Shown here piece after piece: positions 1 through 64,000 of a stretch of 64,000 bases of DNA. The position numbers were made by a program, and so were the translations under genes. Under the pieces are notes generated by a model. It did not search any database. It worked only from the letters and a program-made list of their open reading frames with translations, and was not told the DNA's origin. Each line of letters starts with the position of its first letter. Position 1 is the first letter of the stretch. This DNA is from Aquitalea aquatilis. Lineage in GTDB: Bacteria; Pseudomonadota; Gammaproteobacteria; Burkholderiales; Chromobacteriaceae. The stretch is from assembly GCF_005155025.1 (NCBI RefSeq), contig NZ_CP039731.1, forward strand, positions 3,534,001 through 3,598,000, given 5' to 3'.

Positions 1-557
1 GGCTGATCCACGCCTCACTGTAGCCCGACCAGCCTGGATTGCTAAATGCCCATTCCTCATATCGCTATTCGCCACACAGATAAGCCGCCGGCGACAAGCC
101 GGTATTGATATGGCACAAATCAGTGAAAAGTTGCACTGGACCGCAAGAAATACCCGCTGGATACTGGGGACGTTAATCCTCCTCCATCCTTATGGAACTT
201 GCGCCCACCCCTTGCCGGGTGGGCGATTTTTATTCCGCCGCCCGGCTACCTCCCCCCCCCACCGCTGATTGACAGTCACGCTAGCTGACTTGCCATCTTC
301 AAGCGCCGCTGACAGGCCTGCCTGCCACGCGTCTGCCCTGCCTGAACACAAACCGCCCTAACAACTGCTTTAAACAAATTTAGAGTAATCTGCAGTGACA
401 GAAGCAGCCTGCGCCAGCCTCACCGGCACAGTGGCACTGACAGACTGCTCGGCACAGCGCTAATCTTTGAACAGAAGCTTATTTATGCAATAAGAACAAC
501 TCGATATACTGCATGAAACAGCTCAATAGGCGTCATTTTTTATAGTTTTTATTTAAA
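1..557. other. Left-edge region without a gene
   Basis: I see no credible coding region or structural RNA here. It holds one rho-independent terminator (listed separately) that probably ends a gene lying left of the window. The last 200 bases, before the signalling gene, become AT-rich and probably hold its promoter; I could not assign -35/-10 boxes with confidence. Confidence 0.5.
202..234 (+). terminator. Rho-independent terminator
   Basis: A 9-bp perfect stem (CGCCCACCC / GGGTGGGCG, loop CTTGCC) is followed by ATTTTTATT. The T-run lies on the + side, so it fits a transcript entering from beyond the left edge. Confidence 0.75.
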
Positions 558-2564
558 TTGACGTCATCTGCAGAAAGAAACAACGTGATTGACCTTACGC
601 CCTCCTCCTGGTTGACGCAGCGATTCGGCACGGACAGCCCACGCTGGAGACTGCCGCCGGACTCCAACGCGCTCTATCTTTCCGATGCCGACGACCGGAT
701 GATCGTCGCCATTGCACTGAGCAATGCCCAAGCCGAAGATGTCCGCAGCCTGGAAGGCGCCACCGCCACCGTCGCCATCGAAACCCAGCTGGAAGGCATG
801 CCACTGGGGCTGATCCTGATTGGCCGCCGCACCGACCATGACGAATGGCGCGGCGTGGCCACCTGGTGCAATGACACTGCCGCCGTGCGGCGCGAGATGG
901 AACGCGGGCTGAATTTCTCCGAGCAGGTCATTTCCGAAGTCAGCTCGCTGATCGTGATCGTGGACGACCAGGGCAATATCAAGCGCTTCAATCGCGAATG
1001 CGAACGGCTTTCCGGCAAGACCGAGGCCGACGTCATGGGCAAGAACGCACTGGAGCTGTTCTTCTCGGCCGAAGAGTCGGAAAAGATTCGCGCCAACCTC
1101 ACCACCTTCTTCCGCAGCATGCACAGCTGGGAAACCGAACGCCACATCCTGACCAAAGACGGCCCGCGCCTGATCTGGTGGCGCAACCGGCTGGTACGCA
1201 ACGCCACGGTGGACCAGTGGTTTCTGGTGTGCTCCGGCACCGACATCACCGAGCAGCGCCGCGCACAAGCCAGGCTGGAGGAACAGGCCAGCACCGACAG
1301 CACCACCGGCCTGCCCAATCGCCACGCCATCCAGAACATCATCAATCTCGCCGTTGCCGCCAAGCCGGCCAAACCCTTTGATCTGCTGTTCCTGGATCTG
1401 GACAACTTCAAGAACATCAACGACCACTATGGCCATGCCATGGGTGACCTGCTGATTGCCCGTGTCGGCAAGGCGCTGCGCGAGCAAATCGGCCCCGGCG
1501 ATGCGCTGGCACGCTTTGGCGGCGACGAATTCCTGCTGCTACTCTACGACGCCACCCCGGAGAAAACCGCCAGCGTGTGCCGCCAGATCCGCACGCTGAT
1601 GGAAACACCATTTACCCTGCAGCACATCCAGGTTTACTCCGGCTGCTCCATCGGCGTGGCCAGTTTTCCGGCCGATGGCGAGAGCCTGAGCGAGCTGGTA
1701 CGCAATGCCGACACCGCCATGTATGCCGCCAAGGCAGCAAACAAGGGTGGCGTCATGTATTTTTCGCGCGAGATGAACAACCACCTGCAGGAAAGCATGT
1801 GGCTGGATGGCGGCTTGCGCCAGGCCTTGCAGGAGAGCCAGTTCAGCCTGCACTACCAGCCGCAGGTTTGCCTGCGCAGCATGCAGGCGGTTTCGGTGGA
1901 GGCACTGATCCGCTGGCAATCGACCGAGCGCGGCATGGTGCCGCCGCTGAGCTTCATCCGTTATGCCGAGGATTCCGGCCTGATCAAGCAGATTGGCCGC
2001 TGGGTCATCCGCGAAGCCATGGCGCAGGCAAGACGCTGGAGCACCCTGCCGCAGCCGCTGCGCATTTCGGTCAATCTGTCGGCCCGCCAGTTGGGCGACC
2101 CCGAGCTATTGTCCGACTTCATGGCCGCCATGCAGCAGCATGGTTTCACCCAGTCGCCGCTGGATATCGAGCTGACCGAATCCTGCATCGCCTCGGATGA
2201 GGCACGCACCATCGAGATCATGAGCGCGCTGCGCGCACTGGGCGTCAACATCCACCTGGACGACTTCGGCACTGGCTATTCTTCGCTGTCACAGCTCACC
2301 CGCCTGCCGCTGCAAGTCATCAAGATGGATCAAAGCTTTATCCGCGCCATTCCGGCGGATGCCCGATCGATGGCGCTACTGCGCTCCATGGTGGCGGTGG
2401 CACAGCAGCTGGATTTCCAGATCGTGGCCGAGGGCGTGGAAACCGACAGCCAGCTGGACTTCATCCGTGAAATCGGGGTCGACCTGGCTCAGGGCTATCA
2501 CTTTGCCCGCCCCATGCCCGCCGACCAGCTGGAACAATGGCTGCGCCAGCATGGCAAACCCTGA
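558..2564 (+). CDS. rpfR: PAS-GGDEF-EAL cyclic-di-GMP enzyme, RpfR/PdeR type
   Basis: The 668-residue protein has the domain order of RpfR (Burkholderia) and PdeR/YciR (enterobacteria): an N-terminal region of about 110 residues matching the RpfF-interaction part, PAS (about 115-235), GGDEF (about 245-405, GGDEF intact near 320) and EAL (about 415-665). The EAL domain keeps the catalytic set: EAL near 447, ELTES, DDFGTGYSS and EGVET. Family knowledge: RpfR binds the fatty acid signal BDSF through PAS, which stimulates cyclic-di-GMP hydrolysis. The next gene, 37 bp away and convergent, is a DSF synthase homologue, which strongly favours RpfR over a generic dual-domain protein. The start is uncertain: TTG at 558 lacks a clear ribosome binding site, and GTG at 585 is a possible alternative with only a weak purine stretch before it. 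Confidence 0.85.
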   Translation: MTSSAERNNVIDLTPSSWLTQRFGTDSPRWRLPPDSNALYLSDADDRMIVAIALSNAQAEDVRSLEGATATVAIETQLEGMPLGLILIGRRTDHDEWRGVATWCNDTAAVRREMERGLNFSEQVISEVSSLIVIVDDQGNIKRFNRECERLSGKTEADVMGKNALELFFSAEESEKIRANLTTFFRSMHSWETERHILTKDGPRLIWWRNRLVRNATVDQWFLVCSGTDITEQRRAQARLEEQASTDSTTGLPNRHAIQNIINLAVAAKPAKPFDLLFLDLDNFKNINDHYGHAMGDLLIARVGKALREQIGPGDALARFGGDEFLLLLYDATPEKTASVCRQIRTLMETPFTLQHIQVYSGCSIGVASFPADGESLSELVRNADTAMYAAKAANKGGVMYFSREMNNHLQESMWLDGGLRQALQESQFSLHYQPQVCLRSMQAVSVEALIRWQSTERGMVPPLSFIRYAEDSGLIKQIGRWVIREAMAQARRWSTLPQPLRISVNLSARQLGDPELLSDFMAAMQQHGFTQSPLDIELTESCIASDEARTIEIMSALRALGVNIHLDDFGTGYSSLSQLTRLPLQVIKMDQSFIRAIPADARSMALLRSMVAVAQQLDFQIVAEGVETDSQLDFIREIGVDLAQGYHFARPMPADQLEQWLRQHGKP

Positions 2565-2601
2565 AGCGGATCTGCCATGCCATTCAATCAGCGGCCCGGG
2601 T

Positions 2602-3453
2602 TCAGGCGCGCGTGCGCTTGTTCTGCAGCTGAACCAGTCTTTCCATATAGGCAATATCCTTGTCTTCCACTGACAGCGCGGTATCCACCCAATCCTGGGT
2701 GATATCCATCAGCTCTTCGCGGTGAATGGGGAATACCCGGTGGCGGGCGCGCAGCATGGCACGGATGCCGTTCATTCTGGGCTGCAGGGTGTCGATGAAG
2801 GTTCTGGCGGCCATCACCCCCTCACCCGGTTCGAACAACTGGTCGGCCAGCCCCACCTCATGATGCCAGGGGGCACGCGGTGCCTCGCCCGAGGAAATCA
2901 GCTGCTCGGCCACCCTTTGCCCCGCCTTGCGCCCGACAAATGAATAAGCCCCCATGCCGGGGAAAAGATTAAACGAAATCTCGGGAAATCCCATTTTTGC
3001 ATCGCGCTGCGCCAGCAGGTAATGATGGGCCAGCGCCGCCTCAAAGCCCCCGCCCAGGGCACTGCCCTCCACCAGTGCCAGCGTGATGACATTGCGGCCA
3101 AAGCCGCCATCCAGATGGCACAGAATATCAATGCATCGGGTGGCATAGCTGGACAGTACAGCGCGCTGGCGCTGGCGTATGGCCTGGGAAAACAGGCTCA
3201 GATCGCCACCGGTGTTATACATGTGCGGCACGGTTGAACCCGAGATAAAGAAATCAATCGGCAGCTTGCTGTCGCGCACCGCGCGGAACACCGCTTCCAC
3301 ATCATCCAGCAAGGCCGGGTTGAAGCTGGGGCGCGGATGGGTATGCATCATCAGCCACACGATGCGACGGGCGCTTTCGTAGTAAGCGGTCAGTTGCGAT
3401 GTGTGACCTGCTTCGGTAAAAATCTGGCAATCCTTGTGGAATGCATCAGTCAT
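2602..3453 (-). CDS. rpfF: DSF/BDSF synthase, RpfF-like crotonase
   Basis: This 283-residue crotonase-fold protein resembles RpfF. That enzyme makes the cis-2-unsaturated fatty acid signal from acyl-ACP using dehydratase and thioesterase activities. The two catalytic glutamates of RpfF correspond to Glu138 (GGGFEAAL) and Glu158 (GFPEISF), followed by the family motif FPGMGAYSF. The C-terminal ELMDITQDWVDTAL also matches RpfF rather than beta-oxidation hydratases. The ATG is preceded by AGGAG at good spacing. It is convergent with the RpfR-like gene, so signal synthase and signal-responsive cyclic-di-GMP enzyme sit together. An ordinary enoyl-CoA hydratase is the alternative, but the C-terminus and neighbour argue against it. 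Confidence 0.85.
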   Translation of the reverse strand: MTDAFHKDCQIFTEAGHTSQLTAYYESARRIVWLMMHTHPRPSFNPALLDDVEAVFRAVRDSKLPIDFFISGSTVPHMYNTGGDLSLFSQAIRQRQRAVLSSYATRCIDILCHLDGGFGRNVITLALVEGSALGGGFEAALAHHYLLAQRDAKMGFPEISFNLFPGMGAYSFVGRKAGQRVAEQLISSGEAPRAPWHHEVGLADQLFEPGEGVMAARTFIDTLQPRMNGIRAMLRARHRVFPIHREELMDITQDWVDTALSVEDKDIAYMERLVQLQNKRTRA

Positions 3454-3733
3454 GTCGGCTCCTCATGAGCGTGGTGGAAAATCGATGGAACGTTTGATTT
3501 TCCAGCTTTGCCGCCAGCATAAACAGTGACCTCGGTTCATTCCATCTGTTTTGAATAATTTTATCCTTTTCATTTTATTTAAAGAAAACAACAGGAAATG
3601 GTGACTTTTGCCTATTCCTCCATATTTCCATTCATCATGACATTTACGCTGTTTTTTGCAAAAAACGGCTTGCCCGCCTGCCCGGCCACCGTTTCACCGG
3701 GCGCCAACCACTCCCACCCGGCAAGGCCACGCG

Positions 3734-4681
3734 ATGATCAGTGAAGAAATCACCCTGCGCAAACTGCAGATCCTGACCGCCTTCGTCGCCAGCGGCAGCC
3801 TGGCACGCACCGCCGAGCGCATGCAGATGAGCACCGTCAGCGTGCACCGCGCCCTGCATTCGCTGGAAGACGCCATGCGCTGCGCGCTGTTCCGCCATGA
3901 AGGCCGCCGGCTGATTGCCTTGCCTGCCGCCCTGGCGCTGGCCGAAGCTGCCGAGGACGCCGGACGCACACTGGAAAGCGGCATCCGCAAGGCCCGCGAA
4001 AAAGCCGGCTTTGGCGCGGCCCAGCTGAAAATCGGGGCCATGTACTCGCTGACGGTGGAGCTGATTCCGCGGCTGGTGATGGGGGTCAAGCTGCGCCGGC
4101 CCGAGCTGGCCATCGAATTGCAGCTGGGTTCCAACACCCAGCTGCTGGACAAGCTGCAAGCCCAGGATGTGGACGCCCTGCTGATGTCGCTACCCGTCGA
4201 TGGCAGCCCGCCAGGCCTGCTGGCGCTACCCTTGTTCGAGGATGAGTTGTTTCTCGCCTCCTCGCTGGCCAGCCCGGCTCCTGCCGGTGCAGAGGCGGAT
4301 CTGACCGACTACCGCCACCACAAGTTTGTCGCCCTCAACGACGGTTTTGCCACCAGCCGCGACTTCCAGCGCCTGTTCAGCCACGCCGGCTACCAGCCGG
4401 ATGTGGTGATGCGGGTAGATGACATTTTCTCGCTGATGAACCTGGTGGCGGCCGGCGTGGGCCTGAGCCTGCTGCCCGGCCGGGTCAGTGCCTTGTTTGC
4501 CGGGCGCATCCGCTTCACCCCATTGGCCCCGCAGTGGCGTAGCACCCAGCATATCGGCCTGTTGCTGCAGGAGTGCCGTGAGCGCGATCCCAACCTGCTG
4601 GCCTTGCTGGCCGAAGCGCGCATGCTGGGGCGGCACATTTCCAGCAATGGCCTTGCCGCCAAACCATTAGCCTCAGGCTAA
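3734..4681 (+). CDS. mdcR: LysR-type regulator of malonate decarboxylation
   Basis: A 315-residue LysR protein: N-terminal helix-turn-helix (LRKLQILTAFVASGSLARTA) and an effector-binding domain from about residue 90. It lies 81 bp upstream of mdcA in the same direction, so it is named by position as MdcR, the malonate-responsive activator of mdc operons. I chose the internal ATG at 3734 (MISEEITLRK), with AAGG upstream, over a longer reading from 3656. The longer form would add a Pro/Arg-rich tail not seen in LysR proteins. A short palindrome (TTAGCCTCAGGCTAA) spans its stop codon. Having mdcR in front of the structural genes differs from Klebsiella, where it is at the end. Confidence 0.85.
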   Translation: MISEEITLRKLQILTAFVASGSLARTAERMQMSTVSVHRALHSLEDAMRCALFRHEGRRLIALPAALALAEAAEDAGRTLESGIRKAREKAGFGAAQLKIGAMYSLTVELIPRLVMGVKLRRPELAIELQLGSNTQLLDKLQAQDVDALLMSLPVDGSPPGLLALPLFEDELFLASSLASPAPAGAEADLTDYRHHKFVALNDGFATSRDFQRLFSHAGYQPDVVMRVDDIFSLMNLVAAGVGLSLLPGRVSALFAGRIRFTPLAPQWRSTQHIGLLLQECRERDPNLLALLAEARMLGRHISSNGLAAKPLASG

Positions 4682-4762
4682 CAATTCGCCAGCCAGCTTG
4701 ATTGATGGCCAGCCTGCCAGCGCCTACCTTGCAGACATTCTCATCTGCGATATGGAGCACCC

Positions 4763-6424
4763 ATGCTGGCAGCCTCATCCCCCTCCCCGGTCTGGAATCG
4801 CCGCCGAAATGAAAAACGCCGCCGGATTGAGCGGGTCAGCCATCTGGCCAGCGGCCGCATCCTGCCCACCCGCCAGCTGACCACCGCGCTGGAAATCCTG
4901 ATCGCCCCCGGCGACCGGGTGGTGCTGGAAGGCAACAACCAGAAACAGGCCGACTTCCTGTCGCGCAGCCTGGCCCGGGCAGACCCGGCCCGGCTGCATG
5001 ACCTGCACATGATCATTCCCAGCGTGGGCCGGCCCGAGCATCTGGACATCTTCGAAAGCGGCATTGCCCGCAAGCTGGATTTTTCCTTCTCCGGCCCACA
5101 AAGCCTGCGCATTGGCCAGCTATTGCAGGATGGCTGCCTGGAAATCGGCGCCATCCACACTTATGTCGAGCTGTATGCCCGGCTGTTTGTCGATCTCACC
5201 CCGAATGTCGCGCTGGTGGCCGCTTATCAGGCCGACCGCCATGGCAATCTCTACACCGGCCCCAGCACCGAGGACACGCCGGCACTGGTAGAGGCCACCG
5301 CTTTTCGCGACGGCATCGTCATTGCCCAGGTCAATGAAATCGTCGACGACCCGGCCGAACTCACCCGGGTGGACATTCCGGCCGACTGGGTGGATTTCGT
5401 GGTGCTGGCCGACCGCCCCTTCTTTATCGAGCCGCTGTTCACCCGTGATCCGCGCCTGATCAAGCCGGTACACATCCTGATGGCCATGCTGGCGATACGT
5501 GGCATCTACCAACGGCACCAGGTGCAATCGCTCAACCACGGCCTGGGCTTCAATACCGCCGCCATCGAATTGCTATTGCCCACCTATGGCGAACAACTGG
5601 GACTGAAAGGCAAAATCTGCCGCCACTGGACGTTGAACCCGCACCCCACCTTGATTCCGGCCATCGAAAGCGGCTGGGTGGACAGCGTGCACTGCTTCGG
5701 TGGCGAACTGGGCATGGAAGCCTATGTGGCGGCACGCCCCGATGTGTTCTTTACCGGGCGTGACGGTTCGTTGCGCTCCAACCGCGCCTTCTGCCAGATG
5801 GCCGGGCAATATGCGGTGGACATGTTCATCGGCTCCACCCTGCAAATGGATGGCGACGGCCACTCTTCCACGGTCACCCATGGCCGGCTGTCCGGCTTTG
5901 GCGGCGCACCCAATATGGGTCACGACCCGCATGGCCGGCGGCATGCCAGCCCGGCCTGGCTGGACCTGATCCAGACCGACAACCTGCTGGCCCGTGGCCG
6001 CAAGCTGGTGGTGCAAATGGTAGAAACCTTCCAGGGCGGCGGCCAGCCCACCATCGTGGAAAGCCTGGACGCGGTGGAAGTGGCCCGCAGCAACGGCATG
6101 CCACTGGCACCGGTCATGATTTACGGCGACGACGTCAGCCATGTGCTGACCGAAGAGGGCATCGCCTATCTGTACAAGGCGCAATCGCTGGAGCAGCGCC
6201 GGCAGATGATTGCCGCCGTGGCCGGCATCACCCCCATCGGCCTGCGCCACGACCCGGCCAGCACGGCCAGCCTGCGCCGGGCCGGACTGGTGGCCCTGCC
6301 GGAAGACCTGGGCATCCGCCGCAGCGAGGCCAGCCGCTCCTTGCTGGCGGCCAAGAGCATGGCGGAACTGGTGAGCTGGTCGGACGGGCTGTACCAGCCG
6401 CCGGCACGGTTCAGGAGCTGGTAA
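4763..6424 (+). CDS. mdcA: Malonate decarboxylase alpha subunit (acetyl-S-ACP:malonate ACP transferase)
   Basis: The 553-residue protein matches MdcA in length and sequence. The alpha subunit exchanges acetyl for malonyl on the acyl carrier protein MdcC, starting the cytoplasmic decarboxylation cycle that gives acetate and CO2 from malonate. Recognisable blocks are the N-terminal GRILPTRQLTTALEILIAPGDRVVLEGNNQKQ region, split here by family-conserved Gly/Asp positions, and the later YGDDVSHVLTEEGIAYL segment typical of CoA-transferase-like folds. GGAG precedes the ATG at 4763. Its stop TAA overlaps the mdcB start by one base, so translation is coupled. It is the first structural gene of the mdc operon. 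Confidence 0.93.
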   Translation: MLAASSPSPVWNRRRNEKRRRIERVSHLASGRILPTRQLTTALEILIAPGDRVVLEGNNQKQADFLSRSLARADPARLHDLHMIIPSVGRPEHLDIFESGIARKLDFSFSGPQSLRIGQLLQDGCLEIGAIHTYVELYARLFVDLTPNVALVAAYQADRHGNLYTGPSTEDTPALVEATAFRDGIVIAQVNEIVDDPAELTRVDIPADWVDFVVLADRPFFIEPLFTRDPRLIKPVHILMAMLAIRGIYQRHQVQSLNHGLGFNTAAIELLLPTYGEQLGLKGKICRHWTLNPHPTLIPAIESGWVDSVHCFGGELGMEAYVAARPDVFFTGRDGSLRSNRAFCQMAGQYAVDMFIGSTLQMDGDGHSSTVTHGRLSGFGGAPNMGHDPHGRRHASPAWLDLIQTDNLLARGRKLVVQMVETFQGGGQPTIVESLDAVEVARSNGMPLAPVMIYGDDVSHVLTEEGIAYLYKAQSLEQRRQMIAAVAGITPIGLRHDPASTASLRRAGLVALPEDLGIRRSEASRSLLAAKSMAELVSWSDGLYQPPARFRSW

Positions 6425-7281
6425 TGCGGCGCGCCCTTCTACCCGATCAGGCCGGGCAACTGGCCAGCCAGTTGGCGGCATTGGCCTGCCAGTCGCTATT
6501 GGACGAAGCCCGGCTGTCCCCCAAGCCCGGGCTGGTCGACAGCCGTGGCAGCGGCGCACATCGCGATCTGACCCTCGCCCTGCTGTGCCGCTCGGCCCAT
6601 GCCTTGCAACCGGCCTTCTTCGCCATGGCCCGCGCCGCCTGGCAGCAAGCACCCTCGCCAGCACTGCGCGCACAGCTGGGCAGCCTGGGCCGTGCCGGCG
6701 AGCAGGCCATGCTGCAAGCCAGCGGCGGCGTCAACACCCATCGCGGCGCGATCTGGGCCATCGGCCTGCTGGTGGCCGCCGCCGCCATGGACGCCAGCCA
6801 GCCGCAAGCCGTGGCGGTCTGCCAGCGTGCCGCTGCGCTGGCAAAACTACCCGACCACCAGCGGCCGGCACCACCGCGCAACGGTGAACTGGCCTGCCAG
6901 CGCTACGGCGTGGGCGGTGCGCGTGGCGAGGCCCAGCAGGGTTTCCCGCACATCACCCGGCTGGCCCTGCCCGCCCTGCATGCCAGCCGCGCGTGCGGCG
7001 ACGGCGAGGTCAATGCCCGGCTCAATGCCCTGCTGGCCATCATGAGCCGGCTGGACGACACCTGCCTGCTGTCACGCGGCGGCATGCCGGGGCTGACGCT
7101 GGTGCAGAGCGGCGCACAGGCGGTACTGAGCGCAGGCGGGGTAGCCACGCTGCCCGGACGCCGCCGACTCTATCAACTGGAAAAAGACATGCTGGCGCAA
7201 CGCCTGTCACCGGGCGGCGCAGCCGACCTGCTGGCCGCCACCCTGCTGCTGGACCGGCTGCCGGCCATGGCAGCCCACTGA
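6424..7281 (+). CDS. mdcB: Triphosphoribosyl-dephospho-CoA synthase
   Basis: A 285-residue CitG/MdcB-family protein. It makes 2'-(5''-triphosphoribosyl)-3'-dephospho-CoA, the precursor of the MdcC prosthetic group, from ATP and dephospho-CoA. The family motif around SPKPGLVDSRGSGAH is present near residues 36-51, followed by GGVNTHRGAIW. The TAATG junction with mdcA and an AGGAG placed inside the mdcA 3' end indicate coupled translation. The length agrees with the family. It acts in cofactor maturation together with mdcG, encoded further along the operon. Confidence 0.93.
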   Translation: MRRALLPDQAGQLASQLAALACQSLLDEARLSPKPGLVDSRGSGAHRDLTLALLCRSAHALQPAFFAMARAAWQQAPSPALRAQLGSLGRAGEQAMLQASGGVNTHRGAIWAIGLLVAAAAMDASQPQAVAVCQRAAALAKLPDHQRPAPPRNGELACQRYGVGGARGEAQQGFPHITRLALPALHASRACGDGEVNARLNALLAIMSRLDDTCLLSRGGMPGLTLVQSGAQAVLSAGGVATLPGRRRLYQLEKDMLAQRLSPGGAADLLAATLLLDRLPAMAAH

Positions 7282-7303
7282 CAAGTAGAAGCAAGGAGCA
7301 ATC

Positions 7304-7600
7304 ATGGAAAAACTGCATCTGGACTACCCGGCCGGCGCACCGGCCACACAGCGTGTACTGGTCGGCGTAGTGGCCTCCGGCGACCTGGAAGTGCTGATCG
7401 CACCAGCCGCTGCCGGCAGCTGCCACATCGTGATCCACAGTGCCGCTGATGGCAGCGCCGCCCGCTGGCGCGCCCAGCTCGACCGCCTGTTTGCCGATGG
7501 CCAGGCCGCCGCCATGCAGATGGAGATCAATGATTTCGGTGCCACCCCCGGCGTGGTCAGCCTGCGGCTGGCCCAGGCACTGGAGGAGCTGTCCGCATGA
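7304..7600 (+). CDS. mdcC: Malonate decarboxylase acyl carrier protein (delta subunit)
   Basis: A 98-residue protein of the CitD/MdcC type. The serine in VASGDLEVLI is Ser25, the position that carries the 2'-(5''-phosphoribosyl)-3'-dephospho-CoA arm in Klebsiella MdcC. The acyl group bound here is exchanged by MdcA and decarboxylated by MdcD/MdcE. A ribosome binding site (AAGGAG) precedes the ATG. The stop overlaps the mdcD start as ATGA, so carrier and decarboxylase subunits are translationally coupled. Confidence 0.93.
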   Translation: MEKLHLDYPAGAPATQRVLVGVVASGDLEVLIAPAAAGSCHIVIHSAADGSAARWRAQLDRLFADGQAAAMQMEINDFGATPGVVSLRLAQALEELSA

Positions 7601-8460
7601 GCCATCAACAAGACATCGCCCGCCTGTTGCAGGGCCGCAGCTTTATCGAGCTGAGCGCACGCGAACGCGCCCACTGCCTGCTGGATGCCGGCAGCTGCCG
7701 CGAGCTGGCCGGACCGTTCGAACGGCTGTACTCACCCTGGCTCAGTGCGCAGGGCATCGTGGCGCAGGCCGATGACGGCGTGGTCATCTGCAAGGGCTTG
7801 CTGGATGGCCAGCCGGCGGTGGTGGCCGCCATCGAAGGCAGTTTTCAGGGTGGCAGCCTGGGTGAAGTGGGCGGAGCCAAGCTGGCCTGCGCACTGGAAC
7901 TGGCGGCGGCAGACAATCGCCGGGGCATTGCCACCCGTGCCGTCATCCTGTTTGAAACCGGCGGCGTGCGCCTGCAGGAGGCCAATCTGGGTCTGGCTGC
8001 CATTGCCGAAATCCATGCCGCCATTGCCGACCTGGTCCGCTATCAGCCGGTGATTGGCATCATCGCCGGCACCGTGGGCTGTTTTGGCGGCATGTCGATT
8101 TCCGCCGGCCTGTGCAGTTATCTCATCGTCACCCGCGAGGCACGGCTGGGCCTGAACGGCCCGCAAGTCATCGAGCAGGAAGCCGGCGTGGCCGAATACG
8201 ACTCACGCAACCGCCCCTTCATCTGGAGCCTGAGCGGTGGCGAACAGCGCCATGCCTGCGGACTGGCCGATGCCTTGCTGGAAGACGACAGCGTGCTGAT
8301 CCGCCAGCAACTGCTGCACTACTTTGCCAGCGGCCTGCCCGGCACGCCGCGCCACCGCCGCAGCCAGCACACTCTACAGCGGCTGCTGGCCATCGACAGC
8401 GCCGCCCAAGCCGATGCCGACTCTGCCCGTCAACTCTTCCAGCAAGGAGCCCGCCCATGA
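7597..8460 (+). CDS. mdcD: Malonyl-S-ACP decarboxylase beta subunit
   Basis: A 287-residue carboxyltransferase-fold protein matching MdcD. With MdcE it decarboxylates malonyl-S-MdcC to acetyl-S-MdcC without biotin. The crotonase-like core with GGSLGEVGGAKLA near residues 84-96 and the glycine-rich GCFGGMSISAGL oxyanion-hole segment are visible. It overlaps mdcC upstream and mdcE downstream by ATGA junctions. There is no biotin carrier or sodium-pump subunit nearby, which supports the soluble biotin-independent (Mdc) rather than membrane (Mad) type. Confidence 0.92.
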   Translation: MSHQQDIARLLQGRSFIELSARERAHCLLDAGSCRELAGPFERLYSPWLSAQGIVAQADDGVVICKGLLDGQPAVVAAIEGSFQGGSLGEVGGAKLACALELAAADNRRGIATRAVILFETGGVRLQEANLGLAAIAEIHAAIADLVRYQPVIGIIAGTVGCFGGMSISAGLCSYLIVTREARLGLNGPQVIEQEAGVAEYDSRNRPFIWSLSGGEQRHACGLADALLEDDSVLIRQQLLHYFASGLPGTPRHRRSQHTLQRLLAIDSAAQADADSARQLFQQGARP

Positions 8461-9284
8461 GCCAACCTTCCATCAGCCAGCGCGGCCGCGACTGGTTTCA
8501 CGCACTGTGCGGCCAGCAACCCTTGCTTGCCGGCTATCCACCATCACTGCTGGTGGCTGACAGCGAACTGGCCGGCCAGCCGGCACGCTATATCGCGGTG
8601 GTGGCCGATCCGCACAATCCTTTTATCCGTGCGCGCCACGGCGAGGTAGGCCTGCTGGAAGGCTGGGCGCTGGCCGCCGCCATCGACGCCGCAGTGGAGG
8701 CCGACCGCCAGCAGCCTTGCCAACGCGCCATCGTCGCCATCATCGATGTCCCCAGCCAGGCTTATGGCCGGCGCGAAGAGGCCTACGGCATTCACCAGGC
8801 GCTGGCCGCCGCCGCTGCTGCCTATGCGGGCGCACGGCTGGCGGGCCATCCGGTAATCGGACTGATTGTCGGCAAGGCCATGTCCGGCGCGTTTCTGGCC
8901 CATGGCTACCAGGCCAACCGCCTGCTGGCGCTGGACGATGCCGGGGTGATGGTGCATGCCATGGGCAAGCAGGCTGCCGCCCGCATCACCCTGCGCACGG
9001 TGGAAGAACTGGAAACACTGGCCGCCAGCATCGCGCCCATGGCCTATGACATCGCCAGCTATGCCAGCCTGGGCCTGCTGTGGCAATTGCTCAAAGTGCA
9101 GCAGCCAGACCAGCCCACACCGGCCGATGTACAGCTGGTGCGTGCCGCGCTGACTGAGGCTTTGCACGATATCCAGGCCGACCCGCAACGCGACCTGCGC
9201 CAGCGGCTGCATGGCGAACACCGCCAGGCCACACGCCAGGTACGTGAGTTGCTGCAGCGGCAATGGGCGGAGAACGAAGGCTAA
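8457..9284 (+). CDS. mdcE: Malonyl-S-ACP decarboxylase gamma subunit
   Basis: A 275-residue MdcE-family protein, partner of MdcD in the decarboxylase. The start is the ATG at 8457 (MSQPSISQRGRDWF): it overlaps the mdcD stop and has AAGGAG eight bases upstream. Longer in-frame readings run through mdcD in another frame and are discarded. Motifs include GLIVGKAMSGAFLAHGYQ around residue 140 (crotonase-type acyl pocket) and VMVHAMGKQAAARIT. A 62-bp gap separates it from mdcG, the largest gap inside the operon after the mdcR-mdcA gap. Confidence 0.92.
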   Translation: MSQPSISQRGRDWFHALCGQQPLLAGYPPSLLVADSELAGQPARYIAVVADPHNPFIRARHGEVGLLEGWALAAAIDAAVEADRQQPCQRAIVAIIDVPSQAYGRREEAYGIHQALAAAAAAYAGARLAGHPVIGLIVGKAMSGAFLAHGYQANRLLALDDAGVMVHAMGKQAAARITLRTVEELETLAASIAPMAYDIASYASLGLLWQLLKVQQPDQPTPADVQLVRAALTEALHDIQADPQRDLRQRLHGEHRQATRQVRELLQRQWAENEG

Positions 9285-9346
9285 AACCAGCACAAATCCG
9301 GCGCAGTAAAGCCTTGTGGCCTGCCGTTTCTTTTCAGGAGTTTCCG

Positions 9347-10012
9347 ATGCTCAAGCCTTACCTGCCGCACGATCTGCTGTGGCTTGCCAGCCCTTCGGCC
9401 CTGGCCACCGACAGCGAGCTGCCCGCCTGGCTGCCACAGCATTGGCACCCCGGCCTGCCGGTGGTGGTGCGCCGCGCCAGCGCCAGGCCCGGCTGGATTG
9501 CGGTCGGGGTACGCGGCCCGCAGCGCTGGCAACGCTGCGCCTTGTGGGCGCGCAGCAAACAGCTAAGCCGTGTGCTGCGCCCGGAGCAAGTGGCGGCACA
9601 GCAAGGCTGGCGCCAGCATCCGCGCCTTGCCGCCCTGCCGGCACTGCAAGCCCTGCAGCGGTCACACGCAGCCTTGCTGGCCTGCGGCCTCGTCTGGGGC
9701 ATCACCGGTAGCGCCGGCTTTGAGCTGGCAAGCGGCCAGCCCGCCCTTGGCAGCGACAGCGATCTTGACTTGCTGCTGCGCTGCCCGCAGCCACCGGATC
9801 GTCCACGGTTACAGACACTGGTCGCTGCACTGGCACAGCTGCCTTGTCGCGTGGATATCCAGCTGCAAACCCCAGCCGGTGGCGTGGTGCTGGCCGAATG
9901 GCTGCGCGGTGGCCGGGTGCTGCTGAAAACCGCCACTGGCCCCTTGCTGCTGGATGAGCCGCTGGCCCCATGGCCCGGCAACCGGACCCAGCAGCTGGAG
10001 CAATGCCCATGA
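9347..10012 (+). CDS. mdcG: Phosphoribosyl-dephospho-CoA transferase
   Basis: A 221-residue nucleotidyltransferase-like protein. It transfers the phosphoribosyl-dephospho-CoA arm onto MdcC. The metal-binding motif GSDSDLDLLL (about residues 142-151) is the G-S-x4-D-x-D-like signature of this fold. The ATG at 9347 has CAGGAG seven bases upstream and gives the expected length; a start at 9263 would overlap mdcE and is rejected. Its stop overlaps the mdcH start (ATGA). Confidence 0.9.
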   Translation: MLKPYLPHDLLWLASPSALATDSELPAWLPQHWHPGLPVVVRRASARPGWIAVGVRGPQRWQRCALWARSKQLSRVLRPEQVAAQQGWRQHPRLAALPALQALQRSHAALLACGLVWGITGSAGFELASGQPALGSDSDLDLLLRCPQPPDRPRLQTLVAALAQLPCRVDIQLQTPAGGVVLAEWLRGGRVLLKTATGPLLLDEPLAPWPGNRTQQLEQCP

Positions 10013-10941
10013 GCGTACTGTTTACCTTTCCCGGCCAGGGCAGCCAGCGCCCCGGCATGCTGCAGCAGCTGCCGCAACACGCGGCCTGTCAGGCGGCACT
10101 GGCCGAGGCCGCATCTGTGCTGGGCAGCTCGCCGCTATTGCTGGATTCTGCCGCAGCGCTGCGCTCCACGGTGGCGGTACAGCTATGCCTGCTGATCGCT
10201 GGCGTGGCCTCGGCCCGCCTGCTGCAGCAGGAAGGCATCCGGCCGCAGATGGTCGCCGGCTTGTCGATTGGTGCCTTTGCCGCTGCCGTGGTGGCCGAAG
10301 CCCTGCCGCTGGCCGATGCCCTGCGCCTGGTGCGGCGGCGCGGCCAACTGATGGAACAGGCTTATCCGCAGGGCTATGGCATGTGTGCGGTAAGCGGCCT
10401 GGCCCAGCCCCAGCTGGCAAACCTGCTGGCCCAGCTACAGGCCGCCAGTCATCCGCTTTATCTGGCCAATATCAATGCCGAACGGCAACTGGTGGTGGCT
10501 GGCAGCGATGCCGGCCTGCAGCAGCTGGCCAGCCTGATCCAGACCGGGGGAGCCGGCCGCTGCCAGCGGCTGGACATCAGCGTGCCATCGCACTGCAGCC
10601 TGCTGGATGAAGCTGCCAGCGCGCTGCGCCAGGATTTTTCCCGCATCAGCCTGGCCGTTCCACGACTGGACTACCTCAGCGCCAGCTCCGCCCGCGTGCT
10701 GCGGCGGCCCGAGCAAATTGCCGATGATCTGGCCGGCAATATGGCGCGACTGGTGCGCTGGCACGACTGCAGCCGGCTGGCATATGAGCGCGGCGCACGG
10801 CTGGCGGTGGAGATGCTGCCCGGCAGCACCCTGAGCAAGCTGGTCGGCACGGTATTTGAAGATGGCGCGGCATTGGCCCTGTCCAGCACGCGGCTGGACA
10901 GCCTGCAAGCCCAGGCCAGCCGGTGGCAGGCGCAAGGCTAG
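10009..10941 (+). CDS. mdcH: Malonyl-CoA:MdcC malonyltransferase (epsilon subunit)
   Basis: A 310-residue FabD-like acyltransferase. MdcH charges MdcC with malonyl from malonyl-CoA, priming the decarboxylase. GQGSQRPGM near the N-terminus and GLSIG (nucleophile serine, GxSxG) around residue 83 are the malonyltransferase marks. The start at 10009 is chosen over ATG at 10003 because GGAG is only two bases from the latter. It closes the operon; a rho-independent terminator follows directly. Confidence 0.92.
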   Translation: MSVLFTFPGQGSQRPGMLQQLPQHAACQAALAEAASVLGSSPLLLDSAAALRSTVAVQLCLLIAGVASARLLQQEGIRPQMVAGLSIGAFAAAVVAEALPLADALRLVRRRGQLMEQAYPQGYGMCAVSGLAQPQLANLLAQLQAASHPLYLANINAERQLVVAGSDAGLQQLASLIQTGGAGRCQRLDISVPSHCSLLDEAASALRQDFSRISLAVPRLDYLSASSARVLRRPEQIADDLAGNMARLVRWHDCSRLAYERGARLAVEMLPGSTLSKLVGTVFEDGAALALSSTRLDSLQAQASRWQAQG

Positions 10942-10975
10942 TGCGGCCAGCAGGCAAGGCCGCAGCAGGTTTTTA
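10942..10975 (+). terminator. Terminator of the mdc operon
   Basis: TGCGGCC (10942-10948) and GGCCGCA (10958-10964) form a 7-bp stem followed by GCAGGTTTTTA. It begins one base after the mdcH stop codon, separating the operon from the convergent aminotransferase gene. Confidence 0.7.
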
Positions 10976-10985
10976 GCAAGCAGCG

Positions 10986-12317
10986 CTAAAGCGCAGCCAG
11001 CACCGCATCCAGCGCATCCAGCAACAGGTCGGCATGTTCACGGGCAAACGGCAGTTGCGGCCGCAGCTTGAGGATATTGCCGGCCGAACCGGTGGCGCTG
11101 AGCAGCACCCGCCGTTCGCGCAGCGCATTGACCACGCGGGTGGCCGCGGCCGTGGCCGGCTGTTTGCCCTGGCGGTCGTTCACCAGTTCCACCCCAAGGA
11201 AAAAGCCCGCGCCACGCACATCGCCGATCAGCTCATGCTTGCCGGCCAGTGCCTCTAGCCCCGCCTTGAGATAAGCCCCGGTGACGTGGGCATTGTGCTG
11301 CAAGCCCTCCTGTTCGATCACCTCCAGCACCGCCATGCCGGCGGCACAGGACACCGGATTGCCACCAAAGGTATTGAAGTAACGCACCCGGCTGCCAAAG
11401 GCGTCGATGATGTCGGCGCGTGCCGCCAGCCCGGCCAGCGGATGTCCGTTGCCCATGGGCTTGCCCATGGTGACGATGTCCGGCAGCACGCCATGCCGCT
11501 GGAAGCCCCAGAAATGGCTGCCGCTGCGGGCAAAACCGGCCTGCACCTCGTCGGCGATGAACAGGCCGCCAGCGGCGTGGATGGCATCGACAGCGCCGGC
11601 CAGAAAGCCGGGCGGATCGGCAAACACGCCATCGCTGGTAAACAGCGTGTCCACCAGCAGTGCCGCCGGGCGGATGCCGTGGCGCTGCAAGTCGGCCATC
11701 GCCGCCTGCACATCGCGGGTAAAGCGCGCGGCTACCTCATCGGGATTACCGCGATAGCCATCCGGCGCGGCCACGGTACGTACATTCGGCCCCAGCGCCA
11801 CGCCCTCGCCAAAAGCCGGCGAACAGGCGGCCACGCTACTGGTGACGCCATGGTAGGCATGGCTGCTGACAATCAGCCCGCTGCCGCCAGTAAAGTTGCC
11901 GGCCAGCCGCAAGGCCAAGTCATTGGCCTCGCTGCCAGTGCAGGTAAACATGGCCTGATAGCCGGGCATGGCCAGGGTAGCCAGCAGGCGCTCGGCATAA
12001 TCGACAATGCCTTCGTCCAGGTAACGGGTATGGGTGTTGAGCGTGGCCGCCTGGCGGGCGATGGCCTGCACCACCTGCGGATGGCTGTGCCCCACCGAGG
12101 CAACATTGTTGTAGACATCCAGATAGGGCTGACCGGCGGCGTCGTACAGCCACACCCCCTCGCCCCGCACCAGATGCAAGGGCTGCTGATAGAACAGGCG
12201 ATAAGCCTGGCCCAGTGCCTGTTGCCGCCGCCGGATCAGCGCCTGCTCCTGCTCTGGCAGGCTGGCCAGCGTGGTCGGGTCGAAGGCATTGGCCATGCGT
12301 TGGTCTGGCGGATTCAT
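10986..12317 (-). CDS. Class III PLP enzyme, aminotransferase or phospho-lyase
   Basis: A 443-residue class III PLP-fold enzyme. The PLP lysine lies in [16 protein letters not shown] and the metal/PLP aspartate in ADEVQAGF. Class III includes ethanolamine-phosphate phospho-lyase and 5-phosphohydroxylysine phospho-lyase besides true aminotransferases. The start overlaps the stop of an upstream hydroxylysine-kinase-like gene, so kinase then PLP phospho-lyase is an attractive reading (inference). It was previously open to calling it a 4-aminobutyrate or omega-aminotransferase, which stays possible. The ATG at 12317 is chosen because it makes the ATGA junction; a longer reading extends through the kinase gene in another frame. 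Confidence 0.7.
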
Positions 12318-13384
12318 GCTTGTCCTTTCGTCTGGCACAACTGCTGCAGATAAGCGGTGGCGCGTGCCGGGCCAAACGCGGCCAGCCTTTGCAGACCGTC
12401 CCAGCTCAGGCCGTTGTTGCGCAGGATATAACTGCGGTTTTCCGGATAACGTGCCGCGCGCCAGCCGGTGATGGTGACCGTCATGCACAGCCGGGTCATG
12501 ATCAAGGAATACAGCAGATCGATTTCGCCGGGCTGCAAGGGACAGACCGCGTGGTAGCCGGCAATCAGCTCGCCGGCGCTATCCAGCGGGTTGTCATTGG
12601 TGGACAGCTGGTAGGAACAGGCCACCGCCAACTCGTTGATCAAGGGGGCTTCCACCATGTCGCCAAAATCGATCAGTCCGGCAGTAGTGACATGGTCTTG
12701 CGGATCCACCAGCACATTGTGCGGGTTCAGGTCGTTGTGAATCACCTGCCGGCGCAAACCCGCCAGCTGCGGCTGTACCTGCTGCATGAAATGCGCCAGC
12801 CAGTCAGCCAGCACTGCCTTTTGTGGCCCGTCCGGGGTTTCGGCCAGCAGCGGCTGCAGCCGCTGTGCATGCTGGATGTCCCATAGCAGCGGGTGATGGG
12901 CGGCCGGGTGCGCATAGTCGCGCAAGGCATTGTCCAGCCGGCCCAGCGTCTGCCCCAGATGACGGCGCTGGGCCGCACTGCGCGGAGTCTGATGCAGCGG
13001 CTGCCCGGCCAGATAGCTGAGCAGGCGCAGCACGCGCTGGCTGCCATCGGTCATTTCGACTGCGGCATAGGGCTGGCCGTCGCGGTGCGGCAGCAATTGC
13101 GGAATGGGCAGGCCGGAGTCTTGCGCCAGCGCGTGCAGCAAGGCACGACTCTGGAAATCGGTGACGGTACGGTCTTCGGCTGGATGCGTCAGCTTCAGTA
13201 CATATTCGCGGCCATCGTAGCCACGGATGTGGAAGTTGGCATCGCGTTCGCTATTGAGCGGGCTGGCCACGCCACGCAGGCCGTAATGCTGCCACAGCAA
13301 CGCGGTGGCCTCGCTGCACTCTACCGGCGCGGCGGCGGTGGAAAACAGCTGGTCGATCACACCATCAGACACGGTCTCAGACAT
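12314..13384 (-). CDS. Aminoglycoside/hydroxylysine kinase-type phosphotransferase
   Basis: A 356-residue APH-fold kinase. The catalytic loop is HNDLNPHNVLVD (Brenner-type HxDxxxxN) and the metal-binding motif is IDFGDM. It resembles the hydroxylysine kinase / homoserine kinase II branch rather than antibiotic-modifying enzymes (family-level impression from sequence, not a search). It overlaps the reductase gene upstream by 8 bp and the PLP enzyme downstream by ATGA, so the three are one translationally coupled unit. A small amino alcohol or hydroxyamino acid is the likely substrate; the exact one is unknown. Confidence 0.7.
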   Translation of the reverse strand: MSETVSDGVIDQLFSTAAAPVECSEATALLWQHYGLRGVASPLNSERDANFHIRGYDGREYVLKLTHPAEDRTVTDFQSRALLHALAQDSGLPIPQLLPHRDGQPYAAVEMTDGSQRVLRLLSYLAGQPLHQTPRSAAQRRHLGQTLGRLDNALRDYAHPAAHHPLLWDIQHAQRLQPLLAETPDGPQKAVLADWLAHFMQQVQPQLAGLRRQVIHNDLNPHNVLVDPQDHVTTAGLIDFGDMVEAPLINELAVACSYQLSTNDNPLDSAGELIAGYHAVCPLQPGEIDLLYSLIMTRLCMTVTITGWRAARYPENRSYILRNNGLSWDGLQRLAAFGPARATAYLQQLCQTKGQA

Positions 13385-14117
13385 GCTGGCCACCATTGAT
13401 ATGGATTTCCGAGCCGTTGATATAAGAAGAGTGGCCGGAGCAGAGGAAATAAATGGCCTCGGCCACTTCATGCGGTGTGCCCAGGCGGTGCATCGGCACA
13501 TCACGCTCGATGATGCGGGCGGTATCCGGCGACAGGATGGCGGTGTCGATTTCGCCTGGAGCGATGGCATTGGCGCGGATGCCATGCGGGCCAAACTCGT
13601 GTGCCAGCTCGCGGGTGAGCGCCGCCAGCCCGGCCTTGGAGGCGGCATAGGCCACGCCGGCAAACGGGTGGACGCGCGAACCGGCAATCGAGGTGACATT
13701 GACGATGGAGCCCTGCCCCTGTTTCAGCTCGGCAAACAGGCCGCGCGCCAGCAAGGCGGTGGACACCAGATTCACATTCAGCACCCGGCTCCAGTCATCG
13801 GCGGCGCTGGCCAGAATGCCCAGCCGCTCGCCCTGCGGCCCCTTGGGTGAAATGCCGGCATTGTTGACCAGTGCATGCAGCTCGCCATGGGGCAGCCGGC
13901 TTTGGACTTCGGCAATCAATTGATCCAGGCAGGACAGGTCGGACAAATCGGCCTGAATATGGCTCTGCCGTGCCGATGGCCACAGGCAGTCGGCGGAAAA
14001 CGGTTGGCGTGACACGGTGAAAATCTGCCAGTCATGCTCCTGAAACAGCTTGACCGTGGCATGGCCGATGCCGCGACTGGCACCGGTCAACAACATATAG
14101 CGGGTGGATGGAGGCAT
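13377..14117 (-). CDS. Short-chain dehydrogenase/reductase
   Basis: A 246-residue classical SDR with TGASRGIG cofactor loop near residue 12, NNAGIS, the catalytic Ser, and YAASK (YxxxK). The ending ING(S/G)xIHINGGQ is typical of the family. The start ATG at 14117 has AGGAG seven bases upstream; a longer reading adds 22 residues without a ribosome site. It is the first gene of the SDR-kinase-PLP enzyme operon and is divergent from a GntR regulator. It may oxidise or reduce a hydroxyl on the same substrate that is phosphorylated by the next gene (inference). Confidence 0.85.
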   Translation of the reverse strand: MPPSTRYMLLTGASRGIGHATVKLFQEHDWQIFTVSRQPFSADCLWPSARQSHIQADLSDLSCLDQLIAEVQSRLPHGELHALVNNAGISPKGPQGERLGILASAADDWSRVLNVNLVSTALLARGLFAELKQGQGSIVNVTSIAGSRVHPFAGVAYAASKAGLAALTRELAHEFGPHGIRANAIAPGEIDTAILSPDTARIIERDVPMHRLGTPHEVAEAIYFLCSGHSSYINGSEIHINGGQHV

Positions 14118-14170
14118 GGCATTACTCCTGTCAGCGTGATAATCGACGGCAGCACGCAGCCGAATCAAAT

Positions 14171-14184
14171 TATGATGCATCATA
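14171..14184. promoter_or_regulatory. Palindromic operator candidate between SDR operon and gntR
   Basis: TATGATGCATCATA is a perfect 14-bp palindrome in the 134-bp divergent intergenic region. Its position 54 bp from the SDR start and 68 bp from the gntR start suits repression or autoregulation by the adjacent GntR protein. Confidence 0.6.
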
Positions 14185-14251
14185 TTTGCTGCATTTCAAA
14201 TTGGCAAGCGCAGTGTTACCATGCCGCCATCCCCCTTTCGGCCGCACCGCC

Positions 14252-14923
14252 ATGCACTACCAACTCGACACACTGGAACACGACAATCTGGGCAGCACGG
14301 TTTATCAGCTGCTGTGTGATGCGCTGATCAGCGGCCGGCTGCAGCCCGGTGCCCGGCTGAAAATACGCGAGCTGGCCGAGCAGCTGGGCACCAGCGTCAC
14401 CCCGGTGCGTGACGCCATCTTGCGGCTGGTGCAGGAGCAGGCACTGGCCATGCAGTCGCCGCGCGACATTCGCGTGCCCTACATGACGGTGGAGCGCTAT
14501 CTGGAAATACGTGCCATCCGCATCCGGCTGGAGGGCCTGGCGGCCGAAACCGCCGCCACCAAGGCACAGCCTGCCGACATCGCCCGGCTGGAGGACATCG
14601 TCGCGCGCAATGCCGTGGCCATGACCGCGCAGGACATTGCGCTGGGCTGCGCCCTGAACCAGCACTTCCATTTCGCGCTGGTGGAAATAGCCGGCCTGCC
14701 CTTCCTGCACGGCATCCTTTACCGTATCTGGTTGCAGATGGGGCCGCTGATCGCCGCCGTCTACCAGCAAGGCGGCAGCGCCATGCTGGACTACCACTAT
14801 CCGGTGCTGGAGGCGATGCGCCAGCGCGATGGCGCGGCGGCGGCGCTGGCCATTGGCGACGACATCCTCAGCGGCGGCCAAGCCATCCTGCTGCATCTGC
14901 AAACCCGCCAGAGCGCTGACTGA
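14252..14923 (+). CDS. GntR-family (FCD domain) transcription regulator
   Basis: A 223-residue regulator: N-terminal winged helix with LKIRELAEQLGTSVTPVRDAI (residues about 37-57), then an all-helical FCD ligand domain (from about 85; conserved NQHFHFAL metal/ligand region). The ATG at 14252 gives the usual length. It is transcribed divergently from the SDR-kinase-PLP enzyme operon, and the palindrome between them is its likely operator, so the regulator probably answers to the substrate or a product of that pathway (inference). Confidence 0.85.
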   Translation: MHYQLDTLEHDNLGSTVYQLLCDALISGRLQPGARLKIRELAEQLGTSVTPVRDAILRLVQEQALAMQSPRDIRVPYMTVERYLEIRAIRIRLEGLAAETAATKAQPADIARLEDIVARNAVAMTAQDIALGCALNQHFHFALVEIAGLPFLHGILYRIWLQMGPLIAAVYQQGGSAMLDYHYPVLEAMRQRDGAAAALAIGDDILSGGQAILLHLQTRQSAD

Positions 14924-15071
14924 CGGATTTCCGCACGACTGACACGACCACATCGGCGGCCAGCCGTACCACACCTTAAAAACACCTTTCATTTCAATGA
15001 CTTGAACGGACAATTTCAGGCACGATGTTTGCAATACACAGCTGCGTTCGTTCTTGCAGAAAGCTGCTGCC

Positions 15072-15260
15072 ATGACTTTCAAACTGCTGTGCACCCTGCT
15101 GCTTGCCTCCCTGCTGGCCGGCACCCTCAAAGCCAGTCCCCTGGCCGAGCCATCCAGCCTGTCACTACTGGCCATCCTGCTGCTGATGACGGCAATGAAC
15201 GCCGTGGTCTATGTGCTGATCCGCCTGCTATTCCTCAAGCTGGCCCCACGCAGCAAATAA
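15072..15260 (+). CDS. Small predicted membrane protein
   Basis: A 62-codon reading frame starting MTFKLLCTLLL. It has an N-terminal hydrophobic segment (about 4-22, possibly a signal peptide ending in TLKAS) and a second one (about 31-52), ending in basic residues. I do not recognise the family. Support is limited to hydropathy pattern and a strong hairpin just downstream; the ribosome site (GAAAG) is weak. A TTG start at 15054 would add six residues. Confidence 0.4.
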   Translation: MTFKLLCTLLLASLLAGTLKASPLAEPSSLSLLAILLLMTAMNAVVYVLIRLLFLKLAPRSK

Positions 15261-15276
15261 GCGGCGCAGCGCTAGA

Positions 15277-15312
15277 CGTGACAAGGCCCGGCAAAGCCGG
15301 GCCTTGTCACGC
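15277..15312 (+). terminator. Strong 16-bp hairpin after small gene
   Basis: A perfect 16-bp stem (CGTGACAAGGCCCGGC at 15277-15292, loop AAA, complement 15296-15311). No T-run follows on either side, so it may be a bidirectional transcript end or processing structure rather than a classic terminator. Confidence 0.5.
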
Positions 15313-15440
15313 GCAAGCTGATTCCAGATGCCTTACCCACCCTTGCCCCCCACTTGCAAAAGCCAGCCTCGGCTTGCTGCGGCAAGCACACAAAGGGGCG
15401 GGTCAATCTGCTGACCAGCCCCTTCGATTCCTGCCCCTTA

Positions 15441-15513
15441 AGCGCGGCTAACAAGAGCCGTGCGTCGCTGGGGCCAGCCGCAACGCCGCAGCAAGGTTTT
15501 GCTTAGCGGCTCG
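15441..15513. repeat. Degenerate copy of the GCTAACAA...TTAGC intergenic repeat
   Basis: The segment begins AGCGCGGCTAACAA and ends GCTTAGCGGCTCG, with the CGTCGCTGGGGC and CGCAACGCCGCAGCA blocks also found in the copies at 29253-29349 and 36171-36284. It is shorter and diverged, lacking the GTAC...GTAC centre. Confidence 0.45.
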
Positions 15514-15515
15514 AC

Positions 15516-16457
15516 TCAGGCCATCAGGTAAATCAGCGCCGCCTCGCCAAACACACCAATCACCGTCCCCACCAGCACCGAGTGCGAGGCATGCAGGGCG
15601 TAGGTCTGGTTGCGCACGGCAAACATCGAGGCGGCAATCGCCGTCGGCACCGCCCCCACGATCAACGCCTGGCGGGCAAACTCGGCATCCACGCCAAACA
15701 GCAGGATACCCAGCAGCATCAGTGCCGGCTGCAGGAAATTCTTCATCGCCACATTGCCCACCACATGGCTGTTAAACGCCGGTTTTTCACCACAGAACAT
15801 CAGGCCCAGTGCCAGCAAGGACACCCCACCGGCCGCCTTGGCCAGCATGTCCACACTATCCTGCACCGCCGCCGGCAGGTGCAGATGATTGAAACTGAGC
15901 ACCACCCCCAGAATGGGCAGCCAGACAATCTGGTTGGACAGGGTCTTGACCATGCTCTGCTTCAGCATGGTCACCACCCCATCATCACTGCCCGACGCGG
16001 ACATCTCGCCACAGCGGCACAGCACGATGGTCAGCGGCAGGATGATGAAGCTGGTGATCAGGTTGCCGATCAGTACCGCAATAAAGCCCTGCGGCCCGCA
16101 CACCTGCTGCAGGATGGGCGCGCCAAAGTAGGCCATATCGGGAAAGGTGCAGACCAGCGCCTGGATGGCGCTGCTTTTCAGATCACTACGGTAGTAATAA
16201 CGCCCGGCCAGCAAGGCCAGGACGTAAGTGCCGACAAAGCCAAAGCTCAGGCACAGGATGAACGGCACATTCTGGATGCGCTCCGGCGGCGTTTTCAGCG
16301 CGCCGATAAACAGCGAACAAGGCAAGGCATAGCGCATCACCAGCGTGGCCAGCACACTCACATCGGCCTGACGGAAATAGCCGCGCTGCCCGCCAAACCA
16401 ACCCAACATCATCAACAGCACCACCGGCAGCAGTGCCGTGCTCATGGTTCCCAGCAT
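15516..16457 (-). CDS. AEC-family carboxylate transporter (MdcF/MleP-like)
   Basis: A 313-residue integral membrane protein with about ten hydrophobic segments in the two-repeat arrangement of auxin-efflux-carrier (AEC) proteins. Characterised members include MdcF (malonate) and MleP (malate). The start at 16457 has AAGGAG eight bases upstream; a longer reading to 16682 adds a non-membrane stretch with no ribosome site. A good sigma-54 promoter lies just upstream on this strand (16502-16517), and the gene is divergent from the NADH/fumarate-reductase-like operon. The substrate may be malonate, for which the mdc operon lacks a carrier, or a C4-dicarboxylate, which the sigma-54 context favours. 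I leave the symbol blank for this reason. Confidence 0.8.
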   Translation of the reverse strand: MLGTMSTALLPVVLLMMLGWFGGQRGYFRQADVSVLATLVMRYALPCSLFIGALKTPPERIQNVPFILCLSFGFVGTYVLALLAGRYYYRSDLKSSAIQALVCTFPDMAYFGAPILQQVCGPQGFIAVLIGNLITSFIILPLTIVLCRCGEMSASGSDDGVVTMLKQSMVKTLSNQIVWLPILGVVLSFNHLHLPAAVQDSVDMLAKAAGGVSLLALGLMFCGEKPAFNSHVVGNVAMKNFLQPALMLLGILLFGVDAEFARQALIVGAVPTAIAASMFAVRNQTYALHASHSVLVGTVIGVFGEAALIYLMA

Positions 16458-16501
16458 GTTATTGCTCCTTATCTCTGCAAAGTGTCTCTCACCGCTTGCA
16501 T

Positions 16502-16517
16502 AGCAAGGCGCATGCCA
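16502..16517 (-). promoter_or_regulatory. Sigma-54 promoter of the AEC transporter gene
   Basis: On the minus strand the sequence reads TGGCATGCGCCTTGCT, one mismatch from the TGGCACG-N4-TTGC consensus with correct GG/GC spacing. It ends 45 bp before the transporter start codon. Confidence 0.65.
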
Positions 16518-16611
16518 TCGCACAGCACTTCCAAACCATTGATTTAAATACACAAATAAACAACAAGCATCGCAACAGTACGGTTTCCCGCGAATCTGCC
16601 GCACCTGCCAC

Positions 16612-16623
16612 GCGGAAATCCGC
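16612..16623. promoter_or_regulatory. Activator binding-site candidate 1
   Basis: GCGGAAATCCGC: inverted arms GCGGA/TCCGC around AA. It lies 156 bp upstream of the plus-strand sigma-54 box and 95 bp upstream of the minus-strand one, which is normal enhancer distance. A degenerate reverse-oriented version occurs 33 bp to the left, at 16579-16590. Confidence 0.5.
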
Positions 16624-16691
16624 ACACGCCAGCCAAGCCCACCGTCCACAAGCCAGACAGGGTTTTCCGTCGATCCGGCCATGACAAAAAC

Positions 16692-16703
16692 ACGGAAATC
16701 CGA
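16692..16703. promoter_or_regulatory. Activator binding-site candidate 2
   Basis: ACGGAAATCCGA, sharing the CGGAAATCCG core with 16612-16623 and nearly the same as GCGGAAGTCCGT at 31193-31204 upstream of the malic enzyme promoter. Confidence 0.5.
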
Positions 16704-16778
16704 CGCCCGCCAGCCCCGCGCTCAGCAAAAAATTATCATTTCTCTTTTTTTTCAATAGCTTGCAAAACACCAATATGG

Positions 16779-16794
16779 TGGCACGCTCCTTGCA
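16779..16794 (+). promoter_or_regulatory. Sigma-54 promoter of the NADH/fumarate-reductase-like operon
   Basis: TGGCACGCTCCTTGCA matches the -24/-12 consensus TGGCACG-N4-TTGCA completely. It lies 78 bp before the ATG of the first gene. Confidence 0.8.
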
Positions 16795-16872
16795 AAGCCC
16801 AAGCCAAGGGCCAGGCCATCCGCCCGCCATCAGCACGGGCAGAGGGCCAGCACCACAGCAAAGGAAATCCCC

Positions 16873-17520
16873 ATGAGTGAAACCATCTGCATCAGCATTG
16901 ACGGCAAGGTGATGGCCGCACAGCCAGGCGACTCCATCCTGCAAACCCGGCTGCACGGCCCCGACGCCGTCACCGCCAATATCGGCTGCATGGGCCAGGG
17001 GGTGTGCGGCTCCTGTCGCTGCCTGGTCCGCAAGGCCGGCGAGCGCGAAACCGTCAGCCGGCTGGCCTGCGAAACCGTGGTGGAAGACGGCATGCAGGTC
17101 AGCTTCATCGACTACTACCTGCCCGACCACGTCCACCGCTATCGGCCGCATGATCTGCGCGACGGCTGGCAGGCCCTGCCGCAACTGCAGCAGACCTTTC
17201 CCGAAACCGCCCACTGCCGGCATTGCGGCGGTTGCGACCGCGCCTGTCCGCGTGGCATTCCGGTACAGCAAGGCATTGCCCTGGCCAGCCGTGGCGAGCT
17301 GCAAGCCGCCGCCGCGCTGTTCGATCCCTGCATCATGTGCAATCTGTGCACCCTGGCCTGCCCGGAAAACATCCGCCCCAATCATGTCGGGCTCTACCTG
17401 CGCCGCGCCCAGGCCATCCAGAACCTGCGCCCGGGCGATCTGCTGCGCCGGCTGGAACAGCAGGCACGCGGCCAGCTGGCCATCGACACCACGGCCCATC
17501 TTGCAAGGAGCGAGTCATGA
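16873..17520 (+). CDS. Iron-sulfur electron-transfer subunit (2Fe-2S + two 4Fe-4S)
   Basis: A 215-residue protein. An N-terminal plant/SdhB-type 2Fe-2S domain has Cys39, Cys44, Cys47 and Cys66 (CMGQGVCGSC... LAC). A C-terminal ferredoxin part has two CxxCxxCxxxCP clusters, at Cys115-125 and Cys153-163. This resembles SdhB/FrdB but with two full 4Fe-4S motifs. It overlaps the flavoprotein gene by ATGA, so the two are made together. Likely role: wire electrons from the NuoF-like subunit (third gene) to the FAD flavoprotein. A sigma-54 promoter precedes it. I know of no characterised complex with precisely this composition. Confidence 0.8.
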   Translation: MSETICISIDGKVMAAQPGDSILQTRLHGPDAVTANIGCMGQGVCGSCRCLVRKAGERETVSRLACETVVEDGMQVSFIDYYLPDHVHRYRPHDLRDGWQALPQLQQTFPETAHCRHCGGCDRACPRGIPVQQGIALASRGELQAAAALFDPCIMCNLCTLACPENIRPNHVGLYLRRAQAIQNLRPGDLLRRLEQQARGQLAIDTTAHLARSES

Positions 17521-19151
17521 GCACGGCCATTTCCTACCAGCAGGCCTGCCTTAACCGGGCCAGCCATGCCACACCGCCACTGCGGGCGGACGACCTGTCA
17601 CGCGCGGCCCTGCTGGCGCAATACCACCCCGACCACGCGGCCGATGCCAGCACGCTGCTGCAAATCGGCAGCAGCCGTGGCCAGCCCTGCCACCCGCTCC
17701 TGGCCGGACTGCTGCAAAGCAATGCGCTGATTGACGGCTTTGATCTGGCCGGTGCCGAACAACGCAGCACCGACGTGCTGGTGCTGGGCGGTGGCGGGGC
17801 CGGCGCAGCCGCCGCACTGACCGCTGCCCGTGGCGGGGCCGATGTCATGCTGGCCAGCAAGCTGCGGCTGGGCGACAGCAATACCGTGATGGCCGAAGGC
17901 GGCATTCAGGCCGCACTAGCCGCCAGCGACAGCCCTCAGCAACACTTTGACGACGCCATGCGCGGCGGCCACAACTGCGCCGATCCACAACTGCTGGCAC
18001 AGCTGGCGAGCGACGCACCCGGCGTCATCCGCTGGCTGATCGAACTGGGCATGCATTTTGATCTGGTCGATGCCAGCAGCGACGGCGGCAAGCTGCGCTA
18101 CAAGCAAGCCGGTGGCTGCAGCCAGCCACGCATTCTGTCCTACCGCGATTACACCGGCCTGGAAATGATGTGCGTGCTGCGCGAAACGGTGGAACTGGAG
18201 CCAGGCATCCAGCTGCTGAACCGCTGCCCGGTGGTGGAACTGCTGTCGCACGAAGACGGCAGCTGCGCCGGTGCCGTGCTGTACGACCTGGAATACCAGC
18301 GCTTCATCGTGGTGTCGGCCCGGCAAACCATCCTGGCCACTGGCGGCTGCGGCCGGCTGCATCTGCAGGGTTTCCCCACCTCCAATCACTACGGGGCCAC
18401 GGCCGACGGGCTGGTGCTGGCCTACCGCCTGGGCGCACAACTGCGTGACATGGATGCCTTCCAGTACCACCCCACCGGGGTGGCCTGGCCGCAGCGCCTG
18501 CGCGGCGGGCTGATCTCCGAAGCAGCCCGCTCGGCCGGTGCCATGCTGCTGAACGGTCTGGGTGAGCGCTTTGTCGACGAACTGGCCCCGCGTGATGTCG
18601 TGACCGCCGCCATCCTGCGCGAATGCGCCGCCGGCCGTGGCATCGTGCGCGACGGCCAACAAGGCGTGTTTCTCGACCTGCGCCGCCTGTGCGGCCCAGA
18701 CCTGCCCGCGCTGGCCAGCCAGCTGCCGGCACTGCAACACCTGGCCGACAAATGCGGTATCGACCCCACACGCGAACCCATGCTGGTCTACCCCACCCTG
18801 CACTACCAGAACGGCGGCGTGGTGATCGACAGCCAGGGCCAGAGCAGCGTGCCCGGCCTGCTGTGCGCCGGCGAAATCACCGGTGGCATTCATGGCCGCA
18901 ACCGGCTGATGGGCAATGCCCTGCTCGACATCCTCGCCTTTGGCCGCCGTGCCGGACGGCAGGCGGCGCGCCAGGCCCAGGCCGCCCGCAACAAATCATC
19001 GCTGCCGCCCCTGCGCGGCGGTATCGAACACGTCTATCGCTGGCAGCGCCAGCTGGCACTGGCCGGGCTGGACGCCAGCCAGCAAGCCCCGCTGCTGTAT
19101 CCGGGCCAGGCCAGGCTGACACTGCACCGCCCCGCCAGCGCGCGCGCATAA
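17517..19151 (+). CDS. Fumarate-reductase-family flavoprotein, non-covalent FAD type
   Basis: A 544-residue FrdA/SdhA-family protein. The FAD dinucleotide motif GGGGAG is at residues 91-96, after an unusual 85-residue N-terminal extension. Active-site segments FQYHPTGV, LISEAARSAGA and GRNRLMGNALLD are kept. The position of the covalent FAD histidine (SHT in SdhA) reads SNT here (Asn122), so FAD should be bound non-covalently, as in L-aspartate oxidase or soluble fumarate reductases. With the flanking Fe-S and NuoF-like genes the predicted enzyme is an NADH-dependent reductase of fumarate or a related unsaturated acid. The reverse reaction or another enoate substrate cannot be excluded. No membrane anchor gene is present, so it is probably cytoplasmic. 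Confidence 0.8.
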   Translation: MSTAISYQQACLNRASHATPPLRADDLSRAALLAQYHPDHAADASTLLQIGSSRGQPCHPLLAGLLQSNALIDGFDLAGAEQRSTDVLVLGGGGAGAAAALTAARGGADVMLASKLRLGDSNTVMAEGGIQAALAASDSPQQHFDDAMRGGHNCADPQLLAQLASDAPGVIRWLIELGMHFDLVDASSDGGKLRYKQAGGCSQPRILSYRDYTGLEMMCVLRETVELEPGIQLLNRCPVVELLSHEDGSCAGAVLYDLEYQRFIVVSARQTILATGGCGRLHLQGFPTSNHYGATADGLVLAYRLGAQLRDMDAFQYHPTGVAWPQRLRGGLISEAARSAGAMLLNGLGERFVDELAPRDVVTAAILRECAAGRGIVRDGQQGVFLDLRRLCGPDLPALASQLPALQHLADKCGIDPTREPMLVYPTLHYQNGGVVIDSQGQSSVPGLLCAGEITGGIHGRNRLMGNALLDILAFGRRAGRQAARQAQAARNKSSLPPLRGGIEHVYRWQRQLALAGLDASQQAPLLYPGQARLTLHRPASARA

Positions 19152-19163
19152 GAGAACACAATC

Positions 19164-20414
19164 ATGGAAAAACTCAATCAGGTATTGCTCAACCCGTCCG
19201 TGCAGGTCGGCCCCGATCTGGCCGCCTGGCTGCAACAAGGCGGCGGGCTGGGGCTGCAGGCCGCCTTGCAGGCCCCCACCGCCATCATCCGCTGCATTGC
19301 CGATGCCGACCTGCGCGGCATGGGCGGGGCCGGCTTTCCGGCCTGGCGCAAATGGGAAGCCACCGCCAATGCCGTGGGCGATTGCAAATACGTGGTGTGC
19401 AATGGCAATGAAGACGAACCCGGTACCTTCAAGGACCGCACCCTGCTCAGCGCATCGCCGCACCAGGTGATAGAAGGTGCGCTGATCGCCGCGTTGGCCG
19501 TACGCGCCCGCTGCCTCATCTTCTACCTCAACCCGCACCAGGGCCGCAGCCTGCACACCATGCAGCAGGCCGTCAGCCAGTGGCAGGACAGCCCCTGGCC
19601 GGAAAAGCTGGCTGCCGCCATGGGTCATGCACTGGAAATCAAGGTCGTCGCCAGCTCTGGCCGCTATATCGGCGGAGAAGAAACCGCCGTGGTGGCCTCG
19701 CTGGAAGCCGGCTTTCCTTTCCCGCGCAAAAAGCCGCCCTTCCCGGCCGAGCAAGGCATCAACTGCCAGCCCACCCTGATCAACAATGTGGAAACCCTGG
19801 CCAATGTCAGCCACATCCTGCGCCATGGTGCCGGCTGGTACCGCGCACTGGGCGTGGGCAAGGCCTGCGGCACCAAGCTGTACTCGCTGTCCGGCGATGT
19901 GCTGCGCCCCGGCCTGTACGAACTGCCCATGGGTACCAGCCTGCAGCAGCTGGTTTTTGATTACGGCGGCGGCATGCTGCAGGGCAAAGCCTTCAAGGCA
20001 GTATTTACCGGCGGTCCGTCCAACACCCTGCTCACCGCGCGCGATCTGGACGTGGCACTGGATTTCGACTCGGTCTGGCTGCGCCATTCGCGGCTGGGCA
20101 CCGGTGCCATGATCGTCATCTCCGAAGGCAGCAGCATCATCCGCAAGGTGGCCGAATACATCGACTTCTTCGCCAAGGGCTCCTGCGGCCAGTGCCCATC
20201 GTGCAAATGCGGCACCTTCCAGCTGGCCCGCCTGCTGGACCGGGTGGATGGCGGCCGCCACAGCCCGGCCGACCTGGATGCGCTGCAGCACCTGTGCCAG
20301 ATCCTGCCTGGCAGCGGCCGCTGCGGCCTGATCGACGGCGCGGTCACCGTGGTGAAAAGCTCGCTGCACACCTTTCCACAGGAATACGGCCTGCCCGCGC
20401 AGCCACAGGCCTGA
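19164..20414 (+). CDS. NuoF-like NADH-binding FMN/4Fe-4S subunit
   Basis: A 416-residue protein like the 51-kDa subunit of complex I (NuoF) and the diaphorase part of HoxF. FMN/NADH-binding segments RGMGGAGFPAWRKW (about 50-63) and NEDEPGTFKDR are present. The 4Fe-4S ligands are in SCGQCPSCKCG near residue 338, with a further Cys in GSGRCGL. It lies 12 bp after the flavoprotein gene. Its presence makes NADH the probable electron donor of the complex. There are no other nuo genes here, so this is not complex I. Confidence 0.8.
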   Translation: MEKLNQVLLNPSVQVGPDLAAWLQQGGGLGLQAALQAPTAIIRCIADADLRGMGGAGFPAWRKWEATANAVGDCKYVVCNGNEDEPGTFKDRTLLSASPHQVIEGALIAALAVRARCLIFYLNPHQGRSLHTMQQAVSQWQDSPWPEKLAAAMGHALEIKVVASSGRYIGGEETAVVASLEAGFPFPRKKPPFPAEQGINCQPTLINNVETLANVSHILRHGAGWYRALGVGKACGTKLYSLSGDVLRPGLYELPMGTSLQQLVFDYGGGMLQGKAFKAVFTGGPSNTLLTARDLDVALDFDSVWLRHSRLGTGAMIVISEGSSIIRKVAEYIDFFAKGSCGQCPSCKCGTFQLARLLDRVDGGRHSPADLDALQHLCQILPGSGRCGLIDGAVTVVKSSLHTFPQEYGLPAQPQA

Positions 20415-20479
20415 TCCAGACCAGCGCCCGGCGGTGTGTTCACCCGCCGGCCTCGACCTCATGCTTTACGGAGTAAACC

Positions 20480-20971
20480 ATGCAACACCAGACCATTGCC
20501 GGCAGCACCCCGGCACTACGCTTTTTGCTGGACCACAAGGTGGAATTCAGCTGCCACGCCTACCGCTACGAAGAACACGGCGGCACCGCCACCCCGGCCC
20601 GCGAACTGGAGGTCAACGAACACGCCGTCATCAAGACCCTGCTGTTTGAAGACCAGGACGGCCTGCCACTGGTGGTGCTGATGCACGGCGATTGCAAGGT
20701 ATCGGCCAAGGAACTGGCCCGCCAGCTGCCCTGCAAAAAAGTGCAGCCGTGCAAGCCGGACGTAGCCAACCGCCACTCCGGCTATCTGGTGGGCGGCACC
20801 AGCCCCTTCGCCACCCGCACGCCGATGCCGGTGTATATGGAAGCCAGCATCCTGCAACTGCCCAAGGTCTATATCAACGGCGGCCGACGCGGCCTGCAGG
20901 TAGCGATGTCGCCGGTAGACATTGGCCATCTGCTACAGGCGCGATGTGTGGAGGTGGCGCTGGCGAAGTAA
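20480..20971 (+). CDS. ybaK: YbaK/EbsC-type aminoacyl-tRNA deacylase
   Basis: A 163-residue YbaK-family protein, an editing enzyme that removes mischarged amino acids (Cys-tRNA(Pro) for YbaK). The conserved lysine lies in HAVIKTLLFE (about residue 54), and GGTSPF and the C-terminal VYINGGRRGLQVAMSP are family blocks. GGAG precedes the ATG. It follows the NuoF-like gene by 65 bp, with a CCGGCGG/CCGCCGG hairpin between, so it may or may not share the transcript. Functional linkage to the redox complex is not evident. Confidence 0.85.
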   Translation: MQHQTIAGSTPALRFLLDHKVEFSCHAYRYEEHGGTATPARELEVNEHAVIKTLLFEDQDGLPLVVLMHGDCKVSAKELARQLPCKKVQPCKPDVANRHSGYLVGGTSPFATRTPMPVYMEASILQLPKVYINGGRRGLQVAMSPVDIGHLLQARCVEVALAK

Positions 20972-21062
20972 ATCACCAGCAGGGCGAGGCCCGCCAAGCC
21001 AAACCCGGTATTCCGTCGTATTAGTCAATTGCCAACTTTGACTACCAATCAGGCTTGGCATC

Positions 21063-21117
21063 CGCGATTACGGATGATGATTTCCATGCCGCTTCCGCGT
21101 GGCAAACGGGAAGGAGG
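21063..21117. repeat. Dispersed intergenic repeat, copy 1
   Basis: It shares CGGATGATGATTT, followed by matching TGCC, CCGC, GGC and ACGGGAA blocks at equal spacing, with 31379-31433. By eye about three quarters of positions agree over 50 bp. Neither copy lies in a recognisable gene. Confidence 0.5.
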
Positions 21118-21140
21118 GCTGGCCTAGCCAAGCCCTCCTT
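21111..21140 (+). terminator. Hairpin downstream of ybaK
   Basis: AAGGAGGGCT (21111-21120) pairs with AGCCCTCCTT (21131-21140), and the loop adds GGC/GCC, giving about 13 bp with one bulge. No T-run follows on the plus side, so it is only a probable transcript end. Confidence 0.4.
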
Positions 21141-21409
21141 CACCACCCAGACCACCCCGGGCAAGCATGACCTACGGCTGCCCGGCTGGAACTCGCGATT
21201 GACGATCGTCCAATCGCTCAAACAGCCAGCCACTTAAACCCGCAGCAGCGCACCTGTCGACATGCTTGACGGGGGATGGGGTGGTGTTGGTGTGGTGGAT
21301 GCTTTCGACCCAAAGCGGAAGTGGCTGGTTTGAAGAAGCATACGTTTAGAGGAACGACCAAGTTCAGGAAATAACTTTGGACGCGCTAGCAAGAAAAACA
21401 AGGATCCCT

Positions 21410-22702
21410 TCAAATCACTGGGATTACCAGCCCGGCCTGATGGATCATTGCATCAAGTAATTTCAATATCTTAGAAACATCGTAACTACTGCTTCGCAAC
21501 AGGTCGTCAGGTTGATCGTAGAAATGTTTTGAATAGGATTCTTTGAAATCCAACACACCATGCCACGCATCGATGTCTTTTTTGAAATTGCTCCACGTGA
21601 CCTGAGGGGCTGGATATTGATCCAAACTTAGGTCGAGATAGCATTCAATCGCGGCGGCTCGACCATTGATATCAGAAACGCTAACGCCCTCCGGACCGCG
21701 GGTGACGAATTCCCTAAATTCCTCAAGATCGGGTAAGAGCATCGCTCGCATGTTTGCAGGTAGTTTCAGTTTTTCAAGCTTGCGAAAGGCATCAACGCCC
21801 TCCGCGTCGTTGTCGAAAACGAATAAGACCTGGTTGAGAAGGTCAATTCGTAAAAGCCCTTCTGCGAATTTAACGAGATTGCCGGTTCCCCAGAAATGAT
21901 GGCGTTCATCGACATCGACGAAATTGAAAAAGTCTGCCACATCCGGATGGAGGATATCGAGCGACCGACGAATGATGCGTGCGTCAGATGCGCCCTCGGT
22001 CGCGATCAGAATTTTTTGCTTTTGCCGCACCCCCGGCTGGAATGCCTCACGTTTAACCCAACCGGCATGGACAATGGGGCCAAACTCCCACGTGACCTCA
22101 ACTTCAGTATTTGCTGAATTCAGAGCAAAGATACGAAGCATCGACTCAGCACTCAGAATGCAAACTCTTGCGGAAAGGAAGCTAGCTTCGGACCAATAAA
22201 AATCAGAATCTTCAGTTCTGGGAATCCGCTCAAATATTTCGATCTCAGCGGCAAACCGCCCCTGTGAAAGCGTGTCTCGATCCGGTGTTTCGAACTCGAC
22301 ATAATTACTTTTCAGATCGCTTAGAGGATAGCGGCAAACTAAATTGCAAAATTCTTCAAACGTCAGATATTTGTCTTTCTTCTCTTCTGGCTCGCCATAG
22401 CTATCCATATAGACCGCTTCTGCGACCATCATTTCATATTCGGCGCGTGCGGCTTCAAGAGTGAAGCCGAGTATCTCAAGACGCGGCAAGATGCGAGAAA
22501 GCGTTCTTGCAAAAAGTTCCTCAGCTTCGGCCAACTCCCCCTTCTCTTCGGGATGTTCTGCGTAATATTCGTAATCTATTGAGTCCGTCTTGCGGCGGAA
22601 GAGATCACCTTCCTGGAACAAGAACCCGTAATCTATCCCCATGAAGTTCTTGGAATACGATAGAGACACATTACCAATGCAGAGTTCTATGGAAGTTCCC
22701 AT
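21410..22702 (-). CDS. HEPN/Toprim-associated domain protein, probable defence gene
   Basis: A 430-residue protein recognisable as the HEPN/Toprim N-terminal-domain family. The first about 60 residues have the family look (MGTSIELCIGNVSLSYSKN). A C-terminal Toprim-like domain follows, with the acidic pair: Glu in LIATEGASDARII (about residue 233) and DND in LFVFDNDAEGV (about 296). Toprim domains of this type act as nucleases or nucleotide-transfer domains in OLD-like and other anti-phage proteins; a defence role here is an inference. It is alone, in a stretch of clearly lower GC with AT-rich flanks, suggesting recent acquisition. AAGG lies nine bases before the ATG. No partner gene is next to it. 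Confidence 0.7.
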   Translation of the reverse strand: MGTSIELCIGNVSLSYSKNFMGIDYGFLFQEGDLFRRKTDSIDYEYYAEHPEEKGELAEAEELFARTLSRILPRLEILGFTLEAARAEYEMMVAEAVYMDSYGEPEEKKDKYLTFEEFCNLVCRYPLSDLKSNYVEFETPDRDTLSQGRFAAEIEIFERIPRTEDSDFYWSEASFLSARVCILSAESMLRIFALNSANTEVEVTWEFGPIVHAGWVKREAFQPGVRQKQKILIATEGASDARIIRRSLDILHPDVADFFNFVDVDERHHFWGTGNLVKFAEGLLRIDLLNQVLFVFDNDAEGVDAFRKLEKLKLPANMRAMLLPDLEEFREFVTRGPEGVSVSDINGRAAAIECYLDLSLDQYPAPQVTWSNFKKDIDAWHGVLDFKESYSKHFYDQPDDLLRSSSYDVSKILKLLDAMIHQAGLVIPVI

Positions 22703-22940
22703 TTAGCACGCCTTTTCGCCAAAATATAGATTTTTAAATTCATTAACTCTCTAATTACTGGATTCTTCTGGAGCACATCCAGTATTAGTTATTCCGCCAA
22801 ATCCTTCAATCGTTTAAAAGTGCCAATGACATCATACGGCTGCTTTTGGGCGACTTGACCACTGGCCGGTTGTGGCCGAAAGCAGTCAATACATAGCACC
22901 AGCAGATGACCCCAAACTGAAATCAAGCAGGAGCTTCTAT

Positions 22941-23696
22941 TTATCTGATGGTGACATATGGTAGCTCTGGGACTGGTAGTGGATTTCCGTTATAACTACT
23001 TTTTACAGCAGCGGCCATTCGGTATGCCCAGCTTCCTGCTTGGTCAGCAAAATTCTTATAGGGGCCTTGGATATTTTCTGAATTCCATTTACTGTCGATG
23101 GCAGTAAGGGCCGGGTCCCTGGCAACTCCGGCCATCTCGGGATTAAGCCATGTAGAGAAATGAACAAAACCACCATCTCGATAATAATGGCAATCTACGA
23201 TCACCATTAAAGGGGGAGTTGAAACTCCTGCACTCCGTATACGCCGCATGGCCTCTCGCCAATAACTATCCGCAGCGTCACCAAAGCCGAATACCGGGCG
23301 GACATATACGCACTCAGGTAATCGATAATTACCCTCCAGCTTGTCCTGCATGTAAACTGACTTCAGATTGCTGCATGGATCATCCTTCCAGCCATTACGG
23401 CCAAATTTAGATAAATCTCCCAATGGGGAGATTACACGTACCATGGCAAATAATTCATTATGTTTGTACTGAGCCAACAGAACATTGCGAATTGGAAACG
23501 GATTACCTGCCACATCAGCTCCATTACTTTTACTTCTAGCTATTACATGCCACTGCCCCGGCGGCAAAGAAAATGTTCTATCGCCAGCTGTGATATCTCG
23601 ACTAATGATATCGTCAGCCTTTACTTCCTCAATATTCGCAGAAATTGCTTGCGCACTCAGCAAGAGTGCTGGCAGAAATATTAATTTAAAACGCAT
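22941..23696 (-). CDS. Secreted protein of unknown function
   Basis: A 251-residue protein with a clear N-terminal signal peptide (MRFKLIFLPALLLSAQAISA, cleavage near residue 20). The rest is a soluble domain with three cysteines and many aromatic residues; I do not recognise a family. The ATG at 23696 has GGAAG six bases upstream; a GTG at 23708 would add four residues. It shares the low-GC, AT-flanked segment with the HEPN/Toprim gene, 238 bp away in the same direction, so the two may have arrived together. Periplasmic location is predicted. Confidence 0.6.
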   Translation of the reverse strand: MRFKLIFLPALLLSAQAISANIEEVKADDIISRDITAGDRTFSLPPGQWHVIARSKSNGADVAGNPFPIRNVLLAQYKHNELFAMVRVISPLGDLSKFGRNGWKDDPCSNLKSVYMQDKLEGNYRLPECVYVRPVFGFGDAADSYWREAMRRIRSAGVSTPPLMVIVDCHYYRDGGFVHFSTWLNPEMAGVARDPALTAIDSKWNSENIQGPYKNFADQAGSWAYRMAAAVKSSYNGNPLPVPELPYVTIR

Positions 23697-24104
23697 TATA
23701 ACTTCCACTTAAAGTCTGACAATAAAATTTATTAAAGATAAATGCCAATGCAAAATAAAATAATAATTTAACTATTATTCGTACTCTATCGAGGATGATG
23801 GAAGGCGATGCTCATAATCACAAGCTACCGAATAAATGACATCACTAAACACCAGATACAGCCTGATTATTGCGACCACCCCCGCTGTCTACGTCCACTC
23901 CTAGCCGTAAACTGCCTTCCACCCTGCAGAGTGCCCCCTGCCCTTGGCTGATTCTAATCACTTATTAATCATTCGTCATCAAATGACCATCAAGAATATC
24001 CACAGCACTATGGCGTACCCCCTCGCGGCAGCGCCAAACAAAAAGCCAGCAGCCGGGCGGTGATCTGCCCGGCTGCTGGCTTTGCCTGTGGCGTGCTGCC
24101 TGGC
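23697..24104. other. Intergenic region right of the low-GC insert
   Basis: 408 bp. The left two thirds are AT-rich and presumably contain the promoter of the secreted-protein gene. The right end holds the terminator of the dctBD-like genes. I see no reading frame worth calling. Confidence 0.5.
24041..24080 (-). terminator. Terminator of the dctB-dctD operon
   Basis: A perfect 14-bp stem, GCCAGCAGCCGGGC (24045-24058) with its complement at 24067-24080. In minus-strand direction it is followed by TTTTTGTTTGG. It ends 24 bp after the response regulator stop. Confidence 0.85.
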
Positions 24105-25424
24105 TTACTTTTCTTCCAGATCGTATTTGCGGATCTTGTCGAATAGCGTGGTCTTGGCGATTTTCAGCACTTCGGCGGTTTTGGAGACATTGCCGCCCTG
24201 CTTGCGCAGTTCTTCGGCAATCATGCCCTTTTCGAAGGATTCCACTGCCGTGTGCAGGGTGAGCTGGGTGTCGGCGGCAGCGGTGCCTGGCACCATTTTC
24301 AGGTCCAGCACGAAGCGGTCGGCCTGGTTGCGCAGTTCGCGTACATTGCCCGGCCAGTGGTAGGCCATCAGGTCGCGCACCACCTCTGCGGTGATGGCCG
24401 GTGCCGGGCGGTTCATGCGCAGGGCGGACTGGCTGACGAAGTAGTCGAACAGCAGCGGGATATCCTCGCGCCGGGCACGTAGCGGTGGCAGGTCCAGCGT
24501 GACCACGTTCAGGCGGAAGTACAGGTCGGCGCGGAATTTGTCCTCATCGGCCAGTTTGGACAGATCGGCCTTGGTGGCGGCAATCACGCGAAAATCCACC
24601 GGGATCAGCCGGTTGGAGCCCAGCCGTTCGATCACCCGCTCCTGCAGCACGCGCAACAGCTTGATCTGCATCGGCATGGTCATGCTTTCGATTTCGTCCA
24701 GAAACAGCGTGCCGTGCTGGGCGTATTCGATCTTGCCAATGCGCTGCTTGCTGGCCCCGGAAAACGCGCCGGCTTCGTGGCCGAACATTTCGCTGTCAAA
24801 CAGGGTTTCCGGCAGGCCGCCGCAGTTTAGCGCCACAAAGGGGCCGGTGCGGCCGGAGAGGTCGTGCAGGCAGCGCGCCAGCAGCTCCTTGCCGGCACCG
24901 GTTTCGCCATTGATCAGGATGTCGGTGGGGGTAGCCGCCACGCCCTGCACCAGCCGGCGCAGTTCGGCCATGACGCCGGAGTTGCCGATCAGCCGGCTTT
25001 CCAGGCCGCCAAATGCCGCCAGTTGGCGGCGCAGCTGGCGGACTTCCAGTGCCAGCCGGCGTTTTTCCATGGCGCGCTGCACCACCGACACCAGCACCTG
25101 TGGCAGGAAGGGTTTCTGGATGAAGTCGTAAGCGCCGTCGCGCATGGCCTGTACCGCCATGGCGATGTCGCCGTGGCCGGTGATGAGGATGACCGGCAGG
25201 TCGGGGTCGTCGGCCAGCAGTTCCTGCATGAAGGCCAGTCCGTCCATGCCGGGCAGGCGGATGTCGCTGACAATGATGCCGGCAAAATCACGGCCGATGG
25301 CGCGGCGCGCCTTTTCCACCGAGTCGAAGCCCTGCGCCGGGATGCCATCCAGCCCCAGTGCCTGCACATAGCCCAGCTGGACATCCTGGTCGTCCTCGAT
25401 CACCAGTACCTGAAGATTGCTCAT
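24105..25424 (-). CDS. dctD: Sigma-54-dependent response regulator, DctD type
   Basis: A 439-residue NtrC-family activator: receiver domain (1-120, phospho-acceptor Asp54 in IVSDIRLPG), AAA+ domain (about 145-375; Walker A GETGAGKE) and a C-terminal Fis-type HTH (about 400-437). The sigma-54 contact loop reads GAFSGA rather than GAFTGA. It follows the kinase gene by 3 bp. Family knowledge: DctB/DctD respond to C4-dicarboxylates and activate sigma-54 promoters. Two sigma-54 promoters upstream of an AEC carrier and a redox operon, and one upstream of malic enzyme, all with CGGAA(A/G)TCCG elements, are its probable targets (inference). AGGAG precedes the ATG. Confidence 0.88.
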   Translation of the reverse strand: MSNLQVLVIEDDQDVQLGYVQALGLDGIPAQGFDSVEKARRAIGRDFAGIIVSDIRLPGMDGLAFMQELLADDPDLPVILITGHGDIAMAVQAMRDGAYDFIQKPFLPQVLVSVVQRAMEKRRLALEVRQLRRQLAAFGGLESRLIGNSGVMAELRRLVQGVAATPTDILINGETGAGKELLARCLHDLSGRTGPFVALNCGGLPETLFDSEMFGHEAGAFSGASKQRIGKIEYAQHGTLFLDEIESMTMPMQIKLLRVLQERVIERLGSNRLIPVDFRVIAATKADLSKLADEDKFRADLYFRLNVVTLDLPPLRARREDIPLLFDYFVSQSALRMNRPAPAITAEVVRDLMAYHWPGNVRELRNQADRFVLDLKMVPGTAAADTQLTLHTAVESFEKGMIAEELRKQGGNVSKTAEVLKIAKTTLFDKIRKYDLEEK

Positions 25425-25427
25425 GTT

Positions 25428-27251
25428 TTACTCCTGCCTGTTTTGTCTGAGCGTGATGGTGAATACCGCTCCGCCATCCGGGTGATTGTCGGCGGACAAT
25501 ACGCCGCCATAGGCCTTGATGATGTCCGAGGACAACGCCAGGCCCAGCCCCAGCCCGCTGGTTTTCTTGGTGGTAAAGAAGGGTTCGAAAATATGCTGTC
25601 TGACCTGTTCCGACAGGCCGCTGCCGTTGTCACGCACCTGAATGCGCACGATGTCGTCCTGCCGCTGCCAGCTGATGGCGATCAGCGGGTCGGCCACTTC
25701 GTGCAGCGCATCAATGGCATTGCTGACCAGATTCACCAGCACCTGCTCCAGCCGCACCGCCTCGCACAGCACCACGATGTCTTCCGGCTGGGCTGGCAGC
25801 TCCAGCCGGATCAGGGTTTTCTTCAGGCGGTGATTGAGCAGGAACAGCGCATTGTCCACGGCCTGTGCCACCGCGACGGATTCGCGCTCGCCACTGGGGC
25901 GGCGGGCAAAGGATTTGAGCTGTTCGGTGAGCGCGCCCAGCCGTGCCACGATGTCGGTAATACGTTCCAGATTAGCCCGCGCGGTGGCCAGGTCGTTGAT
26001 TTCCAGAAAGCGCACGGTATTGGCCGATAGCGCCGACAAGGCAGCCAGCGGCTGGTTGATCTCGTGGGCGATGCCGGTGGATAGCTGGCCGATCACCGCT
26101 AGGTTTTCGGTGCGGATCAGCTCGTTCTGGAAGTTCTCCACCTGGCGCGCGGCCTGGATGCGTTCTTCGATTTCCATTTTCAGGCTGGCATTGGCCTGTT
26201 TCAGCTCGCTGCTGCGCTGCTCCACCTGCTCTTCCAGCTGGTCATGTGCGCGCTGCAGGGCACGGCGGGCCTCGGCCTGGGTCTTGATGCCCATGCGCCA
26301 CAGCCGTACCGAGTGCAAGAGCAGGCAGGCAAAGCCCACCATCACCGCCACGGCCAGTGCCCGGGTCAGCGCCAGACTGTGCATTTCGTGGGTATCAATC
26401 ACCATGGTCAGCGTCATGCCGCTGACCGGAATGGTCTGATTGATGGCCAGATATTCGTGCCGAGTGCGGCCCTGCCCCATCTGCACCAGCATGGCCTGGC
26501 TATTAAGCACGCTTTTGCGCTGCCAGATGGGCGGCTTGATGATCTGCTTGTTGTACTGCTGGGCTTTTTCCAGGGCCAGCCTGGCGTCAAAGCTGAGCGG
26601 CACCGTGGCATGGTATTTCCACTCCGGCACCGATGACAGCACCACCACGCCGTTGGAATCCGACACCAGCAAGGGCTCTACAATATTGCCCCACATGTGC
26701 TCCAGCTGTTCCAGCCCGATCTTGATGGCCACCACGCCCAGCCGCTCGCCCCCCTGGTAGATGCCGGTGGCCAGATAAAAGCCGGTGGCGTTGCCGGTGG
26801 TACCCACGGCGTAAAAGGTGGTGATGCGGTTGGCCGCTGCCTGCTGGAAATACGGGCGATAGGCGATGTTGCGCCCGACAAAACTGTCTTTTTGCTGCCA
26901 GTTGCTGGAGGCAATCACCTTGCCCTGCTTGTCCATCAGATAGGCCTGCAAGGAGCCGGCCCCCTGATTGAGCCGCAGCAGGTAGTCATTGGCACGGGCC
27001 AGCTGTTGCGCGTCGGCCGGCTGCAGCAGCGCTTCGCGCAGGGTGTCGTTGTAGGACGCCGCCAGCGGCAGCAGGCCGTATTTGTCGACCTCGTGCTCCA
27101 GAAAGCCGGCATTGCGCGCCAGCCGCCGTGCGGACTCCTGCTGCCGTTGCTGTAGCAGCTGCTGCCAGCTGATGCTGTACACCGCATACGCGGCCAGCAG
27201 CGACAGCAACATGGAAAACAGCAGGTAAAGATAAAAACGGGTTCGCTTCAT
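25428..27251 (-). CDS. dctB: C4-dicarboxylate sensor histidine kinase, DctB type
   Basis: A 607-residue membrane kinase. TM1 is at about 6-28 and TM2 at about 293-315, enclosing a periplasmic double-PAS (dCache-like) sensor domain as in DctB. A coiled coil (about 325-375) leads to the H-box GIAHEINQPLAALS, and then the N, G1 (DNGSGL) and G2 (GLGLGLALS) boxes of the ATPase domain. The ligand is probably a C4-dicarboxylate by family. Its operon partner is the DctD-like regulator 3 bp downstream. Neighbouring AspT-like carrier and malic enzyme genes on the same strand support a dicarboxylate role. A terminator separates it from aspT upstream, so it should have its own promoter. Confidence 0.88.
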   Translation of the reverse strand: MKRTRFYLYLLFSMLLSLLAAYAVYSISWQQLLQQRQQESARRLARNAGFLEHEVDKYGLLPLAASYNDTLREALLQPADAQQLARANDYLLRLNQGAGSLQAYLMDKQGKVIASSNWQQKDSFVGRNIAYRPYFQQAAANRITTFYAVGTTGNATGFYLATGIYQGGERLGVVAIKIGLEQLEHMWGNIVEPLLVSDSNGVVVLSSVPEWKYHATVPLSFDARLALEKAQQYNKQIIKPPIWQRKSVLNSQAMLVQMGQGRTRHEYLAINQTIPVSGMTLTMVIDTHEMHSLALTRALAVAVMVGFACLLLHSVRLWRMGIKTQAEARRALQRAHDQLEEQVEQRSSELKQANASLKMEIEERIQAARQVENFQNELIRTENLAVIGQLSTGIAHEINQPLAALSALSANTVRFLEINDLATARANLERITDIVARLGALTEQLKSFARRPSGERESVAVAQAVDNALFLLNHRLKKTLIRLELPAQPEDIVVLCEAVRLEQVLVNLVSNAIDALHEVADPLIAISWQRQDDIVRIQVRDNGSGLSEQVRQHIFEPFFTTKKTSGLGLGLALSSDIIKAYGGVLSADNHPDGGAVFTITLRQNRQE

Positions 27252-27363
27252 ACCAACTCCGGGTCACACACCCGTCTGACTGGAAAAACCGGCCTTGCTG
27301 CAGCCATGGCGGGCGCATTATCCCACAATCCCCAGCGAATTATTGCATCGCAGCATGACAAGC

Positions 27364-27393
27364 AAAAAAGCCACGCAGGGTCATCTGCGTGGC
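27364..27393 (-). terminator. Terminator of the maeA-aspT operon
   Basis: GCCACGCAG (27370-27378) pairs perfectly with CTGCGTGGC (27385-27393); the minus-strand transcript continues into TTTTTT (27364-27369). It stands between the AspT-like gene and dctB. Confidence 0.88.
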
Positions 27394-27441
27394 AAGGTCA
27401 TGGCAGAACCACGACGACCGAAAGGATAAAGAACAAGACAG

Positions 27442-29124
27442 CTAGAACACGTTGACCAGCACGATGGTGAACACAGCCATCACCAGTCGCGACACGGCAT
27501 ACCCTACGGTATAGCCCAGTGCCGGTACCTTGCTCTGGGCGGCGTCCTGCAATGCGCCCAGCGCGGCGGTGGTGGAACGGGCGCCGGCGCAGGCTCCCAG
27601 CAGGATGCCAGGGTGGAACTTGAACACGAAGCGACCCAGCAGCAGGCCGACAATCAGCGGCACCATGGTGACCACGGCTCCGGCAAACAGCAGGGTCAGG
27701 CCGTATTGTTGCAGGCCGGAAATGAAGCCCGGTGCGGCATTCAGGCCGATGACCGCGATAAAGCCGTTCAGGCCGACATTATTGAACACCCACAGCGCCG
27801 GGCCGGGGATCTTGCCGAAAGTACGCATGGAGGCACGCAGGTAGCCGCAGACAATACCGGCCACGATGGAGCCAACCGAAGTGCCGAAACTGAGCGGAAT
27901 CCCGGCCACATGCACGGTGATGGCACCCAGAATGCTGCCAGCCACGATGCCGAAGCCCATGAAGGCCATGTCGGAGTTTTCCAGCGGACGGTCGGCATAG
28001 CCCAGTTGCTTGGCCACGACGGCCACGTCCTGCTTGGCACCCAGAATGGTCAGCACGTCGCCGCGCTGTACCACTACATCCTGCCCCATCGGCATGTCCA
28101 GATCGCCACGACTGAAGCGGGTCAGGAACAGGCCACGGCCCGGTTTGCCGAACAGTTCGGTCGTGATGTCGCCCAGCGTCTTGCCGGCGTATTTGCGACT
28201 GGTCACTACCAGGTCGAGCAGCTCGGTGGAGAAGTCCAGCAGCGGCACGTCTTTCACTTCCTTGCCGAAATGGTGCTGGTATTTCAGCAGCGCGGTCAGC
28301 GTGCCGGAAATGGCCACCACATCATTGCGCTGGATGCGGGTACTGCCTTCGCAATCGACAATCTTGGCACCCACGGCCTGACGTACGCGGCGGACGAAGA
28401 TTTCGTGATTGAACATGGCTTCCACTTCGGAAACCGTCTTGTCGAACAGATCAACATTATTCAGCTGGAAAGCACGGGCGGAAAATTCGCGGTAAGCCGT
28501 GCTGCCCACGGTATGGCCGCTGCCGTTTTCCTTTTCGTAGGTCTTGCACTCTTCCACCAGATTGAAGCCCAGCACTTTCGGTGCGAAAGAAGCCAGAAAC
28601 CAGGCCGAACCAGCAGTACCGAAGGGATAGGTCACGGCATAGGCCACCGGCATCAGCGCCATGGCCACTTTCACGCCACCCGGCATCTGGCTGGCCTGAT
28701 TGAGCAGGTCGGTTGCCACGCCCAGTACGGTGGAATTGGTATAGCCACCGGACAGCAGGCCGGCAGTCAGCGCGGCATCATAGTGCAGCATCTTGCCCAG
28801 CAAGATGGCGGTGAACAGGCCGGAGGCACACACCAGCACGGTAAAGAACACCTGCGAGATACCGTCGCTCTTGAGTGCGCGGATGAATTGCGGCCCCACG
28901 GCATAGCCGACGGCAAACAGGAACATGGCAAAGAAGGTGGATTGCAGCACAGCCGGAATCACCAGATGCACCTGGCCAATCAAGAGGCCGGCCAGCAAGG
29001 TACTGGTGACCACCCCCAGATTGAACTTGCCCATATTGAGGTTACCCACCCAGAAACCGACGGCGATGGTCAGATAGATCGCAATCTCCGGGTATTTCTG
29101 CAGGGTATGAATGATGTAGTCCAT
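27442..29124 (-). CDS. aspT: AspT/YidE-family transporter
   Basis: A 560-residue membrane protein: about five N-terminal TM segments, a central cytoplasmic part with two RCK_C/TrkA-C domains (about 205-375), and five or more C-terminal TM segments. This is the architecture of the aspartate:alanine exchanger AspT and the YbjL/YidE group. The ATG at 29124 has AAAGGTG upstream and gives a length close to AspT (543); a reading from 29199 adds 25 unsupported residues. It lies downstream of malic enzyme, probably on its transcript, so malate, aspartate or succinate are plausible substrates. The repeat element at 29253-29349 lies in the 228-bp gap. Confidence 0.82.
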   Translation of the reverse strand: MDYIIHTLQKYPEIAIYLTIAVGFWVGNLNMGKFNLGVVTSTLLAGLLIGQVHLVIPAVLQSTFFAMFLFAVGYAVGPQFIRALKSDGISQVFFTVLVCASGLFTAILLGKMLHYDAALTAGLLSGGYTNSTVLGVATDLLNQASQMPGGVKVAMALMPVAYAVTYPFGTAGSAWFLASFAPKVLGFNLVEECKTYEKENGSGHTVGSTAYREFSARAFQLNNVDLFDKTVSEVEAMFNHEIFVRRVRQAVGAKIVDCEGSTRIQRNDVVAISGTLTALLKYQHHFGKEVKDVPLLDFSTELLDLVVTSRKYAGKTLGDITTELFGKPGRGLFLTRFSRGDLDMPMGQDVVVQRGDVLTILGAKQDVAVVAKQLGYADRPLENSDMAFMGFGIVAGSILGAITVHVAGIPLSFGTSVGSIVAGIVCGYLRASMRTFGKIPGPALWVFNNVGLNGFIAVIGLNAAPGFISGLQQYGLTLLFAGAVVTMVPLIVGLLLGRFVFKFHPGILLGACAGARSTTAALGALQDAAQSKVPALGYTVGYAVSRLVMAVFTIVLVNVF

Positions 29125-29252
29125 GATAGACACCTTTGTATTGTCGGCCACCACCAGCCGGTTAGCCGACCCGGCGGTGGCATCAGGCGCTTGTGGCACC
29201 TGTCATTTGTTCATGCACCGCCCGTCTGAGCGGTGCAATCTTCCATCAAGAA

Positions 29253-29349
29253 CCGCTAACAAAGCCTCCCGGGCCAAGGCGCGCCGCCGCAGACAGTACA
29301 AGTAGTACGGCAAGGCGGCGCAACGCAGGAGCGGGGGTTTTGTTATCGG
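29253..29349. repeat. GCTAACAA...TTGTTATC intergenic repeat, copy A
   Basis: A 97-bp element with imperfect terminal inverted repeats (CCGCTAACAAA / TTTTGTTATCGG). Its internal stem, GCGCCGCC ... GGCGGCGC, encloses GTAC-5-GTAC. The core is almost identical to the copy at 36171-36284. It looks like a short non-autonomous element or REP-type palindrome and sits between the malic enzyme and aspT genes. Confidence 0.7.
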
Positions 29350-29352
29350 GTC

Positions 29353-31011
29353 TCAGTACTGCGGCTTGTACAGCTGAGCCTCAAGCCAGGCGCGGATATC
29401 ACGCGGACGCTCTACCTGGGCCAGACCGGCATCGAACATGTACTCGGCAATACGGGCGGCCGTGGTCACTTCGGTTTCCAGAATCTGCTCCTGACTGGGG
29501 AACAGCATGGCCTTGGCGCGCTGGGTCAGCGTGACCTGGTCGGCAGTGGCGTGGGCGGCCACGATGAAGCATTCGTCGTTCAGGCGGGTCGGGCGGCAGG
29601 CATAGGTCGCCAGGCCGATGGCCGGGTAGATGTAGAAGTTGTTGGCCTGGCCCGGACGGTAGGTCTTGCCTTCGTATTCGAAGTCGGGGAACTGCACGCC
29701 AGCGGCAAACAGTGCCTTGCCCTTGGACCAGGTGTAGGCTTCCTCGGCGCTGCACTCGGCCTTGTGGGTCGGGTTGGACAGGGCAAAGATGATGGGCTGC
29801 TCGTTCAGCTTGCTCATCAGCTCGATCACTTCACGAGTGAAGGCACGCGCCTTGGTGCTCACGCCAATCAATACCGTCGGCTTGAACTCTTCGATGGCCT
29901 TGAGGAAATCCTTGCACGGCTTGGCCGGGCGGGCATACAGCTTCTGGGTTTCGGACAGGTCGGTACGCGAATGCTCGATCAGGCCGTTGATGTCGAACAG
30001 GGCAACCTGCTTGCGTGCTTCGGCTTCGCTCAGGCCCAGGGTTTGCAGCTCGGCGCAGAACAGCTTGGCAATGCCCAGGCCAGCAGAACCGGCACCCAGG
30101 AACATCACACGCTGGTCGGTCAGCTTGCCGCCAGTAATGTTCATGCCGGCAGCGATACCTGCCAGTGCCACACTGGCCGTGCCCTGGATGTCATCGTTGT
30201 AGCAGAGGATCTTGTCTTTGTAGCGATCCAGCATGCGGATGGCGTCGGTGCCCTTCCAGTCTTCAAAATGCACGCAGCAATTGGGGAAGACTTCCTGCAC
30301 GGCCTGAATGAATTCTTCGGTCAGTTCGTCCAGCTCGGCTTCGGAAACCGGGGCTTCGCGGGTGCCCATATAGAAGGGGTCGGCGCGCAGGGTTTCATTG
30401 GTGGTGCCGATATCAAACAGCACCGGCAGCAGGCCGGCCGGCGGTACGGCGGCGCAAGCGGTGTACAGCTGCAGCTTGCCAATCGGGATGCCCATGCCAT
30501 TGGCACCGATATCGCCCAGACCCAGAATGCGGCCACCGGTGGACACACAGATGAAGCGCACGTCTTTTTCCGGCCAGTTGCGCAGCACTTCGGCAATGCG
30601 GCCCTTCATGTAGCGGGTGATATACATGCCACGGGCGCGGCGGTAGTTGTTGCCGAAGGTTTCGCAGGCATCAGCCACGGTCGGATCGTACAGCACCGGG
30701 ATGAAGCGTTTCGGGTCGGACATCACCGTCTTGTAGAACACGGTTTCGTTACGGTCTTCCAGGCCGATCAGGTAGGTGTAGCGTTCCAGATCGTCCGCTT
30801 TTTCGTCCAGGTGGGCCATGACGCGCTCTACCTGACGGTCCAGGTTTTCCACTGCATGCGGCAGCAGGCCTTCCAGACCCAGCTGACGGCGCTCTTCCAC
30901 GCTATAGGCCGTGCCCTTGTTCAGCTTGGGTTCGTGCAACAGCGGCATGCCGCCGTGTTGGCCGTTGGCGCTCAGCTTGTCATTCTTGACGGAAGTGTTC
31001 TTTACAGTCAT
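29353..31011 (-). CDS. maeA: NAD-dependent malic enzyme
   Basis: A 552-residue malic enzyme of the large (MaeA/SfcA) type that oxidatively decarboxylates malate to pyruvate. Recognisable segments are the catalytic YITRYMKGR region, FEDWKGTDAIRML, YNDDIQGTASVALAG, the dinucleotide fold FLGAGSAGLGIA and ALSNPTHKAECSAEEAY. GGAG precedes the ATG. A consensus sigma-54 promoter lies 60 bp upstream, which is unusual for malic enzyme and ties it to the DctD-like regulator encoded 4 kb away. The gene is probably co-transcribed with aspT. Confidence 0.93.
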   Translation of the reverse strand: MTVKNTSVKNDKLSANGQHGGMPLLHEPKLNKGTAYSVEERRQLGLEGLLPHAVENLDRQVERVMAHLDEKADDLERYTYLIGLEDRNETVFYKTVMSDPKRFIPVLYDPTVADACETFGNNYRRARGMYITRYMKGRIAEVLRNWPEKDVRFICVSTGGRILGLGDIGANGMGIPIGKLQLYTACAAVPPAGLLPVLFDIGTTNETLRADPFYMGTREAPVSEAELDELTEEFIQAVQEVFPNCCVHFEDWKGTDAIRMLDRYKDKILCYNDDIQGTASVALAGIAAGMNITGGKLTDQRVMFLGAGSAGLGIAKLFCAELQTLGLSEAEARKQVALFDINGLIEHSRTDLSETQKLYARPAKPCKDFLKAIEEFKPTVLIGVSTKARAFTREVIELMSKLNEQPIIFALSNPTHKAECSAEEAYTWSKGKALFAAGVQFPDFEYEGKTYRPGQANNFYIYPAIGLATYACRPTRLNDECFIVAAHATADQVTLTQRAKAMLFPSQEQILETEVTTAARIAEYMFDAGLAQVERPRDIRAWLEAQLYKPQY

Positions 31012-31070
31012 GGCATTCTCCAGTTTGTATCGAAAGGGTGAGTTGAAAGCTTCTCAGCTGCCCTTCTTAT

Positions 31071-31086
31071 CGCAACTAGCGTGCCA
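31071..31086 (-). promoter_or_regulatory. Sigma-54 promoter of maeA
   Basis: The minus strand reads TGGCACGCTAGTTGCG, matching the -24 (TGGCACG) and -12 (TTGC) elements with exact spacing. Confidence 0.8.
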
Positions 31087-31192
31087 GCCTTTTTGTCCTG
31101 TAAAAAATTCTTAAGTTATTGATTTTTATGGATTTTTATTTTCACAAAAAACCACGCCGACGTCAGGCCGTACTTTGCCCCGCACGGCGGGT

Positions 31193-31204
31193 GCGGAAGT
31201 CCGT
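31193..31204. promoter_or_regulatory. Activator binding-site candidate upstream of maeA
   Basis: GCGGAAGTCCGT lies about 107 bp upstream of the maeA sigma-54 promoter. The core CGGAAGTCCG differs by one base from CGGAAATCCG at 16613-16622 and 16693-16702. Confidence 0.5.
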
Positions 31205-31378
31205 ACTTTGTGAGTGGGCTTTGTGCGGGTAGGAAAAATGCTGGTTGGCGGGGCGGAGGAAGGGAAAGAGAGCTTGGCTCGCCATACCCGGCATTGGGGT
31301 AAGACCCGCGAAGTTAAGCCCGACATCGCAACACCGCTGTCGCTTAGCAACTATCGAACTGTTTAAACATCAGCTGTC

Positions 31379-31433
31379 CGCCACGCGGATGATGATTTGC
31401 CTGCCACTGCCGCACGGCGGACGGGAAAGGGGT
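31379..31433. repeat. Dispersed intergenic repeat, copy 2
   Basis: It matches 21063-21117 at the shared block CGGATGATGATTT and the downstream TGCC, CCGC, GGC and ACGGGAA blocks. Confidence 0.5.
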
Positions 31434-31915
31434 AGCGTCAGGGCGGTCAGGTATACGGATCGGGTGAATGGGGGTGAATGCGTAAAGTTGAACGGCACAA
31501 GTTTAAATAGATTACTGACAAGGGGGATTCTGCTAACGACCTTGAGCAGCCATTCTCCGATGTGTCCACAGAATTACCGGAGATCGGCCGAAGTGGACGA
31601 ACGTGTGACCAATGAAAAATCTCCGCTTTCCTAGAGGAAGCTGACATGAATGCATCTCGTGAATGAGGGATGGTTCACATTGCAATGCGACATGGCAAAT
31701 ATGCTAAACCATAGCAGCACGGAGTTTGCCTTGGCATTGCGCAAGCAGACAGGCCATTCCAGCTGCTCCACGTGCGGCCAACAGGATTTCGGTAAAGGTA
31801 TGATCTCCTTTGGTCTGCTTGAGAACCTGCTGACGCACTACTTCAATAGCAGGTAGAGGAGCGGTGCTGCGGTCCAAGCGTTATAGTGTGGTTTTCCTCA
31901 GCGCTCGTCTTTGCC

Positions 31916-32764
31916 ATGTTTCCCATTCTGCTGCGTATTGCTCTGTTGTGTGGTGTGCTTCTACTTTCGGCCTGTGCTCAGCTGCCGGATGGCGCAAGCC
32001 GCCTGGCTCAGTCGCAGCGGTTGCTGCAAGCCAAGGGCTGGCAAGGGCAGTATCTGCAGGCAGGGGACTTCAGTCTGTTCAGTGCCGGCCCGGTCGCGCA
32101 GGCAGCAGGCAATCAGCCAATTACGGTTTATCTGGAAGGCGATGGCCTGGCCTGGCTCAATAGCGACACCCCGTCGGATGACCCTACCCCACTGCGCCCC
32201 GTAGGCTTACAACTGGCCTTGCAGCAGCCGGATGGCGTGGCCGTCTATCTGGCACGCCCCTGCCAGTATGCGCAGCCCATGCCGCCACAGTGCCAGCAGG
32301 CGTGGTGGACCGCTGCCCGCTTTTCCGAGCCGGTGGTGGCCGCGCTGGACCAGGCACTGGACCAACTCAAACTGCAATACGGTGCACGGCAAATCAATAT
32401 GGTGGGATATTCCGGTGGTGCGGCACTCGCCCTGTTGCTGGCCGAACGGCGCAGCGATGTGCAGCTGCTGATAAGCGTGGCAGGCAATGTGGACCCGGCG
32501 GGCTGGATCAGACTGCACGCCCTGTCGCCCTTGCAGGGTTCGCTGGACCCGCTGGCACAGCTTTCTCAGTTACACGCCGGGCATGTATGGCTGTTGAGCG
32601 GTGCAGAAGATGAAAACATCCCGCCAGCTCTGGCTGCCGGGGTGGCCGCACACCTGACTGCACACCTGCCGGTAACCCTGCGCACAATGCCAGGGTTCAC
32701 CCATCCATGCTGCTGGGTAGAGACCTGGCCTGCGCTGTGGCGGGAGGCGGCAACTTTTAAGTAA
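31916..32764 (+). CDS. Lipoprotein with alpha/beta-hydrolase fold
   Basis: A 282-residue protein with a lipoprotein signal peptide: Arg7, a hydrophobic core and the lipobox LLSAC with Cys20. The mature part has the nucleophile elbow GYSGGA, later LSGAEDENIP (acid region) and GFTHPCCW near the C-terminus supplying a histidine. This suggests a serine hydrolase or esterase of the outer-membrane lipoprotein class; the substrate is unknown. The ATG at 31916 gives the best signal peptide although no Shine-Dalgarno is visible; GTG at 31886 is an alternative. Its composition is similar to the chromosome average. Confidence 0.65.
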   Translation: MFPILLRIALLCGVLLLSACAQLPDGASRLAQSQRLLQAKGWQGQYLQAGDFSLFSAGPVAQAAGNQPITVYLEGDGLAWLNSDTPSDDPTPLRPVGLQLALQQPDGVAVYLARPCQYAQPMPPQCQQAWWTAARFSEPVVAALDQALDQLKLQYGARQINMVGYSGGAALALLLAERRSDVQLLISVAGNVDPAGWIRLHALSPLQGSLDPLAQLSQLHAGHVWLLSGAEDENIPPALAAGVAAHLTAHLPVTLRTMPGFTHPCCWVETWPALWREAATFK

Positions 32765-32995
32765 GTTGTCCATATTGTGCCTCCCATTCAAGCAGATCAC
32801 CGCTGGGGTTTGATGGAGCATCCTGTGCATCCGATAAAGCTCAGTACAAATAGTTAAAAAGTGACAAGCAAAAACCAAATTTAATATCGAAAATCTTTCA
32901 TGCTGATATTTTCATATTTCATATCCCGGTGTTACATTTCGTAAGCATGATTACAAAAATTAACCGAAATGAACATTTAAAATGCGGGTGAGATT

Positions 32996-34606
32996 ATGAA
33001 GATAAATTTGAAAAAGATTTGCTCTAGTTTGGGTATGGCAGCGGTAGGTAGCATGCTGGCTGTTCCTGCATTTGCTACGCCAACCGGACCAATGCTGTGG
33101 ACCATCAACGCTAATGATGGAAATTATGGTTCCTACTCTTCCAGTTTGTACGGCACCACTTCGGCAGGTACCAGTTCAACCTTGAGTTGGCAAACGGCAG
33201 GTTATTTCTGGTCCGGTACCATTGGTCTGACCAATGCCCAAGGCAAGCTGCTTGCGCTAATTACCACCAGTAGTGACAACTACAGCTTGGTAACCAAAGG
33301 TGCAAATGGCTTTAGGGTGGGTAGTAGCTGCACCGCAACGCAGTGCGTTGTGGTCAATCCGGGTACCACCCAATCCTTGCTTGCCGCCGTCAACTCGGCA
33401 AACGGAGGTAGTGGTATCAACAGTGCTGTGGGTGACGGTCTATATTTTGTTAGCGCCAGCAACATCTATTCCTTGATTGGCTCTACCAGCCAGTATGTCA
33501 GTGCTGTTAACGCCGAACAGAACCTGCCGGGTCAGGGCGCGGCACAAGTACTGGATAACCTGATTGCCAATAATCCCAACAATGCGCTGGCCATCAAAAT
33601 GGCAGCTGCAGGATCGGGAAGCAATCAATCACAGAGCAGCATCGTTTCCCAAACGCTTCCACTGTTTGTCGGTGCCAGCCAGAACGCCAGTCGCTCTGCA
33701 CTGAGCGGTATTGGCAACGTGGTAAGCAACCACCAGGCTGCCGTACTGGGCCAGTCCTCTGGTGATACTGTTTTCAGTAACAAAACAGTATGGGCCAAAC
33801 CCTTTGGTTCCTGGGTTGATCAAAGTGAGCGTGATGGTACTGCAGGCTACAAGGCAGATACCGCAGGTATCGTCTTCGGTGTAGATGCCAAACTGTCGAC
33901 CTCTAATTTGCTGGGTCTGTCGCTAGCCTATGCCAATGCCAATGTAAGCGGTAAAGACTCTGCATCTGGCAACTCCGCCAAAATTGATGTCTGGAACCTG
34001 ACGGCTTATGGCAGCCACAAGCTGGACAATGGCGCACTGCTTTCCCTGCAAGTGGGCGCCGGCAAGAACACCACGCATGGTAGCCGCAACATCAGCTTCG
34101 ATAGCTCTACCGCCAACTCCAGCTACGACAGCACCGTATTTTCCGTGGGTACCGGAATACAGCGCAGCTATCAGCTGACAAGCTCCCTGGCTTTCACACC
34201 GGAACTGCGTGCTGATTACAATACCATCCGCGATAGCAGCTACAACGAGAGCGGTGCAGGTGCGCTGAATCTGCAAGTCGATAGCCGTACATCGGAGCAG
34301 CTGACCTTCGGTCTGAAGGGCAAGTTTGACTACAACTCGGGGGGTAAAACCACCCTGTTTACGACTGTGGGTGCTGGCTATGACGCAATTCGTGCCAATG
34401 CCAATGTCACCTCAGCTTATGCTGGTGCCTCCAATCTCAGCTTTACTACCAGTGGGGCAAAAGCACCCCGTTGGTCAGAACAAGTTGGCGTGGGCGTCAG
34501 CCAAAAGCTGAACAGCGGCTGGGAGCTGACTGGCCAGTATGATGTTGAGCGCCGTAATGGTTACCTGAACCAATCTGCGGCCATCAAACTTAGCCTACCT
34601 ATCTAA
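32996..34606 (+). CDS. Autotransporter with short unknown passenger
   Basis: A 536-residue protein. A signal peptide is cleaved after AFA27, a passenger follows (about 28-255), rich in Ser, Thr, Gly and Asn with one Cys pair (about 107 and 112), and then a C-terminal autotransporter beta-barrel (about 265-536; opens near VWAKPFGSWVDQSERDGTAGY, closes with a terminal KLSLPI). The passenger is much shorter than in classical autotransporters and has no protease or pertactin repeat I can see. GTGAG precedes the ATG. The gene has lower GC than the rest of the window and stands alone, with AT-rich flanks. Confidence 0.8.
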   Translation: MKINLKKICSSLGMAAVGSMLAVPAFATPTGPMLWTINANDGNYGSYSSSLYGTTSAGTSSTLSWQTAGYFWSGTIGLTNAQGKLLALITTSSDNYSLVTKGANGFRVGSSCTATQCVVVNPGTTQSLLAAVNSANGGSGINSAVGDGLYFVSASNIYSLIGSTSQYVSAVNAEQNLPGQGAAQVLDNLIANNPNNALAIKMAAAGSGSNQSQSSIVSQTLPLFVGASQNASRSALSGIGNVVSNHQAAVLGQSSGDTVFSNKTVWAKPFGSWVDQSERDGTAGYKADTAGIVFGVDAKLSTSNLLGLSLAYANANVSGKDSASGNSAKIDVWNLTAYGSHKLDNGALLSLQVGAGKNTTHGSRNISFDSSTANSSYDSTVFSVGTGIQRSYQLTSSLAFTPELRADYNTIRDSSYNESGAGALNLQVDSRTSEQLTFGLKGKFDYNSGGKTTLFTTVGAGYDAIRANANVTSAYAGASNLSFTTSGAKAPRWSEQVGVGVSQKLNSGWELTGQYDVERRNGYLNQSAAIKLSLPI

Positions 34607-35250
34607 ATGGATCGCACCCGGTAACTACTTGCCATTGCAGCTAGCTACCGGGCGTCTCTTTTCGTCAGTATTGTTAGTTTGTGCTGCAGCGTCCCTGCTC
34701 CTCCACTACGCTCATCCTTGGTCGCTAGTATGTCCGATATCTTGTGTAAATCGGTCGTTACTCCCAGCCATTCTCACGGACCGCTTTGGCCGAGATTGAA
34801 ACCTTGGCTTCGTATCTAGGCAATGGCCGCACCTGGCCGATAACAGTCATGCTAGCGCATTGGCATGGCAAAATTTCCTGCCCTGTTTCAGATACCGATC
34901 TACACGACTATTCGCATCCAGCAACATCGCACCGACTAAACCGCTTCCCGTCAGCGTAAGCCGACACGGACGTGCCGTCCAGGGTGTTAAGCAGTGGCGT
35001 GGTCGGGCGGAATTTCGCAGTGCGGCCCGTCGCCTTTTCTTTGGGTTCTTGCTGTTGGCGAAGTATCGCAGCAAAAGAAAGTACCTCGCTGGCGGAGCAA
35101 GACCGGCGCAGTTAAATGCAGCGCTACTGGATGACCGCCCACTTGCCGACATGGAACGAGAGCAGATTTTGTATCCGCTCACGCAAAGGATGGTTTCGCT
35201 GTCGTCTGGCGCTGAACTACGCTGCTTGACCTGCGGTACGGCAGCGGGTG
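34607..35250. other. Intergenic region between autotransporter and nrdG
   Basis: About 640 bp with a probable terminator at its left end (34617-34661). Overlapping open frames on both strands around 34850-35320 are artefacts of a repeat-like segment (CTTTTCTTTGGGTTCTTGCT and the following AAAAGAAAGTACC). I see no supported gene. Confidence 0.5.
34617..34661 (+). terminator. Probable terminator of the autotransporter gene
   Basis: CCCGGTA (34617-34623) pairs with TACCGGG (34646-34652), followed by CGTCTCTTTT. The loop is long (22 nt), so this is only a moderate call. Confidence 0.45.
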
Positions 35251-35988
35251 CTAGGCTGCCCGCCAGACAAAATGCGTAAAGGATTGCTGCCAGTAATCCA
35301 GCACCGCCCTCCCCGGCCACTGTGCAGCATCAAACAAGGGCTGGCCCTTGCCATCCCGGCCCTGCTGTAAGGCGGCATGCGTCACGCCTTTGGCCTGCAG
35401 GGTGTCCGCCAGCTGAAACAGGCTGTCTGCCGTCATCACGCGCGGGTCCAGCGTGGTGCGGCATTCCAGCGCGGCACCGCTGTCCGACACCATCGCCAGT
35501 GCGATATCCAGCGCCTGCCACATCCGCGCCTCGCTGCCGGAGACGCCGCTCACCACATCCACCCCGCCGGGTGCGGCCTTGATATCAAAGCCGATCCAGT
35601 CCACCAGTCCGGCCACGGCTGCCAGCCGCTGCGGGTAAATGCCGGCAGTGTGCAGGCCGATGGCCATGCCTAGTTGGCGGGCGTCCTGCATCCACTCGGC
35701 CAGCTGCGGGGCCAGCGTGGGTTCGCCGCCGGAAAACACCACGCCATCCAGAAAGCCCACCCGTTGCGCCAGCACAGCACGAACCGCCGGCCAGTCCAGC
35801 ACACCGGCGCTGCGTGCCTGCAGCGCGGCATTGTGACAATAGCCGCAGCGCCAGGGGCAACCCGCCACAAACACCGTGGCCACCAGCCGCCCCGGCCAGT
35901 CGCAGCTGGAAAACGGCTCGATCCCGGCCAGCGGCAGCAGCACCGGGCTGGCCGGGCTGCGCGACTCAGCGATGCAGATGCTGTTCAT
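35251..35988 (-). CDS. nrdG: Anaerobic ribonucleotide reductase activating enzyme
   Basis: A 245-residue radical SAM protein. The cluster motif is CPWRCGYC (Cys44, Cys48, Cys51) after AGIEPFSSCDWPGRL, typical of NrdG of the betaproteobacterial type; FSGGEPTL follows. NrdG abstracts hydrogen from the glycyl-radical glycine of NrdD. The start at 35988 lies inside the end of the small glycyl-radical gene (23-bp overlap), so activase and its target peptide are translationally linked. A longer frame to 36030 is possible but less like the family. Confidence 0.85.
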   Translation of the reverse strand: MNSICIAESRSPASPVLLPLAGIEPFSSCDWPGRLVATVFVAGCPWRCGYCHNAALQARSAGVLDWPAVRAVLAQRVGFLDGVVFSGGEPTLAPQLAEWMQDARQLGMAIGLHTAGIYPQRLAAVAGLVDWIGFDIKAAPGGVDVVSGVSGSEARMWQALDIALAMVSDSGAALECRTTLDPRVMTADSLFQLADTLQAKGVTHAALQQGRDGKGQPLFDAAQWPGRAVLDYWQQSFTHFVWRAA

Positions 35989-36142
35989 CAAAATGCAGGC
36001 GCTCGGCAAACTCGCCCTGCTTACCCACATTAAAGGCAGAGACCGGGCGGAAATAACCCATGACGCGGGTCCAGACTTCGCAGCGGGTACGCAGGGCCGG
36101 GTCCAGCTGTTCTGCCTGTTTGATTTCGGTTTGATGGGACAT
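35966..36142 (-). CDS. Separate glycyl-radical segment of anaerobic ribonucleotide reductase
   Basis: A 58-codon gene too short for most gene callers. Its sequence RTRCEVWTRVMGYFRPVSAF corresponds to the extreme C-terminus of class III NrdD, where the glycine (here Gly29 in RVMGY) carries the radical; the KQGEFAERLHF end also fits. It has its own ribosome binding site (AGGAG seven bases before the ATG at 36142). The large NrdD reading frame ends at 36292 with its zinc motif, before this segment, and a 114-bp repeat lies between. So the reductase appears split into two polypeptides. The alternative is a single gene disrupted by the repeat, with fortuitous re-initiation. Confidence 0.75.
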   Translation of the reverse strand: MSHQTEIKQAEQLDPALRTRCEVWTRVMGYFRPVSAFNVGKQGEFAERLHFDEQHLHR

Positions 36143-36170
36143 GTTGTTCTCCTGTGAGGGTTGGGAATCA

Positions 36171-36284
36171 GGCGCGGCTAACAAAATGGCGTAGCGTCCC
36201 TGGGGCAAGGCGCGCCGCCGCAGACAGTACATGCCGTACGGCAAGGCGGCGCAACGCAGCAGCAGGCTTTTTGTTAGCCGCGCC
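36171..36284. mobile_element. GCTAACAAA-ended repeat between nrdD parts, copy B (MITE-like)
   Basis: A 114-bp element with terminal inverted repeats GGCGCGGCTAACAAAA (36171-36186) and its complement (36268-36284). The inner stem GCGCCGCC/GGCGGCGC encloses GTAC sequences, as in the copy at 29253-29349. It has no coding capacity. It starts 28 bp before the small glycyl-radical gene and ends 7 bp from the stop of the large nrdD frame. Confidence 0.7.
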
Positions 36285-36291
36285 AAGCTTT

Positions 36292-38016
36292 TCAGCAGCA
36301 AGGCACGGTGGCTGCCGTGGAGCGGGAGCGGGCCAGCAGCTCGGCATCGCACTTGGGGCAGAATTCGTGATGGCCATGCAGATAGCCGTGCTGCGGGCAC
36401 ACCGAGAAGGTGGGCGTGACCGTGATATAGGGCAGACGGAAGCGCTGCAGCGAACGGCGCACCAGCTGCTTGCAGGCGGCAGTGGAACTGATGGCTTCGG
36501 TCATGTACAGGTGCAGCACGGTGCCGCCGGTGTAGCGGCGTTGCAGCGGTTCCTGATGGCTGAGCGCGGCGAAGGGGTCGTCGGTATGCCCGGCCGGCAG
36601 TTGGCTGGAATTGGTGTAGTACGGCTTGTCGGCTGGCCCTGCCTGCAGGATGTCCGGGTAGCGCTTGCGGTCTTCACGGGCAAAGCGGTAGGTGGTGCCT
36701 TCGGCCGGGGTGGCTTCCAGGTTGTACAGATGGCCGGTGTCTTCCTGCATCTGCACCATACGGGCGCGGATGTGGTCGAGCAGATCCAGCGCCAGTTGCT
36801 GGCCGGCAGCACTGGCAATATCCTCGGCATCGCCGGTGTAATTGCGCACCAGTTCGTTGATGCCGTTTACGCCGATGGTGGAGAAGTGATTGCGCAAGGT
36901 GCCCAGATAACGCTTGGTGTAGGGATACAGCCCGTCATCCATCCAGCCCTGTACCCGCTGGCGCTTGATTTCCAGGCTGTCGCAAGCCAGGGCCAGCAGG
37001 CGGTCGGTTTCGGCCAGCAGGCCGGCCCAGTCGCCGCGGAAGCGATAGCCCAGCCGTGCACAATTAAGCGTGACCACGCCGAGCGAACCGGTTTGCTCGG
37101 CGCTGCCGAACAGTCCATTGCCGCGCTTGAGCAGTTCGCGCAAGTCCAGCTGCAGCCGGCAGCACATGGAGCGCACCATCTGCGGCTCCAGATCGGAATT
37201 GAGAAAATTCTGGAAATACGGCAGGCCGTAACGGGCGGTCAGCGCAAACAGTAGCTCGGCATTCGGGCTGTCCCAGTCGAAATCCGGGGTGATGTTGTAG
37301 GTGGGAATGGGAAAGGTAAAAGCCCGGCCATGGGCGTCGCCACTGGCCATCACCCGCAGGAAGGCGCGGTTGATCTGGTCCATTTCCGGCTGGCAGTCGC
37401 CATAGCAGAACGGCATTTCCTCGCCGGCAATCAGCGGAATCTGGCCAGCCAGGTCGGCCGGGCAGCTCCAGTCGAAGGTGAGATTGGTAAACGGCGTCTG
37501 CGTACCCCAGCGCGATGGCACGTTGAGGTTGTAGACAAACTCCTGCAGCGCCTGCTCCACCTGCTCATCGCTCAGGCCATCGCGCCGGATGAAGGGGGCC
37601 AGGTAGGTATCCACACTGGAAAACGCCTGCGCCCCGGCCCATTCGTTTTGCAGGGTGCCCAGAAAATTCACCATCTGCCCCAGTGCCGAACTCAGATGAC
37701 GCGGCGGCGCCGCCTCTACCCGGCCTGGCACGCCATTAAAGCCCTCGTGCAGCAACTGGCGCAGCGACCAGCCGGCGCAGTAGCCGGCCAGCACATCCAG
37801 ATCGTGCAGGTGAAAATCTGCCTCGCGGTGGGCGGTGGCGACGGCTGCCGGGTAGATGCCATCCAGCCAGTAGTTGGCAGTCAGCTTGCCGGCAGCATTC
37901 AGGATCATCCCACCCAGGCTGTAGCCCTGGTTGGCATTGGCAGATACGCGCCAGTCGGCGCGGCTGAGGTATTCGTCCAGCGTGGCAACCGGACTGACCA
38001 GAACAGGTTTTTTCAT
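36292..38016 (-). CDS. nrdD: Anaerobic ribonucleoside-triphosphate reductase, catalytic part
   Basis: A 574-residue class III NrdD. Family blocks: DFHLHDLDVLAGYCAGWSL (about 73-91), NVPSRWGTQTPFTNLTFDW, and near the C-terminus the zinc site CPQHGYLHGHHEFCPKC. Two parts of a typical NrdD are missing. There is no N-terminal ATP-cone (about 90 residues) before the catalytic core, and the chain stops 16 residues after the zinc site, without the glycyl-radical segment, which is encoded separately downstream. A perfect FNR-type site lies 78-91 bp upstream of the start. The ATG at 38016 is chosen; AAGG is 14 bases away, so GTG 38049 cannot be ruled out. It makes deoxynucleotides under anaerobiosis. 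Confidence 0.85.
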   Translation of the reverse strand: MKKPVLVSPVATLDEYLSRADWRVSANANQGYSLGGMILNAAGKLTANYWLDGIYPAAVATAHREADFHLHDLDVLAGYCAGWSLRQLLHEGFNGVPGRVEAAPPRHLSSALGQMVNFLGTLQNEWAGAQAFSSVDTYLAPFIRRDGLSDEQVEQALQEFVYNLNVPSRWGTQTPFTNLTFDWSCPADLAGQIPLIAGEEMPFCYGDCQPEMDQINRAFLRVMASGDAHGRAFTFPIPTYNITPDFDWDSPNAELLFALTARYGLPYFQNFLNSDLEPQMVRSMCCRLQLDLRELLKRGNGLFGSAEQTGSLGVVTLNCARLGYRFRGDWAGLLAETDRLLALACDSLEIKRQRVQGWMDDGLYPYTKRYLGTLRNHFSTIGVNGINELVRNYTGDAEDIASAAGQQLALDLLDHIRARMVQMQEDTGHLYNLEATPAEGTTYRFAREDRKRYPDILQAGPADKPYYTNSSQLPAGHTDDPFAALSHQEPLQRRYTGGTVLHLYMTEAISSTAACKQLVRRSLQRFRLPYITVTPTFSVCPQHGYLHGHHEFCPKCDAELLARSRSTAATVPCC

Positions 38017-38093
38017 AACAATATGTAGTGCCTTAAATTTTTCAAACACTATATATTGATTTCAGGCTTGCAAAAGTCACAGCTGAAAAAGGC

Positions 38094-38107
38094 TTGATAC
38101 GGATCAA
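38094..38107 (-). promoter_or_regulatory. FNR/Anr-type box upstream of nrdD
   Basis: TTGATACGGATCAA matches the TTGAT-N4-ATCAA consensus exactly. An AT-rich TATATA/TATAGT segment lies at about 38048-38055, a plausible -10 for the nrdD transcript. Confidence 0.75.
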
Positions 38108-38286
38108 GTGCCGCCTCAGCCGGCCAGACAGACCAGGCGGCCGCCCGCTTTGCATGCCGCTGTCGTGTAGGGATTGCCCTACAGGACTACAGCATTTTTC
38201 CTGACAGAAAAATCCGCAGCCTCCCGATACCCCTGCTGTCATCCACTTTTTACAATTCAGTCATCACCATTTAAACAGGAGTGGTC

Positions 38287-39393
38287 ATGGCTGAAACGAA
38301 CGCAAGCGACATCCTGGTCCGCTTCAAGAACGTACAAAAGAGCTACGACGGCGAGACCCTGATCGTGAAGGATCTCAATCTGGACATCCGCAAGGGCGAA
38401 TTCCTTACCCTGCTGGGTCCGTCCGGCTCCGGCAAGACCACCAGCCTGATGATGCTGGCCGGCTTCGAAACCCCGACCGCCGGCGAGATCATGCTGGGCG
38501 AGCGTTCGCTCAACCGCGTACCGCCGCACAAGCGCGACATCGGCATGGTGTTCCAGAACTACGCGCTGTTTCCGCACATGACCGTGGCCGAGAACCTGGC
38601 CTTCCCGCTGAAAGTGCGCGGCATGGACAAGACCGATGTCACCGAACGGGTGAAACGCGCCCTGTCCATGGTGCAGCTGGACAAGTTTGCCAACCGCTAC
38701 CCCGGCCAGATGTCCGGCGGACAGCAACAGCGTGTGGCCCTGGCCCGTGCGCTGGTGTTCGAACCGCAACTGGTACTGATGGACGAACCGCTGGGCGCAC
38801 TGGACAAGCAGCTGCGCGAACACATGCAGATGGAAATCAAGCATCTGCACGAACGCCTGGGCGTGACCGTGGTGTACGTGACCCACGACCAGAGCGAAGC
38901 GCTGACCATGTCCGACCGCGTGGCGGTGTTCCATCAGGGTGAAATCCAGCAGATCGACAGCCCGCAAGGCCTGTACGAGCATCCGCGCAATACCTTTGTT
39001 GCCAACTTCATCGGTGAAAACAACCGCCTGCACGGCAAGCTGCTCAGCCGCGATGGCGAGCGCTGTACCGTGGGCCTGGAAAACGGCGAGCGCGTGGAGG
39101 CCATGGCCGTGCATGACGCGGCCCCCGGCCAGCCGGTATCGCTGTCCATCCGCCCGGAACGTATCAATCTGAATGTGGCACAGGAGCAGAACCGCTTCTC
39201 CGGCCGCGTGCGCGAATTCATCTACCTGGGCGACCACGTGCGCATCCGCATGGAAGCCTGTGGCAACTCCAGTTTCATCGTCAAACAGCCAATCGCCACA
39301 CTCGACCCCAAGCTGGCAGTGGGCGACGTGATTTCGCTGGGCTGGAATGTAGAACACGTAAGAGCGCTCGATCCCGTCGAACTGGCCGAGTGA
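38287..39393 (+). CDS. potA: PotA-type ABC transporter ATPase
   Basis: A 368-residue ABC ATPase: Walker [10 protein letters not shown] (residues 44-52), signature [10 protein letters not shown], Walker B LVLMDEP, switch His in THDQSEA, and a C-terminal TOBE domain (about 280-365). This is the spermidine/putrescine (PotA/YdcT) group. AGGAG precedes the ATG at 38287; a GTG six bases upstream is rejected. It is followed by binding protein and two permease genes, giving a complete importer. Substrate by family: polyamine, GABA/aminovalerate or related amine. Confidence 0.88.
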
Positions 39394-39454
39394 GTGCGTG
39401 CAAGTGAGTAGCGTGTAGTAGCTGTAGTCTCAAAACAATATGGAGATCTATCAA

Positions 39455-40492
39455 ATGAAGAAATGCATGAAAGCTCTTTCGCTGGCCGTGGTTGCCGCTT
39501 GCTGTGCTCAGACTACCCTGGCCGGTGACTTGACCGTGATTTCCTTTGGCGGTGCCAACAAGGCGGCCCAGGAAAAGGCTTACTACGCTCCCTTCACCAA
39601 GGCTACCGGCGTCAAGGTAGTGGGCGGCGAATACAACGGCGAAATGGCCAAGGTCAAGGCCATGGTCGACACCAAGAGCGTGTCCTGGGACGTGCTGGAA
39701 GTGGAATCCCCGGAGCTGGCTCGCGGTTGCGATGAAGGCATGTTCGAAAAGCTGGACTACAGCAAGATCGGCAACAAGGCCGACTTCGTATCGGGCGCAG
39801 CCCAGTCCTGCGGCGTGGGCATCTTTGTATGGTCCACCGTGCTGGCCTACAACGCCGACAAGCTGAAAGTTGGCCCGAGCGGCTGGAAGGATTTCTGGGA
39901 TGTGAAGAAATTCCCGGGCAAGCGCGGCATGCGCAAGGGTGCCAAGTACACCCTGGAAGTAGCACTGATGGCTGACGGCGTAGCGCCGAAAGACGTGTAC
40001 AAGGTACTGGCCACCCCGGCTGGTGTGGACCGCGCCTTCAAGAAGCTGGACCAGTTGAAGCCGAACATCCAGTGGTGGGAAGCCGGTGCACAGCCGCCGC
40101 AGTATCTGGTATCCGGCGACGTGGTGATGAGCTCGGCCTACAACGGCCGTATCGCCAACACCCAGAAGGAAGGCAAGAACCTGAAGATCGTCTGGGCCGG
40201 TGGCATGTATGACTTCGACTCCTGGGCTATCCCGAAGGGCTCGCCGAACAAGGACGCTGCACTGAAGTTCATCGCCTTCGCCAGCAAGCCGGAAAACCAG
40301 AAGGTGTACTCGCAGAATATCGCCTACGGCCCGACCAACAAGAAAGCCGTACCGCTGCTGGACCCGAAACTGGTGGCTGATCTGCCGACCGCCCCGCAGA
40401 ACATCAAGAGCGGCGTAGCCGTGGATGTGGCTTTCTGGGCTGACTTCGGCGAATCGCTGGAACAACGCTTCAACGCCTGGGCTGCCAAATAA
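39455..40492 (+). CDS. Periplasmic substrate-binding protein of the PotD/YdcS group
   Basis: A 345-residue protein with a signal peptide (MKKCMKALSLAVVAACC..., cleavage after TTLA near residue 23). The mature part is a class II solute-binding protein of the polyamine-type, starting GDLTVISFGGANKAAQEKAY. It delivers substrate to the permeases encoded after it. The ATG at 39455 has GGAG nine bases upstream; 39440 would add five residues. A perfect 10-bp hairpin and a palindromic repeat follow before the permeases, which may keep binding-protein mRNA more abundant. Confidence 0.88.
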   Translation: MKKCMKALSLAVVAACCAQTTLAGDLTVISFGGANKAAQEKAYYAPFTKATGVKVVGGEYNGEMAKVKAMVDTKSVSWDVLEVESPELARGCDEGMFEKLDYSKIGNKADFVSGAAQSCGVGIFVWSTVLAYNADKLKVGPSGWKDFWDVKKFPGKRGMRKGAKYTLEVALMADGVAPKDVYKVLATPAGVDRAFKKLDQLKPNIQWWEAGAQPPQYLVSGDVVMSSAYNGRIANTQKEGKNLKIVWAGGMYDFDSWAIPKGSPNKDAALKFIAFASKPENQKVYSQNIAYGPTNKKAVPLLDPKLVADLPTAPQNIKSGVAVDVAFWADFGESLEQRFNAWAAK

Positions 40493-40511
40493 GCAGCTGT
40501 AACACGCATGA

Positions 40512-40539
40512 CTGCTGCCGGTACTGATGCCGGCAGCAG
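40512..40539 (+). terminator. Hairpin after the binding-protein gene
   Basis: CTGCTGCCGG (40512-40521) pairs with CCGGCAGCAG (40530-40539), loop of eight. There is no long T-run, so partial termination or mRNA stabilisation inside the operon is more likely than full termination. Confidence 0.55.
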
Positions 40540-40574
40540 ACCCACCCCCTTAAAAATCATTCATAGTCTGCTGC

Positions 40575-40672
40575 GCTTCGGCGATGCTGCGTTAAAAACG
40601 CCTGCGGAATGCTCATTTACTGCATGTAAACTGCGCTTCCTTAGCCGTTTTCGCCTTGCCTCGCTCTAGCTC
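40575..40672. repeat. Long imperfect palindromic intergenic repeat
   Basis: Two arms of about 40 bp (left with GCGTTAAAAACGCC and GGAATGCTCATTTAC, right with GTAAACTGCGCTTCC and CGTTTTCGCC) flank TGCAT at about 40622. The right arm is an imperfect reverse complement of the left. I recall similar 'CTCATTTAC...GTAAACT' palindromes in other proteobacterial intergenic regions. It lies between binding-protein and permease genes. Confidence 0.6.
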
Positions 40673-40745
40673 GCGAGACTCTGAACCGGTTTTTGGGGTT
40701 CATCCCCAGGGGGTTTTACCCCTTACCTGATCCGGAGCCGGAAGA

Positions 40746-42014
40746 ATGACCGCTTCCTCTGCACCCACCACCGCTATCGCAGCCACCCTGCCGGAGGCCG
40801 GCCGTTCTCTGAAACAGAAACTGGCCCGCGCCGAGCGCATGAACAAATTCAAGTCCCAGCTGCTGATCCTGCCGCTGGTACTGTTTATCCTGCTGGTGTT
40901 TGTGCTACCCATTACCAGCCTGCTATTCAAGAGCGTCAACAACCCGGAAGTGGTTGATGCCATGCCGCACACGGTCAAGGCCATCTCCGGCTGGAGCGGC
41001 CGCGCCCTGCCACCGGAAACCGTTTATGCCGCTGCCGCACAGGATATCCAGCAAGCACACGACAACCAGAAGCTGGGTGACCTGGGCAAGCGCCTGAACA
41101 TGGAAGTGGCCGGCTACCGCAGCCTGCTCAACAAGACTGCCCGCGCCCTGCCGATGGACCCGGCCCCCAAATCCTACAAGGAAGCGCTGACCAATCTGGA
41201 CGAGCGCTGGGGTGACCCCGCCTACTGGCAGGCCATCCGCCGCAACACCAGCAGCCAGACCCCGTTCTACCTGCTGGCATCGATGGACCACCGTATCGAC
41301 GATCTAGGTGAAATCAGCCGCTCCTCGCCGGATCAGGCCATTTACCTGGACATCTTCACCCGTACTTTCTGGATGAGCCTGGTGGTCACCGCCATCGCGC
41401 TGGCCCTGGCTTACCCGCTGGCCTATCTGCTGGTCAACCTGCCCACCCGCACCAGCAACCTGCTGATGATTCTGGTATTGCTGCCGTTCTGGACCTCGGT
41501 CCTGGTACGCGTTGCCGCCTGGATCGTGCTGCTGCAATCGGGCGGTCTGATCAACTCCACCCTGGAATGGCTGGGCCTCATCGATCATCCGCTGCAACTG
41601 GTGTTCAACCGCACCGGCGTGTACATCTCCATGGTGCACATCCTGCTGCCCTTCATGATCCTGCCCATCTACAGCGTGATGAAAGGCATCTCCCCCAGCT
41701 ATATGAAAGCCGCCATCTCGCTGGGCTGTCACCCGTTTGCCAGCTTCTGGCGCGTGTACTTCCCGCAGACCGTGGCCGGCATCAGCGCCGGGGCCTTGCT
41801 GGTGTTCATCCTGTCCATCGGCTACTACATCACCCCGGCCTTGCTGGGCAGCCCGAACGACCAGATGGTGAGCTACTTCGTGGCCTTCTACACCAACACC
41901 TCGATCAACTGGGGCATGGCAACCGCACTGGGCGGCCTGCTGCTGGCAGCCACCATGATCCTGTACATCGTTTACAACTGGCTGGTGGGCGCCAAGAGCC
42001 TGCGCCTGGGCTGA
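40746..42014 (+). CDS. ABC permease, PotB type with large periplasmic insert
   Basis: A 422-residue binding-protein-dependent permease. TM1 is at about 37-60. A long hydrophilic stretch (about 60-205) is probably periplasmic, and the remaining TM segments follow from about 210, with the EAA-like loop in SPSYMKAAISLGCHPFASFW near residue 320. PotB/YdcU is about 300 residues, so the insert is the unusual feature; similar long permeases occur in GABA/aminovalerate importers (family recollection). The next gene is the second permease, 28 bp downstream. Confidence 0.85.
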   Translation: MTASSAPTTAIAATLPEAGRSLKQKLARAERMNKFKSQLLILPLVLFILLVFVLPITSLLFKSVNNPEVVDAMPHTVKAISGWSGRALPPETVYAAAAQDIQQAHDNQKLGDLGKRLNMEVAGYRSLLNKTARALPMDPAPKSYKEALTNLDERWGDPAYWQAIRRNTSSQTPFYLLASMDHRIDDLGEISRSSPDQAIYLDIFTRTFWMSLVVTAIALALAYPLAYLLVNLPTRTSNLLMILVLLPFWTSVLVRVAAWIVLLQSGGLINSTLEWLGLIDHPLQLVFNRTGVYISMVHILLPFMILPIYSVMKGISPSYMKAAISLGCHPFASFWRVYFPQTVAGISAGALLVFILSIGYYITPALLGSPNDQMVSYFVAFYTNTSINWGMATALGGLLLAATMILYIVYNWLVGAKSLRLG

Positions 42015-42042
42015 TCCTCACCCTTTCCCGGAGACATAAAAC

Positions 42043-42861
42043 ATGCTGAACCCGACCATGTCGCCCATCGAAAAGGTGTGGCACTACGTACTGCGCATCA
42101 CCAGCGGCCTGACCTTGCTCTTCCTGATCATGCCGGTGCTGGTCATCATCCCGCTGTCCTTCAACGAAGGCTCTTTCCTGGTGTACCCGCTGACCGGCTT
42201 CTCCTTCCGCTGGTATCAGGACCTGTTCAGCGCACCGGAATGGATCCGCTCGCTGCAGAACAGCATGATCGTGGCCCCGGCCGCCACCGTGCTGGCCATG
42301 GTACTGGGTACGCTGGCGTCCATCGGCCTCACCCGTGGTGAATTCCGTGGCAAGGGCATCATCATGTTCCTGCTGATCTCGCCCATGGTGGTGCCGGTGG
42401 TGATCGTCGGTGTGGCCAGCTACCTGTTCTTTGCCCCGCTGGGCATGGACAACAGCTATACCACGCTGATCCTGGAACATGCAGCGCTGGGTGTGCCCTT
42501 TGTCATCATTACCGTGACGGCCACCCTGCAAGGCTACAACCACAACCTGACCCGCGCTGCGGCCAATCTGGGTGCATCGCCCATCACCACCTTCTTCCGC
42601 ATCACCTTGCCGCTGATCGCACCGGGGGTGATTTCCGGCGCGCTGTTTGCCTTTGCCACCTCGTTTGACGAAGTGGTGGTGACCCTGTTCCTGGCCGGTC
42701 CGGAACAAGCCACCCTGCCACGGCAGATGTTCAGCGGCATCCGCGAAAACCTCAGCCCCACCATTGCAGCGGCGGCTACCCTGCTGATCGGCTTCTCCAT
42801 CCTGCTGCTGCTGACGCTGGAATGGCTGCGCGGCCGCAGCGAGCGCCTGCGTACCAGCTGA
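42043..42861 (+). CDS. potC: ABC permease, PotC type
   Basis: A 272-residue permease with six predicted TM segments and the EAA loop (AAANLGASPITTFFRITLPLIAPG, near residues 170-195, shown here only as a landmark). It pairs with the preceding long permease. GGAG precedes the ATG. It is the last gene of the importer operon; a terminator follows 43 bp downstream. Confidence 0.87.
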   Translation: MLNPTMSPIEKVWHYVLRITSGLTLLFLIMPVLVIIPLSFNEGSFLVYPLTGFSFRWYQDLFSAPEWIRSLQNSMIVAPAATVLAMVLGTLASIGLTRGEFRGKGIIMFLLISPMVVPVVIVGVASYLFFAPLGMDNSYTTLILEHAALGVPFVIITVTATLQGYNHNLTRAAANLGASPITTFFRITLPLIAPGVISGALFAFATSFDEVVVTLFLAGPEQATLPRQMFSGIRENLSPTIAAAATLLIGFSILLLLTLEWLRGRSERLRTS

Positions 42862-42904
42862 GTCTGACCATTTCCTCATCTGCTCCATCCATTGCAGAGC
42901 ATTG

Positions 42905-42937
42905 CAGGCCGGCCCTAACAGGTCGGCCTGATTTTTA
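42905..42937 (+). terminator. Terminator of the PotABCD-type operon
   Basis: CAGGCCG (42905-42911) pairs with CGGCCTG (42924-42930), extended by CC/GG with a bulge, followed by ATTTTTAT. Confidence 0.75.
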
Positions 42938-43053
42938 TCAAGCAATCGCTATTTAATGCCCCGGCAAAACCGCTATGGCTTGTAATCCTCGGCCAGCAGC
43001 ATACTATTCAGATAGTCTGCGTACATTGCGCCCATTCCTCTGCCCGTTTGTTT

Positions 43054-44604
43054 ATGCGACTTATCTCGGCTTTAAGCCTGATTTTTCTAAGCAACACCCT
43101 GTTTGCCGGCCCAGGCATCGACTCTGCCACCTGGGAATACCAGGTCAAGCCGGGGGATTCGCTGTGGTCGTTTGCTGACCAGCACCTGTCTTCACCCGCC
43201 TATGTTCCGCGCCTGCAAAGCCTCAACCACATCGCCGATCCCTACCGCCTGACACCGGGCAGCCGTATCAAAGTGCCCTATCCCTGGGTACGGCAGCATC
43301 CGTCCAGTGCGCAGATCGAAGAGTTTTCCGGCGAGGTGACAGCGCACGATGCCAAGGGCAAACCGCTGCCCATCAACAAGGAAACGCGCTATCCCAAGGG
43401 TGTGCAGTTCCAGACCGGCAACGACGCCATGCTCAAGCTGCGCTTCGAAGACGGCTCCACCCTGCTGCTGAACGCCAACTCCAGCGCCCAGCTGCAAAAC
43501 GAAATCTACTATCCCAGCACCGGTTCGGCCAAAACCGAAATCAAGCTGGACAAGGGTAATGCCGGCAGCTCGGTGATTCCCAACATCCTGATGCCCAACC
43601 GCTACCAGATTCGCACGCCATCGGCCGTCACCACCGTGCGCGGCACCGAATTCCGCGTCAATACCGAGTCCGGCAATTCCACGCTGACCGAAGTGCTGCG
43701 CGGCAAGGTCAGCGTCAGCAGCAAGAGCAAGGGCCAGGTTGATGTTCCGGCCGGCTTTGGCACGCTGGCCACCGGCTCGGGCAAGCCCAGCGCACCGGAA
43801 GCCCTGCCCGCCGCGCCCGACCTGGACCTGCTGCCCGCAGCCAGCAGCTTCAACCCGCCCCTGCTCAAATGGACCGGCGACCAACAGGCCGTGGCCTACC
43901 GCATCAAGCTGCGCGGGCCTGGTGAGCATGGCCGCCTGCTGACTGAGCGCACGGTTGCAGCACCGCAGCTGTTCCCGGCACTGCCGGCCAATGGCGAATA
44001 CCTGCTATCGGCACGGGCGCGCAACCAGCGCGGACTGGAAGGCTACGACAGCAGCAAAACCTTTATCCTGAACGCCTTCCCGCCGCCGCCCCTGCTGTTT
44101 GGCACGGACGGCCCGCAGGAAATCCGCAGCCAGTCGCTGCCGCTGAAGCTACTGGCCAGCCCGCAGCAGCCATTGCAACTGCAACTGTCCCGCAGCAGCG
44201 ACTTTGCCACCATCAGCCAGAATCTCACACTGCAGGACGGCGACATCACCTTGCAACTGCCGGACAAGGGCCAGTGGTTCTGGCGCGTGGCCCGGCTGGA
44301 TGGCAAGGGTCAGCCCGGCCCGTACAGCGACGCCCAGCAGGTCGTGGTCAAAGGCCTGTTCTCCAGCATCGGCAACAACACGCCCGCCTTGCTGGGGCGG
44401 CATTACCCAGTAAGCGGTGCACGCTACACGCTGAAGCTGGCGGATAATCCGGCCATGCGCAATATCAGCTACCGCGATACCCAGCCGCAACCGGCCTGGT
44501 TGCTGGACAAACTGCCACGCGGCCAGTACTTTGCCCAACTCGAAGTCAATGGAGATGATGGATATCACGCGGTGGAAGCGATTGAAAAAATCAACATCCA
44601 ATGA
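43054..44604 (+). CDS. Secreted LysM-FecR domain protein
   Basis: A 516-residue protein: signal peptide (MRLISALSLIFLSNTLFA), LysM domain (about 27-80; YQVKPGDSLWSFA), FecR domain (about 120-230; MLKLRFEDGSTLLLN, TPSAVTTVRGTEFRV), then repeated fibronectin-like segments to the end. This architecture is common for periplasmic peptidoglycan-associated proteins encoded next to CHASE2 proteins. The next gene, 21 bp away, is a CHASE2-GGDEF protein, so the pair may sense an envelope signal and set cyclic-di-GMP. There is no clear ribosome site; ATG at 43054 gives the best signal peptide. Confidence 0.75.
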   Translation: MRLISALSLIFLSNTLFAGPGIDSATWEYQVKPGDSLWSFADQHLSSPAYVPRLQSLNHIADPYRLTPGSRIKVPYPWVRQHPSSAQIEEFSGEVTAHDAKGKPLPINKETRYPKGVQFQTGNDAMLKLRFEDGSTLLLNANSSAQLQNEIYYPSTGSAKTEIKLDKGNAGSSVIPNILMPNRYQIRTPSAVTTVRGTEFRVNTESGNSTLTEVLRGKVSVSSKSKGQVDVPAGFGTLATGSGKPSAPEALPAAPDLDLLPAASSFNPPLLKWTGDQQAVAYRIKLRGPGEHGRLLTERTVAAPQLFPALPANGEYLLSARARNQRGLEGYDSSKTFILNAFPPPPLLFGTDGPQEIRSQSLPLKLLASPQQPLQLQLSRSSDFATISQNLTLQDGDITLQLPDKGQWFWRVARLDGKGQPGPYSDAQQVVVKGLFSSIGNNTPALLGRHYPVSGARYTLKLADNPAMRNISYRDTQPQPAWLLDKLPRGQYFAQLEVNGDDGYHAVEAIEKINIQ

Positions 44605-44625
44605 GCAATCGCATAAAATAAGCGC

Positions 44626-46248
44626 ATGCCATCACCGATAAAACACCGGTCATACCAACTGCTTCCCCTGCTGGCGGGCCTGCTCGGCCTGCTGCTGGCC
44701 CTGACTGGTGCCGTGCAGCGGCTGGATTACTGGTTTTATGACGCGTCCCTCAGCCGGCACGTGCTGCACAAGAGTGCCGACGATCCCATCCTGATCGAAG
44801 TGGACAACCGCAGCCTGGCCGAGATGGGCAGCTGGCCCTGGCCTCGCGAATTGCACGCCCGCCTGATAGACCAGCTGCAATACGCCAAAGCCGTCGGCCT
44901 CGACATTGCCCTGGCGGAAAGCACCCTGGCCAGCAACAAACCCGATCAGTCACTGGCTGCCGCGATCCAACGCAATGGCAAGGTCGTCAGCCCGGTGTTT
45001 CCGGAAAGCGCCGGCGACAGCCTCACCGAAACCAGGCCGATACCGCTGCTGGCAGCGGCCTCCAACCGGCTGGGACACACCGACTTCGAGCGCGACAACG
45101 ACGGCGTCATCCGCCGCACCTATTTGATGGCCGGTCTTGGCACGCCGGACTTTCCCGGCTTTGCCAAGGCAGTGCAGGAGGTCGCGCAAGGCCTGCCCGC
45201 CCCGGCGCTGAAACGGCCCTTCCATGCCAGCGACGAATCATGGGTGCGCGACGACGAAGTACTGGTGCCCTTTGGCAACGGTGCCGAACCCTTCGAGCGC
45301 ATATCGTATATCGACGCCCTGTCCAATGCCGGACGCGAAACGTTCCGCGACCGCATCGTGCTGATCGGGGTCACTGCGGCCGGGCTGGGCGATATGCACA
45401 CCACGCCGATTTCCGCCAATTCCGCCGGCATGCCCGGCGTGGTGATCAATGCCTATCTGCTGCGCGGCCTGCAGGATGGCAGCCTGGTCCGGCCACTCAG
45501 CCTGATACGTCAGGCCTTGCTGACCCTGCTGCTGATCGTGGTGCTGGACTACCTGCTGGCACCATGGGGCCGGCAGCGTACGGTGCTGATGGCCTATCCT
45601 GCCGCCGCGCTGCTGGTGGCTGCCGGATCCATGCTGCTGCTGAACCAGGGCCATATCTGGTTCGCCCCGGCCAGTACCATGCTGGTGCTGCTGCTATCCG
45701 GCCTGACCCGCTTCATCGCGCGCCAGGCCAGCCTGCAGACGCTGGCCACCACCGACGGGCTGACCCAGCTGGCCAACCGCCGTCATTTTGACGAAGTCTT
45801 CATCCCGGCCATCGAGCGCCAGCGTAATGCCCAGCAGCCGCTGGCCTTTGTCCTGCTGGATATTGACCACTTCAAGCTTTACAACGACCAGTACGGTCAC
45901 TATGCCGGCGATGTGGTACTCAAGCGCGTGGCCCATGTGCTGCGGGAGTCATTCCAGCGCAAGGGCGAGTTGCCGGCCCGGCTGGGCGGCGAAGAGTTCG
46001 GCGTACTGATGCCGGGTGCCACCATGCAGGATGCAGTTGATGCAGCCGAAACCTTCCGCCAGCGACTGGAAGACCTCGACCTGCCACATGACGGCAGCCC
46101 GCTGCACAAGGTGACCTGCAGCATCGGTGTAGCCGCCCGCATTCCCCAGCCCAGCGACACCGCCCAGCAAATCTACGAAGAGGCCGATGGCGCGCTCTAT
46201 ATCGCCAAACGCTCCGGCCGCAATGTGGTGAGCCCGGCCTCCAGCTAA
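44626..46248 (+). CDS. CHASE2-GGDEF diguanylate cyclase
   Basis: A 540-residue membrane protein: TM1 (about 12-30), periplasmic CHASE2 domain (about 40-290), three closely spaced TM segments (about 295-375), and a GGDEF domain (about 380-535) with an intact catalytic GGEEF motif (RLGGEEFGVL). An RxxD inhibitory site is not obvious. It should make cyclic-di-GMP. It follows the LysM-FecR gene by 21 bp and is probably co-transcribed; the FecR protein may be its periplasmic partner (inference). Confidence 0.87.
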   Translation: MPSPIKHRSYQLLPLLAGLLGLLLALTGAVQRLDYWFYDASLSRHVLHKSADDPILIEVDNRSLAEMGSWPWPRELHARLIDQLQYAKAVGLDIALAESTLASNKPDQSLAAAIQRNGKVVSPVFPESAGDSLTETRPIPLLAAASNRLGHTDFERDNDGVIRRTYLMAGLGTPDFPGFAKAVQEVAQGLPAPALKRPFHASDESWVRDDEVLVPFGNGAEPFERISYIDALSNAGRETFRDRIVLIGVTAAGLGDMHTTPISANSAGMPGVVINAYLLRGLQDGSLVRPLSLIRQALLTLLLIVVLDYLLAPWGRQRTVLMAYPAAALLVAAGSMLLLNQGHIWFAPASTMLVLLLSGLTRFIARQASLQTLATTDGLTQLANRRHFDEVFIPAIERQRNAQQPLAFVLLDIDHFKLYNDQYGHYAGDVVLKRVAHVLRESFQRKGELPARLGGEEFGVLMPGATMQDAVDAAETFRQRLEDLDLPHDGSPLHKVTCSIGVAARIPQPSDTAQQIYEEADGALYIAKRSGRNVVSPASS

Positions 46249-46273
46249 AAGGTGATGCAGACGGAATGACCAT

Positions 46274-46298
46274 GAAAAAGGCAGCCATCCGGCTGCCT
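46274..46298 (-). terminator. Terminator for the ferredoxin-moeA-mobB operon
   Basis: AGGCAGCC/GGCTGCCT stem with ATCC loop. In the minus direction it runs into TTTTTC. It lies about 260 bp downstream of the ferredoxin stop. Confidence 0.65.
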
Positions 46299-46471
46299 CA
46301 GATTATTGACAAACCCCTCTCGCTTTCTGAAAAGAAAGCGAGGCCCCCTTGCAGGGCAAGGGCGGGGGGGATGGGGAGTAAATTGGAAGGCTGCGGAATC
46401 AATCACTTAGTCGAGAGGCCCGGCTTTGCCGGGTCCAGTGAAATCGCACCAGTTTACTTTGTCAGCAGCCT

Positions 46472-46499
46472 AAGGCAGCCATCCGGCTGCCTTTTCTTA
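46472..46499 (+). terminator. Terminator for the CHASE2-GGDEF operon
   Basis: The same stem-loop sequence (AAGGCAGCC-ATCC-GGCTGCCTT) as at 46279, now followed on the plus side by TTTCTTAT. The two copies are 193 bp apart and face opposite ways. Confidence 0.65.
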
Positions 46500-46555
46500 T
46501 CAGTATCAGGGCCGGCAAAGGCTCTTTCTGCATCCACACAGGGTGTGAGCAGGCT

Positions 46556-46900
46556 CTAGTCTGACGGGCAAAGCACCAACCAATCCTCTTCCCCAACGGC
46601 CAGATGACAGGCCAGCCGCCAAGCGGCCGATACATCCGGCCAACTTTCAGCCGCCACCTCGGCCTGACTGATCAGACCCGCACGCAACAATACATTGCGC
46701 TCCTTGCGACTGGGCATCACCGGCTGCGCCGGACCCGCGTGACTGATGCGCACCTTGCAGGTGCCGCAAGTGCCCTGCCCGCAGCGCCAGTGCAGCGGCA
46801 CATCAGCCAGTCTCGCCACATCCAGCAACAGATCGCCGGGCTGGGCCTCCAGTTCGGCCAGCAGGCGCTGCTGCTGATCGACAAATCGCAGCTGCGGCAT
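46556..46900 (-). CDS. 2Fe-2S ferredoxin
   Basis: A 114-residue plant-type ferredoxin with the cluster motif CGQGTCGTC and a last Cys in RLACHLAV. Family role: electron transfer. It lies 3 bp after moeA and so belongs to the molybdenum cofactor operon. No partner reductase is encoded nearby. The length is slightly above the usual (about 100) for this fold. Confidence 0.8.
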   Translation of the reverse strand: MPQLRFVDQQQRLLAELEAQPGDLLLDVARLADVPLHWRCGQGTCGTCKVRISHAGPAQPVMPSRKERNVLLRAGLISQAEVAAESWPDVSAAWRLACHLAVGEEDWLVLCPSD

Positions 46901-46903
46901 GAT

Positions 46904-48097
46904 TTAGTGCCCGATAGGCAGCAGGCCGAGCAGATCGCCCGGCTGCACCTGCTGGCCGGCCGCCAGCCGCACCAGCCCGTCGGCCCAGGCGCAGGAGGTC
47001 AGCACACCGGAGCCCTGATTGGGATAGCGCTGTAATTGCCATTGGCCATCCTGCTGCACCAGTTTCACCCGCAGGAATTCCTCGCGCCGGCTATCCGGCT
47101 TGTCCCAGACAAAACCGGCCGGATACAGCGCGGGCGCAACAGCATCATCAGTCAGCAAACCGGCACAGCGCTGCAGATAGGGTTTGACCAGCACCTGATA
47201 AGTGACAAAGCCGGACACCGGATTGCCCGGCAGACCGACAAAGCCCGCCTGGCCCACCCGGCCACTGGCCAGCGGCTTGCCCGGCTTGATGGCTATTTTC
47301 CACAAGTCCAGCGAACCCTCGGCCTCGACCGCTGCCTTGACGTGGTCTTCCTCGCCCACCGACACCCCACCGCAAGTCATGATGACATCGGCCAGCGCTG
47401 CGGCATCCTGTAGGATTTCCCGGGTGCGGCTGAGTGAATCCGGCACGATGCCCAGATCAGTCACCTCGCAGCCCAGCCGCATCAGCTCCGGCACCAGCCA
47501 GTAACGGTTGGAGTTATAGATCTGCCCGGCAGCCAGTGCCTGCCCGGGTTCTACCAGCTCGTCACCAGTAAAGAACACCGCCACCCGCAGCGGACGGAGC
47601 ACCGTCAGCTCGGCCACGCCGATGGAAGCCGCCAAGCCAAGATGCGCGGCAGTCAGTTGCTGCCCGGCGGACAGCACTTCACTGCCACGGCGGATATCTT
47701 CGCCAGCGCGGCGGATATTTTGTCCGGGACGAGGGCTCTGACTGAAGACCACCCGGCCATCCGGCTGTAGCTCGGCCATTTCCTGCATCACCACGGCGTC
47801 GGCACCGGCGGGGATGGGTGCACCGGTGAAAATGCGGGCAGCGGTTTTGGCTTGCAGCGGCTGCGGCTGACAACCAGCCGGGATGCGTTGCGACAGCGGC
47901 AGCGGCTGGCCGGCATCTGCCGTATTCAGGGCATAGCCGTCCATGGCGCTGTTGTCATGCGGCGGCACATCCAGGCTGGCCACCAGTGGCACCGCCAGAA
48001 TGCGTCCCAGCGCCTGCAGCAACGGAACAGTTTCAGTAGTGGTAAGCGGCCTGGCGCGCTGTAGCAGCCAGTCGCGGGCTTGATCAACGGTGAGCAT
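46904..48097 (-). CDS. moeA: Molybdopterin molybdenumtransferase
   Basis: A 397-residue MoeA. It inserts molybdate into adenylylated molybdopterin, completing molybdenum cofactor. Typical blocks: PPHDNSAMDGYAL (about 50-62), IFTGAPIPAGADAVVMQE, FFTGDELVEPG, VGEEDHVK and GLPGNPVSGFVTY. The start ATG at 48097 overlaps the end of mobB by 14 bp. A longer reading to 48472 runs through mobB in another frame and is rejected. Confidence 0.92.
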   Translation of the reverse strand: MLTVDQARDWLLQRARPLTTTETVPLLQALGRILAVPLVASLDVPPHDNSAMDGYALNTADAGQPLPLSQRIPAGCQPQPLQAKTAARIFTGAPIPAGADAVVMQEMAELQPDGRVVFSQSPRPGQNIRRAGEDIRRGSEVLSAGQQLTAAHLGLAASIGVAELTVLRPLRVAVFFTGDELVEPGQALAAGQIYNSNRYWLVPELMRLGCEVTDLGIVPDSLSRTREILQDAAALADVIMTCGGVSVGEEDHVKAAVEAEGSLDLWKIAIKPGKPLASGRVGQAGFVGLPGNPVSGFVTYQVLVKPYLQRCAGLLTDDAVAPALYPAGFVWDKPDSRREEFLRVKLVQQDGQWQLQRYPNQGSGVLTSCAWADGLVRLAAGQQVQPGDLLGLLPIGH

Positions 48098-48593
48098 CTT
48101 GATGTTGTTCCAGCAAGGCAAGAATGAAACGGACAAGGCCGGCGGCATCGTTCCGGGTAAAACAGGGTAGCGCGCAGTGGGGTGCTGCATCCGACACCAT
48201 GGCCAGCACCTGGGCATCGTGCAGGCAAAGTGGCGCATGGCCCAGCGCCGGATCGTACACTTCCAGCTTGGGAATGGCTTCATGCTTGAAGCCTTCGGCC
48301 AGCACCAGATCACAGGGGCGCAAGGCCGCGACATGCGTCGCCAGCGGCGCATCGTTGCCCTGCGGCATGGTTTCCACCAGCAAGCGGCGCTGCGCGCCGG
48401 CCAGCAAGACCTGCCGCGCACCGGCCTGGCGGTGCCGCCAGCTGTCCTTGCCCGGCTGATCCCAGTCCACATCGTGGTGAGTGTGCTTGATCACGGCCAC
48501 ATCCACTCCGGCAGCCAGCAGCAGCGGGATGAGCTTTTCCAGCAAGGTGGTCTTGCCGCTGCCGGAATAGCCGGCGATTCCCAGAACATACAT
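48084..48593 (-). CDS. mobB: Molybdopterin-guanine dinucleotide biosynthesis adapter MobB
   Basis: A 169-residue P-loop protein starting MYVLGIAGYSGSGKTTL (Walker A near residue 9-16) with conserved IKHTHHD and LAEGFKHE motifs. MobB assists MobA in attaching GMP to the cofactor. I chose the ATG at 48593 because it gives the family N-terminus, although no ribosome site precedes it. A start at 48632 or 48629 would have AGGAG eight bases upstream but lies in a strong hairpin (48612-48652). It leads the mobB-moeA-ferredoxin unit. Confidence 0.87.
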   Translation of the reverse strand: MYVLGIAGYSGSGKTTLLEKLIPLLLAAGVDVAVIKHTHHDVDWDQPGKDSWRHRQAGARQVLLAGAQRRLLVETMPQGNDAPLATHVAALRPCDLVLAEGFKHEAIPKLEVYDPALGHAPLCLHDAQVLAMVSDAAPHCALPCFTRNDAAGLVRFILALLEQHQDAHR

Positions 48594-48611
48594 GGCGGCG
48601 CTACTCGATAA

Positions 48612-48652
48612 AATGGGGCAGGAGCGCATCATAACATGTGCTCCTGCCCCAT
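48612..48652 (-). terminator. Strong inverted repeat upstream of mobB
   Basis: AATGGGGCAGGAGC (48612-48625) is perfectly complementary to GCTCCTGCCCCATT (48639-48652). In the minus direction the stem is followed by TTATC. It may terminate the small gene upstream; its stem also contains the only good Shine-Dalgarno for an extended mobB start. Confidence 0.6.
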
Positions 48653-48683
48653 TATTCAGCCGGATGACCTAGTTATTCGGTAC

Positions 48684-48902
48684 TCAGGCCACCGCCCGGG
48701 CAAAATGTGCCGCCTGCTCCTCGGGCTGCTCGAAGCGCTTCCAGTCGACAATCATCACCTGGCTCAGCCCACAATCCAGCGCCAGTTGCGCCTCGATTTC
48801 TTCCAGCACCTGATGACAATGAATACTGCCGTTGATGGCCACTTCGGCACGCCGCATGACAGTATCGTCGGGCGTGACAAACCAGATGCAATAGCGACTC
48901 AT
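48684..48902 (-). CDS. Small conserved-looking protein of unknown function
   Basis: A 72-residue soluble protein (MSRYCIWFVTPDDTVMRR...), with no signal peptide or membrane segment. It has a very good ribosome binding site (AAGGAGG, six to seven bases before the ATG at 48902), which is the main support. I do not recognise a family. It precedes the mobB-moeA genes but is separated from them by a strong hairpin. Confidence 0.55.
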   Translation of the reverse strand: MSRYCIWFVTPDDTVMRRAEVAINGSIHCHQVLEEIEAQLALDCGLSQVMIVDWKRFEQPEEQAAHFARAVA

Positions 48903-49044
48903 GCTGCCCCTCCTTCCCGTGAATGCATTTACCTTACCAATATCGACGCAAGCGGCAGCAAACCGCAAGTTTTCGACCACGGCAAAGCCATGACAACCGT
49001 GACTAGGGATGGAAAACACCACAAACCACCCGAGCTGACCTTGC

Positions 49045-49082
49045 CCTTGGCTACCCGGCAGACTAAGGCCGGGTAGCCAAGG
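49045..49082 (-). terminator. 15-bp hairpin downstream of the Aot-type operon
   Basis: CCTTGGCTACCCGGC (49045-49059) pairs perfectly with its complement at 49068-49082, loop of eight. There is no T-run; it lies 8 bp after the last gene of the operon, so a transcript-end role is likely. Confidence 0.55.
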
Positions 49083-49090
49083 ACCGGGTG

Positions 49091-50215
49091 CTAGGCCCCC
49101 AGCAGATTACCCTTGCCCAGAGGGCTGGTGCCGGCAATCTTGGCCACCGTGCCACCACGGGTGACATAGGGATGGCGGGCAAACACATAAAACACCCCGG
49201 CCGTGCCGGCCCTCAGCGTGGTGGTGGAGCCGCTGATGGGGTCGATCACATCGGCAATGGCATCACCCGCCTGCACCACGCTACCCAGCTCGGCCAGGCT
49301 GACAATCACCCCGGCATGCGGCGCAATCAGGGTTTCCGAGCCTTCCAGCGGCGTCGCCGGGTGCGGCAGTGCCGGAGCGGGCAGCGCTTCGCCACGGATC
49401 ACGCCGCAGCCGGTCAGGTAATGCAGAATGGCCTGACTGTCCTGCCCAGCCAGGGCATGACTGACATCGCCCTCCCCGCGCAGCTCCACCGTCACGGCCA
49501 CGCTATCGAAAGGTACGGGGAATTGCGGCAAGGCGGCGCGGATCTTGGCCCAGGGCAGAAAGATGGCTTCGTCGAAGGGCATCACACCATAGGCATCAGC
49601 CAGCAAGGACGCCCCGCATTGCAGGTGGGCGGCCAGCGCCTCCACCAGCGGCCAGTGTTCGCTATGCGCGTAGACATGCACCGGGCCGGCAAAGTCACAG
49701 TGCAAATCCAGCACCAGATCGGCATCGATAGCCAGCAGATGCAGGGTCTGGCGCAGGCTTTGCAGCTCGGTATTGACCGGCTCGGCGGCGATGGCTGCGC
49801 GCAGCGCCTGGCGGATGATGTCGCGGTTGGCATCCGCATCCTGGGTCAGCTGCTGGCTCAGTTGCGGAATGACCCGCGCTGACGGTTCGCTGTACAGGCG
49901 GTTGAAGTTCTCTCCGCTTTCCAGATCGAAACGGCCTTGCGGCTGGTAATGCAGCTGCTGGGCCAGGCCGATGGGATTGGCCACCGGCACCAGCACGATC
50001 TCGGCCTGCAACAAGCCCTGCTGTTCCAGCGCGGCAAACTGCTGACGCAGCTTGTGCGCCACCAGCATGCCGGGAATCTCACCCGCATGCAGGCTGGCCT
50101 GGATATACACCTTGCGCGGCCAGCTACCCGTTCCGGCCGTTCCGAAATGAAAGCTGGTAATGCTGCGCTGGGTGCCCAGGCTGGGCGACAGCAGCGGGTG
50201 GATTTCCGTACGCAT
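49091..50215 (-). CDS. AotO-like succinylglutamate desuccinylase/aspartoacylase family protein
   Basis: A 374-residue zinc hydrolase-fold protein. The metal ligands are His and Glu in LHAGEIPG (about residues 42-49) and the later His in DLHCD. A C-terminal beta-rich domain (about 290-374) has a biotinyl/lipoyl-like APHAGVIVSL segment. It resembles AotO, encoded inside the Pseudomonas arginine/ornithine transport operon. AGGAG precedes the ATG. It is the last gene after the transporter ATPase. Enzymatic substrate unknown; an N-acylated amino acid is plausible. Confidence 0.75.
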   Translation of the reverse strand: MRTEIHPLLSPSLGTQRSITSFHFGTAGTGSWPRKVYIQASLHAGEIPGMLVAHKLRQQFAALEQQGLLQAEIVLVPVANPIGLAQQLHYQPQGRFDLESGENFNRLYSEPSARVIPQLSQQLTQDADANRDIIRQALRAAIAAEPVNTELQSLRQTLHLLAIDADLVLDLHCDFAGPVHVYAHSEHWPLVEALAAHLQCGASLLADAYGVMPFDEAIFLPWAKIRAALPQFPVPFDSVAVTVELRGEGDVSHALAGQDSQAILHYLTGCGVIRGEALPAPALPHPATPLEGSETLIAPHAGVIVSLAELGSVVQAGDAIADVIDPISGSTTTLRAGTAGVFYVFARHPYVTRGGTVAKIAGTSPLGKGNLLGA

Positions 50216-50249
50216 GAATGACTCCTGGTAATGTGCGATGCTGGCAGTG

Positions 50250-51017
50250 TTACTTCAGGCTGCCGGACAAAAATTGCTGCAGCCGTTCGCTTTTGGGCTG
50301 GCTGAGCACCTGGGCCGGGTGGCCCTCTTCCTCGATCCGCCCCTGATGCAGGAAGATGACATGGTTGGACACATTGCGGGCAAAGCCCATCTCATGTGTC
50401 ACCACCACCATGGTACGGCCTTCTTCAGCCAGTGCCTGCATCACCCGCAACACTTCGCCCACCAGCTCCGGGTCCAGCGCCGAGGTAGGTTCGTCAAACA
50501 GCATCACCTCCGGCTCCATCGCCAGCGCCCGGGCAATGGCCACCCGCTGCTGCTGGCCACCGGACAGATGCGCCGGGTATTTGTTTTCCTGCTGTTCGGT
50601 CAGCCCCACCTTGGCCAGGTATTTGCGTGCACGCTGCAAGGCTTCATCGCGGCTCAGGCCCAGCACGTGCATGGGCGCTTCCATGATGTTTTCCAGCACC
50701 GTCATGTGTGACCACAGATTGAAATGCTGGAACACCATGGATAGCTCGGTGCGCATTTTCTGCAATTGTTTCGGATCGCGCGCGCGCTGGCTACCCTTCT
50801 TGTCCAGCACCGTCTGCAGCAGTTCACCGTTCAGGCTGATCTCGCCGGCGCAGGGCTGCTCCAGAAAGTTGATGCAGCGCAGGAAGGTGCTCTTGCCCGA
50901 ACCGGACGAACCGATGATGCTGATCACGTCGCCGGCCTTGGCCTTGAGCGAAACGCCCTTGAGCACTTCGTGCTGGCCATATTTCTTGTGCAGGCCGTTT
51001 ACAGTCAATTTGTACAT
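50250..51017 (-). CDS. aotP: Amino-acid ABC transporter ATPase (AotP/HisP type)
   Basis: A 255-residue polar-amino-acid ATPase: Walker [10 protein letters not shown] (about 36-44), signature LSGGQQQRV, Walker B VMLFDEP, switch HEM. Basic amino acids (arginine, ornithine, histidine) are the family substrates. It works with the two permeases encoded upstream on the same strand, 21 bp away. The symbol is by analogy and not certain (HisP is equally possible). Confidence 0.85.
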
Positions 51018-51038
51018 GGCAATCTTTCGGAATCCGTA

Positions 51039-51752
51039 TCAATGGCCCATGGGGCGCAAAAAAGCCAGCCAGCGGTTTTCACACAGGCGGAACAGCCCTA
51101 CCAGGGCAAAGGCGATGCAGGCATACAGCACGGCAGCGATGCCGAAGGCTTCGAAGGAAGCGTAAGTTGCCGCATTGACATCACGCGCCACCTTGAGAAT
51201 ATCCGGCACGGTGGCGGTAAAGGCCACGGTGGTGGCGTGCAGCATCAGGATGACTTCATTGCTGTAGTAAGGCAGCGCCCGGCGCAGCATGGCGGGAATG
51301 ATGATGCGGGTGTACTTGACCCAGGGCGACATGCCCAGCGCCCGTGCCGCTTCGATTTCGCCATAGGGAATGGCACGGATGGCACCAGCAAAGATCTCGG
51401 TGGTATAGGCGCAGGTGTTGAGGGCAAAGGCCAGGATGGTGCAGTTGAGCCCCTCGCGGAAAAAGTGCTCCAGCAGGTCGACCGAGCGCACCACATGCAG
51501 GCTGTACACCCCCGAGTAAAAGATCAGCAGCTGGATGTACAAGGGCGTGCCGCGAAACACATAGGTGTAGAACCACACCGGCCCGCTAATCCAGCGCCGC
51601 GACGACACCCGTGCCACCGCCAGCGGGATGGACAGGCAGAAGCCACAGGCTACCGAGGCGATCAGCAGCCACAAGGTCATGGCCACGCCGGAGACATGGT
51701 AGCCGTCGTTCCACAGCCAGGCCTGCCAGTAATTCTGGATGATTTCGATCAT
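51039..51752 (-). CDS. aotM: Amino-acid ABC permease (AotM/HisM type)
   Basis: A 237-residue permease with about five TM segments and the conserved cytoplasmic loop EIEAARALGMSPWVKYTRI, contacting the ATPase. Pairs with the AotQ/HisQ-type permease, whose stop it overlaps by four bases. FRGTPLYIQLL near residue 80 is typical of this family. Confidence 0.85.
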   Translation of the reverse strand: MIEIIQNYWQAWLWNDGYHVSGVAMTLWLLIASVACGFCLSIPLAVARVSSRRWISGPVWFYTYVFRGTPLYIQLLIFYSGVYSLHVVRSVDLLEHFFREGLNCTILAFALNTCAYTTEIFAGAIRAIPYGEIEAARALGMSPWVKYTRIIIPAMLRRALPYYSNEVILMLHATTVAFTATVPDILKVARDVNAATYASFEAFGIAAVLYACIAFALVGLFRLCENRWLAFLRPMGH

Positions 51753-52438
51753 AGAACCGCCTTGCGCACGCCGGCCGAGTAGTGGTTTTCCAGCCAGATC
51801 AGCACCAGATTGGAAACGGTGGTGATCAGCAGATACATCAGCGCCCCCACCACGGCAAACAGGAACATCTGCATGGTAGCCTTGCCGGCGTCCTGGGTGG
51901 CCTTGACGATGTCGGCCAGCCCGATGATGGAGACCAGCGCAGTAGCCTTGATCAGCACCTGCCAGTTATTGGCAATGCCCGGCAGGGCAAAGCGCATCAT
52001 CTGCGGAAACAACACCCGGCGAAAGCTCTGCCACGGCGTCATGCCATAGGCGATGGCCGCTTCGATCTGCCCTGCCGGCACCGACAAAAAGGCACCGCGA
52101 AAGGTTTCGGTGAAATAAGCACCGTAGATAAAGGCCAGGGTCACCACGCCAGCCAGAAAAGGATCGATGTCGATCTGCTCCATGCCCAGCGCCTCGGTGC
52201 ACTGGTTCAGCCCCAGTTGCAGGCTGTAGAACAACAGCAACATCAGCACCAGATCAGGCACGCTGCGAATCAAGGTGGTGTAGGCGGTAGCCCAGCCGCG
52301 CAGCAAGCTGGCCTTGGCCAGCCTGGAGCTGGCACCGGCCAGACCAATCAGCATGGACAGAATCAGCGATAACAGCGACAGCTTCAGCGTCACCCAGGTA
52401 CCCGCCAGAATGAGCGGGCAAAATCCGGACAGGAACAT
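51749..52438 (-). CDS. aotQ: Amino-acid ABC permease (AotQ/HisQ type)
   Basis: A 229-residue permease. TM segments start near residue 6; LIRSVPDLVLMLLLFY and the cytoplasmic loop QIEAAIAYGMTPWQSFRR are family hallmarks. AGGAG precedes the ATG at 52438; the same bases form the end of a 31-codon upstream frame. A longer reading to 52657 covers that leader in another frame and is rejected. Normally a binding-protein gene (aotJ/hisJ) lies upstream; here there is none. Confidence 0.85.
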   Translation of the reverse strand: MFLSGFCPLILAGTWVTLKLSLLSLILSMLIGLAGASSRLAKASLLRGWATAYTTLIRSVPDLVLMLLLFYSLQLGLNQCTEALGMEQIDIDPFLAGVVTLAFIYGAYFTETFRGAFLSVPAGQIEAAIAYGMTPWQSFRRVLFPQMMRFALPGIANNWQVLIKATALVSIIGLADIVKATQDAGKATMQMFLFAVVGALMYLLITTVSNLVLIWLENHYSAGVRKAVL

Positions 52439-52440
52439 GG

Positions 52441-52536
52441 CTATCTCCTGACGGGACGACAAGTTGAACGGTAGGGATGGCGCGCGGCAGCAGGTGCCGC
52501 TGCCGGCCAGAGCGGGCAGACGGAAGGCAGTTTCAT
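52441..52536 (-). CDS. 31-codon leader frame upstream of the permease genes
   Basis: It starts with ATG preceded by AGGAG at good spacing and encodes MKLPSVCPLWPAAAPAAA followed by a basic tail with five Arg. Its last codons and stop (AGG AGA TAG) form the ribosome binding site of aotQ, so translation would be coupled. Either a true leader peptide or the stump of a lost binding-protein gene (the start and hydrophobic stretch look like the beginning of a signal peptide). Confidence 0.4.
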   Translation of the reverse strand: MKLPSVCPLWPAAAPAAARHPYRSTCRPVRR

Positions 52537-52908
52537 GACATTTCTCCTGGTAGAGGGTAGAGCGACATGGCGGTCGTCCTTGGTGGACGATTCTCAGCCT
52601 GTCGCGCCCGGCGATGGCAGCCGCTGGCGGCAGCGCATCTGTCACGATCCTAATCAAGCCTTATTGTATATACAATCATTTTTTCATGTGCATGTGCAGC
52701 ATGCAATTTTCCGCATCACGACAATAATCAAGACCAACAACTGTATGAAACAAGCCAATAAAACCAGGCAGATTATTGTTTTTAATGGGAAATAATCACC
52801 ATCAATAGCAAGTTGGCGATTAGGCCGTGGCTCCACAATCACGTTCATCAGCCTTTTATTTGTATATGCAATTAGCGGAAAAGTGTTGCGGCAGACACCA
52901 AAACCGAC
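52537..52908. other. AT-rich promoter region of the Aot-type operon
   Basis: 372 bp, distinctly AT-rich at 52655-52880. It has a perfect palindrome ATTGTATATACAAT at 52663-52676 and a related TTGTATATGCAA near 52857-52870. No gene is seen. It separates the transporter operon from the DNA glycosylase gene, both on the minus strand. Confidence 0.55.
52663..52676. promoter_or_regulatory. Palindromic operator candidate
   Basis: ATTGTATATACAAT is a perfect 14-bp palindrome of the TTGTAT-ATACAA kind recognised by several GntR-family regulators. It sits about 127 bp upstream of the leader frame. A second, imperfect copy occurs about 190 bp further upstream. Confidence 0.5.
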
Positions 52909-53409
52909 TCAAGCCAGCGCGGCACGCAAGGCCAGCCACTGGGTCAGCTTGGCAGGATAAGACAGGGTATAGGCAGGACTGGAAGAAGGCAGATCAAACA
53001 AGGTAGGCAGCTTGCTCATGACAGCCAGCTGCTTGCGGCCAATGGCAGCCGCCGTGCTGCCGTTGAAGGCAATGGCACGCAAGGCCGGCAGGCTGGCACA
53101 CAGCGCCGGCAAATCATTAGGGCTGATGCCACGGATGGCCGCGTCCAGACTACCCTGACGCTGCGCCTGCGCCACCACATCCCACAGCCCGATGCCGTGC
53201 TGTTGCAGGGCGGCCAGCCGGGCTGGGTAGTCCAGCGCCAGCAGATCGCACCCCAGCAGCTCGCCCAGCAAACGCCAGAACTGGTTGCGCGGGTGGGCAT
53301 AGTATTGCACCGCCTGCAGTGAGGCATCGCCGGGCAAGGACCCCAGAATCAGCAAACGGGTTTGCGGGTTCACCACCGGCGGGAAACAGGATTTGGCGGT
53401 ATCGTTCAT
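52909..53409 (-). CDS. Uracil-DNA glycosylase superfamily protein (family 6, hypoxanthine-DNA glycosylase-like)
   Basis: A 166-residue protein. LILGSLPGDASLQAVQYYAHPRNQFW (about residues 20-45, shown as landmarks GSLPG, YYAHP and NQFW) is the active-site region of the HDG/Mug-like branch; the second loop is near IAFNGSTAA. It removes deaminated bases such as hypoxanthine or uracil. The ATG at 53409 lacks a clear ribosome site; TTG at 53415 is an alternative. It lies 12 bp after rnhB, so two DNA-maintenance genes end the envelope operon. Confidence 0.78.
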   Translation of the reverse strand: MNDTAKSCFPPVVNPQTRLLILGSLPGDASLQAVQYYAHPRNQFWRLLGELLGCDLLALDYPARLAALQQHGIGLWDVVAQAQRQGSLDAAIRGISPNDLPALCASLPALRAIAFNGSTAAAIGRKQLAVMSKLPTLFDLPSSSPAYTLSYPAKLTQWLALRAALA

Positions 53410-53421
53410 GTGCAAGCAGCG

Positions 53422-54039
53422 CTAGAACAGCTGCCCCTGCTGACGGGCCAGCCAGGCCTTGACCGGACCGAATGATTTACGATGTGCCGCCAGCGCGCCG
53501 TGTGCCTCCAGCGCCGCCAGATGCTCGGCGGTGGGATAGCCCTTGTGGCGGGCAAAACCGTATTGCGGGTGCAGGACGTCCAGCGCCACCAGTTCGGCAT
53601 CGCGCGCCGTCTTGGCCAAAATGGAGGCAGCAGAAATAGCCTGCACCTTGGCATCGCCCTTGACGATGGCCTCGGCCGGCAAAGTCAGCTGCTTGGGGAC
53701 GCGATTGCCATCGATCAGCACCCTGCCCGGCTGCGTTGTCAGCCCCTCCACCGCCCGACTCATCGCCAGCATGGTGGCGTGCAGGATATTCAGCTGGTCG
53801 ATTTCCTCAACGCTGGCACTGGCGATACACCAGGCCAGCGCATCGCGTTTGATGAGGATGGCCAAGGCATCACGCTTGGCCTCGCTCAACACCTTGGAAT
53901 CAGCCAGCCCGGCAATCGGCCGCGCCGGATCGAGAATGACCGCAGCAGCAAACACCGCCCCGGCCAGCGGGCCACGCCCGGCCTCGTCCACACCGGCGAT
54001 CAACTCGCCCGTAACCAGCAAGCTCAGACTGTCCGGCAT
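53422..54039 (-). CDS. rnhB: Ribonuclease HII
   Basis: A 205-residue RNase HII, removing ribonucleotides from DNA. The catalytic acidic residues are in [12 protein letters not shown] (about residues 16-27) with later LIDGN and DV segments. GGAGG precedes the ATG at 54039, which overlaps lpxB by 16 bp. Longer readings that enter lpxB are rejected. The lpxA-lpxB-rnhB order is conserved in many proteobacteria. Confidence 0.93.
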
Positions 54040-55202
54040 CCCGCCTCCTGCAGCACGGCCGTGGCCGCCAGACTGGCCGTGTCGGCCAGCAGCGACTGAT
54101 GCAGATCGGTAAAGGCTTGCACCATCTCCACCCGCGCATCCTGATCGACATACAGACGCTTGACCTCGGCCGCCAGCTTCTCGGCCGTGGCCTCTTTCTG
54201 CAGCAGCTCCGGCACCACGAAACGACCGCACAGGATATTGGGCAGACCAACATAGGGCAGCTTGATCTTGCGCTTGACCAGCTGATAGGTAAGCCAGGAC
54301 AGCTTGTAGCTGATCACCATCGGCCGCTTGGTCAAGGCCACTTCCAGCGTGGCCGTGCCACTGGTCACCAGCACCACATCACTGGCGATCATCGCCATCT
54401 GCGCATGGCCAAACAGCTTGCGTAGTGGCAGATCCCAAGCCTTGTGGCGGGTCAGCAGACGGTCGAACAGATCCATGGTCGCGCGCGTCGCCAACGGCAC
54501 CAGGAAGGTGGCATCCGGGTAGTCGCGCAGCAGGATGCGGGCGGCCTCGATGTACAGCGGCGCCATGAATTCCAGCTCGCTCTTGCGGCTACCCGGCATC
54601 AGGGTAAACACCGGAGCCTGCCGCGGCAGACCCAGCTGCTCGCGCATGGCCAGTTGATCCGGCACCAGGGGAATTTCGCTGGCCAGCGGATGGCCGACAA
54701 AATCCGCCTTTACCCCCGCCTTGTCATACAGCGCCGGCTCCATCGGGAACAGGCACAGCACGCGGTTGACGGCACGGCCTATCTTGTAGATGCGCTCCAG
54801 CCGCCAGGCCCATACCGAGGGGCTGACATAGTGCACGGTGGCAATACCGCTTTTTTTCAGCGCGGCTTCCAGCGCCAGATTGAAGTCCGGCGCATCCACA
54901 CCGATGAACACATCCGGCTTCTCGGCCTTGAGCCGCTCGCGCAAGTCACGGCGAATGCGCAACAGCTCCGGCAGGCAGCGCAGCACCTCGGCATAGCCGC
55001 GTACCGCCAGCTTTTCCTGCGGCACCATGGAGTAAAAACCGCGCGCTTCCATGCGTGGGCCACCAATGCCGGCAAATTCGACATCGGCATGGCGAGCCTG
55101 CAAGGCGTCGATCAGGTGCGCGCCCAGCACATCACCGGAGGCCTCGCCCACCACCATGGCAACCTTGAGCGCGCCCTTGCGTTTGAACAGGCTGTCAGAC
55201 AT
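54024..55202 (-). CDS. lpxB: Lipid-A-disaccharide synthase
   Basis: A 392-residue GT19 glycosyltransferase, condensing UDP-2,3-diacylglucosamine with lipid X at the inner membrane. Characteristic segments: [15 protein letters not shown] (about 16-30), [30 protein letters not shown] and SGTATLE. It starts 2 bp after the lpxA stop and overlaps rnhB. Length is normal. Confidence 0.95.
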
Positions 55203-55204
55203 GG

Positions 55205-55981
55205 TCAGCGAATAATGCCTCGCTCAGACTGGGCAAAGAAGCGGGCAAACGGCTCCAGCTCGGCATGGCCTTGCTGCGCCTCGGCCAGAATGGCTTCCTT
55301 GGCCGCATCGTATTGCAGGCCCTGGCGATACAGTGCCTTGTAGGCATTGCGGATGCGGCGGATCTGCTCCGGCGTGAAGCCACGACGCTTCAGACCTTCG
55401 GCATTGATACCAGCCGGCACGGCGCGGTTGCCATGCGCCATCACATAGGGCGGCACATCCTGCGCCACCGCACTGGCAAAGGCCGTCATGGCGTGATCGC
55501 CGACAATGGCAAACTGGTGCACGCTGGTAAAGCCGCCCAGAATCACCCAGTCACCGATATGCACATGGCCGCCCAGCGTGGCGTTATTGGCAAAGATGGT
55601 GTGGTTACCGATCTGGCAGTCATGGCCCAGATGCACATAGGCCATGATCCAGTTGTCGTTGCCCAGACGGGTCACACCCACATCCTGCGCGGTACCGATA
55701 TTGAAGGTACAGAATTCGCGGATGGTGTTGTTGTCGCCGATTTCCAGACGGGTGGGTTCGCCGGCGTATTTCTTGTCCTGCGGAATGGCCCCCAGCGAGC
55801 TGAACTGGAAAATGCGGTTGTTCCTGCCAATGCTGGTATGGCCTTCAATCACCACATGCGGCCCCACCCAGGTACCGCTGTCTATGCTGACATCCGGCCC
55901 GATGATGGAGTAGGCACCGATTTCCACATCGGCGGCAATGCTGGCTTTGGGATCAACAATGGCAGTCGGGTGAATGGCCAT
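55205..55981 (-). CDS. lpxA: UDP-N-acetylglucosamine acyltransferase
   Basis: A 258-residue left-handed beta-helix acyltransferase, first step of lipid A synthesis. Hexapeptide repeats cover residues 1-190; the catalytic His is in [10 protein letters not shown]. The start ATG at 55981 ([11 protein letters not shown]) follows GAGG and lies 2 bp after the fabZ stop. Confidence 0.95.
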
Positions 55982-55983
55982 GA

Positions 55984-56436
55984 TCAGACCTCGCGCTTGG
56001 CACACATGATTTCGGCTTCACAAGCCACCTGGCCATCCACCAGCGCGCGCGCGGTGTACTTGCCGATGCCGCGCTTGACGGTGATCTGCTCCACTTCGAA
56101 GATCATCTGGTCGCCCGGCACCACCTGGCGCTTGAAACGGGCCTTGTCGATGCCGACAAAGAAATACAGCTCGTTTTCAGCGCGCTCGCCCTGGCTCTTG
56201 ATCGCCAGGATGCCGGCAGCCTGCGCCAGTGCTTCGATGATCAGCACACCCGGCATCACCGGGTATTGCTCGAAATGGCCGCAGAAGAAAGGCTCGTTGA
56301 TGGTGACGTTCTTCAGTGCCTTGATACGGGTATTCGGCACCAATTCGGTGACACGGTCGACCAGCAGGAAGGGGTAGCGGTGCGGCAGGCACTGCATGAT
56401 TTCCCGTACATCAATCGTCACGGCGTGTTCAGTCAT
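55984..56436 (-). CDS. fabZ: 3-hydroxyacyl-ACP dehydratase
   Basis: A 150-residue hot-dog-fold dehydratase. [11 protein letters not shown] and the catalytic [20 protein letters not shown] segment (His near 57, Glu near 71) are present. It draws from the same hydroxyacyl-ACP pool as LpxA and LpxD, which explains its position. The start overlaps the lpxD stop by 8 bp. Confidence 0.95.
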
Positions 56437-57478
56437 TGGCGTTGTCCTCAGGTTCTTTCAGTTTGCCGATCTCGCGTTCGAGTTGTTTTATGCGCTTGGC
56501 GAGATCGTCCAGATGTCTTACATGAACGGCGTTACCCAGCCATTCCTTCATGGTTTGCAGCGGATAGGACGAGGCATAGGTATCCGGCTGGCGAATGGAC
56601 TTGGACACCAGGGTACCGCCGCCGATATGCGTCTTGTCCGCCACGTCGATATGGCCAACAAACATGGCCGCGCCACCCACCGTGCAGTGCGCGCCGATCC
56701 TGGTGCTGCCGGCAATGCCGACACAACCGGCGATGGCGGTGTGCTCGCCGATCTGCACATTGTGGGCGATCTGCACCAGGTTATCGATCTTGGCACCACG
56801 GCGGATGATGGTGTCGGCCAGCGCACCGCGATCGATGGTGGTATTGGCACCTACCTCGACATCATCCTCGATGATGACGCGACCGGTTTGCGGAATCTTG
56901 AACCAGTGATCCTTGGCCCAGGCCAGGCCAAAGCCGTCGGCACCGATCACGCTGCCGGAATGCACCGCCACCCGGTGGCCCAGGATGCAGCCGTGATAAA
57001 CACTGACATTGGGATAGAGCACCACGTCGTCGCCCAGCACGGTGCCGTCGCCGACCACCACACCGGGGTGCAGGATGCAGCGCTCGCCGATGACAGCGGC
57101 ACGACCGATGCTGACGTGCTCGCGCACTTCGCTACTGGCCGCGATGACACTGCCCTCGCCCACCACGGCCGTGGGGTGTATGCCGGGCTGCGGCTGGGCC
57201 GGCGGATGAAACAGTGTGGCGACCTTGGCAAAGTACAGATAAGGGTCGTCCACCACGATCCACGAGCGTGCCGGGTCCAGCTCGGCCGCCAGCTTGGGTG
57301 ATACGATCACCGCGCCGGCCGCGCAAGTTTCCAGCTGCTTGCGGTACTTGGGATTGGACAGAAAAGTGATATCGGCCGGCCCCGCCACATCCAGCGGTGC
57401 CAGACGCTCGACCAAGCGGTCAGCGCCCTCGAGCGCGCCGCCAAGTTGGGCCACGATATGTGAAAGCGTGTACGCCAT
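56429..57478 (-). CDS. lpxD: UDP-3-O-(3-hydroxyacyl)glucosamine N-acyltransferase
   Basis: A 349-residue LpxD: N-terminal uridine-binding domain (1-100), hexapeptide-repeat helix (about 105-320; catalytic His near QIAHNVQIG), and a C-terminal helix with heptad character (QLEREIGKL). The start is ATG 57478. No Shine-Dalgarno is visible. Instead, a hairpin with a T-run ends directly at the start codon, so expression relative to bamA-skp may be attenuated. Confidence 0.93.
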
Positions 57479-57479
57479 C

Positions 57480-57508
57480 AAAAATGAAAGCCGACCACGG
57501 GTCGGCTT
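57480..57508 (-). terminator. Terminator or attenuator between skp and lpxD
   Basis: AAGCCGACC (57488-57496) pairs with GGTCGGCTT (57500-57508) around a three-base loop. In minus direction it is followed by TCATTTTTG and then the lpxD ATG. It splits the otherwise compact envelope operon. Confidence 0.65.
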
Positions 57509-57530
57509 CTCCCGTAACTGTTAGGCAGGA

Positions 57531-58019
57531 TTACTTCTCAAGTTCCTTCAGCACTTTGCTGGTCAGGTCGAACTTGGGATTGACGTAAACGACATCCTGC
57601 AGGATCAGGTCGTACTGCTCGCGGTCGGCAATTTGCCTGAGCACGCGATTGGCACGCTCCTGCACCGAGGCGAACTCTTCATTGCGGCGCTGATTGAAGT
57701 CCTCGGACATTTCACGCCCCTTGGCGCGATAGTCACGATCCAGCGCTGCATATTCGCGCTCGTAGCGTTTGCGGTCGTCGATGGAAAGCGTGCTCTTGGC
57801 CATCATGCCTTCCAGCTCTTTGGCACGGTTTTCCATTTTTTTCAGCTCGGTCCTGCGATCGGCAAACTCCTTGTCCAGTTTTTTCTGGATGGCGATTGCC
57901 GGCGCAGCTTCGCGGTATACCCGCTCAATATTGACAAAACCCAGCTTGAAATCAGCCGCAGTGGCCTGCAGGCTGAGCAGGGCCAGCCCCGCCAGCCACC
58001 ATTTGAAAGAAGATTTCAT
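57531..58019 (-). CDS. skp: Periplasmic chaperone Skp/OmpH
   Basis: A 162-residue protein with a signal peptide (cleavage after AWA-like ATA near residue 21), then a long charged helix pair (about 45-125), the tentacle coiled coil of Skp. It chaperones outer-membrane proteins to BamA, encoded 18 bp upstream. Length is normal. Confidence 0.93.
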   Translation of the reverse strand: MKSSFKWWLAGLALLSLQATAADFKLGFVNIERVYREAAPAIAIQKKLDKEFADRRTELKKMENRAKELEGMMAKSTLSIDDRKRYEREYAALDRDYRAKGREMSEDFNQRRNEEFASVQERANRVLRQIADREQYDLILQDVVYVNPKFDLTSKVLKELEK

Positions 58020-58037
58020 GTTCAGGCCTCTTTCCGT

Positions 58038-60326
58038 TTAGAAGACAGTACCCAGTTGGAACTGGAAGCGCTGTTGCTTGTCGCCTTCCTTCTTGCGCAG
58101 CGGGTCGGCGTAGCTGAACTTCATCGGTCCCAGCGGTGACAACCAGGTCACGGCAAAACCGGCAGAGTAGCGCAGTTCGCTGCTCGGGGTACTGCCAGAG
58201 AAGGTGGTATCCCACACGCTGCCGGCATCGAAGAACACACTGGCACGTACCGATTTGTTGTCCTTCATGCCCGGAAAGGGGAACAACACTTCGGCATTGG
58301 CCACCGCCTTGCGGGTACCACCCATGTAGTCACCATTGGTGTCCTTGGGGCCCAGACTGTTGTTGTCGTAGCCGCGCACCGAACCGATACCGCCCAGGTA
58401 GAAGTTCTGGAAGAACGGCAGCGTGGAGGTCTTGCCATAACCGCTGGCATAGCCCACTTCGCCGTTCAGCATCAGGGTGTAAGTCTTGGACAGCGGGAAG
58501 AACCACTGCTGGCTATGCGTCAGGCGGTAGTATTCGAGATCGCCGCCCGGCAGGCCGGCATCAGCCTGTACCTTGATCGAGGCACCGCGCGTCGGCCACA
58601 GCGAGCTGTCGCGGGTATCGCGGCCCCAGCTGACCGAACCCAGCAGCGTCTTGTTCTTCGCACCATACTGGTTGACGAAGTCGATATAGCGCTGCGGACT
58701 GGTGTCGTAAGTGGTGATCTTGGTCTGTTCCACACCGATACTGAAGTTGATGCGGTCAAACTCGGTCACCGGCACGCCAAAGCGTACTGCAGCACCATCG
58801 GTGGAGGTCTTGTAGGCCGAGGTCGAGGTGGCATCCGGATTGTACACGCGGTGGTACAGGTCGTAGCCCAGGCTGACGCCATCCGGGGTGAAGTACGGAT
58901 CGGTAAACGACAGCGAGATGTTCTTGTTCACCTTGCCGTTGGAAATACCGAAAGACATGTACTTGCCGGAACCAAAGATATTGCTTTGCGAAATGCTGGC
59001 CGACAGCTGGATGCCCTCACCCTGCACAAAGCCCACGCCGGCGGAGATGCTGCCGGTGGCGCGCTCTTTCAGGTTGATGTTCATGTCCACCTGATCGGGC
59101 GCATCCGCCACGGCCGGGGTGTCCACGGTGACATCTTCGAAATAGCCCAGCAGCTCGATACGTTCCTTGCTGCGCTTGACGCTGGCCGCATTGTAGGGTG
59201 CGCCTTCCAGCTGGCGCAGTTCGCGCCGCACCACTTCATCGCGGGTCTTGGTGTTGCCGGCGATGTTGACGCGGCGGACATAGGTCTTGCGGCCCGGATC
59301 GACGAAGAAGGTGAAACCAACCTGTTTCTTGTCACGGTTGATTTCCGGCAGCGCGTTCACATTGGCAAAGGCATAGCCTTCATTGCCCAGACGATCGCTC
59401 AGCGCCTTGACGCTTTCGGTCACCTTCTCGTTATTGAACACTTCGCCGTTCTTGAAGGTGATCAGCTTGCGCAGATCAGCCTCGGGCACCTTCAGATCGC
59501 CAGCCAGCTTGATGTCGGAGACGGTGAACTTGCCGCCTTCGCTGACATTGATAGTCAGGAACATGTGTTCCTTGTCGGCGCTCATGGAAACCTGGGTGGA
59601 TTCAATATTGAATTCCAGATAGCCCTGGTTCTGGTAGAAAGCCTTGAGCTTTTCCAGGTCGCCGGTCAGCTTCTGTTTGGAGTACTGGTTATCCTTGGTC
59701 AGCCAGGACATCCAGCCGCCGGAAGTCAGCGTCATTTCGTCCAGCAGCTGGTCCTGGGTGAAGGCCTTGGTGCCGACAATATGGATGTCTTTGATCTGGG
59801 CGGTAATGCCTTCGGTGATGTCCAGCGTGACCGCTACGCGGTTGCGTTCCAGCTTGGTGACTTGCGGGGTGATTTCCACGGCGTATTTGCCGCGGCTGTA
59901 GTACTGGCGCTTGAGCTCCTGTACCGCGCCGTCCAGCAAAGCCTGGTCGAAAATGCGCGACTCGGCAAAGCCATTGTCCTTCAGGGCCTTTTTCAGCTGA
60001 TCCTTGCTGAATTCCTTGGCGCCGTTGATGTTGAGCTGGGTAATCACCGGGCGCTCGACCACGGCCACAATCACCACGCCATTGCGCGACTCTACCCGCA
60101 CATCATCGAAAAAGCCGGTGGCAAACAGGCTCTTGATGGACTCACGCGCTTTTTCATCGCTATAGGTGTCGCCCACCTTGACCGGGAGGTAGTTGAAGAC
60201 GGTACCGGCTTCGGTACGCTGCAGGCCTTCAACCCGGATATCCTTGATTACAAACGGTTCCGCAGCCCAAACAGCTGTTGCCGTAGTGATGCCCAGCACA
60301 GCGGCCGCAAGTAGTTTCAATTTCAT
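58038..60326 (-). CDS. bamA: Outer membrane assembly protein BamA
   Basis: A 762-residue Omp85 protein: signal peptide (cleavage at VWA|AEP, about residue 21), five POTRA domains (about 23-420) and a 16-strand barrel ending in Phe (FQFQLGTVF). The VRGY-type lid motif is present as GSVRGYDNNSLGP. It inserts beta-barrel proteins in the outer membrane. The start lies 9 bp after the rseP stop. Confidence 0.95.
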   Translation of the reverse strand: MKLKLLAAAVLGITTATAVWAAEPFVIKDIRVEGLQRTEAGTVFNYLPVKVGDTYSDEKARESIKSLFATGFFDDVRVESRNGVVIVAVVERPVITQLNINGAKEFSKDQLKKALKDNGFAESRIFDQALLDGAVQELKRQYYSRGKYAVEITPQVTKLERNRVAVTLDITEGITAQIKDIHIVGTKAFTQDQLLDEMTLTSGGWMSWLTKDNQYSKQKLTGDLEKLKAFYQNQGYLEFNIESTQVSMSADKEHMFLTINVSEGGKFTVSDIKLAGDLKVPEADLRKLITFKNGEVFNNEKVTESVKALSDRLGNEGYAFANVNALPEINRDKKQVGFTFFVDPGRKTYVRRVNIAGNTKTRDEVVRRELRQLEGAPYNAASVKRSKERIELLGYFEDVTVDTPAVADAPDQVDMNINLKERATGSISAGVGFVQGEGIQLSASISQSNIFGSGKYMSFGISNGKVNKNISLSFTDPYFTPDGVSLGYDLYHRVYNPDATSTSAYKTSTDGAAVRFGVPVTEFDRINFSIGVEQTKITTYDTSPQRYIDFVNQYGAKNKTLLGSVSWGRDTRDSSLWPTRGASIKVQADAGLPGGDLEYYRLTHSQQWFFPLSKTYTLMLNGEVGYASGYGKTSTLPFFQNFYLGGIGSVRGYDNNSLGPKDTNGDYMGGTRKAVANAEVLFPFPGMKDNKSVRASVFFDAGSVWDTTFSGSTPSSELRYSAGFAVTWLSPLGPMKFSYADPLRKKEGDKQQRFQFQLGTVF

Positions 60327-60335
60327 AGGTTTGTT

Positions 60336-61682
60336 TTAACCCCCAAAAAGGCGGCTGATATCGTTCAGCACGGCAAATAGCATCAGCGACGCCAGCAGGA
60401 TGAATCCGATCTTCTGTCCAAACAGTTGCGCACGCTCGCTCAGCGGGCGGCCTTTGACCAGCTCCGCGACATAATACATTAAGTGCCCACCATCCAGCAC
60501 AGGTATCGGCAATAGATTCAACACGCCGATACTGACACTGATCAGCGCCAGAAATTCAAGATACGGACTCCAGCCCTCGCGTGCAGTCTGACCGGCGATG
60601 CTGGCAATGGTCAGCGGGCCGGACAGATTGTCCAGCGAAGCCTGGCCGATCACCATGCGGCCGAGAAACTTCAGGCTCATCCAGGCAGTGCTGGTGGTCT
60701 TGTGCAAAGCCTCGACGGCAGCTTCGGCCGCGCCGGGCTTGTGCATGAAACTCAGCTGCTTCATCCAGGCGCTGTCCAGCAGCGGTGCGGCACCGATACG
60801 GCCTATCATCACGTCGCCATCCGCCACGGTGGCCGGGCGCAGCTTGACATCCTGCGGCTTGCCATCGCGCTCGATGCGAATCAGCAATTCCTTGCCAGGG
60901 CTTTCGTGAATCAGCTTGACCCAGGCATCCCAGCTGGCCAGCGGTTTGCCATCCGCCGACAGCAGTTTGTCGCCAGTCTTCAGCCCAGCCTTCGAGGCAA
61001 CACTTCCCTCTTCCACACCACCGATGGCAGGCAGATAGCGCATCGGCATCAGACCGGGATTGCCCTGCTCCAGCGCCTTGAGTGCGTCTTCATCGGCCTG
61101 CGCCGGATCGATGCTGCGCAGCAGCGTTGCACCCTGAGACGTTTTTACCTGCACGCGGATCGGCACATCACCACTACCCGCGGCATCCACCAGCGCCAGC
61201 CTCAGCTGCTGCCAGTCAGCTACCGGCTGCTTATTGACCGACAACACCCGGTCACCCGCCTGGAAACCAGCCGTCGCCGCCAGACTGGGCGTAAGCACCG
61301 TCCCCACTTGCGGCAGCAATTGCGCCATGCCGCCGGCGATCACCACCCAGTAGAACAACACCGCCAGCAGCAGATTGGCCAGCGGCCCCGCTACCACAAT
61401 CGCCATGCGCTTGAGCACGTGCTGGTTGTTGAAGGCCAGATGACGCTCCTCGGCCGGCACTTCCATTTCGCGCTCATCCAGCATGCGCACATAACCACCC
61501 AGCGGAATCGGACTGATGGCCCATTCGGTATCGCCACGCTGAATGGTGTAAAGCGGTTTGCCAAATCCTACGGAAAAGCGCAGCACCTTGACGCCACACC
61601 AGCGCGCCACCCAGAAGTGGCCCAACTCGTGAAAGGTAACCAGTACGCCAATGGCCACCAGAAATGCAATGAATGTCAGCAT
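60336..61682 (-). CDS. rseP: Site-2 zinc protease RseP
   Basis: A 448-residue intramembrane metalloprotease. HELGH is at about residues 18-22, two PDZ domains (about 125-300) lie in the periplasm, and the second zinc ligand is in [12 protein letters not shown] near residue 390. It cleaves anti-sigma factors and remnant signal peptides. The start overlaps the dxr stop by 7 bp. Confidence 0.95.
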
Positions 61683-62857
61683 GAGCTCACCTTGTTCGCG
61701 GCAAAGCGTCGCGCCTCGCCATCTTTGTCCAGCAGCGCCGCCAGCGTGGTGCTGGCCGACAGGCTGACACCGGCCAACGTGGCTTCCACCACCTTGGCGA
61801 TATCAACAAAACGCAGGCGACCTTCCAGAAACGCCGCCACCGCCACTTCATTGGCCGCATTCAGCACGGCCGGCGCATCGCCACCACTTTGCAGCGAAGC
61901 GAATGCCAGGCCCAGGCAGGGAAAGCGCTGCAAATCCGGCTGCTCGAAGGTGAGCGAGCCCATGCTGAAGAAATCCAGCGATGCCACGCCGGCCTCGATA
62001 CGCTCCGGCCAGGCCAGTGCGCAGGCAATCGGCGTACGCATATCGGGCGACCCCAGCTGCGCCATCACCGAGCCATCGCGGTATTGCACCATGGAGTGGA
62101 TGACACTTTGCGGATGAACAACCACATCAATGCGTTCCGGCGGCGCAGCAAACAGCCAGTGCGCCTCGATCACTTCCAGCCCCTTGTTCATCAGGCTGGC
62201 TGAGTCCACCGAAATCTTGCGCCCCATCACCCAATTGGGATGACGGCAGGCATCTTCCGGCGTGACCTGCAGCAAGGCCTCGGCGCTGTGCTGGCGAAAC
62301 GGCCCGCCTGAGGCAGTAAGAATGATCTTGCGGATGCCGGCCGCATCCAGATTGCCGGCATAGTCATGCGGCAAGGACTGGAAAATGGCGTTGTGCTCGC
62401 TATCCACCGGCAGCAGCGTGGCACCATGCAAGCGCACGGCTTCCATGAATAGCCGGCCAGCTACCACCAGTGCTTCCTTGTTGGCCAGCAGGATTTTCTT
62501 GCCGGCACAGGCAGCCGCCATGGCTGACGGTAGCCCGGCAGCGCCGACAATGGCGGCCATCACCACATCGACTTCCGGCAAGGCAGCCACTCGCTCCAGC
62601 GCAGCCGCACCGTACAGCACTTCGGTGGTCAGCCCACGCTCACGCAGCCGGCCTTGCAAGGCATTGGCTGCGGCGGCATCAGCCACCACGACATAAAGGG
62701 GAAGAAAACGACAAGCCTGTTCGAACAGGCGATCCACCTGGCGGTGACCACTCAGAGCCACTACCCGGTAACGATCAGGATGACGGGCAACCACATCCAG
62801 CGTATTGACGCCGATGCTGCCGGTTGCCCCAAGAACTGCAATGCCTTGAGGTTTCAT
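61676..62857 (-). CDS. dxr: 1-deoxy-D-xylulose 5-phosphate reductoisomerase
   Basis: A 393-residue enzyme of the MEP isoprenoid pathway. NADPH-binding [14 protein letters not shown] (about 9-22), [19 protein letters not shown] (metal ligands) and [13 protein letters not shown] are all present. It supplies precursors for UppS, encoded in the same operon. Confidence 0.95.
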
Positions 62858-62866
62858 GAGATGAGC

Positions 62867-63673
62867 TTACAGCCCGCCCAGCACGCGCAGCGCATTGCTG
62901 ACTGCCAGAACGGCAATGAGACTATCGATTCGGTCGTAAACGCCGCCATGACCAGGCAGCAACTTGCTGCTGTCTTTCATGCCCGAGACACGCTTGAACC
63001 AGGATTCCAGCAGATCACCACAGACACTGACTGCGGTCAGCGGCAAGGACAGCAGCACCAGCCCCCACAGTGGCAGCCCTACGGAGATCCAGCCCAGCTT
63101 GCTGACGATGACCACATACACCGCCACGCCAAGCAATGCACCATACACACCCTCCCAGCTCTTGCCGGGACTGATGGAAGGCGCCAGCTTGCGCTTGCCA
63201 AAGGCCTTGCCAGAGAAATAAGCCGCCACGTCGGCCACCCACACCAGCCCCATGACTGCCAGCAAAGTCAGTGCATGGGCGCTGTCAGCCTGCGGCCGCC
63301 ATTCCAGAAAACCATACCAGGCCGGCAGCATCAGCAACCAGCCCAACACCATGGCCAGCGGCAGCGAAACCAGCTTCCAGCGCCGCACCAGCCACAAGGG
63401 CATGACCAGCAACCAGAAAGCCAGCGCCAGGCCATGCCCGGCCAGCGGCATATGCCAGCCCTGCTGCCAGGACACAGCAGCAAATGCGCTGCTCAGCGCC
63501 AGATACGCCCATTGCGGCGCACCGTACAAACCGGCCATGCGGGAGAATTCCCACAGAGCCAGCAAAATGATCAACCAGGAAAAACCGGCCCAGGCATTGG
63601 CCGGAAACAGGAACAGTGCCGCCAGCATCAGCGGCAGCAATACCAGAGCAGTCAGAATGCGAGTCTTGAGCAT
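62867..63673 (-). CDS. cdsA: Phosphatidate cytidylyltransferase
   Basis: A 268-residue integral membrane protein with about eight TM segments. The CDP-diglyceride synthase signature is near the C-terminus (SWFKRVSGMKDSSKLLPGHGG, key residues K, D, H). It makes CDP-diacylglycerol for phospholipids. It lies between uppS and dxr, 6 and 9 bp from them. Confidence 0.94.
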   Translation of the reverse strand: MLKTRILTALVLLPLMLAALFLFPANAWAGFSWLIILLALWEFSRMAGLYGAPQWAYLALSSAFAAVSWQQGWHMPLAGHGLALAFWLLVMPLWLVRRWKLVSLPLAMVLGWLLMLPAWYGFLEWRPQADSAHALTLLAVMGLVWVADVAAYFSGKAFGKRKLAPSISPGKSWEGVYGALLGVAVYVVIVSKLGWISVGLPLWGLVLLSLPLTAVSVCGDLLESWFKRVSGMKDSSKLLPGHGGVYDRIDSLIAVLAVSNALRVLGGL

Positions 63674-63679
63674 GAAGGA

Positions 63680-64000
63680 TCAGTTTCTGCGCTGCTGGGC
63701 TGGCAGCTGTTCGCTGGTACGGCCAAAGCGGCGCTCGCGTTCGCGATAGGAATTGAGCGCGCCCTCCAGGGCCGTGCGATCAAAGTCCGGCCACAACAGA
63801 TCGGTAAAATACAGCTCGGAATAAGCCAGTTGCCACAGCAGGAAGTTGCTGATGCGCTGCTCGCCACCAGTACGGATGAACAGGTCCGGCTCCGGTGCCC
63901 AGTGTGTGGACAGCCGCTCGGCCAGATTTTCTTCGGTAATCTGGCTGACGCCGTCGGCGATCAGGCCATTGACGGCATTGAGCACATCCCAGCGGCCACC
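63680..64000 (-). CDS. uppS: Undecaprenyl diphosphate synthase, C-terminal part (cut by window edge)
   Basis: The last 106 codons of a cis-prenyltransferase. GGRWD at the edge, then [28 protein letters not shown] (landmarks RTGGE, RISNF, WQLAYSE) and the C-terminal FWPDF-like LWPDF identify UppS. The 5' part lies beyond position 64000. It makes the C55 lipid carrier. Confidence 0.94.

Follow-up and report, generated by a model that had tools for sequence, protein, structure and literature searches.

A tight operon in the 64-kb stretch of DNA analysed here (the window) probably encodes a cytoplasmic, three-subunit NADH:fumarate reductase that would be induced by C4-dicarboxylates together with a divergent AEC-family carrier and a malic enzyme/AspT operon. 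In a first-pass annotation of this DNA, the proposal had been a soluble reductase of fumarate or another enoate, NADH-linked and co-induced with its own carrier; its fumarate (C4-dicarboxylate) form is the reading favoured by the conserved residues, predicted fold, NuoF-like subunit, gene neighbours and promoters described below.

Three genes on the forward strand encode an Fe-S electron-transfer subunit (215 aa; 16873-17520), an FrdA-type FAD flavoprotein bearing the proposed fumarate site (544 aa; 17517-19151), whose start overlaps the Fe-S gene by 4 bp, and a NuoF-like NADH/FMN/4Fe-4S subunit through which NADH would enter (416 aa; 19164-20414). The next gene is of the YbaK type. The carrier gene (15516-16457, reverse strand) is divergent, and its product matches the AEC family in Pfam (PF03547, 125.9 bits, cut-off 25.7). 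Its longest open reading frame reaches 16682; we placed the start at the ATG at 16457 because a GGAG-type ribosome-binding site precedes it. No membrane anchor gene was found in the operon from open reading frame calls and Kyte-Doolittle profiles of the three subunits: the Fe-S subunit and flavoprotein have no membrane span by this measure, and the NuoF-like subunit has a single borderline hydrophobic segment (1.83). Gene calls, Pfam and hydropathy therefore confirm the arrangement first described, an anchorless Fe-S/flavoprotein/NuoF-like operon divergent from an AEC carrier.

Promoters and a candidate regulatory pair

The region between carrier and operon contains a sigma-54 -24/-12 box facing each way. 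The box facing the reductase, TGGCACGCTCCTTGCA (16779-16794, forward strand), is the sole exact one within the window, and is exact in 8/8 genomes of the genus; that facing the carrier, TGGCATGCGCCTTGCT (16502-16517, reverse strand), has one mismatch here and is exact in six of the eight genomes, with one mismatch in the other two. The two boxes, initially called perfect and near-perfect, are thus both kept in the eight operon-bearing genomes. At up to two mismatches the pattern occurs in the window at chance level (69 found, 64.7 expected), so it is conservation that bears weight. Exact boxes number 16 genome-wide, whereas the reversed pattern occurs twice, and the genome has an rpoN gene.

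Three further sites lie between the boxes: a palindrome that is a weak DctD-like match with 5 mismatches (16577-16594), a candidate DctD site at a conserved place that departs at 3 positions from the DctD consensus published for R. meliloti (16609-16626), and an exact CGGAAATCCG in a conserved region (16693-16702). Repeated CGGAAATCCG sites had been noted here, and exact copies do stand at 16613 and 16693, with another in the window at 14924. Allowing one mismatch, CGGAAATCCG occurs at 13 places in the window (4.1 expected), a number reached in 0 of 100 shuffles; among 30 examined of its 31 copies genome-wide, only those at 16613 and 16693 have an exact box no more than 500 bp away. The window has 6 matches to the DctD consensus, where random expectation averages 3.0 and reaches 6 at most. 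An extended palindrome pattern at up to 3 mismatches found one site, that of the malic enzyme, and missed those of the reductase; its backwards control also found one. Set against chance by themselves, the upstream DctD-like sites are weak. FNR boxes were considered and rejected, the few one-mismatch matches upstream of the operon forming no pattern.

Genes for a DctD-type sigma-54 response regulator (24105-25424, reverse strand; domain and family models, genus orthologs) and a DctB-type sensor kinase (25428-27251, reverse strand), whose sensor domain matches solved DctB chains (2zbb, 3.3e-29; 3by9, 3.7e-33), lie 4 kb downstream of the trio. With them is an operon for an AspT-family (aspartate/alanine) antiporter (27442-29199, reverse strand; 549.9 bits, cut-off 546.95; start codon uncertain) and a malic enzyme (oxaloacetate-decarboxylating malate dehydrogenase; 29353-31011, reverse strand; 676.2 bits, cut-off 326). 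The first-pass annotation had missed both the DctB/DctD pair and this operon, which bears the same kind of sigma-54 box (31071-31086, reverse strand, one mismatch here) and DctD-like palindrome (31190-31207, conserved in the genus) as the reductase. The box sits at -75 in 8/8 genus genomes and is exact in 6, and boxes and palindromes are conserved at both promoter regions in the eight genomes.

The reductase operon is present in 8 of 10 sampled genus genomes, and the malic enzyme and DctD ortholog co-occur with it in the same eight; in several of these the genes sit on separate contigs or with tens to hundreds of kb between them. A single absence (G009) is informative for this co-occurrence; the genome with the other absence (G008) is 61% complete. 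The source genome has a second DctD, a paralogue at 59%. We regard DctB/DctD as the likely control system of the reductase, with DctD its putative activator. Sigma-54 control of the operon was seen only in the source genus: outside it, 2 of 66 upstream regions had a box with up to two mismatches, much like background windows (145 of 3497), in a scan that took in 71 of 80 loci (excluded were 7 that lack the Fe-S gene and 2 with too little sequence upstream).

Some members of the AEC family carry malonate, and a transporter was not found among the examined genes of the malonate decarboxylase cluster at 3656-10941, so the carrier could serve that cluster and not the reductase. We think this unlikely, given that carrier and reductase have a common divergent regulatory region conserved in 8/8 genomes, and that ~4.6 kb with other genes separates the carrier from the mdc genes. 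Induction of the carrier with the reductase remains our preferred reading.

The flavoprotein and the neighbours of its relatives

The flavoprotein has a FAD_binding_2 domain (Pfam) preceded by a conserved N-terminal extension of ~80 aa. Its predicted structure (pLDDT 80.0, pTM 0.84) has E. coli FrdA as best fold match (1kf6; E 8.4e-30, TM 0.67); loops 122-129, 277-292 and 458-467 fall below 50, and the model was therefore used for fold only. H318, E335, R338, R359, H429 and R463, whose equivalents we take to be the catalytic residues, agree with E. coli FrdA, SdhA and NadB, and each is missing from at most one of the 81 family rows. Asn122 stands at the position of the FAD-anchoring His in 81/81 rows; non-covalent FAD fits the reductase direction. 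The same three E. coli proteins carry Thr where the flavoprotein has Ser334, and Met or Cys where it has Asn432.

The gene-neighbourhood survey suggested at the outset was run on 80 relative loci and found the trio to be widespread, in order and on one strand in 66. Its hosts beyond the genus include soil and sulfur-oxidising bacteria, from Cupriavidus to tubeworm symbionts; many of them (Paraburkholderia, Cupriavidus, Variovorax) are mainly aerobic, a point against the proposed function. A carrier cluster, named DASS from one member run against models, is represented in 24 loci and adjoins the trio in 22 (13 divergent, 9 downstream). Downstream of the trio on the same strand, seven loci have a gene for the alpha subunit of a 2-oxoacid:acceptor oxidoreductase, a name taken from the one pair run against models (L088); it lies ~50-200 bp away in L066, L067, L069 and L084 and ~0.9 kb away in L074, L078 and L088, and a beta gene was found in five. 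In sulfur oxidisers, ferredoxin-domain genes adjoin the trio. NuoF is missing from 14 of the 80 loci, of which 4 end too early and 10 have at least 2 kb behind the flavoprotein; in these ten, either the donor varies or the partners lie elsewhere. L068, L082, L083 and L085 have neither partner gene beside the flavoprotein despite room on both sides, and an aconitase gene adjoins five NuoF-less relatives. Tubeworm-symbiont genomes hold 6-7 flavoprotein relatives each, so the trio is not their sole candidate fumarate reductase.

The carrier genes adjoining the trio, the departures from E. coli FrdA at Asn432 and Ser334 and the aconitase gene beside NuoF-less relatives would each suit a soluble NADH-linked reductase of another unsaturated di- or tricarboxylate, such as mesaconate, itaconate or aconitate, taken up through the carrier next to it. 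However, the His/Glu/Arg catalytic set of C4-dicarboxylate enzymes is kept, the 2-oxoacid:acceptor oxidoreductase neighbourhood suits fumarate and the sensor is DctB-type. We judge another acid to be a rather improbable substrate, and favour fumarate.

Electron-transfer subunits and family placement

The Fe-S subunit has, as first described, one 2Fe-2S and two 4Fe-4S motifs: the 2Fe-2S ligands C39, C45, C48 and C66 and the 4Fe-4S sets C115/118/121/125 and C153/156/159/163 are each conserved in all, or all but one, of 73 aligned sequences. Its predicted structure was poor (pLDDT 67.4, pTM 0.45) and was set aside. The NuoF-like subunit has Complex1_51K, SLBB and NADH_4Fe-4S domains (Pfam) and four N3 4Fe-4S cysteines, present in 67/67 aligned sequences; it scores below the NuoF equivalog cut-off (TIGR01959, 368.5 vs 558.65 bits).

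In the PDB, the NuoF-like subunit best matches HydB/NfnB-type chains, which belong to bifurcating enzymes. Together with the 2-oxoacid:acceptor oxidoreductase and ferredoxin-domain genes beside the trio in sulfur oxidisers, these matches point to a complex in which fumarate-dependent NADH oxidation would be coupled to the reduction of ferredoxin. In a still bolder form, the trio would be a general, unnamed proteobacterial NADH:fumarate reductase module that catalyses fumarate reduction in the reductive TCA cycle of those sulfur oxidisers where a 2-oxoacid:acceptor oxidoreductase adjoins it, and that uses this exergonic reaction, through flavin-based electron bifurcation, to reduce ferredoxin for the neighbouring enzyme. 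Both proposals seem to us very improbable. In HydABC/NfnABC-type bifurcating enzymes the B subunit is longer and carries additional cluster domains, whereas the 416-aa subunit aligns to the 51K core alone of the 584-626-aa chains, and on this ground we rejected that assignment. Moreover, neither the operon's three genes nor the YbaK-type gene that follows is NuoE-like, and the subunit reads NEDEPGTFKDR where five aligned chains read DEGDPGAFMDR or DEGDPGAFMNR, with an invariant Asn82 at a position occupied by Asp in those five. A reductase passing electrons from NADH to fumarate remains the favoured reading.

A homology check, named earlier as decisive for the flavoprotein, found no characterised family that claims it: it scores below cut-off for all of the best 25 of 48 matching NCBIfam models and falls in a clade of its own (support 0.998). 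Only two other relatives occur in the genome at E <= 0.001, and these group with SdhA and NadB. TfrAB identity was rejected on a TfrA score of 322.9 of 718 bits and the lack of a CCG match in the three operon proteins at E <= 0.001; the TfrAB partner subunit carries a CCG (heterodisulfide-type) domain. That the trio is a set for L-aspartate oxidase or for ordinary complex II, named by resemblance within the same superfamily, is scarcely credible, and both identities were rejected: the flavoprotein reaches 292.9 of 452.75 bits against NadB and 284.8 bits against SdhA/FrdA (TIGR01812, cut-off 567.3), its clade is separate, SdhA and NadB types are encoded elsewhere in the genome, and the operon has neither an anchor gene nor the covalent-FAD His.

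Proposed route and comparison with known systems

From sequence, we infer that the three subunits form one complex. NADH would reduce FMN in the NuoF-like subunit, and electrons would pass from its 4Fe-4S cluster to the Fe-S subunit, with its one 2Fe-2S and two 4Fe-4S clusters, and on to the non-covalent FAD of the FrdA-type subunit, which would reduce fumarate to succinate. In the source genus, the genes for the reductase, AEC carrier, malic enzyme and AspT antiporter would be switched on at sigma-54 promoters by a DctB/DctD-type pair that senses C4-dicarboxylates. Malate oxidation by malic enzyme would supply the NADH that the reductase consumes in reducing fumarate, so that growth on C4 acids could stay in redox balance, while the carriers would bring substrate in and take product out. 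Elsewhere, the trio perhaps has a role in the reductive TCA cycle. If this reading is right, a compact membrane-free NADH:fumarate reductase is spread over genera that range from Cupriavidus to tubeworm symbionts, and in some sulfur oxidisers it is a candidate catalyst of fumarate reduction; in the source genus, C4-dicarboxylate sensing is then tied to a redox-balancing malate-to-succinate route. Such a small soluble complex could be of practical use in NADH-driven succinate production.

The claim that no described system has this exact set stands in part. We found no description of a flavoprotein/Fe-S/NuoF three-gene fumarate reductase among the literature matches listed, in a search of papers available without subscription, but a soluble NADH-dependent fumarate reductase is already known; the three-subunit, one-operon form would be what is new here. 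The known enzyme, from Hydrogenobacter thermophilus, reduces fumarate to succinate in the reductive TCA cycle, according to the title of its description (Miura 2008). The predicted complex would resemble it, by description and not by sequence, in being soluble, NADH-linked and active from fumarate to succinate. The Hydrogenobacter enzyme is, however, said to have five subunits from scattered genes, whereas here three genes form one operon.

E. coli FrdABCD has the FrdA fold and catalytic residues in common with the operon flavoprotein. It differs in its membrane subunits FrdCD, covalent FAD, quinol donor and 3Fe-4S cluster; the operon here is without an anchor gene and its flavoprotein without the FAD-His. 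NuoF (51 kDa) and related diaphorases share the 51K domain, SLBB and 4Fe-4S motifs with the NuoF-like subunit, which has no NuoE-type partner in the operon. In tubeworm symbionts, fumarate reduction in the reverse TCA cycle has been assigned to a putative TfrAB (PMC6315080). The flavoprotein of tubeworm-symbiont loci L185-L187 is 44% identical to that of the operon. It shares the Asn in place of the FAD-His, and the alignment covers much of the N-terminal extension, but in L187 it adjoins 4Fe-4S and CCG-domain genes, not NuoF. The DctB/DctD-sigma-54 control of dctA in Rhizobium (PMC11077940) has the sensor and regulator type, a sigma-54 box and a similar palindrome in common with the source locus; its target is dctA, whereas here the pair is proposed to act on genes for a soluble reductase and an AEC carrier and on the malic enzyme/AspT operon.

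Subunits of the proposed complex

Re-examination of the window bore out the genes, order and spacing of the trio that the first-pass annotation had described, together with its divergent AEC carrier and promoter elements. An Fe-S protein (16873-17520, + strand), an FrdA-type flavoprotein (17517-19151, +) and a NuoF-like subunit (19164-20414, +) lie opposite the carrier (15516-16457, -), whose start we took as 16457 in preference to the longer ORF start. We propose that the trio is probably a cytoplasmic NADH:fumarate reductase, a reading drawn from its sequence.

The flavoprotein contains an FAD_binding_2 domain, and the best structural match of its predicted model is E. coli FrdA. Its catalytic His, Glu and Arg are those of E. 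coli FrdA, SdhA and NadB; Ser334 and Asn432 are unlike those proteins, and Asn122 replaces the FAD-anchoring His. The first 80 or so residues (17517-17760) form an N-terminal extension that no Pfam match covers; it carries His-Pro-Asp at 37-39 and Cys58 in 81/81 aligned rows. Homology searches did not place the flavoprotein in a characterised family: it falls under the cut-off of every NCBIfam model among the matches listed (25 of 48 matching; TfrA scores best), and a 43-sequence tree puts its family in a clade of its own (SH-like support 0.998), distinct from the SDH/FRD and NadB groups. Reduction of an enoate other than fumarate by the trio is a less likely reading. We rated that alternative slightly higher than at first, and fumarate reduction slightly lower, because the two active-site positions differ, because ten loci with room for NuoF lack it and because a control for the palindrome search also scored one site.

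The small Fe-S subunit has 12 conserved cysteines, and the third subunit corresponds to the core of NuoF, its cluster cysteines being conserved; no NuoE-like gene was found among the trio genes or the next gene. An electron-bifurcating complex is unlikely: the NuoF-like subunit is shorter than five aligned solved chains, which we take to be of the bifurcating type, and has no counterpart of their DPGAF-type motif. Its Asn82, invariant in 67/67 sequences, is Asp in those five.

Distribution and gene neighbourhoods

Among the best 80 of 187 confirmed relatives from a collection of genome contigs, a gene-neighbourhood survey found the trio in order and on one strand at 66 loci. NuoF is absent from 14 of these 80, of which four end too soon and ten hold at least 2 kb behind the flavoprotein. 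At five NuoF-less loci (L061, L064, L065, L071, L087) the Fe-S and flavoprotein pair adjoins an aconitase gene, and at four of the five also an NAD(P) transhydrogenase beta gene. Neither partner was found around the flavoprotein in L068, L082, L083 and L085. Proteins of 392 and 123 aa precede the flavoprotein in the Thioploca/Halobeggiatoa loci L068, L080, L082 and L083; one example of each, when scanned, gave no Pfam match.

A sample of 369 genomes from the taxonomic class of the window (its own included) gave 15 that match the flavoprotein at E <= 1e-120, 12 at >=53% identity and three at 44-46%. Of the genomes of relatives, again with its own, 8/61 match at E <= 1e-80, all within the genus. 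The AEC carrier adjoins the trio at five of the best 80 loci, all Aquitalea. A DASS-cluster carrier is present at 24 of the 80, in 13 taking the divergent slot that AEC occupies in the window and in nine lying just downstream; the cluster was defined by BLAST, with one member run against models, and gaps are approximate since ORF starts were mechanical. In Propionivibrio dicarboxylicus (L015, 74% identity) the trio adjoins a LysR gene, with no carrier among the six neighbours scanned.

The window also holds a malonate decarboxylase cluster (3656-10941; mdcA, B, beta, gamma, G and H, with a probable regulator of LysR type), with no transporter among the genes examined; a protein with a HEPN/Toprim N-terminal domain (21410-22702; PF18871, 181 bits), possibly defence-related; and an anaerobic ribonucleotide reductase with its activating protein (35251-38049), a sign of capacity for anaerobic growth.

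Sigma-54 promoters and proposed DctB/DctD control

No sigma-54 box in the window other than the operon-facing one (16779-16794, +) is exact; the whole genome has 16 exact boxes, versus 2 for the backwards pattern. With two mismatches permitted, the count in the window was at chance level, and we therefore examined conservation in eight operon-carrying genomes of the genus, the window's and seven relatives. All eight keep an exact box facing the operon, and the carrier-facing box (16502-16517, -) is exact in six and has one mismatch in two. These genomes are close relatives, yet the sequence flanking the boxes differs visibly between them; the genus was taken as Aquitalea on the basis of named records with 87-98% flavoprotein identity. 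Beyond the genus, an upstream box occurs at background frequency (2/66 versus 4.1%).

About 4 kb downstream of the trio lie a DctD-type regulator (24105-25424, -), a kinase (25428-27251, -) with a sensor domain matching DctB chains of solved structure, an AspT antiporter (27442-29199, -) and malic enzyme (29353-31011, -). At -75 of malic enzyme, all eight genomes have a sigma-54 box (exact in six, one mismatch in two, the window among the latter), and all have a palindrome at -192 or -193. The R. meliloti DctD site has been published as TGTGCGgaaatCCGCACA (PMC11077940); window sites at 16609 and 31190 are each three specified positions off it. The same 8/10 genus genomes carry the reductase, the malic enzyme and the DctD ortholog; in several of them the genes sit on different contigs or far apart. 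Against the proposed control, matches to the DctD site in the window do not exceed the random range (six places; random mean 3.0, maximum 6), and an extended-palindrome search gave a single site, a score equalled by the control with the pattern reversed, and failed to recover the reductase sites of the window itself. The existence of a DctD paralogue at 59%, the fact that of the absences G009 alone comes from a complete genome, and the background frequency of boxes beyond the genus also count against it. At 14923-15033, directly past a GntR-family gene, is a further exact copy of CGGAAATCCG, the short site at 16613 and 16693 between the divergent promoters; a sigma-54-like box with one mismatch follows 94 bp on, with no recognised gene behind it.

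Possible metabolic role and related systems

In the simplest wiring of the cofactors, electrons would pass from NADH through FMN, the Fe-S chain and FAD to fumarate. The fumarate/succinate potential is far more positive than that of NAD+/NADH, and the reaction should therefore run towards succinate. The reductase could thereby dispose of excess reductant or provide a step of the reductive TCA cycle; if malic enzyme is co-regulated, we infer that malate could split into oxidised and reduced branches balancing NADH. No published description of the three-subunit set was found among the open-access literature matches listed.

Three tubeworm-symbiont genomes (L185, L186, L187) carry a 44%-identical flavoprotein, perhaps a sister form using another donor; the L187 copy adjoins 4Fe-4S and CCG-domain genes. 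These relatives are nearest to the family in the tree (support 0.957). Each of three symbiont genomes tested has 6-7 flavoprotein relatives.

At seven loci, tubeworm-symbiont MAGs included, the trio is followed by a 2-oxoacid:acceptor oxidoreductase alpha gene, and at five by the beta gene. In L088, one such locus, the alpha chain exceeds its subfamily cut-off (491.3 versus 482.75) and the beta chain misses its own (231.9 versus 261.9), so the pair is a putative 2-oxoglutarate enzyme KorAB. The Escarpia laminata symbiont is reported to have a dimeric korAB locus adjoining other TCA genes (PMC6315080); our locus L074, in which citrate synthase is also nearby, comes from the same organism.
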